A DNA stretch of 42,746 nucleotides, from assembly GCA_003153435.1 (NCBI GenBank), contig PLYR01000118.1:1-42746 (forward strand). The letters are read 5' to 3'. This document shows positions 1-42,746 of this stretch, piece after piece (position 1 is the stretch's first letter; the number at the start of each line of letters is the position of its first letter). Source of the DNA: Bacteroidota bacterium (GTDB lineage Bacteria > Bacteroidota > Bacteroidia > Palsa-965). Under the pieces are notes generated by a model, which worked only from the letters and a program-made list of their open reading frames with translations, ran no database searches and was not told the origin of the DNA. The translations under genes were made by a program, and so were the position numbers.

Positions 1-1199
1 TTCGTCAACCCATCGTTCGTTCCCAGCCACAGATTTCCTTCTTTATCACAAAGGGTAGACCAGATAATATTGTTGGAAATACCATCAGCCTGGTCAAGCA
101 GGATGAAGCGATCGCCCCGGTATTGATTGAGCCCGATGTCTGTTCCAATCCAAACATTGTTTTCCCGATCCTGAAATATTGCATTTACATTAAAGTAATT
201 AAGTCCTTGTTTGGTTCCGTAGGTTTTCATGATCGCTTTTCTCAGGGCTTCCATGCGGTTAGCGGATTTAAACGGAGATATTTTAGTGGCTCCTCCCGAA
301 ATGGTTCCCAGCCAGATATTATGCAAATTATCTTCATAGACCACATTCACGAAGTTGGCTGCCAGTCCCCGGGATGTAGAGAATGTCATTGTTTTACCAC
401 GAATGGAGGCCGAAGGTGATTTTTGGGAGAAATCAGCAGAGACCTGAATCATCATTGCACCTGCATCGGCTGTTCCAATCCACATTTCATTTCCATTTAC
501 ACAGGTGAGTCTGACAATCTTGTCGCTGATCAAACCATTGGAACTGTTCAAGAGACTGAATGAAGATTTAGAAAAATTTTCAAGTTTCGGATCGTAAATA
601 GTGATTCCCATATCTGTGGCTATCCATATATTTCCCAGGTGGTCTGTCACAACCTGGTAGATGTAGTCACTCACCAGACCATCCTTTTTAGAAAGGGCGA
701 ACATCTTGTTTTTCACCGGGTCATAAATAAAAACTCCGGAGCCTTCCGTTCCGATCCAGAAATAACCCTTAGCATCTTCCATGATGGTGGTTACGGTTTT
801 GAAACGGGTATAATCCTCGAGGTGCATATCTTCAAAAGCCTTGTTTTTGCTGTTGTACCTGGTCACCCCCCCGGCCCAATGCCCAAACCACAAATCACCA
901 TTTTTATCTTTGTAGGAGGAGGTTACCCAGTCTTCCGCCATCCCGTTCTTTTTGGAATAGGTAGAGAATGTTCGTCCATTATATCGTGTAAGGCCAGCAA
1001 GAGTACCAATCCAGAGATTACCTTCTCCGTCCTGGATGATGGTTTGAACGGTAGACTGTGAGAGACCTTGTTCTACGCCGTAGTTTATGAAACTGGTAGT
1101 CTGGGCCAGCGACTGAACCGAAAGAAAGACAAACAAAAAAAGCAGCTGGGGTAGCTTAAAAGCCCTGCTGGTTTTTCCGAAGATAGTTAGGTGCATCAT
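1..1199 (-). CDS. Secreted/periplasmic propeller sensor protein, 3' end outside window
   Basis: The frame starts at an ATG at 1199 (a second ATG follows directly) and stays open to the left edge, so only the N-terminal ~400 residues are present. A signal peptide (hydrophobic stretch ending near SLAQ) is followed by repeated blades of the form DGEGNLWIGT, DKNGDLWFGH and DKEGNLWLGTNDG, which is the two-component regulator propeller (Reg_prop) repeat. In Bacteroidota such propellers usually form the sensor part of proteins that continue into a Y_Y_Y domain, a membrane helix and a histidine kinase or a DNA-binding domain; which of these applies here cannot be seen. The start lies 3 nt after the stop of the coiled-coil gene at 1203-2525, so the two are almost certainly cotranscribed. 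Confidence 0.85.
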   Translation of the reverse strand, partial: MMHLTIFGKTSRAFKLPQLLFLFVFLSVQSLAQTTSFINYGVEQGLSQSTVQTIIQDGEGNLWIGTLAGLTRYNGRTFSTYSKKNGMAEDWVTSSYKDKNGDLWFGHWAGGVTRYNSKNKAFEDMHLEDYTRFKTVTTIMEDAKGYFWIGTEGSGVFIYDPVKNKMFALSKKDGLVSDYIYQVVTDHLGNIWIATDMGITIYDPKLENFSKSSFSLLNSSNGLISDKIVRLTCVNGNEMWIGTADAGAMMIQVSADFSQKSPSASIRGKTMTFSTSRGLAANFVNVVYEDNLHNIWLGTISGGATKISPFKSANRMEALRKAIMKTYGTKQGLNYFNVNAIFQDRENNVWIGTDIGLNQYRGDRFILLDQADGISNNIIWSTLCDKEGNLWLGTNDGLT

Positions 1200-1202
1200 T
1201 TT

Positions 1203-2525
1203 TTATTTCTTTATGTATTTGGCCAACTCTGCGGCATATGTTTTTTCATCGATTTCTTTTCCATCTTTGTAGTAATAGGTACTCCCCCAGATATAATTTT
1301 CCTTCTTATAATTCACCCTGAAATTTCCATTTGAAATGATAGTCATACGGATATCCGAAAGCATTCCTTCAGTCACAGATACAACAATATTGGGCACAGA
1401 CTCATGGGAGTAAGTGCTTGGGTCTTTAGCCGGAGAGCTTTCGATTCGGATTGTTCTCTCGGTTAGTGCTGCAGCTTCCACCAGCCTTTTTACCTGGGTT
1501 ACTTTTATCTGTTTATTAACGAGCGTATGTTCTTCCTTCTCTTTTTCCTTACGCCGGAGGGCTTCTGTCGCTCCTTTCAGCTCCGCACTCTGACGCATGC
1601 TCTGAATAACCGAGTTTGCTTCCGATTCATTTTTCATATTGTTAAACTTCTGAAGGTTTGCCTTTTTTTCACTTTCAGCAACCATCTTCAGCAGTTCATT
1701 TTCATAACGATTCTTAATTCCCCGGTTTTTCTTTTCAAGCAATGCTTTCTCCTGTCGTTCCTTTTCAAGTCTCATGGCATCAGTTTCCATGGTCTCCTCT
1801 TTCTTAGCCTGAAGTGCTTCTTCAGCCTTCCTCCGGCTCTCTTCATCTTTTGCTCTGGAGACAGCCTCTTCGAGGGCTTTCTCTTCTGCCGCAGCCTTAG
1901 CTTTCCTGGCTTCTTCCGCTAATGCAGACTCTCTTGCTTTTCTTTCCGCCTCTTCTTTTGCTTTTTGCTCAGCAGCAGCTATAAGAGCAGCTTGCTTCTT
2001 TGCCTCTTCAGCCGGATCAACCACAATTTTTTCCACAAATTTATATGTAGGGTCATCTTCGAACCCGTCTTTCCCGTTATAAACAAGTTTAACAAATGGC
2101 TGATCCTTATACAGTTCAGTATGAACTGTTTTGTTCCCAGGTTCGAAGAAAGGAATGTCAATCTTATAGGCCGGAAACATACTCATTTTATCGGGTGGAA
2201 CACGGAGATCCAGAATCATGAACATATCTACACATCCTGGGTAGGAGTAGTTCATCCGGTATTGGTGGCCCATATCAAGATCAAATTTGAAATTTCCTAG
2301 CCGCCCGGTAGTAATGGTTGTAAATGGTTTCCCATCCATGAGGATGGCAACGGTGGCTCCAGCCAAAGGTTTGTTATCCTTGGTTGTTTTGCCGATAAAA
2401 CGCATATCTCCCTGCGCTAAAAGGGAAGAGGTGGCAAAAAGAGAAAGAAACACAATAAGGAGAAAGGCCGTGAAACGATGGTTCACAGGGTTAGCATCAT
2501 CCGTTTTGGTAAGCAGGAAGTTCAT
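1203..2525 (-). CDS. Secreted coiled-coil protein with carboxypeptidase-regulatory-like N-terminus
   Basis: A protein of about 440 residues. The ATG at 2525 is preferred over the TTG directly before it. A hydrophobic signal segment ends around LLAQ. Next comes a beta-sandwich-like region (roughly residues 40-110, KPLAGATVAI and a GNFKFDL stretch) resembling carboxypeptidase regulatory domains. Residues ~170-340 are a long Ala/Glu/Lys/Arg-rich coiled coil (AEEARKAKAAAEEKALEEA type). A C-terminal domain of ~95 residues ends in Lys-rich KYIKK. I do not recognise a named family; similar secreted CRD plus coiled-coil proteins occur next to sensor genes in Bacteroidota. Its stop is 3 nt from the start of the propeller sensor, which suggests a shared envelope-sensing or signalling role (inference). 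Confidence 0.8.
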   Translation of the reverse strand: MNFLLTKTDDANPVNHRFTAFLLIVFLSLFATSSLLAQGDMRFIGKTTKDNKPLAGATVAILMDGKPFTTITTGRLGNFKFDLDMGHQYRMNYSYPGCVDMFMILDLRVPPDKMSMFPAYKIDIPFFEPGNKTVHTELYKDQPFVKLVYNGKDGFEDDPTYKFVEKIVVDPAEEAKKQAALIAAAEQKAKEEAERKARESALAEEARKAKAAAEEKALEEAVSRAKDEESRRKAEEALQAKKEETMETDAMRLEKERQEKALLEKKNRGIKNRYENELLKMVAESEKKANLQKFNNMKNESEANSVIQSMRQSAELKGATEALRRKEKEKEEHTLVNKQIKVTQVKRLVEAAALTERTIRIESSPAKDPSTYSHESVPNIVVSVTEGMLSDIRMTIISNGNFRVNYKKENYIWGSTYYYKDGKEIDEKTYAAELAKYIKK

Positions 2526-2682
2526 CAAATCTGTCGAAAGATAGAGAATATAGTTGAATTAGCCTCCCCGATTGGAGGCGTTTAGATGTTCCACCAACCT
2601 CCTGCAATTAATGTCATAACGCAGAAACCACAACGTTATATCCAAATGAAATCTTTGTACTTTTGAGGAAAGAGGGTAACCT

Positions 2683-3261
2683 ATGAAGTTTGATTTTCAA
2701 CAGATTATTACAGCCACAATGATCCTTTTTGCTGTGGTCGATGTAATTGGATCTCTTCCGGTATTGCTCGACCTGAAGCAGAAGGTCGGTATAATTGACT
2801 CCGGGAAAGTAACCCTTGCTTCCGGCGGAATTATGATTGGGTTCCTTTTTATTGGTGAACCTCTTCTCCATCTTATTGGGATTGATGTAAGATCATTCGC
2901 CATTGCCGGCTCCTTTATTATTTTTTTCCTGGCTCTCGAAATGATCCTTGGAATCCGTTTCTATAAAGACGACAGCGCCGCCACCGTTTCTATTGTTCCA
3001 ATTGCATTCCCTTTAATAGCCGGAACAGGAACGCTTACCACCTTACTTTCGATGCGGGCTGCCTTTGAAATGAGCAACCTAATCGTTGCTATTCTGATCA
3101 ATCTTGTTTTTGTGTATTTCGTACTTAAGAATATTTTTCGCATTGAAAAGATACTTGGACCGGGGGGGATAAATATTCTGCGTAAGGTTTTTGGCATCAT
3201 CCTGCTGGCCATTGCAGTCAAACTCTTTACAACCAATGCTGGAATAATTTTACCAAAGTAA
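2683..3261 (+). CDS. MarC family integral membrane protein
   Basis: 192 residues, the usual MarC/UPF0056 length of about 200. There are about six hydrophobic helices; the first carries the family-typical segment AVVDVIGSLPVLL, and a conserved IPLAFPLIAGTGT-like segment (here VPIAFPLIAGTGTL) lies near residue 105. The protein sits in the inner membrane. The founding member MarC was once linked to multiple antibiotic resistance but its transport role is unproven, so no substrate is assigned. A TACTTTTG element (2658-2665) lies 17 nt before the ATG. The stop is separated by one base from the start of the RNase HI gene, so the two genes should share a transcript. Confidence 0.9.
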   Translation: MKFDFQQIITATMILFAVVDVIGSLPVLLDLKQKVGIIDSGKVTLASGGIMIGFLFIGEPLLHLIGIDVRSFAIAGSFIIFFLALEMILGIRFYKDDSAATVSIVPIAFPLIAGTGTLTTLLSMRAAFEMSNLIVAILINLVFVYFVLKNIFRIEKILGPGGINILRKVFGIILLAIAVKLFTTNAGIILPK

Positions 3262-3262
3262 C

Positions 3263-3727
3263 ATGATCTCAATTTATACTGACGGAGCCGCCCGAGGAAA
3301 CCCAGGACCAGGAGGATATGGGATTGTTATGATTTCCGGGCCTCACCGTAAAGAGCTTTCCGAAGGCTTCCGGATGACCACAAACAACCGAATGGAATTG
3401 CTTAGTGTGATTATTGCTTTGGAAACATTAAAAAACCCAGGAAGTCTTGTAACGATTTATTCCGACAGTAAATATGTAGTAGACTCTGTTGAAAAAGGAT
3501 GGGTCTTTAACTGGGAGAAGAAGTACTTCAATGGCAAGAAGAATATCGATCTCTGGCAGCGTTTTCTCCGTATCTATCCTAAGCACAAAATTAAATTTCA
3601 CTGGGTCAAAGGCCATGCCAGCAATGCCGAGAACAACCGTTGTGATGAACTGGCTGTTGCTGCATCTTACGCAACTGCTCAGAGGATAGACTCGGGATAT
3701 GAAAATGAAGCGGCTAAACTTAAGTAG
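3263..3727 (+). CDS. rnhA: Ribonuclease HI
   Basis: 154 residues, typical for bacterial RNase HI, which cleaves the RNA strand of RNA-DNA hybrids (R-loops, Okazaki primers) in the cytoplasm. The catalytic set is complete: Asp7 in YTDGAARGNPGPGG, Glu45 in NNRMEL, Asp68 in YSDSKYVVDSV, His118 in WVKGHA and Asp128 in RCDELA. The Trp-rich basic protrusion (GWVFNWEKK near 79-87) is also present. It starts one base after the marC-like stop. The aat gene follows after 58 nt, giving a short plus-strand housekeeping cluster. Confidence 0.96.
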   Translation: MISIYTDGAARGNPGPGGYGIVMISGPHRKELSEGFRMTTNNRMELLSVIIALETLKNPGSLVTIYSDSKYVVDSVEKGWVFNWEKKYFNGKKNIDLWQRFLRIYPKHKIKFHWVKGHASNAENNRCDELAVAASYATAQRIDSGYENEAAKLK

Positions 3728-3785
3728 ACTGTTGCAGCTAAGCTCCTCTTTTGAAAAGCAATTGTAATTTCTTGAAATCCGATCC

Positions 3786-4412
3786 ATGGTCTTTAAACTC
3801 CAAAAAGAACTTATTTTCCCGGATCCTGAATTGGCAGAAGAGGACGGGCTGTTGGCGGTAGGAGGAGATCTGAGTACTGAACGATTAATGCTTGCTTACT
3901 CCAACAGTATTTTTCCCTGGCCTTCTGAAGGGCAACCCATCACCTGGTTCTCCCCTCCTGAACGGTTTGTTCTCTTCCCTGAAAAATTAAGGATATCATC
4001 CAGTATGAGTAAATTTCTGAAACACAAGTCCTTTGAAATGACTCTGAATAAAGCTTTTCCGGAAGTCATTGCTTCCTGTGCTGCCATGAAACGGGTGGGG
4101 CAACGGGGAACCTGGATCACCAAGGCAATGAAAGAGGCCTATATTAAACTCCATGAGGAAGGTCATGCTTGGTCAGTAGAAACCTGGTCGGAAGGTGTCT
4201 TAGTCGGGGGAATTTACGGGGTCCTTGTTGCGAATGTTTTTTGCGGAGAGAGTATGTTCAGTAAGAAAAATAATGCTTCCAAAGCGGCTTTAATACATCT
4301 TATACAAAACCACTCCTTCAGCCTTATCGATTGCCAGGTACATACAAACCACCTCGAAAGTCTTGGTGCTGAAATGATTTCAAGAGAGAAATACCGATCG
4401 TATTTAAGATGA
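3786..4412 (+). CDS. aat: Leucyl/phenylalanyl-tRNA-protein transferase
   Basis: 208 residues, matching the usual size of Aat, which adds Leu or Phe from charged tRNA to proteins with N-terminal Lys or Arg and so marks them for ClpS/ClpAP (N-degron pathway). The characteristic N-terminus is present: FPDPELAEEDGLLAVGGDL, followed by FPW and ITWFSPPER. The central RGTWIT segment, GGIYG and FCGESMFS also match the family, as does the late IDCQVHTNHLESLGA. It is the last gene of the plus-strand cluster and converges on the M1 peptidase with 38 nt between the stops. No hairpin terminator stood out in that gap. Confidence 0.95.
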   Translation: MVFKLQKELIFPDPELAEEDGLLAVGGDLSTERLMLAYSNSIFPWPSEGQPITWFSPPERFVLFPEKLRISSSMSKFLKHKSFEMTLNKAFPEVIASCAAMKRVGQRGTWITKAMKEAYIKLHEEGHAWSVETWSEGVLVGGIYGVLVANVFCGESMFSKKNNASKAALIHLIQNHSFSLIDCQVHTNHLESLGAEMISREKYRSYLR

Positions 4413-4450
4413 TTTCTTTCAACTCAGAATGAGGATTGGTACGTTCAGAT

Positions 4451-7096
4451 TTACTCTGCCCCTTCATCGCTCTTCTCTACATTCGCAATACTTGCATTTA
4501 TTTTGGTGCCGATCTCTTTGTACTTCGCCAGCTGATCCTCCAAAGGCTGGATTCCAGCCTGAGTTGTATTCGCTGTTTTCAAGTCTGCAATCTTCTTTTG
4601 GGTTTTTTCCTGAAGATCCTGATAATGGTTCAGCAGTTCTTTCAGGGAACTCATACCGTAATACCTTACATATTTATTAGCCGATCCTTTCAGAGACTCT
4701 TCCAGTATTGCAGTGCCCTGAAGTACAGTTTCATCTTTACAACGATTTTTCAGGAACGCACCCAGATTAAGCATAAAACCAATCTGTTCCCAGCTTTTGA
4801 ACTTTGGTGCCGCATTTCGGAAGAACTCCAGGTTTTCATCCGATCCATAGTTGGCATAAATGGAACAAACAGAACGAAGCACATGGGGATTTGTTTCATT
4901 GTTAAATGCCGCTGCTTCTTTCAGACCTTCTGCCGGATTGGCCTTGCCAATAGCTCCAAGGCTTTCTCCGATCACTCCGTACGACTGATCTTTAAGTGCG
5001 TTTTCATAAATCTGTACCAGGGTCACATCTTTAGGGAAATTTTTGGAGAGCATCTCTATTGCAGCACTTCGCACAAGAGCTTTTTCATCTTTTTCTGCCA
5101 GCCCCTTCAGCATCTGTTTCTCTGCATCGTTATTATCCATCTTTCCATCCAGATCCCTGACGGCTGTTTCTCTGATTTTCCAGTATTTATCCTGCAAGGC
5201 CTTTTCAAAGGTCTCTCTGGAGCCAGGGGCGTCAATAGCTTTATTCATTGCCTGTAATGCTTCAAGCCGGTCGAGATAAAGGGGACCATGGTTGTACATA
5301 AAAACCCATTCATCCTGGCTATGATTATCCTTTTTGGAACACAGAAGCATTTTTTCTGCGTCAACATTAACGAGATTTGGCTTCGTTTCTGAATCGAAAA
5401 TGAAATCTTCCGAAGCCTTGGTGATTATGATGTTTTTGTGCTCAACCTTCCCTCCTGCATAAATATCAACGATAAGAGGTAACCGGAAGAGCTGAGTTTT
5501 GGAGAAGTCCTGGGTCTGTGCAATGGAAACAGTTTCTTTCCGGGAGGCTGCATCATATGCATATTTAATATCCAGATCCGGTTTCCCCGGACTAAGAAAC
5601 CATTCGTTAAAAAACCAGTTGAGGTCTTCTCCGGTAACCTGTTCAAAGGCGAGACGAAGGTTGTGAATTTCAACCGAGTTGAATTTGTTGGTTTCGAGAT
5701 ACAGTTTGAGAGAGGCAAAAAAAGCATCGTCACCAACATATTTGCGGAGCATGTGCAGTACGGCGCCGCCTTTGTTGTAAGAGTGTCCGTCAAACATATC
5801 CTCTTTGTCATCATATTGAAAACGGATTAGGTTTACATCTTTACCCGATTTAAGTTCCCGCATATAACCCATCATGGATTCATATCCATGTTGATCTGCT
5901 GCTTCTCTTCCGTATTTATATTCCTCCCAGAGGTACTCACCATAAGTTGCGAACGATTCATTCAACGGCACATTCGACCAGGACTCACAGGTCACAAGGT
6001 CGCCGAACCATTGGTGGAATAGTTCATGCGAAATAACCGATTCATTATCGTGATCAAGCATCTCCCGGTCTGTCTGTTGAAGAAATTCTCCATGAAGAGT
6101 CGCACTGGTGTTCTCCATCGCTCCCGACACATAATCTCTCACTACGATTTGAGAATATTTAGGCCAGGCGTAGTCTACTCCTAGTTTCTTAGAAAAGAAG
6201 TCAATCATCTCAGGGGTGTTTCCAAAAATCATTTTTGCATACCGGGCGTATTCCGGCTCCACATAATAATTGACTTCCCGGTCTCTCCATTTATCTTTTA
6301 TAATCGAAAAATCACCCACTGCCATCATTACCAGGTAGGGTGCATGAGGCAGCTTCATATTCCAATAATCGGTACGGGTTCCGTCCGCATTCTCTGTGGA
6401 GGAGATCAGATCTCCATTAGAAAGCGTGACATATTTTTTAGGAACGGTCATAAAAATTTCATCAGACATACGCTGGTTTGTCCGGTCAATTGTTGGAAAC
6501 CAGGCTGAATTACTTTGTGTTTCCCCTTGAGTCCAGATCTGAATAGGTTTATTGGGGTCCTTGCCCAGCGGGTTAATGAAATAAAGACCTTTGTCTGAGT
6601 TTATGGCATTGCTGCCTCCTTTTTTGAGATCATTCGGCTTGGCCGTATAATCTATAAAGACCGTAAAATGTTGTTCTTTACGGTATTCCTTATCCAACTG
6701 AATGGTCAGTACGTCTCCAGCGTAGGTATAATTCAGCTTTTTGTGTTCATTTCCTTCGACCAGAGCCACTTCGTGGATTTCCATTCCCCGGGCATCGAGG
6801 ATCAGGGTATTTTGGGGATAAAAATGAGGATGCGCTGTAATCGTAGCTTTGCCGTAAAGCCAGGCCTTTTCATAGTCAAACCTAACATCCAGTTTGGTGT
6901 GTACCAAGTCATTATACCTTGTTGCGGAAGCCCTGTAAACGATTGGTTCCGGCACCTTTTGCTTAGGTCTGGAGGTATCGGCAGCAGCAACAGTAACGGG
7001 GGTTACAGGAGTTGTCTTACCTGATTTTTTTAAGGAGTTACAGGAGTTCAGCCAGAGGACTGAAGAAGCCAGAAGCAGGAGAATTCTCGTTTTCAC
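4451..7096 (-). CDS. M1 family aminopeptidase, predicted lipoprotein
   Basis: 881 residues. A lipoprotein signal ends in LNSC (Cys19), so the protein should be membrane-anchored in the envelope. The M1 core is complete: the substrate-binding GAMEN motif at residues 325-329 and the zinc site HELFH at 357-361, with the third ligand Glu380 in NESFATY, i.e. HExxHx18E. The C-terminal third (about 620-800) consists of helical HEAT-like repeats, as in other M1 peptidases with long C-terminal solenoids. The role is removal of N-terminal residues from peptides, probably for nutrition or turnover outside the cytoplasm. The start codon is GTG: there is no ATG between it and an in-frame stop 9 codons upstream, and the signal peptide begins right there. 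The gene appears to be transcribed alone. Confidence 0.94.
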   Translation of the reverse strand: MKTRILLLLASSVLWLNSCNSLKKSGKTTPVTPVTVAAADTSRPKQKVPEPIVYRASATRYNDLVHTKLDVRFDYEKAWLYGKATITAHPHFYPQNTLILDARGMEIHEVALVEGNEHKKLNYTYAGDVLTIQLDKEYRKEQHFTVFIDYTAKPNDLKKGGSNAINSDKGLYFINPLGKDPNKPIQIWTQGETQSNSAWFPTIDRTNQRMSDEIFMTVPKKYVTLSNGDLISSTENADGTRTDYWNMKLPHAPYLVMMAVGDFSIIKDKWRDREVNYYVEPEYARYAKMIFGNTPEMIDFFSKKLGVDYAWPKYSQIVVRDYVSGAMENTSATLHGEFLQQTDREMLDHDNESVISHELFHQWFGDLVTCESWSNVPLNESFATYGEYLWEEYKYGREAADQHGYESMMGYMRELKSGKDVNLIRFQYDDKEDMFDGHSYNKGGAVLHMLRKYVGDDAFFASLKLYLETNKFNSVEIHNLRLAFEQVTGEDLNWFFNEWFLSPGKPDLDIKYAYDAASRKETVSIAQTQDFSKTQLFRLPLIVDIYAGGKVEHKNIIITKASEDFIFDSETKPNLVNVDAEKMLLCSKKDNHSQDEWVFMYNHGPLYLDRLEALQAMNKAIDAPGSRETFEKALQDKYWKIRETAVRDLDGKMDNNDAEKQMLKGLAEKDEKALVRSAAIEMLSKNFPKDVTLVQIYENALKDQSYGVIGESLGAIGKANPAEGLKEAAAFNNETNPHVLRSVCSIYANYGSDENLEFFRNAAPKFKSWEQIGFMLNLGAFLKNRCKDETVLQGTAILEESLKGSANKYVRYYGMSSLKELLNHYQDLQEKTQKKIADLKTANTTQAGIQPLEDQLAKYKEIGTKINASIANVEKSDEGAE

Positions 7097-7248
7097 AGGA
7101 CAATAAATTAGGGCATGCCTTCAATGGCTGCAGGACTAAAGATGCAGAAAAACAAGAGAATAAAAAACACCGTATGGACGAGCGGTTGCCGGCAATTATT
7201 TACGGGATAAATTGATGATCAGTGCCGGGTATCTTCCTTACGAATAGT

Positions 7249-7256
7249 TATATTTG
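7249..7256 (+). promoter_or_regulatory. Bacteroidota-type -7 promoter element
   Basis: The sequence TATATTTG matches the TAnnTTTG -7 consensus of the Bacteroidota primary sigma factor exactly. It lies 22 nt before the ATG of the biotin carrier gene, within the 182-nt divergent gap to the M1 peptidase. No convincing TTG-type -33 box at 19-21 nt spacing is visible, so the call rests on the -7 element and position. Confidence 0.5.
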
Positions 7257-7278
7257 CAATCCAACCAAAAGGGAATAA

Positions 7279-7794
7279 ATGGGTTTATCAGAATATAAAG
7301 TCACCGTAAACGGGAAAAAAGAACATACCATCGTTCTGGAAGATGATTCTAAAGGCAGTATTGATAATGTCGCCTTTGAGCTTGATCAGATCCGGATTAA
7401 GGATGGGAGTTTCCATGTGCTCCGGAACAACCGCTCTTATTCGGTGGAAGTTCTGAAAGCCGATGCGGAAACCAAAAGTTTCTTGCTTACTGTGAACGGA
7501 ACCAAATACAATCTCCAGGTAAAAGACAAATACGATGTGCTGCTTCACAGCTTGGGCCTTGACAACCTTAACCAGAAGAAAGTGAATGACCTCAAAGCTC
7601 CAATGCCAGGTCTTGTACTCTCTTTAACCGTGTCAGAGGGTGCTGAAGTTAAAAAAGGTGACCCCTTGCTTGTGCTCGAAGCCATGAAGATGGAAAATAT
7701 TCTTAAATCCCCCGCTGATCTCGTGATCAAAAAAATACTTGCTAAAAAAGGGCTGGCCGTAGAAAAAAACCAGGTACTCATTCAATTTCATTAA
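7279..7794 (+). CDS. Biotin carboxyl carrier protein / biotin-lipoyl attachment protein
   Basis: 171 residues. The C-terminal ~70 residues are a biotinyl domain, with the biotinylation motif EAMKMEN (Lys137) and the preceding LKAPMPGLVLSLTVSEGAEVKKGDPLLVLE typical of acyl-CoA or pyruvate/oxaloacetate carboxylase carriers. The first ~95 residues (YKVTVNGKKEHTIVLED and so on) form a beta-rich N-terminal part seen in stand-alone biotin carriers of Bacteroidota, which usually sit with propionyl- or methylmalonyl-CoA carboxylase subunits. Here no carboxylase subunit is adjacent, so the partner enzyme is encoded elsewhere. A good -7 element lies upstream, and the superoxide dismutase gene follows after 22 nt. 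Confidence 0.88.
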   Translation: MGLSEYKVTVNGKKEHTIVLEDDSKGSIDNVAFELDQIRIKDGSFHVLRNNRSYSVEVLKADAETKSFLLTVNGTKYNLQVKDKYDVLLHSLGLDNLNQKKVNDLKAPMPGLVLSLTVSEGAEVKKGDPLLVLEAMKMENILKSPADLVIKKILAKKGLAVEKNQVLIQFH

Positions 7795-7816
7795 TCCATT
7801 TAATCAAAAAATTCAA

Positions 7817-8590
7817 ATGAGCGAAGAAAACAATAATATGGAGAGACGGGAATTTCTCAGGAAAAGTGCGGTCTTAGGTTTAGGAGGACTTGCATTATCC
7901 AGTCTCCCGGGTATAATCACAGATGCCAGTGCAGCATCCATTGGCGCGGGAGATTACTTTACACTTCCTGCTTTACCTTACGCTTATGATGCTCTGGAGC
8001 CATTCATTGACAAGATGACCATGGAGATTCATCATACCAAACATCACCAGGCCTATATCACTAACTTGAATAAAGCACTTGCCAATGATAAAGCTGCCCC
8101 GACCGATATTACGGAGTTATGCAGAACTATCCATGATGGTAATTTTGCGCTTCGGAATAACGGAGGTGGTCATTTCAACCATAGCTTCTTTTGGAAACTC
8201 CTCAAACCACCTGTTGGGAAAGACCCCTTGCAGGCATGCCCACCCCCTCCTGCAGGAAAACTTTCGGAGGCGATTGTCAGCACTTTTGGAACCGTAGATG
8301 CTTTCAAACTTAAATTTGAAGACAGGGCTAAAAGTGTATTCGGTTCAGGTTGGTGCTGGCTAATTGTTAACGATGTATACAAGCTGGAAATAACTACTTC
8401 CTCTAATCAGGACAATCCACTCATGCTTTTCTCCCCGAGCAAGGGAGTTCCGGTACTTGCACTGGATGTATGGGAACATGCATATTATCTTAAACATCAA
8501 AATCTTCGCATGGATTATGTGAAAGACTGGTGGCAAGTGGTTAACTGGGAGGAAGCTGAAAAACTCTATGTGGCAGGGAAACAAAAATAA
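7817..8590 (+). CDS. Superoxide dismutase (Mn/Fe family) with Tat signal peptide
   Basis: 257 residues; the enzyme part starts near residue 48 (FTLPALPYAYDALEP). Metal ligands are visible: His72 in MEIHHTKHH, a His in HFNHSFFW, and Asp and His in DVWEHAYY. The GGH before FNHS and the NQDNPLM segment are Mn-type signatures rather than Fe-type, so Mn or cambialistic use is expected. Unusually, the protein begins with a twin-arginine signal (MERREFLRKSAV, then a hydrophobic stretch and AxA-like site near DASAAS), so the folded, metal-loaded enzyme is predicted to leave the cytoplasm. The start could be Met1 or Met8; both keep the Arg pair. It lies between the biotin carrier gene (22 nt) and lpxD (55 nt). 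Confidence 0.94.
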   Translation: MSEENNNMERREFLRKSAVLGLGGLALSSLPGIITDASAASIGAGDYFTLPALPYAYDALEPFIDKMTMEIHHTKHHQAYITNLNKALANDKAAPTDITELCRTIHDGNFALRNNGGGHFNHSFFWKLLKPPVGKDPLQACPPPPAGKLSEAIVSTFGTVDAFKLKFEDRAKSVFGSGWCWLIVNDVYKLEITTSSNQDNPLMLFSPSKGVPVLALDVWEHAYYLKHQNLRMDYVKDWWQVVNWEEAEKLYVAGKQK

Positions 8591-8645
8591 TCTTAAATTA
8601 GAAGCCTAAACCCCCTCTTTCACATCAATATAAAGTGCATTAAGG

Positions 8646-9689
8646 ATGGAATTTACAGCAAAACAAGTAGCCGAATTACTCAAAGGATCCGTTGAAGGAG
8701 ATGCGACTGTAGTTGTTTCTAATTTATCAAAAATTGAGGAGGGGAAACCAGGCACCTTGTCGTTCCTTGCAAACCCTGCATATACGCCATTTATTTATGA
8801 AACAGATGCGTCTATCGTGATCCTGAATCATACGGTTGAACTTTCCAAACCGGTAAAAAAGACCTGTACCCTCATCCGCGTTGACGATGCTTACGGAAGC
8901 TTCGCTAAGCTTCTCGAAATATATCAGCAGTTCAGCCAAAATAAGCAAGGTGTGGAGCAACCTTCCTTCATCACACCGGGATCTACTTACGGAAAAGACT
9001 GTTACATCGGGGCCTTCTCCTATGTTGGAGGAAATGTGCGGATCGGTGACAACGTGAAAATTTATCCTCAGTGTTATATTGGTGACAATTGCACCATTGG
9101 TGACAACACGGTGCTCTTTGCCGGCGTAAAAATTTATCATGATTGTGTGGTTGGAAAAGAATGTACCATTCATGCCAGCACCGTAATAGGGAGTGATGGA
9201 TTCGGATTCGCTCCTAATTCAGAGAATAACTACAAAAAAGTTCCACAGATCGGCAATGTGGTGATAGAGGATTATGTTGAAATTGGTTCCAACACCTCGA
9301 TTGACCGTGCAACTCTTGGATCCACAATAATCCACAAGGGAGTAAAGCTGGATAATCTGATACAGATTGCACACAATGTAGAGATCGGAGAAAATACAGT
9401 GATGGCTGGAGGGGTGTTTATCGCCGGATCCACAAAAATTGGAAAGAACGTAATGATTGGGGGACAAGCTGGAGTCATTGGTCACCTGAAAGTAGCAGAC
9501 GGAGTTAAAATTGCCGGACAATCAGGTGTTGGTTCCGATATAGACAAAGAAGGAGAAATTGTCCAGGGCTCACCCGCTTTTCCGATAGGAGAATACAAGC
9601 GGAGCTATGTACTCTTCAGAGGATTGCAAAAGCTAAACTCCCGAATTCGTGATCTTGAAACAGAAATTAAGAAAAATATCCCCTCCTGA
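8646..9689 (+). CDS. lpxD: UDP-3-O-acylglucosamine N-acyltransferase
   Basis: 347 residues, the normal LpxD length. The enzyme transfers a 3-hydroxyacyl chain from ACP to the amine of UDP-3-O-acyl-GlcN, the third step of lipid A synthesis. The N-terminal uridine-binding domain (to ~100) is followed by a left-handed beta-helix of hexapeptide repeats (IGDNVKIYPQCYIGDNCTIG and similar) and a C-terminal helix (NSRIRDLETEIKK). The catalytic His is His243 in LIQIAHNVEIG. The gene is away from lpxC and lpxA, unlike the usual lpx cluster, so this may be the sole copy or a paralogue. The next gene is an acyltransferase, a plausible lipid-related neighbour. Confidence 0.95.
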   Translation: MEFTAKQVAELLKGSVEGDATVVVSNLSKIEEGKPGTLSFLANPAYTPFIYETDASIVILNHTVELSKPVKKTCTLIRVDDAYGSFAKLLEIYQQFSQNKQGVEQPSFITPGSTYGKDCYIGAFSYVGGNVRIGDNVKIYPQCYIGDNCTIGDNTVLFAGVKIYHDCVVGKECTIHASTVIGSDGFGFAPNSENNYKKVPQIGNVVIEDYVEIGSNTSIDRATLGSTIIHKGVKLDNLIQIAHNVEIGENTVMAGGVFIAGSTKIGKNVMIGGQAGVIGHLKVADGVKIAGQSGVGSDIDKEGEIVQGSPAFPIGEYKRSYVLFRGLQKLNSRIRDLETEIKKNIPS

Positions 9690-9712
9690 TTAAGAGTGAG
9701 CATGCCTTAAGT

Positions 9713-10570
9713 ATGACTGAGAAGAAATTTATTGATGTAGGGAAAGTACTGGGAGAAAAAGCTCCTACTTTGAAAAAATGGATGCCCGGATTTATCTTCC
9801 GCTGGCTCAAACGCAAACTTCATGAAGATGAGATCAACCATATGCTTCATGAGTTGAAGGATTATTATGGGCTGGAATTCAACCGCGAAGGCCTGAATAG
9901 ATTCGGGGTGAAAGTTGAATCTGTTAATCCCCACCATGTACCTCATACCGGAGGAATTATTGTTGCAGCCAACCATCCCCTCGGGGGGCTTGATGGAATG
10001 GCTTTGATCAAGGCGGTTGGAGAGATCAGGCCGGATGTGAGGTTCTTTGTGAATGATGTGCTTAAAAACCTGACCAACTTCGGTGAAGTATTTCAGGGGA
10101 TCAATAAAGTTGGCTCCACCTCCGCTTCTTCACTCCGGGTCATGGAAAACATCTTTATGTCTCCCGATGCAGTATTGTTCTTCCCGGCAGGTCTTGTTTC
10201 CCGTAAACAGCATGGAATGATCCGAGATCTGGAATGGAAGAAGAGCTTTGTAACACAAGCCCTGGACCATAAACGTATAATAGTTCCCGTATTCATAGAA
10301 GGGGAAAACTCCAATGCATTTTATCGCTTCGCTAATTTTAGGAAATTCATTGGTATAAAGGCGAACATAGAGATGCTTCTTCTTCCCGATGAGATGTTCA
10401 AACAGAAAGGGCACACGGTGAAGATCCATTTCGGAAAACCATTTGATGCTGCAGTCATGGATTCCCGTAAAAACCACAGGGCATGGGCTGCCACCATAAA
10501 AGAATACATCTATTCTGCCGATTTCAAAAACGGCCTTTCTTTCGAAGAGTTTATCAAAGAAAGTAATTAA
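9713..10570 (+). CDS. PlsC-type lysophospholipid/glycerol acyltransferase
   Basis: 285 residues. The acyltransferase signature NHPLGGLDG (His-x5-Asp) appears near residue 85, and the second block FFPAGLVSRKQHG near 160 corresponds to the substrate-binding FPEG-like motif. A VPVFIEGEN segment follows at the place of the usual V-P-V motif. The family transfers acyl chains to lysophospholipids or other lysolipids at the inner membrane. The Hx5D spacing and GLVSRK variant are typical of the Bacteroidota branch often annotated simply as glycerol acyltransferase; one branch makes aminolipids (ornithine/glycine lipids), so that substrate class is possible but not shown. It starts 23 nt after lpxD and its stop overlaps the convergent hydrolase by 4 nt. 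Confidence 0.85.
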   Translation: MTEKKFIDVGKVLGEKAPTLKKWMPGFIFRWLKRKLHEDEINHMLHELKDYYGLEFNREGLNRFGVKVESVNPHHVPHTGGIIVAANHPLGGLDGMALIKAVGEIRPDVRFFVNDVLKNLTNFGEVFQGINKVGSTSASSLRVMENIFMSPDAVLFFPAGLVSRKQHGMIRDLEWKKSFVTQALDHKRIIVPVFIEGENSNAFYRFANFRKFIGIKANIEMLLLPDEMFKQKGHTVKIHFGKPFDAAVMDSRKNHRAWAATIKEYIYSADFKNGLSFEEFIKESN

Positions 10571-11451
10571 GCACTCAGATAAGAATCTAGTTTTTCAACT
10601 GTTTCTTTCCAGATTGTATTCCGGAATGATTTCTTGAAAAAACCCATGTGATCAATTTTTCTGGCCTTAAGCTGGGCAGGCGTTACTTTCTGAATAGTTA
10701 TACCCTTACTACTCTTCACATTTTTCCAATACTGCGGAACAGAACCCTTGTTTGCAATTGAATCATCGGTAGTCCAGAAAGCGTGCACCGGAAAATCATA
10801 TTGTTGAAACGTGCCTTCCGGCACCGTCTTTCCCATAAATTTTCGGTTGAAAAAATAATCCTTCTTCCAGCACCAGCTCCGCCATTCCCTGACGACATTC
10901 CTGGGAAGATCCTCCATATAGTTGAAGCGCTTTGAAGCCATATAACCGGTAAGTGCAATACTCAAGGGAGCAAAAAGGTAGAAAAAATAAGCACTCAGAA
11001 GCCTGAACCTCCAGGGCATATGCCCGAAATAGCCTGTTGAAACAGCAAAGGTGACCATCCCCTTAATACCACTCAGGTCCTTCATAAATCCGATCTGCTG
11101 ACCCCCTACACTATGAGCTACAATCAAAAAAGGTAAATCCGGGAAACGCGCGAGTAGATATTGCTTAATGGCTGGCATATCTTTTACGCCGTAATCACTA
11201 AAGGTATAATCACATCTTTTCAGCGTTGCAGGAGCAGACTCACCACTACCCCGATAATCCCAAAGACAACAGAGATATCCATGACCAGCTAGGAAATCAA
11301 GAAAAGGAAGGTAGTACTCCTTTCTCAATGCAGTTCCTCCATTAAACTGAATCACTGCCCGGATATTCTCCGGGATCAGCAGCATTCCTTTGAGTATGAC
11401 ACCATCATCACATTTGACGCTGATCGGCTCCCGTTTTATGGTTTGGTTCAT
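10567..11451 (-). CDS. Alpha/beta-fold hydrolase
   Basis: 294 residues with a standard alpha/beta hydrolase layout: a GG-type oxyanion segment (FNGGTALRKEYY near 36-47), WDYRGSGES (64-72), the nucleophile Ser114 in VAHSVGGQ (an A-H-S-x-G version of GxSxG), an acid in FWTTDDSIAN, and the catalytic His in KIDHMGFF. The pattern resembles the COG4757 group of uncharacterised esterase/lipase-like proteins. There is no signal peptide, so it is cytoplasmic. The substrate cannot be told. It converges with the acyltransferase (stops overlapping by 4 nt) and diverges from the PorE-like gene. Confidence 0.82.
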   Translation of the reverse strand: MNQTIKREPISVKCDDGVILKGMLLIPENIRAVIQFNGGTALRKEYYLPFLDFLAGHGYLCCLWDYRGSGESAPATLKRCDYTFSDYGVKDMPAIKQYLLARFPDLPFLIVAHSVGGQQIGFMKDLSGIKGMVTFAVSTGYFGHMPWRFRLLSAYFFYLFAPLSIALTGYMASKRFNYMEDLPRNVVREWRSWCWKKDYFFNRKFMGKTVPEGTFQQYDFPVHAFWTTDDSIANKGSVPQYWKNVKSSKGITIQKVTPAQLKARKIDHMGFFKKSFRNTIWKETVEKLDSYLSA

Positions 11452-11460
11452 AATCGTCTT

Positions 11461-11491
11461 TTTGACCGGAGTGAAATAATCTGTATATTTC
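11461..11491 (+). promoter_or_regulatory. Predicted Bacteroidota promoter (TTTG / N19 / TATATTTC)
   Basis: A TTTG -33 box at 11461-11464 and TATATTTC at 11484-11491 are 19 nt apart, close to the Bacteroidota consensus TTTG-N19-TAnnTTTG (one mismatch, the final base). It lies 38 nt before the ATG of the 1001-residue PorE-like gene, which leaves a leader of about 30 nt. Confidence 0.55.
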
Positions 11492-11529
11492 GCTTCATGG
11501 CCCTAGTAATGATAAGCCTGTAAAGATAG

Positions 11530-14500
11530 ATGAAATACCATTTTTTGAGTTGTATTATTTTGTTATTCCTTGAACTGTTTTGCGTTTCTATTCCGGCCCA
11601 ACAAACCGCAACCGGAGATCAACCGGCAGACCCCTCCTCACAACTGAGTAAAAAGCGGAAATATTCTTATTTTGTTTCAGACCGGTCGAGTGAAACAGGC
11701 AAAACGGATATATATAAAGTTATACCTACAGACAAAGAACCTTCGCTGATCCTGATCCGGGGACATATTGATGTAGCAGAAAATCCATCCATTAAGAAAG
11801 CTAAAATTGTGGTTTACAATGCTTCCAACGAAGAAAAGGTTGGAATCTTCAATTCTTCCAATGATGAGCGGGTTGGGGTATACAACACCAACCCCCTCAC
11901 AGGTAATTACCTGCTGATACTGGTTCCCAATGTTAAGTATGTTTTCCAGGTGGATGTAGAAGGCTATGAAACTGCCAGACAACTCGTGGATGTTCCACTA
12001 AGAATTGATTATGAGATATGCAGGCAGGAAATAAAACTGAAAAAAAATGAGCAGCGGAAATCCACCCTCCTCATTCACAATTTTTTTTCAGACGAAAACG
12101 AAAAAGTATTTTTATTACGAGCGATTCCCGATTCACTTAACCATGACCTGGAATACCCAGCTCCCATAGCTGCTCCCAATAAATTCAACAAAAAGACAGA
12201 AAAGGAAAAAGCCTACATGACCATTGACGAGCTGGTAAAGAAGCAGGTTGAAGAAGAAAAAAAGAAACCGCTGGAGGCACTTAAAGCATTTAAAGCTGCA
12301 GATTACGAAACAGCTCTTCCACTCTATGCGTATCTCATTAAAAACGACCAGACAGACCCTTTCATTAATTACTATTACGGGGTATGTCTTTTTCATTCGA
12401 ATCAAAACAAAGCCAGGGCCATCAATTATCTGGAACTCGCCTCTCATTCTCCGAAAATTCCATACGATGTCTTTCTTTATTTAGCAAAGGCATATCACGT
12501 TTCCTATATGTTTCAGGATGGTTTGAAGGCGCTTGAATGGTACAAAAAGAAAGCGAAGCCGGATGAAGTGATTAAGAACAGGGTTGCTGAACTGATCAAC
12601 AATTGTAATAGCGGTAACACACTCATGTCCGAACAAGTGAATGTAGAGGTCATCAAACGGACTCCCATTGATGAAAAAAACATTCTCAGTTATTACAACT
12701 CAGATCTAATAAACGAAAAGCTACAGTACAAAACCGATTTCTTCAACTCACCCATTGATAAAAAACTGCATGCCAAACTCCTCATGTGCAAATCAGGAAA
12801 CAGTGAAATCATTCAGGTGAGCTATGGTCTTCAGGAACAAAATGGAAAAGATCTGTACAGGAATACTGTTTCTGCCAAAGGAGTAAGAGGGCAAAGCCAG
12901 ACATTGGGCCCTGATATCAATACACCCTATGATGACGATTATCCCTATGTGACGAAGGACCGTAAAACTCTTTACTTTTCATCCAAAGGGCATAACAGCA
13001 TGGGGGGATTTGACATCTTTAAATGCACCCGGGCCGATACACTAAGCCCTTGGTCCAAACCGGTGAACATGGGTTACCCGATCAATTCTCCCTACGACGA
13101 CATTCTGTATATCCCGGAAAATGAAGATGAATCAGCCTCATATTGTTCTAACCGTAAAAACGGAAAGTTTGAATATATCCAGATCAAGACCCCACAGAAA
13201 GAGCTTTCTTATTCCATTATCAAAGGACGTTTTTCCACAATGGATTCTTCCAACAACAAGAATGCAATCCTCACTGTTTCTAATGCAGAGAATGAAGAAA
13301 TAGCCGGAGTATACAAAACTAATGCAGAGAACGGACGCTACCTGATGGTGCTCTTATCCGGCACGTCATATCACCTAACGATTGAGTGTGATGGATTTCC
13401 TGAAATCAAAAGAAATTTTACCGTCCCGGAAAAAAAGGGTGACTTCATTCTCCGGCAGGAGATGCTCCTGAAAAACGATGGAGCCTTTCATGTGCTCACC
13501 CTTAATAATTATTTTTCTGAAGAGGAGTCGCAGAAGGCTGGTGCGCTTCAGGATGCTGAGTTAACAAAAGCTGATGCCGGGACTAAAGACAAAGCAAAAA
13601 AAGAAGCTCCTCAAATCAGCATGCTGAAATCAGGCAAATCAAAACGGTCGGAAGAGCAACTTGTAAAAGACGGAGAAATGATGAAACAGGCTAAAAGCAT
13701 GTATGATCAGGAAAAATATAAAGAGTGTGTGGAAATCTATCAGAGGCTTGAAATCGAGATCGATCTCGATCCTATCAGCTCCTATTATCTGGGGCTTGGA
13801 CTTTACTATTCAGCCAGGGATAAGTCTGATTGTCTGGAAGACCTTGAATTTGCTTCTACCTCTAAAACAGTGCCAGTGGATGTTTTTTATTTTCTTGGCA
13901 AAGCAAATCAGCTCAGCTACCGGTTCAGCAGGGCTATCAAATCATTTGAAAAATTCAAGCTCCTGGCCAGGCCGGCTGACCTCGGCAAATATGATGTGGA
14001 TAAGGAAATTCAATTCTGCAAGAACGGGATCCGTCTGGTCAATAACCCTGTAGTGTTGGAAGTCTACGACATGAAACAGGTTGAAAAAGAATCTGTACAT
14101 CTCTCCTTCACTCAACTCGAATCGGGAGCAAAGCTGCTGATAACGCCGGATGATCTGCGCTCTGAGATTGACAAAAAGAAAAATTACAAGCCTATCCTCT
14201 TTCTTTCGGCCGACAAATCAACCATCTTGTTTTCAAGCTACGGAACAGATGAATCAAACGGCAAAGACATTTACAAGCTGAACCAATTTTCAAATGGCAA
14301 ATGGAGCCCCCTGCCACAGAATCTGAGTACCATTAATAGTCCCTTGGACGAAGAGTTCCCCACCCTTTCTGCTGATGGAAAAACTCTTTACTTTGCATCG
14401 AAAGGCTTCGACTCCATGGGAGGATATGATCTTTTCAAAAGTAGTTGGGACGAAACGACCATGAACTGGTCTCCTCCTGTTAATTTAGGTGCTCCAATCA

Positions 14501-14535
14501 ACTCCCCTTTTGATGACATTTATTTTCTTGAATAA
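11530..14535 (+). CDS. PorE-like CRD-TPR-PD40 protein with internal duplication, no OmpA domain
   Basis: 1001 residues. The signal peptide is near 1-24. Two copies of the same domain series follow. Copy 1: a carboxypeptidase-regulatory-like domain (CRD, ~73-172), a short NFFSDENEK motif, a TPR region (~245-365, ADYETALPLYAYLI) and PD40 propeller blades (~468-530, YPYVTKDRKTLYFSSKG and SMGGFDIFK). Copy 2: CRD (~561-650), NYFSEEESQ, TPR (~705-830) and PD40 (~940-1001, FPTLSADGKTLYFASKG and SMGGYDLFK). PorE of the T9SS has CRD, TPR and PD40 parts plus a C-terminal OmpA-like peptidoglycan-binding domain; that last part is absent here. The role is probably envelope scaffolding, perhaps linked to T9SS or gliding (inference). 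A promoter lies upstream and a terminator downstream. Confidence 0.8.
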   Translation: MKYHFLSCIILLFLELFCVSIPAQQTATGDQPADPSSQLSKKRKYSYFVSDRSSETGKTDIYKVIPTDKEPSLILIRGHIDVAENPSIKKAKIVVYNASNEEKVGIFNSSNDERVGVYNTNPLTGNYLLILVPNVKYVFQVDVEGYETARQLVDVPLRIDYEICRQEIKLKKNEQRKSTLLIHNFFSDENEKVFLLRAIPDSLNHDLEYPAPIAAPNKFNKKTEKEKAYMTIDELVKKQVEEEKKKPLEALKAFKAADYETALPLYAYLIKNDQTDPFINYYYGVCLFHSNQNKARAINYLELASHSPKIPYDVFLYLAKAYHVSYMFQDGLKALEWYKKKAKPDEVIKNRVAELINNCNSGNTLMSEQVNVEVIKRTPIDEKNILSYYNSDLINEKLQYKTDFFNSPIDKKLHAKLLMCKSGNSEIIQVSYGLQEQNGKDLYRNTVSAKGVRGQSQTLGPDINTPYDDDYPYVTKDRKTLYFSSKGHNSMGGFDIFKCTRADTLSPWSKPVNMGYPINSPYDDILYIPENEDESASYCSNRKNGKFEYIQIKTPQKELSYSIIKGRFSTMDSSNNKNAILTVSNAENEEIAGVYKTNAENGRYLMVLLSGTSYHLTIECDGFPEIKRNFTVPEKKGDFILRQEMLLKNDGAFHVLTLNNYFSEEESQKAGALQDAELTKADAGTKDKAKKEAPQISMLKSGKSKRSEEQLVKDGEMMKQAKSMYDQEKYKECVEIYQRLEIEIDLDPISSYYLGLGLYYSARDKSDCLEDLEFASTSKTVPVDVFYFLGKANQLSYRFSRAIKSFEKFKLLARPADLGKYDVDKEIQFCKNGIRLVNNPVVLEVYDMKQVEKESVHLSFTQLESGAKLLITPDDLRSEIDKKKNYKPILFLSADKSTILFSSYGTDESNGKDIYKLNQFSNGKWSPLPQNLSTINSPLDEEFPTLSADGKTLYFASKGFDSMGGYDLFKSSWDETTMNWSPPVNLGAPINSPFDDIYFLE

Positions 14536-14881
14536 ATACTTGTTGCTGAACCCATCTTGTCAAAGGGTCTTTTTGACTCTTTTTGATTTGCAAAACGAGA
14601 CATCCTAACGCACCTTTGGCCGGTAATTCAGGTATATGCTTTTCTGAACCGAATTTTCAGCATATCAACTACATTCTATTACATCCCTCCTTCAAAGATC
14701 GGGCGCGCCCCCCGGTCTTTTTCTTTTACCTTCTCTTATCAAAGCTCCTCCCTAAGAGGTATTACCAGGCCAAACCTGTTCGAAATCAAGTATTTTACCC
14801 GAAATCCTACATTATTGTATCTGTTTTTCGTAAACCAATTTTGTTTTCGTAACTTGGTGTCATCTCAGCTTTCTCAACGCT
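14536..14881. other. 346-bp intergenic region
   Basis: No gene is supported here. It contains a weak hairpin at 14559-14577 (GTCAAA/TTTGAC arms, 7-nt loop, T-rich tail), the strong terminator at 14694-14727, and a possible -7 element (TAACTTGG, 14850-14857) about 25 nt before the next gene. A 90-codon open frame at 14583-14852 runs through the terminator and looks accidental. Confidence 0.6.
14694..14727 (+). terminator. Intrinsic terminator
   Basis: A 10-bp stem AAAGATCGGG (14694-14703) pairs with CCCGGTCTTT (14711-14720), one pair being a G-U wobble, around a 7-nt GC-rich loop. The stem runs straight into TTCTTTT. The T tract is on the plus strand, so it ends transcripts from the PorE-like gene and isolates the barrel gene downstream. 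Confidence 0.8.
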
Positions 14882-16189
14882 ATGCCCCAAAAGAGATTCA
14901 CTCTCATTATTTTTTGTTTCCTGTCTACTTCCGGCCTCTTTGCTTCCGGTAATGACAGTACAAAAATGAGTCTTCCTTCCGTACGACTCGGCGCGGGGAT
15001 GATGAGTTATTTTGGAAATGTAGGAACCCCTACACGGGTGGTTCCAAACAGCTTTGCAGACACACGGGCAGGCTTCAATCTAAACATTGAAGAGAGACTC
15101 AGCAATATCTTTGCTGTTTCTATTGATGGACTCTATGGGCACCTCTCCGGAAATGAACATAGTGCTACTGATAATCTTAATTTTGAAACAAAAGTGATAC
15201 ATGCCGGAATCAACTTGGTGCTTCCTTTTGATAATGGCATCATCATGAAGCAGGGTAAGTACAACCTCATTCCATTTGTTTCCATTGGCTTGGGTTATAT
15301 GACTTTTCAACCGTACGGGGACCTCACAGACAGTCAGGGGCGGCCTTATTATTACTGGACAGACGGTACCATCCGCAGTGTTCCACAAACCTCTCCCAAA
15401 GCAACGACTGCGGTTATGCTTCACCGCGATTATGTTTACAACACCCCGCTGGCAGCTTCTCAGTCGTCACTCACTATTCCTCTTGGCGTTGGGTTCAAGA
15501 TTAATTTCACTGAGAGTTTCGGATCCGACATTGGGTTTACTTATCATTATACGCTCACTAACCGTATAGATAATGCCAATACGGGCCCGACAGATAAATT
15601 TTTGTACACCTATGTTTCCCTTCATTATCGTTTCGGAGCAAAGAACAGCAATGATTACACTACCGAAGTTGACAATACCGATTCTGATGCCGACGGTGTG
15701 ATTGATTTGAATGACCAATGTCCAGGCACTCCAAAAGGAGTTAAGGTGGATGCTAAAGGCTGCCCTATCGATTCAGACAATGATGGAATTCCCGATTACC
15801 TTGATCAGGAGCCAAACTCTAAAGACGGCGCGGTGGTTGATGAACATGGGGTGACCATTAATTACAAGGAAGTAGCTGCCAAACACAAGGAAGAATTAAA
15901 GATGTCTGCGAAAATGGATTCTGTGAATGATGCCATGAGTAAATACTTCAACAACAGACCCCGTAAGGAAGTGCTTGACTCTATGGAAAGAAACCATGTC
16001 ATCGTTAAAGGAAAAGCTGGATCCAAAAAAATCCCGGCTGAATTCCAGGCTGTAGATAAAAATGGAGATGGCCTCATATCTGTTTCTGAGCTTACCTCCG
16101 CCATTGATGCATTCTTCTCCGGTGAGATGCCAGACATGAATGTTCAGAAGATCAATCGTCTGATTGATTATTTCTTTGAACAACTCTGA
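14882..16189 (+). CDS. Outer-membrane beta-barrel protein with TSP3 repeats and an EF-hand
   Basis: 435 residues. The signal peptide ends near LFASG. Residues ~30-255 alternate in beta-barrel fashion (VRLGAGMMSYFGNVG, VSIGLGYMTF, FLYTYVSLHYRFG) and resemble an OmpA-type 8-strand barrel. Residues ~265-310 are thrombospondin type-3 calcium repeats (DSDADGVIDLNDQCPGTP, then DSDNDGIPDYLD). Instead of an OmpA C-terminal domain there is a Lys-rich helical stretch and then a canonical EF-hand loop at 392-403 (DKNGDGLISVSE), with helices around it. The protein should span the outer membrane with a calcium-binding part in the periplasm or at the surface. The T9SS cargo gene starts 66 nt downstream. 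I know no named family with exactly this arrangement. Confidence 0.78.
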   Translation: MPQKRFTLIIFCFLSTSGLFASGNDSTKMSLPSVRLGAGMMSYFGNVGTPTRVVPNSFADTRAGFNLNIEERLSNIFAVSIDGLYGHLSGNEHSATDNLNFETKVIHAGINLVLPFDNGIIMKQGKYNLIPFVSIGLGYMTFQPYGDLTDSQGRPYYYWTDGTIRSVPQTSPKATTAVMLHRDYVYNTPLAASQSSLTIPLGVGFKINFTESFGSDIGFTYHYTLTNRIDNANTGPTDKFLYTYVSLHYRFGAKNSNDYTTEVDNTDSDADGVIDLNDQCPGTPKGVKVDAKGCPIDSDNDGIPDYLDQEPNSKDGAVVDEHGVTINYKEVAAKHKEELKMSAKMDSVNDAMSKYFNNRPRKEVLDSMERNHVIVKGKAGSKKIPAEFQAVDKNGDGLISVSELTSAIDAFFSGEMPDMNVQKINRLIDYFFEQL

Positions 16190-16255
16190 TGAGGAAGTAC
16201 CTGGCTTTCATGCTGTCCCTTTTTATTGAAGAATCTCTCCAAATCATTTAACAAC

Positions 16256-18826
16256 ATGAAAAGAATTTACCTGCTCATCGTGGCTTTTACATTCGGCTCT
16301 GTTTCATTGGTCAATGCTCAAGATTGGGTTGGCATGATGCGCAACCCGAAGATTCCGGTTCAGGAAGTACAGAAAGCTTTTTACAAATGGTATACTGAAA
16401 ACCGGAGGACAGAAAAAGAAACGACCGGAGAAGATGGATTAGTAGAATCTTTCAAGCGCTGGGAGAATTACATGGTACCCCGTAGCTATCCAGGTGGTGT
16501 GCGGCCCGAACCGGTAATCGTTGCTCAGGGTCTTGAGCAGTTCAGGAAAAAACATGAAAGCACTTCGATAACCCTGAATCAACCCAACTGGAGCTATGCA
16601 GGTAACCTCAGTGTGCCTACCGGTGGTGGAGACGGAAGGATCAATCATCTTCGCTTTTATCCAGGAAGCACCACGAAGATGTATGCCTGTTCCCCCGGAG
16701 GTGGATTATGGAAAACAACCAATGGAGGAACAAGCTGGAGCACCAACACCGATACTCTCCAAGATCTTACCATTTCAGATATTGCAATCAATCCGGTCAA
16801 CCCTCAGATCATGTACCTGGGAACGGGTGACAATGCCTCGCCCTGGTCGGGTCAAACTACCATCGGTGTTCTTAAATCTACGGATGGTGGAACTACCTGG
16901 AAAGCTACCGGGTTCAAGTACACCCTTCAGGCTACAGGCCCTTATTATATGGTGGTGAATGAACTGCAGATCAATCCCTCCAATCCGAATATGATTTGGG
17001 CCGCTACCAGTTTCGGATTATTCAGAACAACTGATGCCGGCGTTACCTGGACCAACATACTCAACGACAATATTCAAAGTCTGGAACTGGAACCTCTGCA
17101 CTCTTCTACGATTTATGCAGCTACCTATTCAGGACAGTTTTATCGTTCGGTGAATGACGGAACCACTTTCGCTCATGTCCAGAATGGCCTACCTCCCTTT
17201 GGAACAGGGATGACCATTGGTGTTTCTCCTGCAGATTCTAACCGCGTCTATATACTTGCGTTGGATTCGGCAAAAGGTTATTTCCATAGCTTGTATATGT
17301 CAACTGACCGTGGACAACACTTCACTTTAAAATCAAGCCGTGCCACCGGGGCACCCAATATTCTCGGAAGCACAGCAGCAGGTACCGACTCCAGCGGAAA
17401 TGGATGGTATTCTTTTACTATTGCTGTCTCACAAACCAATGCAGATACGGTATTTGTCGGTGGAATTGATCTCTGGCTTTCGGGAGATAAAGGCGTGACC
17501 TGGGGTTGCAAATCACAATGGTATGGGTCGGGAGCGCCTTATGTTCATGCCGATCAGCATCATCTGACCTTTGTTCCCGGAAGCGGAAACACCGTGTTTG
17601 CAGCTTGCGACGGTGGACTCTTCAAGACTACTGATCTCGGTACTACCTGGACCGACTACAGCAATAACCTTGAAATTGGTCAGCTCTACAGTGTGGGTGT
17701 TTCCACTTTAACACCCGGTCTTTACATCAGCGGATGGCAGGATAACGGCACCAACTATCCACTCCCTTCCTGGAATCAGCTTTATGGGGGTGATGGAGAA
17801 GTTTGTTTCATTGATCGTACCAACAATTCCAATCTGTTTGTTTCCTGGCAGAACGGAAATTTACTTTACTCCAACAACGGAGGCTCTTCTTTTAACAGTG
17901 CAACAACAGGTATTACAGAAACCGGACCGTGGACTACCCGTTGGCTGCAGGATCCTCAGAACCCAATCCTATTGTATGCCGGTTTTGTCAATGTATGGCA
18001 GTCGGGAGATTTAGGAAATTCCTGGGCTTCTTTAAGTAACTGGGGGACCTCCTCTATTGTTGCTCTGGAGGTAGCACCTTCCAACAATCAATACATCTAT
18101 GCAGCACAGTATGATTCTATTTTTATGAGCAATAATCAGGGCTCTACGTGGACCAATATAAACGGCAATTTACCTTTAAGTCAGGCGTATCTCACCGATA
18201 TTGCCGTGGATGCATCCAACCCCTTAAAAGCTTTTGTGACCTTCTCAGGTTACACCGCCTCTGCCAAAGTTTTTGAAACAAAGAATGGAGGACATAGCTG
18301 GATTAATCTTTCTGTTGGATTACCCAACCTCCCGGTGAATACGATTGTGTATCATGCGAATAGTCCGGATGGAATATATGTTGGAACAGATAAAGGAATT
18401 TATTACCGCGACAGTACCATGAATACCTGGGCAAGTTATAACACAGGACTCCCCAATGTGATGGTGAATGACCTGGCTATGTTCACACCTAACAATACTG
18501 TCGTTGCAGGAACGTGGGGAAGAGGTACCTGGGAATCACCGGCAGCATTTTCGGCAGGTATTTCAGAATTCCATTCTACAGCAGGAATAAATGTATATCC
18601 TAACCCGGGAAATGGGAAAATGACGGTACAGGCAAGTGGACTTGAAGAGGGAGAATATGTTTTGGAAGTTGTTGACTTACTCGGACAGACCATTCTCCAT
18701 CATAAGCTTTCCATTGATGGTAATCTTCAGAAAACAATCGATTTATCTACTCAATCTCCCGGAGTTTACATTCTGTCTTTTAGAGGATTGCATCTACAGA
18801 TGGAAAAAAAGGTGATTGTAAACTAG
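16256..18826 (+). CDS. T9SS-exported sortilin/BNR-repeat propeller protein
   Basis: 856 residues from the ATG at 16256; the frame is open to a TTG 30 nt earlier, but the ATG begins a clean signal peptide (MKRIYLLIVAFTFGS to VNAQ). Residues ~110-770 hold many Asp-box/BNR and VPS10-like blades: TTNGGTSWS, STDGGTTWKATG, TTDAGVTWTNI, TTDLGTTWTDY, NNQGSTWTNI and ETKNGGHSWIN. These form one or two large beta-propellers as in sortilin-like proteins and some xyloglucanases; no glycosidase site could be assigned. Residues ~779-856 are a T9SS type-A sorting domain (NVYPNPGNGKM, LLGQTI, SPGVYILSF, KKVIVN), so the protein is exported by T9SS and probably attached to the surface or released. The function is most likely binding or degradation of external polymers. 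Confidence 0.88.
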   Translation: MKRIYLLIVAFTFGSVSLVNAQDWVGMMRNPKIPVQEVQKAFYKWYTENRRTEKETTGEDGLVESFKRWENYMVPRSYPGGVRPEPVIVAQGLEQFRKKHESTSITLNQPNWSYAGNLSVPTGGGDGRINHLRFYPGSTTKMYACSPGGGLWKTTNGGTSWSTNTDTLQDLTISDIAINPVNPQIMYLGTGDNASPWSGQTTIGVLKSTDGGTTWKATGFKYTLQATGPYYMVVNELQINPSNPNMIWAATSFGLFRTTDAGVTWTNILNDNIQSLELEPLHSSTIYAATYSGQFYRSVNDGTTFAHVQNGLPPFGTGMTIGVSPADSNRVYILALDSAKGYFHSLYMSTDRGQHFTLKSSRATGAPNILGSTAAGTDSSGNGWYSFTIAVSQTNADTVFVGGIDLWLSGDKGVTWGCKSQWYGSGAPYVHADQHHLTFVPGSGNTVFAACDGGLFKTTDLGTTWTDYSNNLEIGQLYSVGVSTLTPGLYISGWQDNGTNYPLPSWNQLYGGDGEVCFIDRTNNSNLFVSWQNGNLLYSNNGGSSFNSATTGITETGPWTTRWLQDPQNPILLYAGFVNVWQSGDLGNSWASLSNWGTSSIVALEVAPSNNQYIYAAQYDSIFMSNNQGSTWTNINGNLPLSQAYLTDIAVDASNPLKAFVTFSGYTASAKVFETKNGGHSWINLSVGLPNLPVNTIVYHANSPDGIYVGTDKGIYYRDSTMNTWASYNTGLPNVMVNDLAMFTPNNTVVAGTWGRGTWESPAAFSAGISEFHSTAGINVYPNPGNGKMTVQASGLEEGEYVLEVVDLLGQTILHHKLSIDGNLQKTIDLSTQSPGVYILSFRGLHLQMEKKVIVN

Positions 18827-18927
18827 GATTAAATCCTCTCCTCTTTACATTTCCACTGTTTTCCTAATTTTTCTTAAAATGCGAGTTGCTAAACCTACGA
18901 TCTGTGAAAATCAGATTGAAAGTCCTG

Positions 18928-18943
18928 TTTCCATGCATGGAAA
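18928..18943. promoter_or_regulatory. Perfect 16-bp palindrome, possible operator
   Basis: TTTCCATGCATGGAAA is identical to its own reverse complement. It lies in the 212-bp gap before the stress-protein/TamB run, 95 nt upstream of the ATG at 19039. It has no loop and no T tract, so it looks more like a dimeric regulator site than a terminator. Confidence 0.4.
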
Positions 18944-19038
18944 AGTGTAAACTATGTAATGTATTTCGATTAGTGTATAAAACTTTAAAGGCCTGATTCA
19001 GCCACCTTTGTTATAGAAATAGGACTTAAAAGACTTCT

Positions 19039-19521
19039 ATGAAAACGACATTAGCTGTATTCGACAATCACGAACTTGCTCTTCATGCCATTCAGGAATT
19101 GGGCAAAAGCGGGTTTCCACTCACGAAAGTTTCGTTGGTAGGTAAGGCTTGCCTGGTGGAAGATAACATAAAGGTCAAAGACACCGAGCCTGCTAAGAAT
19201 GCACCGTTGGTGGTGGGGGCTGCACTAGGGCCTATTATTGGTCTGCTTACCGGAATTGGAATATTTGCCATTCCTGGTTTTGGCTTCCTATTTGGTGCCG
19301 GAGCCGTTATTGGCATTCTAGGAGGGCTAGATCTGGGAATCCTTACCGGAGGTTTTATCACCCTCCTGGCCACATTGGGCGTTTCCGAAGAACATCATAT
19401 TAAGTTTAAGGAACATATCGAAACAGGAAAATTTCTGATGATTGTAGAAGGAAACGAACGCGAAATAGAACATGCCAAAGAACTCTTGCTTGCTGAACCC
19501 AGGCATCTTGAATTGGTTTGA
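19039..19521 (+). CDS. General-stress-type protein with glycine-zipper membrane segment
   Basis: 160 residues. The first ~45 (TTLAVFDNHELALHAIQELGKSGFPLTKVSLVG) match the alpha/beta N-terminus of the heat-induced stress protein YflT / general stress protein 17M family. The middle (~65-115) is very rich in Gly, Ala and Ile and would form two membrane helices with glycine-zipper spacing (VVGAALGPIIGLLTG, FGAGAVIGILGG). The C-terminal ~45 residues (HIKFKEHIETGKFLMIVEGNE) form another small alpha/beta part, as in DUF1269-like proteins. The function is unknown beyond a link to stress in relatives. It is the first gene of a run with gaps of 21, 25, 14 and 12 nt leading through TamB and TamL. Confidence 0.75.
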   Translation: MKTTLAVFDNHELALHAIQELGKSGFPLTKVSLVGKACLVEDNIKVKDTEPAKNAPLVVGAALGPIIGLLTGIGIFAIPGFGFLFGAGAVIGILGGLDLGILTGGFITLLATLGVSEEHHIKFKEHIETGKFLMIVEGNEREIEHAKELLLAEPRHLELV

Positions 19522-19542
19522 TAACCACGCAATACTCAACAC

Positions 19543-19956
19543 ATGAAATCTATCATTCTTATAATTCTGTTTACAGGTACCTTGCCGGGAATGATGCCCC
19601 AGCATAATCCACACGGTCCTCACCAGGGGACAGTAAAACCCTTAGGTGACCAGTATCAGCTGGAAGTGTTAGGTTGTATGGATCATTTGGAGCTATATGT
19701 ACTCGACAAAAAGCTCCAGTCAACCAGCAACTTCGAAATGAATGGAACCGTTACCTTTTATTATGCCGGAACAAGTGAAAAACCTAAACAAAGGGAAATA
19801 ACAACTCCATTAGTTGCTTATGGAAGAGACGGGTTCTCCGCTAAACTTCCGGAAGAAAATTTCTCTTATTCAATTGTAACTATAACCATCTTCGACAAAA
19901 CTCTGGTCTCTCCCAAATTCCCGAACGAGTGTACTAAAATTTCTGTGACTAAGTAA
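19543..19956 (+). CDS. Small secreted protein, possibly metal-binding
   Basis: 137 residues. A short hydrophobic N-terminus serves as a signal peptide (MKSIILIILFTGTLPG), followed by a Met/His-rich stretch (MMPQHNPHGPHQG) and a domain with QYQLEVLGCMDHLELYVLD. The HxxHxG plus LEVL...LYVLD layout resembles the small heavy-metal-associated domain found alone or at the N-terminus of RND efflux adaptor proteins in Bacteroidota (inference from remembered patterns). Two Cys (near 46 and 131) could form a disulfide. It sits 21 nt after the stress gene and 25 nt before tamB, so it is expressed with envelope-assembly genes; no efflux pump gene is nearby. Confidence 0.65.
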   Translation: MKSIILIILFTGTLPGMMPQHNPHGPHQGTVKPLGDQYQLEVLGCMDHLELYVLDKKLQSTSNFEMNGTVTFYYAGTSEKPKQREITTPLVAYGRDGFSAKLPEENFSYSIVTITIFDKTLVSPKFPNECTKISVTK

Positions 19957-19981
19957 GATTCATTGCAAAATTCACTCTTCG

Positions 19982-22900
19982 ATGAGAATACTAGTCAAGA
20001 TCCTGATCTGGAGTTCAAGCATTTTTGTTGCCCTTATATTACTCTTGTTGTTGACCTTGTCATTACCCCAAACACAGCGTTTCCTTACACATAAAGCCGA
20101 AACCTATCTGGGAGACAAGATTAAAAGCAAGGTGCGGATTGAAGAGATCGGTGTCTCTTTTCCGAAATTTATTCATCTGAAAAATATTTATCTGGAAGAC
20201 CGGCATCAAGACACGCTGTTCTCCTGCAGTTCCCTGAAAATCGATATCAGCTTGTGGGGCCTCTTATCAAAGGAAGTTAACATCAGCGCTATTGAGATAG
20301 AAGGCAGCACTGCTCATGTAAAAAGAGCTAAAGGGGATAGTGCTTTCAACTATAGTTTCATTCCACAGGCCTTTAGCTCCCCTGCTGCTCCAAAAAAAAC
20401 GACCTCCTCTGTATCCAAACCCTGGATTATCTTTTTGGGCAGTGTTCACTTAAAAGATGTTTTTCTAACCTGGCATGATGAACAAGGAGGACTAAAAGCG
20501 GACCTTCACCTTGGAAAGCTGGAGGCAGATTTAGAAACCTTGAATCTTCCGGATAGGAAGCTCCAGTTCAGGAACATCCTGCTCGCAGAAACCCGAGTTG
20601 CCATTATACAAACCCCTTCAAGGATTGTTGCCAAAGACACCAGCCGTTCAGCCCCATTCGACATAGGTCTTTCAGGGCTGGAACTCTCAAAGGTTAATTT
20701 TTCATTCCTCGACAGCTCCAAAGGAGTAAACCTCGATTTAAGCCTTGGCAAGCTCTCCGCACTGGTTAACAAGATTGATTTATTGAAACAGATCGGAGAC
20801 CTGAATTCAGTGATTCTTTCTGATACAAAATTCGCGCTTCGTACCCGTAAAGTGTCAGATAAATCCGATGCTGTTTCATCTGGTGGACCAGGATGGGTTT
20901 TTTCTTTAAAGAAACTTGAACTTTCAGGTAATACATTTTCATTTGATGAGACAGACAAAAAACCAAAAGAACAGGGAATAGACTATTCACACCTTTTAAT
21001 TTCAAACATTACCGCAGGCGCCAAAAACATCTATGTAGGAGGAAAGCTTATAAAGGTGGAGCTTGATCAGTTAGCGCTAAAAGAAAAGTGCGGCCTGGAT
21101 CTGGAAAAACTTAAAACGCGATTTACCTATGATTCTACACTTCTGGAACTGGCCGGCCTCGATCTGAAAACCAGCCGAAGTCATATATCTGATTTTCTAT
21201 CACTCTCTTTCCCCTCTCAGCAGGCGCTCCGGGATTCTATTTCGAGTCTATTATTCAAAGCTGATTTAAAGAATACACTCATCGGCTTGAATGATATCCT
21301 GCTTTTTAAACCAGATTTATTAGACAGCAGTATTTTCAAAAAGAACACTCCTGCTCAAATCAGATTGAATGCCCTGGTAAATGGGACCTTAGCAGAATTG
21401 CAAGTCCACCGCTTCGACTTCTCCACCGAGCAACATACAAGAGTGCACTTCCAGGGAGTACTAAAAAACGTGCTAAGCTCCTCTTCATTTTATGCAGATA
21501 TCCGTCTCCAGGAATTCTCCACTGCAAGGAATGATTTACAGGCATTATTTAAGCCCGCAGCCTTTCCGAAATCCCTGCAACTTCCCGCATTATTAAATCT
21601 TTCCGGTAACTTCAAGGGGAGCCTGAAGGAATTCGTTGCAAATGCTGACCTCCATTCTTCCTCCGGCTCCCTTTCAGCAGATTTGATATTAGACACCCTC
21701 TCAGGCAATGGTCAAACTCATTATGATTTAAATGCGAGAGCCACCTCCCTCGACCTGGGAGCAATACTGAAGCAGCCAGGTATTCTGGGACCCGTCACCT
21801 TCACCGCTACAGCAGTAGGACAGGGTTTGGATACGAACACCTTAAAAGCCACCTTATCTGTTTGTGCTGACAGTGCATTTTTCAAAGGTTATGTATACAA
21901 CAACCTGACACTGGATGGGCAGTTGGAAAAGCAATCATTCGCAGGAAATGTAAACCTGGACGATAAAAATATGGTGTTTAACCTAACTGGAAATATCGAC
22001 GTCGGCCAACATCCACATTATCTCTGCACCCTCGATTTAAAAGGAGCTGAGCTCGGTGCCTTAGGATTCACCAAGGATGGAATTCGCATTAGTGCCTTGC
22101 TTACATCCGACTTAAACAGTGCTCGTGGCAAAAACATGACCGGCAAAGTTCGATTGGTCAAGGGCTTGATGATCAAAAATAATACCCCGTACCCGATCGA
22201 TTCCATGGTCTTGCAATCAAAATATACCGAGGAAGGAGCAGATATCAGTCTCCGGTCTGACTTCCTGACCGGTGATTTTAAAGGCAACCTCCTGCTCTCT
22301 GAATTGCCTGCCTCTTTCTCGAAACTAATAAAAACATATTTTAATCCGGGTGAGACACCCTCCACAGATCATTTACAGCCTCAGGATTTCCAATTCACTC
22401 TGAATCTGCTCCATCAGGATCCTTTTTCTGCTTTATTCGTTCCGGGTCTTACCAAACTAAAATCAGCCTATATCAAAGGGTCCTTTGACAGTGAAGCGAA
22501 AAAGCTCTCTCTCGATGCTGGTGTTCCACAATTTGCTTATCAAGGTATTCTGGTTGATAGCTTAAAATTAAAATTCGATTCCGATCCCGGGCAAATGAAT
22601 TACGCCATCCGGCTGATTCAGCTTTCTGACTCTTTAATGAAAATAGAAAATATGGTCCTTCAGGGAAACATCAAGCAGAACAATATTGCATTTGGTCTCC
22701 AAACATCAAAGCGGGATCATAGTGAAATGATTTCTCTTGCAGGGAATCTGAAAACAAAAGGAAATGATTATGAGCTTCGATTCGACCCTGAACTTGTTCT
22801 TAACAAGAAGAGGTGGGTTATGAATCAGAGTAACTATCTCCTTTGGGGAACTAGGGAATTCAATGCACATCAAATAGTGCTCAGCGAAGGGAACCAGGAA

Positions 22901-24937
22901 ATTTCTTTATCAAGCGAGGACAGCAGTGGTCACTCTCCTTTGAAAATAAAATTTAAAGATTTTGACATTTCAACATTTTCACAGATAATTGAAAACGATA
23001 GAACCCTTGTAACAGGAGTGCTGGAAGGAGAGGTCATTATTAAAGATCAGAACAAACGAGCAGCATTTACTTCAGACATTTCTCTCAAAGACTTTGCTTA
23101 TTTGGAAAGACCTATAGGCACCATTACCCTTCATAGTGACAATGAAATATCGGCCGACCAGTTTACTTTAAAATTATTACTGAACGGGAACGAAAATGAC
23201 CTTAGTCTGGATGGAAACTACACGGCAGGATCCAAAACTAACAACCTCAATTTCAAACTTGATATTCGAAACCTAAACCCCGCATCAGCAGAACCTTTTA
23301 TTTCAGGCAATGTGACCCGTCTTTCAGGAGGTGTGAGTGGCTCTATGGCTATCACCGGAAATGCAGAATCGCCCAACATGCAAGGTTCATTGAAACTCAC
23401 CCAATGCACTCTTAAACCGGCTATCCTAAATTCACTGCTGATGATCCCCGAAGGGAAGCTGCTCTTTACTCCCGGGCGTGTGCAGTTTAGCTCCTTTACC
23501 CTACTCGATTCACTTAACCATAAAGCAGTTCTTAGCGGTTATGCCGACTTGCATGATTTCTCAAATATTCCTTTTGACCTGAAGTTGAAAACGAACAATT
23601 TCCTGGCACTGAATACGACGGCAAAAGACAATCCTCTGTATTTCGGAACCGTGTATCTCGACAGTGATATACATCTGCATGGTACACCTGATGCACCCGT
23701 AGCTGATGTTATTATGCGACTCAATAAAGGCACCTCTATTACTTATATGAACCCTGTCGATGCAGGTGTATCGGAAGAAAGTAAAGGAGTGGTAGAATTC
23801 GTTGATACCGCAAATTCATTCTTTCTCCAGAAAAATATAATGGCCCGACAGGATGTTGCAGTGGAGAAAAAAAAGAACATAACTGGAATCCAGCTGAACG
23901 CGGTCATAGCAGTGGATAAGTCCACTAAACTAAAAATCATTCTTGATCCTTCATCCGGAGATTCGCTCGTCGCCATTGGCTCCGCACAATTAACATTTAC
24001 ACTCGACCCCAATGGAAGGACGAGTCTTAACGGCCGCTATAAACTTAGTGATGGAAGTTATCACCTGGCGATTGATGAAGTGATCCGCAGGAATTTTAAA
24101 ATCGAATCGGGGGGTACCATCACCTGGTCGGGAGATCTTATGGATGCAGATATAGAACTCAGTGCGGTTTATAAAGTGCATACCTCACCGCTTGATCTTG
24201 TACAGAGTCAGTTAGCAGGAATGAGTGAAGCCCAAAAGAATACGTTCAGGCAAAATCTGAATTTCCTGGTTTATCTGAAGATGAGCGGACCGATCGCTCG
24301 GCCGGACCTCAGCTTCGACATTAAGCTTCCGACAGACCAGGTAAGCTCGTTAAACGGGACTATCACATCTAAACTGGAACAATTAAGAGCTGATGAAACG
24401 GAAATGAATAAACAAGTATTCGCCCTCCTGGCCTTAAATCGATTTCTTGCAGAAGATCCACTGGATAACTCCGGAGGAAACAATGCTCTTTCTTCCACGG
24501 CGCGATCGAGTGCCGGCAAATTACTTTCCGATCAACTGAATACACTTTCCGGAAAGTATGTTAAAGGAGTTGACCTCAACCTGGGTGTAGAATCTTACGA
24601 AGATTACTCAACCGGACAGGGCCAGGAAAGAACCCAGGTTCAAATGGCCCTCTCTAAAAGTCTGTTCAATTCTAAGGTGACCGTAAAAGTTGGGGGGAAT
24701 GTAGATGTAGAAGGCGACCGGGCCAAACAGAATAACGCCAGTGATGTAGCTGGCAATGTTGATATACAGTATAAGCTGACAAACGACGGAACCTATAAGT
24801 TGAAAGGGTTTCGGCAAAATGACTACCTGAACCCGATTGAAGGAGAAGTAACTAAAACAGGTTTCGGGGTCATCTTCACAAAAGATTTTAACAGAATAAA
24901 GGAGTTATTCCGGAAATCAGAATCATCGGTTGAATAA
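19982..24937 (+). CDS. tamB: TamB-family inter-membrane protein (AsmA-like/DUF490)
   Basis: 1651 residues. A single N-terminal membrane helix (ILIWSSSIFVALILLLLLTL) is followed by an AsmA-like start (LGDKIKSKVRIEEIGVSFPKFIHLKNIYLED) and a very long beta-rich middle of repeated short strands, which in this family builds a hydrophobic groove across the periplasm. The C-terminal DUF490/TamB domain is clear from ~1350: SVxLDxxxG-type strands, LVYLKMSGPIARPDLSFDI and LSGKYVKGVDLNLGVESYEDYSTG. The TamA/TamB pair was described as assembling autotransporters; newer work ascribes phospholipid transport to TamB relatives. In Bacteroidota the partner is the lipoprotein TamL, encoded 14 nt downstream. 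Confidence 0.92.
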   Translation: MRILVKILIWSSSIFVALILLLLLTLSLPQTQRFLTHKAETYLGDKIKSKVRIEEIGVSFPKFIHLKNIYLEDRHQDTLFSCSSLKIDISLWGLLSKEVNISAIEIEGSTAHVKRAKGDSAFNYSFIPQAFSSPAAPKKTTSSVSKPWIIFLGSVHLKDVFLTWHDEQGGLKADLHLGKLEADLETLNLPDRKLQFRNILLAETRVAIIQTPSRIVAKDTSRSAPFDIGLSGLELSKVNFSFLDSSKGVNLDLSLGKLSALVNKIDLLKQIGDLNSVILSDTKFALRTRKVSDKSDAVSSGGPGWVFSLKKLELSGNTFSFDETDKKPKEQGIDYSHLLISNITAGAKNIYVGGKLIKVELDQLALKEKCGLDLEKLKTRFTYDSTLLELAGLDLKTSRSHISDFLSLSFPSQQALRDSISSLLFKADLKNTLIGLNDILLFKPDLLDSSIFKKNTPAQIRLNALVNGTLAELQVHRFDFSTEQHTRVHFQGVLKNVLSSSSFYADIRLQEFSTARNDLQALFKPAAFPKSLQLPALLNLSGNFKGSLKEFVANADLHSSSGSLSADLILDTLSGNGQTHYDLNARATSLDLGAILKQPGILGPVTFTATAVGQGLDTNTLKATLSVCADSAFFKGYVYNNLTLDGQLEKQSFAGNVNLDDKNMVFNLTGNIDVGQHPHYLCTLDLKGAELGALGFTKDGIRISALLTSDLNSARGKNMTGKVRLVKGLMIKNNTPYPIDSMVLQSKYTEEGADISLRSDFLTGDFKGNLLLSELPASFSKLIKTYFNPGETPSTDHLQPQDFQFTLNLLHQDPFSALFVPGLTKLKSAYIKGSFDSEAKKLSLDAGVPQFAYQGILVDSLKLKFDSDPGQMNYAIRLIQLSDSLMKIENMVLQGNIKQNNIAFGLQTSKRDHSEMISLAGNLKTKGNDYELRFDPELVLNKKRWVMNQSNYLLWGTREFNAHQIVLSEGNQEISLSSEDSSGHSPLKIKFKDFDISTFSQIIENDRTLVTGVLEGEVIIKDQNKRAAFTSDISLKDFAYLERPIGTITLHSDNEISADQFTLKLLLNGNENDLSLDGNYTAGSKTNNLNFKLDIRNLNPASAEPFISGNVTRLSGGVSGSMAITGNAESPNMQGSLKLTQCTLKPAILNSLLMIPEGKLLFTPGRVQFSSFTLLDSLNHKAVLSGYADLHDFSNIPFDLKLKTNNFLALNTTAKDNPLYFGTVYLDSDIHLHGTPDAPVADVIMRLNKGTSITYMNPVDAGVSEESKGVVEFVDTANSFFLQKNIMARQDVAVEKKKNITGIQLNAVIAVDKSTKLKIILDPSSGDSLVAIGSAQLTFTLDPNGRTSLNGRYKLSDGSYHLAIDEVIRRNFKIESGGTITWSGDLMDADIELSAVYKVHTSPLDLVQSQLAGMSEAQKNTFRQNLNFLVYLKMSGPIARPDLSFDIKLPTDQVSSLNGTITSKLEQLRADETEMNKQVFALLALNRFLAEDPLDNSGGNNALSSTARSSAGKLLSDQLNTLSGKYVKGVDLNLGVESYEDYSTGQGQERTQVQMALSKSLFNSKVTVKVGGNVDVEGDRAKQNNASDVAGNVDIQYKLTNDGTYKLKGFRQNDYLNPIEGEVTKTGFGVIFTKDFNRIKELFRKSESSVE

Positions 24938-24951
24938 TTACAAAAACAGAT

Positions 24952-27258
24952 TTGTTTAAACAGGCTCTACATATTTCTTTTCTGTTGTTCATCCTTGTGA
25001 TTTCAGGGTGCCGGAACACCCGTTATCTTAAATCAGATGAGAGCCTCTATACGGGAGCTAAAGTCATTATACGTTCTGACCTCCCAGTTAAAAAGAGGTC
25101 TTTAAAAAACGAACTTGAAAAGATCGCTTTTCCAAGACCGAATACTGCGTTTCTGGGTATTCGCTACAAATTATGGTTCTATAATGTTGGGAATAAGGGC
25201 AAACAAACAAAAATAAGACGTTGGATTAAGGAAAAGGCCGGGCAGCCTCCCGTGCTGGCTTCCCAGCTTCACCCCGATAAAACAGTTTCCGTTATGCGAA
25301 GCCGATTAAACAGCAGGGGATATCTCCATGCTCAGGTCTCCTCCGAGGTAACTTTGCGCAAAGGGAAAACAACGGTTATCTATACTGCTGAGATAGGCAC
25401 ACCTTTCTTATTGGGTAAAGTACTCTTTCCCTCTGGCAGCGATACCCTGAGTCTTAAGGTACGTGCAACTGAGAAAGAGAGTCTTCTAAAAGAAGGGATG
25501 CAATACGATCTTGGAGTGTTGAAGAATGAACGAGTCAGGATTGATGGGATATTAAAAGATTCAGGCTATTATTATTTTAATCCCGATTATCTCCTATTCA
25601 AAGCAGATACCAGCAATGTAAACAAAAGAGTAAATATCACCATTGCTCTAAAGCAGGATATACCGGACAAAGCTAGACAGGCGTATCATATTGGTAAGAT
25701 CTTTTTCAATATCAGATCTCGACTCATAACCGACAGCTCAACCAGTAGTCGTTGCATAGTTCTAAGCGGATGTTGCTACTACCAGGATCAGGATAGTGCT
25801 TTCAGGCCGGAGCCGATCCTTCGATCGGTGTTTCTTAAAAGTGGGAATCTGTATAGTCATAAGGATCATAGGTTAACCATTAGCCGCCTAGTTGGAATGG
25901 GTGTATTTAGTTATGTAGGGGTAAAATTCAAAGAACCTGACTTTCACAATACCCCAATTCTGGATGTCTATATTGATTTAACTCCAATGCCCGGAAAATC
26001 TGTTACTGCAGAGCTGGAGGCCGTCACTAAATCAGATAACTATACTGGACCGGAGCTTACGATTAGTTATAAGAACAGAAATTTATGGAGAGGTGCGGAG
26101 TTGCTTGCTGTGAACATGAACGGAAGCTTTGAGACCCAGCTAACAGGGAACTCCGCAGGATATAGCTCTTACGAGGTTGGGTCTAATGTTCAATTATTCA
26201 TTCCCCATTTTATTACCCCGTTTCCAATGAAACATGTTTCCGGCCTCTATGTCCCTAAAACAAAGATCGATCTGGGTATAAGTCTGCTCCAGCGAGTGAA
26301 TTATTTCAGCATGGATGTGATACATACGTCTTTTGGGTACCAATGGAAAGAGTCACTGCAAAAAGATCATTTGTTGGACCTGTTTTCGGTAAGCTTTGCC
26401 AAACTATTAAGTACCACTCCATCCTTCAATAACCTGTTAATTGAAAACCCATTTCTTAAAAAAAGTTTCCAGGAGCAGTTTATTATCGGATCTGACTACA
26501 CGTTCACCTATAATTCTCAGCTTGGGGTTCCTCATGCCAACCAATTTTATTTTAGCGGAAACCTCAACCCTGCTGGCAATGCAATCTTTGGAATCCAATC
26601 GCTGATGAGTTCCAGATCAGCTACAGATGCCAATCCATACCTAATCGGAGGTTATCCTTATGCACAGTACACAAGAATCACGACAGACACCCGTTATTTT
26701 CACACGTTTAATTCAAAGCACAAAATTGCTACCCGGTTAATTGTCGCTGCTGGTGTTCCATACGGAAATTCCAGTACTATGCCTTACACAAAGCAATTCT
26801 TCAGCGGGGGTCCGAACAGTCTCCGTGCATTTCCTGCACGCTCCGTTGGGCCGGGCTCTTACGTGATACCTTCGAATCAGACGGGGGCCTCTTTTCTCGA
26901 TCAATCAGGTGACATTAAACTGGAAGGCAATCTGGAATATCGTTTCCAGATTATCGGGCTTTTGAAGGGAGCTGCTTTCCTGGATGCGGGGAATGTATGG
27001 CTCGCGAGAAAAAACCCGCTAATGCCAGGAGGGGAGTTCAACATCGATACCTTCGAAAGCCAGCTGGCGGTTGGCACCGGTATTGGCTTAAGGGCTGATC
27101 TGAGCTTCTTCATCCTCCGTTTCGATTTGGGAATTCCCTTGCGTCGCCCAAACCTTCCTGAAAGTGATCGTTGGGTCGGAAACCGAATCAACTTTGAGAA
27201 TCCGAACTGGAGAAGCAATAACCTGGTACTGAATATTGCAATCGGCTATCCATTCTAA
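24952..27258 (+). CDS. tamL: TamL-like outer-membrane lipoprotein, Omp85 family
   Basis: 768 residues. The N-terminus is a lipoprotein signal ending in VISGC, with a short RNTRYLKSDESLYTGAKV stretch typical of Bacteroidota TamL. POTRA-like domains follow (~30-330: YTGAKVIIRSDLP, SRGYLHAQVSSEV), then a 16-strand Omp85/D15 barrel (~360-768). The barrel carries the conserved loop-6 region near FFSGGPNSLRAFPARSVGPG (the VRGF-like position reads LRAF) and ends in NLVLNIAIGYPF with a terminal aromatic residue. The start must be the TTG at 24952: the frame has a stop 21 nt upstream and no ATG in between. It works with TamB in outer-membrane assembly or lipid transfer. Confidence 0.9.
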   Translation: MFKQALHISFLLFILVISGCRNTRYLKSDESLYTGAKVIIRSDLPVKKRSLKNELEKIAFPRPNTAFLGIRYKLWFYNVGNKGKQTKIRRWIKEKAGQPPVLASQLHPDKTVSVMRSRLNSRGYLHAQVSSEVTLRKGKTTVIYTAEIGTPFLLGKVLFPSGSDTLSLKVRATEKESLLKEGMQYDLGVLKNERVRIDGILKDSGYYYFNPDYLLFKADTSNVNKRVNITIALKQDIPDKARQAYHIGKIFFNIRSRLITDSSTSSRCIVLSGCCYYQDQDSAFRPEPILRSVFLKSGNLYSHKDHRLTISRLVGMGVFSYVGVKFKEPDFHNTPILDVYIDLTPMPGKSVTAELEAVTKSDNYTGPELTISYKNRNLWRGAELLAVNMNGSFETQLTGNSAGYSSYEVGSNVQLFIPHFITPFPMKHVSGLYVPKTKIDLGISLLQRVNYFSMDVIHTSFGYQWKESLQKDHLLDLFSVSFAKLLSTTPSFNNLLIENPFLKKSFQEQFIIGSDYTFTYNSQLGVPHANQFYFSGNLNPAGNAIFGIQSLMSSRSATDANPYLIGGYPYAQYTRITTDTRYFHTFNSKHKIATRLIVAAGVPYGNSSTMPYTKQFFSGGPNSLRAFPARSVGPGSYVIPSNQTGASFLDQSGDIKLEGNLEYRFQIIGLLKGAAFLDAGNVWLARKNPLMPGGEFNIDTFESQLAVGTGIGLRADLSFFILRFDLGIPLRRPNLPESDRWVGNRINFENPNWRSNNLVLNIAIGYPF

Positions 27259-27270
27259 CTTACTTAACAT

Positions 27271-28164
27271 ATGAAAAAGCTCAGATTGAAAGATTGGCTA
27301 AGTATCTTAAAAACAACCCTTCAAAAATGGTGGAGTGATGATCCGTTCCGGCAAAGTGCGGTAATTGCCTATTATGCTATCTTCTCTTTACCTGCATTGT
27401 TGGTGATCGCCATATATCTTGCTGGTGCAGCCTTTGGGGAGGATGCTGTAAACGGCAAAGTCGCTGACAGCATTTCATCAGCCCTTGGTCATGAATCAGC
27501 TGTTCAAATACAGGATATGCTCGTTAAAGCCTCCCATCTTCAAAATTCTTTGCTGACAGCAGTTGTAGGAGTCATCACGCTTCTGTTTGGCGCTACGGGC
27601 GTTTTTATAGAACTTCAGAAGTCGCTCAATTTTATATGGCAAGTAGAACCAAAAGTAGGTCAAGGAGTTGTCAAGTTGCTTAAGGACCGGTTATTCTCTT
27701 TCGGCCTGGTGGTATCGATCGGGTTCTTGTTAACGATTTCACTCATCATCACTTCTTTACTTACCTTTTTAAGCGGATGGATTACGGTACGCTTCTCTTT
27801 GCTGGCTAGCCTTTTGATTCATACAATCAGCTTAGTCCTTTCTCTGACCACCATTTCTTCCCTTTTCGCTTTGATGTTCAAGATTCTTCCGGATGTCAAA
27901 ACTCAATGGAGATATATCTGGCCTGGAGCCATATTAACAGGTCTTCTTTTTCTGCTTGGGAAGTTCGCGCTTGGATTTTATTTTGGAACGTTTCACCCTG
28001 CTTCTATTTACGGAGCTGCAGGTACGGTTGTCCTGGTGTTGCTCTGGGTTTCTTATTCCTGTATGATTTTATTTTATGGGGCTGAGTTTACCAAGCAATT
28101 TTCTCAGAAGCTGGAAGGGAATGTTTTACCTAAATCGAATGCGGTCATCAAGAAATCCACCTAG
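27271..28164 (+). CDS. YihY/virulence factor BrkB family membrane protein
   Basis: 297 residues with about six membrane helices. Family features are visible: QSAVIAYYAIFSLPALLVIAIYLAG near 28-52, the GVITLLFGATGVFIELQKSLNFIWQV segment near 100-125, and WRYIWPGAILTGLLFLLGKFALGFYFG followed by YGAAGTVVLVLLWVSYS and ILFYGAEFTKQF. These are the core blocks of YihY/BrkB (once wrongly called RNase BN). The molecular role is unsettled. It starts 12 nt after tamL and is probably the last gene of that run. Its stop is 4 nt from the stop of the convergent small gene. Confidence 0.92.
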   Translation: MKKLRLKDWLSILKTTLQKWWSDDPFRQSAVIAYYAIFSLPALLVIAIYLAGAAFGEDAVNGKVADSISSALGHESAVQIQDMLVKASHLQNSLLTAVVGVITLLFGATGVFIELQKSLNFIWQVEPKVGQGVVKLLKDRLFSFGLVVSIGFLLTISLIITSLLTFLSGWITVRFSLLASLLIHTISLVLSLTTISSLFALMFKILPDVKTQWRYIWPGAILTGLLFLLGKFALGFYFGTFHPASIYGAAGTVVLVLLWVSYSCMILFYGAEFTKQFSQKLEGNVLPKSNAVIKKST

Positions 28165-28168
28165 GAGT

Positions 28169-28408
28169 TTACAGCATGGTCTCTTCTTCTCTTTCTATCA
28201 ATTCACCATCAAGGTTAAATTTAAGGTGATACAGGCAATTTGTATCACTTAATTCGACTTTGTAAACAAACTGACCGGAATGATCAATGGAGGTATTGAT
28301 ACCCCAGATAAACGCTCTGTGAAAATGCTCATTTATATAACCTGAGAACAATGCCGGGAGCTGAGGAATGCTCTGGGGATACTTAGACTTGCTGCTGATC
28401 GTTTCCAT
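28169..28408 (-). CDS. Small conserved-looking hypothetical protein
   Basis: 79 residues, cytoplasmic in appearance (no signal peptide). The C-terminal half reads as a small beta-meander (FVYKVELSDTNCLYHLKFNLDGELIERE), which resembles one PepSY-like or antitoxin-like repeat but is not diagnostic. The ATG start, an acidic, well-composed C-terminus and clean placement between the yihY-like and mlaD-like genes support a real gene. It is on the same strand as the MCE cassette but 121 nt beyond its last stop, so cotranscription is uncertain. No function is assigned. Confidence 0.55.
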   Translation of the reverse strand: METISSKSKYPQSIPQLPALFSGYINEHFHRAFIWGINTSIDHSGQFVYKVELSDTNCLYHLKFNLDGELIEREEETML

Positions 28409-28529
28409 GGTTCTATATTTTAAGTAAAAATAAACCCGATAAGCAAAGGTGGCACAGTCTCTCTCATTAACATTACATTAAATGCTTGTAATTTTACATT
28501 TAACACAGGTTGAGTGCCCATCCAGGCTT

Positions 28530-29219
28530 TTACCGTTTATCCTTGTCTTTATCCTTCTTTTTGTCCTTCAGAAACCCTCTCAGCAGAAAGCTATGTTTAG
28601 CCGCATCCATATTTTGCTTAAATCCACCTGTGCCTTGCCGGAGGTTAATAAGAGTTTGGTTCATGTTATCTGCAAATGAGGTATCCATAAAGAGTTTACC
28701 TACTGTTCCTTTACCCGAGTGAATATTTTCCATAATATCAGACAGGTTCGTGGTAATACTCGCTGCATTATCTGCCGTTACCTTGAGCTTTTTGAAGATA
28801 TCATCCATATTGATTGGGTTACTGCTTTCTAATACATCATTGTTTTGCACTTCCTTTCCACCCGGAGGGCCAGGAGTGACGATGACGATTTTATTCCCCA
28901 TCAAGCCTTCAGATCCTATACTGGCCGTAGCGCCTTTATGGATGAACTTTCTGACTCCTTCATCCAGCATCATATCCACCCTGGCAGAAGTGTCGGAAAT
29001 GAGGGTAATGCTTTCAATAGTTCCGAAATTAATTCCCGAAAAACGGACATTATTTCCAACTTGCAGTCCGCTAACATCTTTAAAGGAGCTTCGCAGCCTG
29101 AATGTTGTGCTAAACATATGTTGTTTTTGCCCAACAAAATAGATACTGGAGATAAAAAGGAGGATGCCTGCGATAACAAATACTCCTAGTGTGATTTTTT
29201 TTCCTGGCTCTTTTTTCAT
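28530..29219 (-). CDS. MlaD/MCE family substrate-binding protein
   Basis: 229 residues from the ATG at 29219; an upstream TTG at 29255 would extend it into the ABC gene and is less likely. An N-terminal anchor helix (ITLGVFVIAGILLFISSIYFVG) is followed by the MCE domain (~35-120): TTFRLRSSFKDVSGLQVGNNVRFSGINFGTIESI, with the late GNKIVIVTPG strand. The C-terminal part is helical and ends in a Lys/Asp tail (KDKKKDKDKDKR). The MCE ring binds lipid and hands it to or from the MlaE/MlaF transporter at the inner membrane. This is the last gene of the cassette; no MlaC or MlaB genes are nearby, which is common in Bacteroidota. Confidence 0.9.
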   Translation of the reverse strand: MKKEPGKKITLGVFVIAGILLFISSIYFVGQKQHMFSTTFRLRSSFKDVSGLQVGNNVRFSGINFGTIESITLISDTSARVDMMLDEGVRKFIHKGATASIGSEGLMGNKIVIVTPGPPGGKEVQNNDVLESSNPINMDDIFKKLKVTADNAASITTNLSDIMENIHSGKGTVGKLFMDTSFADNMNQTLINLRQGTGGFKQNMDAAKHSFLLRGFLKDKKKDKDKDKR

Positions 29220-29247
29220 AAGTTTTATTTTAATACTTCTGTATTTA

Positions 29248-30000
29248 TTATTCAAAAAATGAATGAACCCACGGGTCTTCAGATTTTTTTAGTTCTTCAA
29301 AAGTGCCTTCCGCGGAAAAGACACCATCTTTTATAATTAGAATTCTGTTACCCGTTATCCTTGCACATTCCATATCATGGGTAATGATGATAGAAGAGGT
29401 TTTGTTTTTCGTTTGCATTTCAAGGATCAGCTTACTGATTTCTCTCGATGTAATCGGGTCTAATCCTGTAGTGGGCTCATCATAAAGCATAATCTCAGGT
29501 TTGAGGATCAGCGTTCTTGCCAAGCCTATCCGCTTTCGCATTCCTCCTGAAAGTTCAGAAGGCATTTTACCTGCGGTATCGGGAAGCCCCACATTCTGCA
29601 GAGCTTCCATGACTAATGTTTCCGTTTCCTCTTCCGTCCTTGCTTCTGTTCCCTCCAGCGGAAACTCCAGATTTTCCCTAACGGTCATGGAATCATATAA
29701 AGCCGCACTTTGAAACAGAAAACCTATTTTTTTTCTCAAGGTTTCCAGATCCCTTTCTTTCATTCGGGCTGTATCCGATCCCTGAATAACGATTTCTCCT
29801 TCATCCGGCTCAATCAACCCTACCAGGCATTTTATCAACACCGACTTACCACTGCCTGATTTGCCGAGCACAACCAGGTTCTCACCTTTTTTAAGAAGCA
29901 GGTTGATATCTTTCAGAACTACCTTGGTTCCAAATGAAACTTTTAATTTTTTTATTTCCAGAGCAAAGTTGCCCGTTTCTTCTTTTCCTATGTCTTCCAT
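29248..30000 (-). CDS. ABC transporter ATP-binding protein, MlaF type
   Basis: 250 residues with a full nucleotide-binding domain: Walker A GKSGSGKS at 46-53, Q-loop FLFQSAALYDSMTV, signature LSGGM, Walker B IMLYDEPTTGLDP, and H-loop IITHD. The ALYDSMTVREN segment and LSGGMRKR signature are typical of MlaF. It supplies ATP hydrolysis for the MCE lipid transporter on the cytoplasmic face. It starts one base after the MlaE stop, and the MlaD ATG follows 28 nt after its own stop. Confidence 0.95.
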   Translation of the reverse strand: MEDIGKEETGNFALEIKKLKVSFGTKVVLKDINLLLKKGENLVVLGKSGSGKSVLIKCLVGLIEPDEGEIVIQGSDTARMKERDLETLRKKIGFLFQSAALYDSMTVRENLEFPLEGTEARTEEETETLVMEALQNVGLPDTAGKMPSELSGGMRKRIGLARTLILKPEIMLYDEPTTGLDPITSREISKLILEMQTKNKTSSIIITHDMECARITGNRILIIKDGVFSAEGTFEELKKSEDPWVHSFFE

Positions 30001-30001
30001 A

Positions 30002-30823
30002 TCATGAGAACAGGCTGGTTAACTGAACTGCGATCATATCGATCAGAAACACCAGCAATGAGCCTATAACAACCGCAGAATTGGCTGATCTTCCAACACC
30101 TTCAGTTCCCTTATCGGAGTTAAATCCTTTGTAACAGGCAATCAATCCGATTCCGAAGCCAAAAAATATTGTTTTGATAAAAGCCGGCATGATATCCATG
30201 AAGTCGAGCTTTTCAAAGACCTGTGAAAAAAACAAGTGAACGCTGATATCCCCTTTCAGATTGCATCCGAAGAAAGACCCGAGCAAAGAAATAGTGTCTG
30301 AGAAAACAACCAGAAGAGGTACCATTAAAGTAGTAGCGATCATTCTTGTTACCGCAAGATATTTAAATGGTCTCCGGCCCGATACCTGCATGGCGTCAAT
30401 CTGTTCCGTCACCTTCATGGATGCAAGCTCCGCCCCAATTCCAGACCCTACCTTACCTGCACAGATAAGAGCAGTAATCACAGGGCCAATCTCCCGGATT
30501 ATGGAAACGGCTACCATAGCCGGCAGCCACGATTCTGCACCAAACTCAGCCAGAGTGGGTCTGGATTGTATGGTAAGGACTAATCCCATAATAAAACCTG
30601 TAATCCCAACCAACGGCAGGGTGCGGCAGCCGATGATATAGCATTGCCTGGCAATTTCATTAAATTCAAATGGTCTTTTAAAAAGTTCCTTGAAGAATTT
30701 CCACATAAAAGCGGATAGAAGTGCCATCTCTATAAAAAAGCTTTTTACTTTTTTCATAAATGAAGGCCCTTCTTCAGCAAGATCATCTCGAGTAGTTGTT
30801 TGAGCGATTTCACCTGTTTTCAT
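30002..30823 (-). CDS. ABC transporter permease, MlaE type
   Basis: 273 residues. Conserved MlaE blocks are clear: RTLPLVGITGFIMGLVLTIQ, FGAESWLPAMVAVSIIREIGPVITALICAGKVGSGIGAELASMKVTEQIDAM and the late FNSDKGTEGVGRSANSAVV. An N-terminal amphipathic/interfacial segment precedes five or so membrane helices. It forms the membrane dimer of the MCE lipid transporter, with the MlaF-like ATPase and the MlaD-like ring encoded next. It lies one base after the stop of the AI-2E-type transporter gene. Confidence 0.95.
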   Translation of the reverse strand: MKTGEIAQTTTRDDLAEEGPSFMKKVKSFFIEMALLSAFMWKFFKELFKRPFEFNEIARQCYIIGCRTLPLVGITGFIMGLVLTIQSRPTLAEFGAESWLPAMVAVSIIREIGPVITALICAGKVGSGIGAELASMKVTEQIDAMQVSGRRPFKYLAVTRMIATTLMVPLLVVFSDTISLLGSFFGCNLKGDISVHLFFSQVFEKLDFMDIMPAFIKTIFFGFGIGLIACYKGFNSDKGTEGVGRSANSAVVIGSLLVFLIDMIAVQLTSLFS

Positions 30824-30824
30824 T

Positions 30825-31916
30825 TCAAAGTGTTTTGGTTTTTATGAAAGAAAATTTTGTAGCCGTTGGAACAATATTGCCCAGCAAGAATCCCCAGGCC
30901 TTCAATGGCTCTATATGGTCGAATACAACTTTGAGGATTGCAGTGAGAGGGATTGAAAGAAACATACCGGGGACACCCCATAACATACCGCCTATGAGCA
31001 CAACAACCACGGAAACCAATGCGTTAATTTTTACTTTGGAGGCAACAACCCTTGGAATGATGTAGTGATTGTCAATAAACTGTATGAGTGTATAGACTGC
31101 AAGCACCAGCAATGGATAGGAAATGGAGTCTTTGGTTACAAAAGCAATAATCATTGGAAGCGCGATCGCAATTACTCCTCCGATATAGGGTATGACATTC
31201 AGAATGGCTCCTGTTATTCCAAGAATAATGGCGTAATCAATACCCAGGATTAATAACCCTACTGAATTCAGGATTGCGATAACCAGCGCTTCAACTGACA
31301 GGCCAATCAAGTAACCATGAATAATTCCCTTTGTCCGGTCGAGCACCTCCACAACCGTTGCATGATGTTCGGTACGAAAGAGTTTACGAACAAACTCAAG
31401 GAGCAGTGTTTTGTAAAACAGAATCATAAATAAGTAGACTGGAAGGAGCATCATGATAACCACCGTTCCACTCAGATTAAGTAAGGTTTTACCCACTACT
31501 ATTCCGGCATCGCTGAACGCAAGATCTTCGGTACTTTGAATCCAGGCTTTAATCTTGGTAAGTTTTATATTAAAATGCGTAGATATCCATGTGATGAATT
31601 CATTACTGGTGACTTCCGTTTTCGCCTTGAGTTGAGGATAGGTGTCTGAAAACATGGAAACCTGTGTGGAAACAAAATATACCAGACAAGCAATCATTAT
31701 AAAGACAAGGGCCACAGCCATGGAAATGGCGATAATTTTGGGCACCCTACGATTTATCAGAAAGTTTACAAAGGGATTTAGCAGGATAGCGAGAAGAGTA
31801 GCATAAACAATCGGGACAATAATCGTCTGGCCAATATACAGCGCATACACGAAAGCGTATACCCCAATAAAGATGAGGGCAACTTTTGCATAAAAAGGCA
31901 TTCTTTCGGCTTCCAT
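30825..31916 (-). CDS. AI-2E family transporter (PerM-like)
   Basis: 363 residues from the ATG at 31916; the open frame reaches a TTG at 31988, but those 24 residues lack sense and the ATG precedes a normal membrane start (MPFYAKVALIFIGVYAFVYALY). The family layout is present: paired N-terminal helices (QTIIVPIVYATLLAILLNPFVNFLI), a soluble helical insert, a central AILNVIPYIGGVIAIALPMIIAFV block and a C-terminal PGMFLSIPLTAILKVVFDH. Members have been linked to AI-2 export or Na+/H+ antiport; most are untested, so the substrate is open. It is the first gene of the MCE run, one base before mlaE. Confidence 0.9.
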   Translation of the reverse strand: MEAERMPFYAKVALIFIGVYAFVYALYIGQTIIVPIVYATLLAILLNPFVNFLINRRVPKIIAISMAVALVFIMIACLVYFVSTQVSMFSDTYPQLKAKTEVTSNEFITWISTHFNIKLTKIKAWIQSTEDLAFSDAGIVVGKTLLNLSGTVVIMMLLPVYLFMILFYKTLLLEFVRKLFRTEHHATVVEVLDRTKGIIHGYLIGLSVEALVIAILNSVGLLILGIDYAIILGITGAILNVIPYIGGVIAIALPMIIAFVTKDSISYPLLVLAVYTLIQFIDNHYIIPRVVASKVKINALVSVVVVLIGGMLWGVPGMFLSIPLTAILKVVFDHIEPLKAWGFLLGNIVPTATKFSFIKTKTL

Positions 31917-32166
31917 GGTCAGGAACAAATTGAATTGCAAATGAAATGAAGAGCAACCCGGAAGTCGCTCTCCAAATCGGTTAACCAACGAAAATTTATA
32001 ATTAAGATGCTTACTTCTTCGTCAGGCATTCTCATCCTTCTAAGTTCAGAATTTTTTTATTTTGGAAAGTATTCCAGATTCTGATACAAAGGTGCGTGAA
32101 AGAATAACCGAATGTGTTGCATAAAATCGGTCATCTCTTACATAATTCACGTGTTTTGAAGGGGAT

Positions 32167-33399
32167 TCAGAACATCTCACCAAGTCCGAAATAGAGGCCC
32201 TGTGAGCCATCAATACCAAAGCCATAGTCGATGGCCATATTGGTATTGGAATGTTTATTCACTTTTATTCGAAGGCCCGCACCCATTCCAGGCCAGATCG
32301 TGTCATACTTATCGCCTGGCCAGTTGGAGACACATTGGGCATTGACAAATACAACTCCCCCCAATAGCCCGTTTTTTGTAATATGAAACCGGTATTCCGA
32401 TTCGAGATAAACCAGGTTTCGTCCGCGGAAACGACTTTGTATATATCCTCTTCCAACATTATTATATTCATCCCATCCGGTACTTGGCAAATCCAGATAG
32501 GGCGCATTACCACCCAATGTAAACACGTTATAACTCCAGAATGCAAGGATATTTTTAGAGGTCCCAGGCATAAGGATATATTTCCGAAACTCCACCAGGA
32601 GTGATTGCCAATCATGATCACTTCCCATAACCATCAGGTTCGGACGAAAAACGATATTTCCAAACGTGCCAGGGACTGGGTTAATAGGGTTTCTCCGGGA
32701 ATCATAAAGGAGCTTAAGAGAAAAACCGGTAGAAACAGACTTGTTCGTTTTCCCATATTTTTCAAAATCCGTAACCACCCCTGTGCCTAAACCCACTTCC
32801 GTGATATCGGCGTGGTAGTCCATATTATAACCCACACCCACAAAAAGATCGGGCACAATCATTTTTTGAATGGTCTCCCGGATGGCCATATAGGTATAGT
32901 TAAGTTGATCCCCGTTCAACCTGGAGGTATGTCCACCTAGACCATAAGTATCCTGAGGATAGCGATAGAATCTCCAGTCGCCCAATAAATTGTATTTATT
33001 TCCTTTTGACCAGAAACTCGTATGAATAGGGAAGATGATCTGGTGATTCTGGGTATAGGTAAGGCTTGAATTGATAGTCGACAAGTTAGCTTTGGGTCCA
33101 TCATCCGTATAGAAGGCGGCATTAGCAGCAATGGCAATAGCAGCTCTTGTAGTCACGGTATAGGCAGCGGCAGGAATAAATGAAAAGTGAATTTTCCCTT
33201 TGGGAACCTTCTCCTCTTCAGCCATCAGATCTTTGTGTGTTATCTTTTTCAACACGTCAATAAGATCTTTTTGTTTGACTGGTTTGGGTTTTTCTTGTGC
33301 CGTAGCCTGCAGAGTGATAAGCACCATGCAGGCAAGGCCAATAAAATTAGGGAAAAGGCTCCTCAGCGGAAGAATCATTTGGGGCACCTGTTTCATCAT
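32167..33399 (-). CDS. POTRA-less Omp85-like outer-membrane barrel protein
   Basis: 410 residues. The signal peptide ends near ATAQ. No POTRA domain is visible: after a ~50-residue Lys-rich linker the sequence is barrel-like to the end. The Omp85/D15 signature is present as the block GRGYIQSRFRGRNLVYLESEYRF (~300-325), matching the loop-6 RGxxxxRFRG region followed by a strand. The barrel ends with YGFGIDGSQGLYFGLGEMF, a terminal Phe as needed for BAM insertion. Such short BamA/TamA-family barrels of unknown cargo are common in Bacteroidota. A TACCTTTG -7 element lies 70 nt upstream on the same strand. It is next to the MCE run but separated by ~250 nt, so a functional link is only a guess. 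Confidence 0.82.
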   Translation of the reverse strand: MMKQVPQMILPLRSLFPNFIGLACMVLITLQATAQEKPKPVKQKDLIDVLKKITHKDLMAEEEKVPKGKIHFSFIPAAAYTVTTRAAIAIAANAAFYTDDGPKANLSTINSSLTYTQNHQIIFPIHTSFWSKGNKYNLLGDWRFYRYPQDTYGLGGHTSRLNGDQLNYTYMAIRETIQKMIVPDLFVGVGYNMDYHADITEVGLGTGVVTDFEKYGKTNKSVSTGFSLKLLYDSRRNPINPVPGTFGNIVFRPNLMVMGSDHDWQSLLVEFRKYILMPGTSKNILAFWSYNVFTLGGNAPYLDLPSTGWDEYNNVGRGYIQSRFRGRNLVYLESEYRFHITKNGLLGGVVFVNAQCVSNWPGDKYDTIWPGMGAGLRIKVNKHSNTNMAIDYGFGIDGSQGLYFGLGEMF

Positions 33400-33469
33400 A
33401 TACTCTGAATGCTTTTAAAAGATATGAGCTTCCCCTTTTAATTCTTTATTACTTGAGTGGATAAAAATC

Positions 33470-33477
33470 CAAAGGTA
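33470..33477 (-). promoter_or_regulatory. Bacteroidota-type -7 promoter element
   Basis: On the minus strand the sequence TACCTTTG fits TAnnTTTG exactly, 70 nt before the start of the Omp85-like barrel gene. A TTTG lies 15 nt upstream of it, shorter than the usual 19-21, so the -33 assignment is weak. Confidence 0.4.
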
Positions 33478-33601
33478 GCAAACTCAAAACAGCAAATGCT
33501 TTCAGTTACATCAAAGGTCTCTCTTTGCGGTGGTAAATTTGTTACAGGTATTAGAAAGTATATTACACAATTAACAGTGTTGAACATTTCTGCTGAACAG
33601 C

Positions 33602-34054
33602 TCAGAAGGTAAAATGAAATACCTCTTCGGCCCTGCCCCCTACATCAGTGTAGAACTTTAAAGCATGTTGGTCTTCCGCATGGGCTGCAACAAATAATTC
33701 CGGAGCTCCGATCTGTTTACCATAAGTTCTCATATTTTCCATGAGTTCCTTTCCTATTCCTTGACGTTGAAATGATTTCTTAACGGCCAGATCATAGAGG
33801 AATAATTCCGATGATTCAGAATAGTATTTAGGTAATACATAGGCGGTAGCTCCTCCAACCAGTTCTTCTCCACTAAAAGCTACGAATGCAACAAAGTGAG
33901 AGTTGTTAAGTAATGATTGAAGCCGTTCATCACTGCTCATCTCTTTTTCTTTCATTTCGAATACTTCCTGAAAAAGAAGAATCATATCCTTCAGCTTAAC
34001 AAGATCCTCCTTATGAAGTTTGTCAATGAGTATCGGTTTGGCTCTGGTATTCAT
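33602..34054 (-). CDS. GNAT family N-acetyltransferase, AAC(3)-I-like
   Basis: 150 residues with the GNAT fold: FVAFSGEELVGGATAYVLPKY as the central strands, then ELFLYDLAVKKSFQRQGIGKELM, where RQGIGK is the acetyl-CoA pyrophosphate loop. The ending ELFVAAHAEDQHALKFYTDVGGRAEEVFHF resembles the tail of aminoglycoside 3-N-acetyltransferase type I proteins (xxALYTxLGxREDVxHFD). Aminoglycosides as substrate are possible, but chromosomal relatives often acetylate other amines, so resistance should not be assumed. It is cytoplasmic and apparently a single-gene unit. Confidence 0.85.
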   Translation of the reverse strand: MNTRAKPILIDKLHKEDLVKLKDMILLFQEVFEMKEKEMSSDERLQSLLNNSHFVAFVAFSGEELVGGATAYVLPKYYSESSELFLYDLAVKKSFQRQGIGKELMENMRTYGKQIGAPELFVAAHAEDQHALKFYTDVGGRAEEVFHFTF

Positions 34055-34207
34055 AGGAAAACATATTGATTTTATAAGATTACCCTCTTTTTACCCCATA
34101 ATATTAGGAATTTCAAAGAGAATGATGTATAATTATAATCAGTTTAAAGGGGAGACCCAATAACACTACAGCATAACACCTCATTTTAAGATCAAAACAA
34201 TTCAAGA

Positions 34208-35209
34208 ATGAAGAAATCATCCTTTTTTCTGACTATTGCTTTCTGCCTGCAATATTTTGCACACGCACAGCAAGTTGCGTCCTCCGCTCTTAAAGCCGGA
34301 TACTCTGTTACCGAACTCACCAAGACAGCATGGAACACTCCCGATGGTTTCCCATATCAACAAGTTGCAGGAGCTAACCTTGGGGTGACATCTTTTGAGA
34401 TCATCGATAACAATCGCATTGCCTTCTTATCTGATGCAAGCAATGAAATTCTGGTCATTTATAAATCAACCGGAAAAACCAACGTAAAATTTTCAGTTCC
34501 TCAGGCTCCCCGGGATTTTGTGTATGATCAGGGATTATTTTATGTGCTTGGAGATGGAATGGTTTCGATCTACGACCTAACCGGCAAAGCTGTAAGTTCC
34601 ACTACTCTTCCGGAGTCCCTGGTAGGAGTTGGAAGAATTACCCGATATAATAATGCGACCTATCTGCTGCTTCCCTCTGGAAATAGTGTTCTGCTGGGGG
34701 CTTCAGCCCTTCAGGGTTTTAAAGGCTGGATGACCGGGTCCGGAAATTTTATTTACACCGCCATCCTGAATTCTAATTCCTACGCTGTTCAGGTAACTAA
34801 TGCCGATGGAAAAGTCTTTAACGCAAATTTCAATAGCGACAAAAAAGTTGCCGGAGTATACGTTGTTGGATCTACCATCGACCGGATCATGCTGGATGTC
34901 CAGACTTATGTGACTGAAAGTCCAATCAGCGTTGAACGCCATCTCATCACGATTTCCCTTAGCCCCGTAGGCATCGGTGCGGTGGTGAGTGATAAAAAGA
35001 TTCCTGACTTATATTATGTACTATCTGATAAGGAATTATCCGTTTTGCCAAATGGGGCGGTATTGAATATGGTGAGTGCTCCGGACGGGGTCCATCTCTT
35101 TACACTCACGGAAACTGAAATGACAAAAACAAATGATTATCCGAGTGCAATTCTGGCCACTAAATATCATTTTAATGACCACCTGATCCAATTGAATGAA
35201 TCTAAATAA
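34208..35209 (+). CDS. Secreted protein of unknown function, propeller-like
   Basis: 333 residues. A clean signal peptide (MKKSSFFLTIAFCLQYFAHAQ) is followed by a beta-rich chain with blade-like repeats: NNRIAFLSDASNEILVIYKSTG, DQGLFYVLGDGMVSIYDLTGK and RYNNATYLLLPSGNSVLL. The spacing suggests a beta-propeller of the YVTN/NHL kind, though no diagnostic motif is kept. No sorting domain or lipobox is present, so it should be periplasmic or secreted by another route. It ends 26 nt before the NlpC/P60-like T9SS cargo, so the two are likely cotranscribed. It could be a partner, inhibitor or chaperone of that enzyme (inference). Confidence 0.75.
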   Translation: MKKSSFFLTIAFCLQYFAHAQQVASSALKAGYSVTELTKTAWNTPDGFPYQQVAGANLGVTSFEIIDNNRIAFLSDASNEILVIYKSTGKTNVKFSVPQAPRDFVYDQGLFYVLGDGMVSIYDLTGKAVSSTTLPESLVGVGRITRYNNATYLLLPSGNSVLLGASALQGFKGWMTGSGNFIYTAILNSNSYAVQVTNADGKVFNANFNSDKKVAGVYVVGSTIDRIMLDVQTYVTESPISVERHLITISLSPVGIGAVVSDKKIPDLYYVLSDKELSVLPNGAVLNMVSAPDGVHLFTLTETEMTKTNDYPSAILATKYHFNDHLIQLNESK

Positions 35210-35235
35210 ATTTTGAACACTTAATCATTGTATTC

Positions 35236-36750
35236 ATGAAACTCATTTCAAACCGCCTGGTTCTTTTCTGTAGTCTTCTGTTGGCTTTCACAGCCTCCCT
35301 CTCTGCACAGACTATCACCCGGACTCAGATACATAACAATGCCCGGCCATTTACTACTTACCATTTTACCGCCTCCTCCTCTAATATTCAACCTGCAACA
35401 AGTTGTCCATCAGCAGGAGGAAATGTGACCACCCCTTCCTGGGTAACCGTAGGGAGCAGCAACGTAGGTATGGCTTATTGCTGGGGTGGTTTTTCATCTC
35501 TTACCTCCTTTACTTCAGGACTTTCAAACGGCAAATCAGCCGGAGATAATGACTGTTCAACAAACGGTGATTGCTGCGAAACATGTGCTCTTGGAGTAGA
35601 TTGCTCCGGCTTTGTTTCTCATGCCTGGGGACTTACCACCAAATACAGCACGACTACCATACCCAACATTTCAACTGCTTACAATAGTGCGTCGCAGGTT
35701 AAACAGGGAGATTGCTTTAACCTGTCGGGATCGCATGTGAGGCTTGTAGATACCAATTATGTAAACGGAAGCTTCCTGCTTATGGAATCGTCCGCGGTCG
35801 ACTGGAAAGTTTCCTACCGTACCTATTCTGCTTCCCAACTTACTTCTTATACACCCCGCTGGTATGTGCATGTAGATACTTCTGGAAACACTCCCATCTG
35901 TAACCGGTATTATGCTACCCTGCCTTACTCGAATTCTTTCGAACCAGCATGGGAAACGGATTCTTGCAATAGCGGACCACAACGGTCGCCTGATAAATAC
36001 TGGAAAGGATATACCGGGGGCACCTCTCCCGATGGAGATGATAACTGGCACCGCGACGATTATACAGGAGGTGAATGGACTTCTCCAACGAGTGGTCAAT
36101 ACACCCCTGCGGCTTCGAATGGCAGTTATAGTGCCCGTTTTCATAACGCACCACCTCCTGCTGGTTCGATCGGTGCACTTGACCTCTACCTGGATCTTTC
36201 AGGGGCAGGTTCCAAGACGATCAAGTTCGATTATATCCACAATGAAGCATCACCTGCTCCGTTCGCGTTCAATGTTGAGCTATCTACCGATGGAGGTATA
36301 AACTTCTCGAATGCTCTTTTGACTATAACGTCGGCTCAGGTTTCTACCTGGACCACACAAACGGTAAACACCACAGCAACGTCGTCCACCTGTGTGCTGA
36401 GGTTTGTTGTTTCTGACAAAGGAAATCAGGATGTAGGAATAGACAATTTGAGTGTGACACCAACAGTGGTGACCGGCATTAATTCCCCGGATGCCCCGGA
36501 TCTCTTTTCACTCTACCCGAATCCAACAGACGGCACGATACTCAATGGAACCTTACCAGAAACCGGGTGTCCGACGATGGACATTCACATTTATAGCATA
36601 CTTGGCAGTGAAGTAACTTCCAGTCAGGTAAATATAAGCGGGAATAGTTTCTTCCTTCATTTCACGAATGGGGAACTTGCTTCCGGAGTATACCTATTTG
36701 TAGGAACCTCCGGCAATAAAAAATTCATTAAGAAGATTGTTGTCAACTAG
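35236..36750 (+). CDS. T9SS-exported NlpC/P60-like cysteine hydrolase
   Basis: 504 residues. The signal peptide ends in LSAQ. Residues ~75-215 look like an NlpC/P60-type papain-like fold: AYCWGG, the nucleophile Cys123 in GVDCSGFVSHAWG, His167 in SGSHVRLVD, and a polar third position in FLLMESSA. The region around 105-123 has extra cysteines (DCSTNGDCCETCALGVDC), probably disulfides. Residues ~235-410 are a jelly-roll-like domain (DLYLDLSGAGSKTIKFDYIHN, FNVELSTDGGINF) of the MAM/carbohydrate-binding kind. Residues ~423-504 are a T9SS type-A sorting domain (FSLYPNPTDGT, IYSILGSEV, SGVYLFV, KKIVVN). It probably cleaves peptide or amide bonds outside the cell, perhaps peptidoglycan of other bacteria; the substrate is not proven. 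Confidence 0.83.
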   Translation: MKLISNRLVLFCSLLLAFTASLSAQTITRTQIHNNARPFTTYHFTASSSNIQPATSCPSAGGNVTTPSWVTVGSSNVGMAYCWGGFSSLTSFTSGLSNGKSAGDNDCSTNGDCCETCALGVDCSGFVSHAWGLTTKYSTTTIPNISTAYNSASQVKQGDCFNLSGSHVRLVDTNYVNGSFLLMESSAVDWKVSYRTYSASQLTSYTPRWYVHVDTSGNTPICNRYYATLPYSNSFEPAWETDSCNSGPQRSPDKYWKGYTGGTSPDGDDNWHRDDYTGGEWTSPTSGQYTPAASNGSYSARFHNAPPPAGSIGALDLYLDLSGAGSKTIKFDYIHNEASPAPFAFNVELSTDGGINFSNALLTITSAQVSTWTTQTVNTTATSSTCVLRFVVSDKGNQDVGIDNLSVTPTVVTGINSPDAPDLFSLYPNPTDGTILNGTLPETGCPTMDIHIYSILGSEVTSSQVNISGNSFFLHFTNGELASGVYLFVGTSGNKKFIKKIVVN

Positions 36751-37041
36751 GTTGAGTAATTGCTCTCCTTCTTTTTTGTACCCTTCCTTCATTTTATTGC
36801 AACAGTCAATATATTTTATTGCAAATTTCACTGATTCAGATGAAATTTAACCTTGACCTGACTCGGGTCATTCTATAAATCTGTATTTTACGGATACGAC
36901 TACAACTTGCGAGCTTAAGGAAGAGCGGACCGGCGGGGGATAACTTACATGTTATGTTTATCTAATCCTGAAACCCAAACTACTTCTGTTCGTAAGATAG
37001 GTAAATCTCCAGTTAACACCCTGTGAATGAATTGAAATTAC
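36751..37041. other. 291-bp intergenic region upstream of the giant adhesin
   Basis: No gene is visible. It holds a 12-bp direct repeat (ATTTTATTGCAA at 36791-36802 and 36813-36824), an inverted repeat TGACC-N7-GGTCA (36854-36870), and a TATGTTTA -7-like element at 36953-36960 without a clear -33 box. It probably contains the promoter and control sites of the SprB-like gene. Confidence 0.5.
36791..36824. repeat. 12-bp direct repeat with 22-bp period
   Basis: Two identical copies of ATTTTATTGCAA start 22 bp apart, about two helical turns, so a protein could contact both on one face of the DNA. They lie ~220-250 bp before the start of the SprB-like gene and ~40-75 bp after the preceding stop. 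Confidence 0.45.
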
Positions 37042-40000
37042 ATGAAACGAATCATACAAAGCTGGTATATTTCGGTGGGTCGGGGATTCCTGGTTTTCAT
37101 ATTGCTGTTTGCTTCAGTCCAGTCTAAGGCTCAGGTAGTGATCAATGAGTTGGGCATCGCGCCAACCTGTTTAAACTGTAATGATGGTCAGGGGGGTGAA
37201 TTTATTGAGCTCTTTAACGCGGGTCCTTGTCCGGTTGATTTGAGTTGCGACGTAATTGTCTTTGCTGGACTCTCCCCAGGTCCTGGCTCAGAAGGTTGGA
37301 CCCTTACTATTCCCTCAGGAACTATTCTAGCCCCTTGCTCTTATTATTTAATTGGAGGAGGCGGAACCGCTTCTGCCGGAGGAGGATGGACCACACTGCC
37401 TGCAGGAGGGGCTTCCTGGAACAACCCGGGTGCAGCAACCGTTAATCTTCAAGTTAATTCTTGCAGTACGAGTGGATTAAATACAATAATCCCGGGACTA
37501 CTGGATGATGCACAAGGGCAGGTATCGTTATTAAATTCTTCCGGTTCCGTAATCTCTTCTGTTTCTTATAATTCAGGAAACAATGCCGGGTGTTATCCCG
37601 GAGCATCCAATGCACCGGCGGGCTGCACCGCTATTGGTTCATTCACCATCCCTGATTCGCCCAATAATGTAAATGATACCTGGACCCCGACTACGAACAG
37701 TCACGGACTGGCGTTACGTAGTGACGGCACTTACATTGCCATTGCCACTGGAGGAACACCCGGAGCAGCCAATACACCGGATGTAGCCCAAACGGCCTGC
37801 ACCAATTCTTCCATCACTGCGGAATCAACCACTCGCACGGTAGCCAGTTGCGGATTGAATAATGGAAGTGTTACGTTTGGCACCCCAACCGGAGGAACCG
37901 CGCCCTATCTGTACAATTTCAACGGAGGAGGTTTTTCTGCCACAACGTTTTATTCAGGACTTGCCCCAGGACCTTATTCACTGATTGTGCAAGATGCAAA
38001 TGGATGCACTTTTTCAAGGACTGTCAACATAGGAAATGATCCTGGCCCTTCAGCGTTAGTTTCAACACCGGTGAATGCTAACTGTAGCGGCAGTAATGGA
38101 TCTATAACGCTCGGCGCCGGCACTGGCGGGGTAGGCCCGTTTACCTATAATTTTAATAGTGCAGGAAGTTTTTCTGCTACTACTGTGTACAATGGTCTTG
38201 CGCCGGGAACTTACCCGGTTATTGTTCAGGATGTGAATGGATGTACTTTCCCAACTACAGTTACCATTGGCAATAACCCCGCGCCTACAGCTTTGGCAAC
38301 GACCCCGGTTAATTCCAACTGCGGAGCCAGTAATGGATCTGTGACTATTGGTGCTGTTACTGGAGGCACAGGACCCTTTACCTACAACTTCAACAATCTG
38401 GGTTTTTCAGCAACTACCTCTTTCAATTCATTACTTGCAGGAACCTATCCGGTTGTGGTGCTTGATGCTAATGGTTGTAATTTTCCAACGACGGTAACCG
38501 TAGGGAACAACTCCAGTCCCACTGCAATAGCCACTACTACCGTCAACGCCCATTGCGGAAGCAATAATGGATCTGTGACGATGGGCGCTGTAACCGGGGG
38601 AACCGCACCCTATGTATATAATTTTAACAGCCTTGGGTTTTCGTCAACCACTGTTTATAGCGGTCTGGCTCCGGGCTCTTATCCGCTTACGGTGAAAGGA
38701 TCTTTTGGATGCACCTTTTCAACAACCATTGTTATCAGTAATAATCCCGGCCCAACCGGCCTGGCAGTAACTCCGGCCAATTCAACCTGTGGTAACGCAA
38801 ATGGTTCTGTTACCCTTGGAGCAGTAACCGGTGGGACCGGACCTTTTACCTATAATTTCAATTTTGCCGGGTTTGCATCTACTACCTTCTTTAATGGCTT
38901 GAGTGCAGGAACCTATCCTGTTACGGTACGGGATGCAAATGGTTGTTCTTATTCATTGATCGTAACCATCTCTGATAATCCAGGACCTACTGCGCTTGCT
39001 ACTACTGCCGGAAACACCAGTTGTGGTAACACCAATGGCACCGTTACGATTGGAGCAGTCACAGGAGGAATTGGCCCCTTCACCTATAACTTCAACAATA
39101 CCGGATTTGCTTCCACTACTTTTTTCAGCGGACTTTCCACCGGATCGTATCCAATCATTGTTCAGGATGCCAATGGCTGTACATTTCCTACAACGGTAAC
39201 GATCAACAACAATCCGGGGCCCACCGGCCTGGCCACCACTTCAACACTTTCCAGCTGTGGGGGCTCCAATGGAAGTGTTACGATGGGTGCTGTCACCGGA
39301 GGAACAGGCCCTTTCAGTTACAATTTCAACGGACTGGGATTTTCAGCTGCGACTGTTTATAATGGACTCGGCCAGGGTACTTATCCCGTCATCGTAAAAG
39401 ACGCAAATGGTTGCACGTTCCCTACTACTGCAACAGTGAATAACACAGCAGGCCCAACAGCTCTTTCGACTACCTCTGTCAATTCAACCTGTGGCAACCC
39501 AAACGGGGCCGTAAATATTGGAGCGGTGACCGGCGGAGTGGGGCCTTATGTTTATAATTTCAACAGTGCCGGGTTTTCTGCAAGTACTGTTTACCCCGGG
39601 CTTACACCCGGAATTTATCCTGTGATCGTACAGGATGCCAATAACTGTACTTTCCCGACAACAGTAACAGTCTCAAATACGGCAGGACCCTCTGCCATTG
39701 CTGTAACGCTTACGAATGCAAACTGCGGGTCTAGTGATGGAACCGCTACACTGGGTTCTGTTACCGGAGGAACTGGGCCTTTTACCTATAATTTTAATTC
39801 TTTAGGTTATTCGAGCACGCTCTTTTATGGCTCTTTAGCGGTGAACACTTATCCGCTTCTTGTAAAGGATGCAAATGGATGTGTATATACCACAACTGTT
39901 AGCGTTAGTAACAACGGTGGCCCCACGGCCCTGTCTACTACTCCCGTCAGTGCTACCTGCGGAGCCAGTAATGGATCTGTTACACTCGGAACGGTTACCG

Positions 40001-42746
40001 GAGGAGCGGGTCCTTACTCGTACAACTTCAACAGCCTTGGGTTTTCAGGAACTACGTCATTTAACAGTCTTGCGCAAGGAACCTATTCTGTAATTGTGAA
40101 AGATGCAAATACATGTACCTATACAACAACGATTGTCATTAACAATATTCCTGGTCCAACCGCACAAGCTTCCACACCGGTCTCTGCTACCTGTGGTGGA
40201 GGTAATGGAACTGTAACCATCGGGGCCACAACAGGTGGAACAAGTCCGTATACATTTAACTTCAATGGCCTCGGATATTCAGCAACCACAGTATTCAACG
40301 GACTTACTCCCGGTTCTTATCCTTTGATCACCAAAGATGCAAATGCATGTACTTTTGCAAGCTCTGTAGTGGTCGGGAATATTCCAGGTGCGACTGCTAT
40401 TTCCACATCCGATGTAAATGCAAATTGCGGAGGGAATAGTGGCTCTGTAACACTAGGAGCCGTCACCGGAGGCACAGCGCCTTATACCTATAACTTTAAC
40501 GGATCAGGGTTCTCTGCTACTACGGTATTTAGCGGCCTTGCTCCAGGTCCTTATTCAATTGTTGTACAAGATGCTAATGGTTGTATTTATAATACATCCA
40601 CCACGGTAGGTAATAACGCAGGGCCTACTGCTTTAGCCATGACCCCGGTCAGCGCCCACTGCACCGGGCCCAACGGGAAAGTTACTTTAGGGGCAGTCAC
40701 CGGAGGAACCGGGCCTTTTACCTATAATTTTAACAGCCTTGGTTTTTCAGCAAGTACCGTATACAACGGGTTAACTCCAGGAACCTATCCTGTGATTATT
40801 CAGGATGCCAATGGTTGTACTTATTCTACCACTGCCACAGTAGGTGATAATCCAGGCCCAACGGCATTGGCTACCACACCTGTCAATTCTAACTGTGGAG
40901 GAAATAACGGAAGTGTAACCATCGGCGCTCCAACGGGAGGAACAGGACCTTTCACTTATAATTTCAACGGCTCAGGGTTTTCAGCCACGCTCCTTTACAA
41001 CAATCTCATTGCAGGAACATATCCTATCGTAGTAAAAGATGCGAATGGATGTCTTTTCCCCACGAACACTACCGTTGGAGATAATCCCGGTCCAACAGCA
41101 GTAGCCTCTACACCGTCTGACGCTAACTGCGGAGTGAGTAATGGTTCTGCTACTATCGGGGCTATAACAGGAGGCACCGGTCCGTTTACAATTAATTTCA
41201 ACGGCTCAGGCTATTCCGGCACCGTGACCTATAATGGTTTAGCAGCAGGGCTCTATGCGTTTACCATAAAAGATGCGAACGGATGTTTGCTTCCTTCGAC
41301 CGTTAACATCGCTAATATAGGCGGACCCACTGCACAGGCTACCACCCCTACCTCTGCTACCTGCAGCGCAGCGAATGGAAATTTAACCATAGGAGCAACC
41401 ACTGCCGGGACCGGGCCTTATCTATACGATTTCAACAATTTAGGATATTCTGCTACAACCAGTTTCAGTAACCTTTCCCCCGGCACTTATACTGTAATTG
41501 TTCAGGATGCGAATGGCTGCATTCTTGCCAATGCTGTTGTAGTCCCGGATCAGCCTGGTCCTACTGCAATTGCAATTACTCCGGTAAATGCGCATTGCGG
41601 ATTAAATAACGGAAGTCTTACGCTCGGTGCCGTGACCAGCGGAACAGCTCCATTCCAATATAATTTTAATGGACTTGGATTCTCAGCCACCACCTCATTC
41701 ACCAATCTGAGTCCGGGTTCCTATCCGCTTATTGTGCAAGATGTAAATGGATGTACTTATACTACTTCAGCCAATGTTGGAAACAATGCCGGTCCTACTG
41801 CAATCGTGAGCACCTCAGTAAATGCTAACTGCAGCGGGAACAACGGAAGTGATACCCTTGGAACCCCGGTGGGGGGTACAGGACCCTTTACTTTTAATTT
41901 CAATAACCTTGGATTTTCAGCTACCGCTATTTACAACGGCCTTAGTCCGGGAAGATATCCGGTGGTAGTCCAAGACGCCAACGGTTGTACTTTCTCAGAT
42001 TCCATAACGGTAGGAAATAATGCAGCCCCTACAGCACTTGCCACGACTCCTGTCAATTCTAATTGTGGAGCCGGCAATGGATCGGTTACACTCGGTTCAC
42101 CTACAGGGGGTGCCGCTCCTTTTACTTTTAATTTTAATAGTCTGGGCTTTTCATCCGTTCTCGTCTATAACGGGTTACTCTCCGGAAGTTACCCTGTTAT
42201 AGTTATGGATGCCAATGGATGTACTTACTCCACATCCATCATCATCGGTGACAATGCAGGTCCTACTGCACTTTCAACCACCTCCACGAATTCTACCTGC
42301 GGAGGAGCTAATGGAACTGTTAACATCGGTTCAGCAACCGGTGGTATCGGGCCGTTCACTTATAACTTCAATAGCCTAGGATTTTCAGCAAGCACTGTAT
42401 ATAATGGACTCTCTGCCGGTATTTACCCTTTAATTATTCAGGATGCGCACGGATGTACTTATACAACTTCAGCAACTGTCAATAACTCTGGCGGCCCCAC
42501 AGCCCTCGCCATCGGCTCAACGCCCGTCTTTTGTGGAGCAGGGAATGGAACGGTAACACTCGGAGCTACCACTGCCGGGACCGGCCCTTACCAATATAAC
42601 TTTAACAATATGGGATACTCCGCGTCAACTACATTTAGCAGTCTCAATCCGGGTGTTTATACAGTTTCCGTGAAAGATGCAAACGGGTGTATCTTCTCCA
42701 CAACCGATACCGTTGCAAACATCAGTGCACCGATCGCATCACTGGC
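37042..42746 (+). CDS. Giant SprB-repeat surface protein with lamin-tail domain, 3' end outside window
   Basis: The frame opens at the ATG at 37042 and stays open to the window end (1,901 codons, incomplete). The signal peptide ends after SKAQ (~residue 31). Residues ~32-245 resemble a lamin-tail (LTD) domain: VVINELGIAP, EFIELFNAG, and the closing GGTPGAAN. From residue ~250 on come SprB-type repeats (PF13573-like): GGTGPFTYNFN, GFSATT, GLxxGTYPVIVQDANGCTF. At least 21 units are present. In Flavobacterium SprB is a T9SS-exported, motile gliding adhesin; a C-terminal sorting domain would be expected beyond the window. Its role is most likely surface adhesion or gliding (inference). Confidence 0.9.
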   Translation, partial: MKRIIQSWYISVGRGFLVFILLFASVQSKAQVVINELGIAPTCLNCNDGQGGEFIELFNAGPCPVDLSCDVIVFAGLSPGPGSEGWTLTIPSGTILAPCSYYLIGGGGTASAGGGWTTLPAGGASWNNPGAATVNLQVNSCSTSGLNTIIPGLLDDAQGQVSLLNSSGSVISSVSYNSGNNAGCYPGASNAPAGCTAIGSFTIPDSPNNVNDTWTPTTNSHGLALRSDGTYIAIATGGTPGAANTPDVAQTACTNSSITAESTTRTVASCGLNNGSVTFGTPTGGTAPYLYNFNGGGFSATTFYSGLAPGPYSLIVQDANGCTFSRTVNIGNDPGPSALVSTPVNANCSGSNGSITLGAGTGGVGPFTYNFNSAGSFSATTVYNGLAPGTYPVIVQDVNGCTFPTTVTIGNNPAPTALATTPVNSNCGASNGSVTIGAVTGGTGPFTYNFNNLGFSATTSFNSLLAGTYPVVVLDANGCNFPTTVTVGNNSSPTAIATTTVNAHCGSNNGSVTMGAVTGGTAPYVYNFNSLGFSSTTVYSGLAPGSYPLTVKGSFGCTFSTTIVISNNPGPTGLAVTPANSTCGNANGSVTLGAVTGGTGPFTYNFNFAGFASTTFFNGLSAGTYPVTVRDANGCSYSLIVTISDNPGPTALATTAGNTSCGNTNGTVTIGAVTGGIGPFTYNFNNTGFASTTFFSGLSTGSYPIIVQDANGCTFPTTVTINNNPGPTGLATTSTLSSCGGSNGSVTMGAVTGGTGPFSYNFNGLGFSAATVYNGLGQGTYPVIVKDANGCTFPTTATVNNTAGPTALSTTSVNSTCGNPNGAVNIGAVTGGVGPYVYNFNSAGFSASTVYPGLTPGIYPVIVQDANNCTFPTTVTVSNTAGPSAIAVTLTNANCGSSDGTATLGSVTGGTGPFTYNFNSLGYSSTLFYGSLAVNTYPLLVKDANGCVYTTTVSVSNNGGPTALSTTPVSATCGASNGSVTLGTVTGGAGPYSYNFNSLGFSGTTSFNSLAQGTYSVIVKDANTCTYTTTIVINNIPGPTAQASTPVSATCGGGNGTVTIGATTGGTSPYTFNFNGLGYSATTVFNGLTPGSYPLITKDANACTFASSVVVGNIPGATAISTSDVNANCGGNSGSVTLGAVTGGTAPYTYNFNGSGFSATTVFSGLAPGPYSIVVQDANGCIYNTSTTVGNNAGPTALAMTPVSAHCTGPNGKVTLGAVTGGTGPFTYNFNSLGFSASTVYNGLTPGTYPVIIQDANGCTYSTTATVGDNPGPTALATTPVNSNCGGNNGSVTIGAPTGGTGPFTYNFNGSGFSATLLYNNLIAGTYPIVVKDANGCLFPTNTTVGDNPGPTAVASTPSDANCGVSNGSATIGAITGGTGPFTINFNGSGYSGTVTYNGLAAGLYAFTIKDANGCLLPSTVNIANIGGPTAQATTPTSATCSAANGNLTIGATTAGTGPYLYDFNNLGYSATTSFSNLSPGTYTVIVQDANGCILANAVVVPDQPGPTAIAITPVNAHCGLNNGSLTLGAVTSGTAPFQYNFNGLGFSATTSFTNLSPGSYPLIVQDVNGCTYTTSANVGNNAGPTAIVSTSVNANCSGNNGSDTLGTPVGGTGPFTFNFNNLGFSATAIYNGLSPGRYPVVVQDANGCTFSDSITVGNNAAPTALATTPVNSNCGAGNGSVTLGSPTGGAAPFTFNFNSLGFSSVLVYNGLLSGSYPVIVMDANGCTYSTSIIIGDNAGPTALSTTSTNSTCGGANGTVNIGSATGGIGPFTYNFNSLGFSASTVYNGLSAGIYPLIIQDAHGCTYTTSATVNNSGGPTALAIGSTPVFCGAGNGTVTLGATTAGTGPYQYNFNNMGYSASTTFSSLNPGVYTVSVKDANGCIFSTTDTVANISAPIASL
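37849..42746 (+). repeat. Tandem 234-bp coding repeats (78 codons), at least 21 copies
   Basis: The first conserved Cys codon of each unit lies at 37849, 38083, 38320, 38554, 38788, 39022, 39256, 39490, 39724, 39958, 40192, 40426, 40660, 40894, 41128, 41362, 41596, 41830, 42064, 42298 and 42532. Steps are 234, 237 and then 234 eighteen times. In the five units measured base by base (1, 3, 4, 5 and 20) the second Cys codon (in DANGC) is 156 nt after the first; it is 159 nt in unit 2, whose single extra codon sits between the pair. The DNA differs widely at third positions while the protein pattern is kept, so these are old copies under selection rather than a fresh expansion. Confidence 0.95.

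Follow-up and report, generated by a model that had tools for sequence, protein, structure and literature searches.

The gene at positions 11530 to 14535 of the window (the whole 42,746-nucleotide stretch of Bacteroidota DNA analysed here) raises the question of what kind of protein carries two PorE-like modules in one chain and stops inside the second. The initial annotation had described a PorE-like protein duplicated end to end, each copy in the order CRD, N(F/Y)FS-E motif, TPR, PD40, without a peptidoglycan-binding domain. The open reading frame starts with ATG and encodes 1001 aa. When residues 1-545 were aligned with residues 546-1001 by BLASTP, there was one main alignment (69-528 with 557-1000). 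In it, 155 of 468 columns were identical (33% identity; E 6e-67), and the offset between the copies fell from 488 residues at the start to 472 at the end, in agreement with the initial annotation. The protein is thus duplicated along its length and, as had been pointed out, copy 2 terminates at INSPFDD (residues 990-996), the counterpart of INSPYDD (residues 518-524).

A Pfam scan of the protein (E<=0.1) gave PD40 (PF07676) at 56.9 bits, above the gathering cut-off of 20.9. The CRD-like matches stayed below cut-off, and TPR matched weakly. The same scan detected no OmpA domain, as the initial annotation had stated. SPOR was not found by Pfam, nor was a T9SS sorting domain by Pfam or NCBIfam. 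Positions 14400-14890, translated in three frames and read by eye, revealed no OmpA-like stretch behind the stop that a frameshift near 14535 could have cut off. Inspection of the window protein and of L033 by eye gave no canonical lipobox.

We built a single-module profile HMM (492 positions) from 24 long single-module homologues, in which the domain order is TPR, PD40 propeller, CRD and a short motif. Given this natural order, the arrangement CRD-motif-TPR-PD40 is a permuted register, and the module order originally proposed had to be given up. The window protein matched the profile three times: residues 42-231 at profile positions 300-479, residues 238-702 at 5-471 and residues 710-1000 at 6-296. 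The last and first matches join into one complete module and, with the middle match, make two. A half-blade (residues 42-70) stands in front of copy 1 but is missing from copy 2. The chain therefore represents two complete modules in circularly permuted form, in the order half-blade-CRD-TPR-propeller-CRD-TPR-open propeller. The last propeller blade is where the chain is broken, between the strand ..INSPFDDIYFLE and KYSYFVSDRSSETGKTDIYKV. We conclude that the window protein consists of two complete TPR-PD40-CRD modules, circularly permuted and cut within one blade. Judged by the PD40 repeat, the INSPFDDIYFLE end would be strand A of that blade and the N-terminal piece strands B-C. The features, with their basis in brackets, are as follows.

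11530 to 14535, + strand: whole gene, circularly permuted double TPR-PD40-CRD protein, 1001 aa (ORF call, self-alignment, three profile matches)
11530 to 11601, + strand: probable signal peptide, residues 1-24, ending ..IPAQ (read from the sequence; fast-evolving in orthologue pairs)
11653 to 11739, + strand: N-terminal half-blade, residues 42-70, KRKYSYFVSDRSSETGKTDIYKV.., putative strands B and C of the last PD40 blade (profile positions from 300; half-blade HMM 22.4 bits; strand names after the PD40 repeat)
11740 to 12054, + strand: CRD 1, residues 71-175 (profile match 1, profile-profile alignment)
12064 to 12096, + strand: motif LLIHNFFSDE, residues 179-189, at the position of the first OmpA strand, a possible relic (hhalign ending on the OmpA-start motif of OmpA-type paralogues)
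12097 to 12249, + strand: linker 1, residues 190-240 (between profile matches 1 and 2)
12250 to 12627, + strand: TPR region 1, residues 241-366 (Pfam, single-module profile, 13-row profile against solved structures)
12643 to 13194, + strand: PD40 propeller 1, complete, residues 372-555 (Pfam, single-module profile)
13201 to 13479, + strand: CRD 2, residues 558-650 (Pfam, single-module profile, profile-profile alignment)
13495 to 13527, + strand: motif LTLNNYFSEEE, residues 656-666, at the second OmpA-start position, a possible relic (hhalign)
13528 to 13665, + strand: linker 2, residues 667-712 (single-module profile)
13666 to 14043, + strand: TPR region 2, residues 713-838 (single-module profile)
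14047 to 14532, + strand: PD40 propeller 2, open, residues 840-1001, without the second half of its last blade (profile match stops at 296 of 492)
14497 to 14532, + strand: C-terminal INSPFDDIYFLE, first half (putative strand A) of the split blade (self-alignment, single-module profile)

Full-length orthologues occurred in 13 of 395 genomes drawn from the class. Scans of individual groups found orthologues in 18 of 87 genomes of family f41 and 19 of 46 of family f34. The order of f31 contributed 1 of 3 genomes, and the family to which the window belongs 2 of 12. In total, 40 genomes from four families carry the double protein, at 38-70% identity to that of the window. In a draw of 395 genomes from the phylum, the window's own genome was the sole match at E <= 1e-100, indicating that the double protein is restricted and patchy.

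The orthologue set comprised 41 sequences from the 40 genomes, window included. Thirty-six were full length, and all of these had the same three profile matches. Three lacked the C-terminus (two at contig ends, whereas L124, from G444, is disrupted inside its contig and departs from the family at residue 607), and in two the N-terminus was missing (L125, cut by a contig end; L117, from G453, which contains an in-frame TGA). The C-terminus lay at profile position 296 or 297 in 38/38 orthologues that have one, and the N-terminal match began at 283-304 in 39/39. The stop followed INSPFDD after 5 (24 cases), 6 (9), 7 (2) or 8 (1) residues in the 36 full-length proteins. Linker 1 had a median length of 55 residues (n=30 of the 36, the window protein not among the 30) and linker 2 of 42.5 residues (n=36).

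When scored with a half-blade HMM made from 30 columns of the single-module alignment, 37 of the 39 real N-termini passed 3 bits and 26 passed 8 bits. Among 780 shuffled fragments, 12 exceeded 3 bits and none 8 bits (highest 7.4). The weakest real N-termini were those of L080 (1.0 bits) and L082 (1.8 bits). All 39 fragments keep the pattern aromatic/hydrophobic-S/T-N/D/T-R (YFVSDR in the window), and R52 and K63 are invariant in a 13-row alignment. Nine orthologue pairs were compared by dN/dS over the half-blade (28-31 codons); three were computable (0.19, 0.04 and 0.09), two had no change at all and four showed silent-site saturation. For the three computable pairs, the signal region gave 0.55, 0.43 and 0.14; whole genes gave 0.08-0.12 in pairs without saturation. 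The low half-blade values relative to the signal region indicate, on these short stretches, a constraint about as strong as that on folded domains. The N-terminal half-blade is thus conserved and, where measurable, under purifying selection about like the folded domains.

We compared the protein with the families to which it is related. Among NCBIfam models, its propeller-CRD part was nearest to CHU_0125 (NF053607; 148 bits, cut-off 620) and PorE (NF052230; 136.3 bits, cut-off 600). With PorE, the lipoprotein linking the T9SS and outer membrane to peptidoglycan in P. gingivalis, it has the TPR, PD40 propeller and CRD in common. Unlike PorE, whose order is TPR, WD40 propeller, CRD and OmpA_C-like domain, it has two modules in permuted order, no visible lipobox and no C-terminal peptidoglycan-binding OmpA domain, and its orthologues stop at the same place. 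The kinship to PorE proposed in the initial annotation is therefore supported for the module but not as membership of the PorE family. The CHU_0125 family of OmpA-like outer membrane integrity proteins shares the same module and likewise differs from the double protein, which has no OmpA domain and carries two modules in permuted form. According to the passages cited, PorE of P. gingivalis binds the barrel protein PorP (PMC9143113) and has been read as a CpoB-TolB-CP-Pal fusion tethering the outer membrane to peptidoglycan (PMC12204202).

PorE-like paralogues elsewhere in the genome had also been considered at the outset, and such genes were found. The window's own genome gave 35 matches to the PorE model, the best at 309 bits and none over cut-off. 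Eight ORFs covered both the propeller and the OmpA regions of the model, one of them (300 bits, contig C12) being cut by a contig end. By these matches, anchored PorE-like proteins are encoded in the genome, although none exceeds the NCBIfam PorE cut-off. At one locus (L023; G000 C7 43000-53000), three consecutive ORFs encode PD40-type PorE-like proteins of 697, 748 and 543 aa, of which the first alone reaches the OmpA region of the PorE model.

The closest homologue found was a 2086-aa open frame in the same genome (L021 7680-13937, G000 C100). It combines a single module with a long charged region and matches SPOR at 21.5 bits (cut-off 21); the SPOR end was profile-tested in this own-genome protein only. 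The closest homologues were 34% identical over residues 242-705, and the single-module profile gave 410 bits to the middle part of the window protein. These long proteins (~2000 aa) contain the same TPR-PD40-CRD module, also lack an OmpA domain and have a similar motif after the CRD, but they carry a single module, arranged in the natural order, and behind it a very long charged region. The window ORF has no such long coiled region or SPOR end and finishes inside propeller 2. A long single-module homologue was present in 29/29 double-bearing genomes checked (of 40) and in 51/51 f41 and f34 genomes without the double (open frames of 1032 aa or more were counted, several cut by contig ends). Present in 80/80 genomes checked, the long protein is a core gene and the double an accessory relative. 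No NCBIfam model exceeded its cut-off for this core protein. Co-occurrence with the long paralogue was uninformative, being complete with and without the double.

To place the duplication, we computed a tree of modules from 16 of the 36 full-length orthologues (both modules of each) and 24 single-module homologues. OmpA-type paralogues were scanned as well; none entered the tree, as they matched the profile only from position 186 on, so that the double is compared with the single-module type only. Modules A formed one clade and modules B another, each with 100/100 support. The two subtrees agree broadly, not exactly, with L072 placed differently. This pattern points to one duplication before the families parted.

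The CRDs are each followed by an N(F/Y)FS-E motif. Profile-profile alignments (hhalign) of CRD 1, CRD 2 and the single-module type, each with the stretch behind it, were made against five OmpA-type paralogues from the same genome. Each alignment ended on the motif N-x-F, facing the start of the OmpA domain (LNNIFFD), with probabilities of 97.0 (CRD 1), 98.8 (CRD 2) and 98.9 (single-module type). The motif is likely a relic of the first OmpA strand, a positional claim in that the hhalign scores come mostly from the CRD. In PorE, an OmpA construct is described in the cited part of PMC7192894 as starting at residue 534, directly after the CRD (441-527).

The T9SS translocon protein SprA was found in all 40 double-bearing genomes, over cut-off in 39. 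Comparison of 13 loci revealed no adjoining gene common to different families and thus no conserved partner gene. In f34, a methionine aminotransferase gene lies upstream in 5/6 loci and a nitrilase-family gene downstream in 4/6; in f41, a MurF-alanine racemase gene lies upstream in 2/4. These neighbours are housekeeping genes and were discarded as a clue to a partner.

The surroundings of the gene in the window, all on the + strand, were also recorded. Directly downstream (14882-16189) lies a gene for an outer membrane barrel-like protein with DUF6089 over cut-off, PorG (T9SS) at 49.5 bits (cut-off 130) and sub-threshold TSP3 and EF-hand matches toward its C-terminus. Two genes (16226-18826 and 35236-36750) encode proteins with a T9SS C-terminal sorting domain, the former also with Sortilin-Vps10-like repeats. 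TamL (24952-27258; 783 bits, cut-off 400) is preceded by a 1651-aa ORF (19982-24937) that may be TamB. At 37042-42744, and continuing beyond the window, a gene encodes a giant protein that resembles gliding adhesins, with SprB repeats in 10 stretches and a match to the Lamin Tail Domain.

Searches of solved structures with the window protein gave two matches at chance level. With the 13-row profile, the matches were to designed TPR proteins and, for the CRD, to one carboxypeptidase; the 60 matches listed of 97 included no propeller. Viral contigs yielded two pattern matches and no relative. In the open-licence papers searched, no description of such a double protein was found. The double protein combines permutation of a whole pair of multidomain modules with the lack of an OmpA domain, and this form is kept across at least four families. 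The likeness to known systems is partial. Work on Velcro-closed and circularly permuted propellers, based on tachylectin-2 (PMC4735018, in the part cited), describes permutation by motif expansion with a new start and stop, both chain ends coming together in a single blade. In that case a single propeller is permuted, whereas here a pair of multidomain modules lies between the blade halves. Sec13 and Seh1 are incomplete propellers completed by domain invasion motifs of a partner chain (PMC8907234, in the passages cited) and resemble the proposed closure of the double protein in that the completing element is distant in sequence. They are eukaryotic and unrelated, and the donor is another protein giving a whole blade. 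Such split or invaded propellers are precedents for the principle, not for this protein.

We propose, with a probability of roughly 0.5, that the protein is an exported periplasmic two-module scaffold whose N-terminal half-blade completes propeller 2 of the same chain. In the last blade of propeller 2, only the first strand would come from the C-terminus, while the N-terminus would supply the rest and lead straight into CRD 1. On folding, the half-blade would complete propeller 2 in cis and the molecule would close on itself. One module (M1) would then consist of TPR1, propeller 1 and CRD 2, and the other (M2) of TPR2, propeller 2 closed by the N-terminus, and CRD 1. Tied by two linkers of similar length, M1 and M2 would form a closed assembly. 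With the OmpA anchor lost, this would be a diffusible, bivalent scaffold holding two partners of the sort that PorE-like modules bind. Completion in cis is the simplest reading because the missing part of the blade sits in the same chain before CRD 1, and it is supported by the half-blade preceding CRD 1 as the blade precedes the CRD in single-module relatives. The duplication, the permutation, the exact cut point, the conservation of both ends and the purifying selection are borne out by the sequence comparisons and speak for this reading, as do the single clades of modules A and B and the propeller precedents; blade closure, its occurrence within one chain, the periplasmic location and the partners are inferred. 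Given that an OmpA domain and a sorting domain were not found and no lipobox is visible, the protein should be soluble and periplasmic. It may act as the free scaffold or bridge of the initial annotation, but one blade divided between the two termini points to an assembly that closes or polymerises rather than to two modules strung in a row.

Several observations weigh against this proposal. AlphaFold without homologues gave models of low confidence, with a mean pLDDT of 32.3 for the full-length single sequence and of 37.8 for propeller 1-CRD 2 when propeller 2 alone was aligned to it. Two N-termini fall at 1.0 and 1.8 bits on the half-blade HMM, and the 13 loci provide no conserved neighbour in support of a partner. 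The conserved ends could stem from descent from one event instead of structural need. This last point, and the fact that the half-blade adjoins the CRD in single-module relatives as well, would also suit a linear two-module scaffold in which the half-blade would be no more than a cap for CRD 1 or a remnant, with propeller 2 left open or closed by other means. We consider such a linear scaffold rather unlikely: the half-blade retains its propeller signature in 37/39 orthologues and, in the pairs that allow a measurement, changes at the slow pace of the folded domains; moreover, propeller 2 would miss strands that propeller 1 has.

Closure between chains, the half-blade completing propeller 2 of the next chain to give head-to-tail dimers, rings or periplasmic fibres, appears slightly less likely again. 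The permuted anatomy with its split blade also allows it, the long linkers would give reach, and partner-completed propellers are known from Sec13 and Seh1 (PMC8907234, passages cited). The present data do not separate closure in one chain, closure between chains and no closure; an argument from effective concentration favours the first. A shade more doubtful still is its extended form, a self-assembling periplasmic fibre or ring in which each open propeller accepts the next chain's half-blade, as an unanchored scaffold beside the T9SS and the peptidoglycan-bound PorE-like proteins. Such split-blade complementation might be compared in principle with donor-strand exchange.

It seems improbable that a different protein completes propeller 2 in the manner of Sec13 while the half-blade invades yet another, for example the core single-module paralogue. 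That paralogue accompanies the double in all 29 genomes checked, but its presence in the 51 same-family genomes without the double makes the co-occurrence weightless, and the missing piece is already in the chain itself. Two orthologues (L117 and L124) are interrupted in the assemblies that contain them, but an artefact, whether by frameshift, by misassembly or as the remnant of a gene whose normal OmpA end was lost, can be dismissed as highly improbable, mainly because the C-terminus, in all 38 orthologues that have one, falls at the same profile position, and also given their 38-70% identity to the window protein and the low whole-gene dN/dS of unsaturated pairs.

If the two ends close one blade, the protein would be a natural chain locked by its own termini or, with closure between chains, a case of split-blade polymerisation in the periplasm. 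Whereas single propellers are known in circularly permuted form, the permutation in this case extends to a pair of multidomain modules. As a soluble, unanchored pair of PorE-like modules, the double protein may be of use for studying what such modules bind. The protein further illustrates how, in evolution, a scaffold tied to peptidoglycan can come to lose its anchor.
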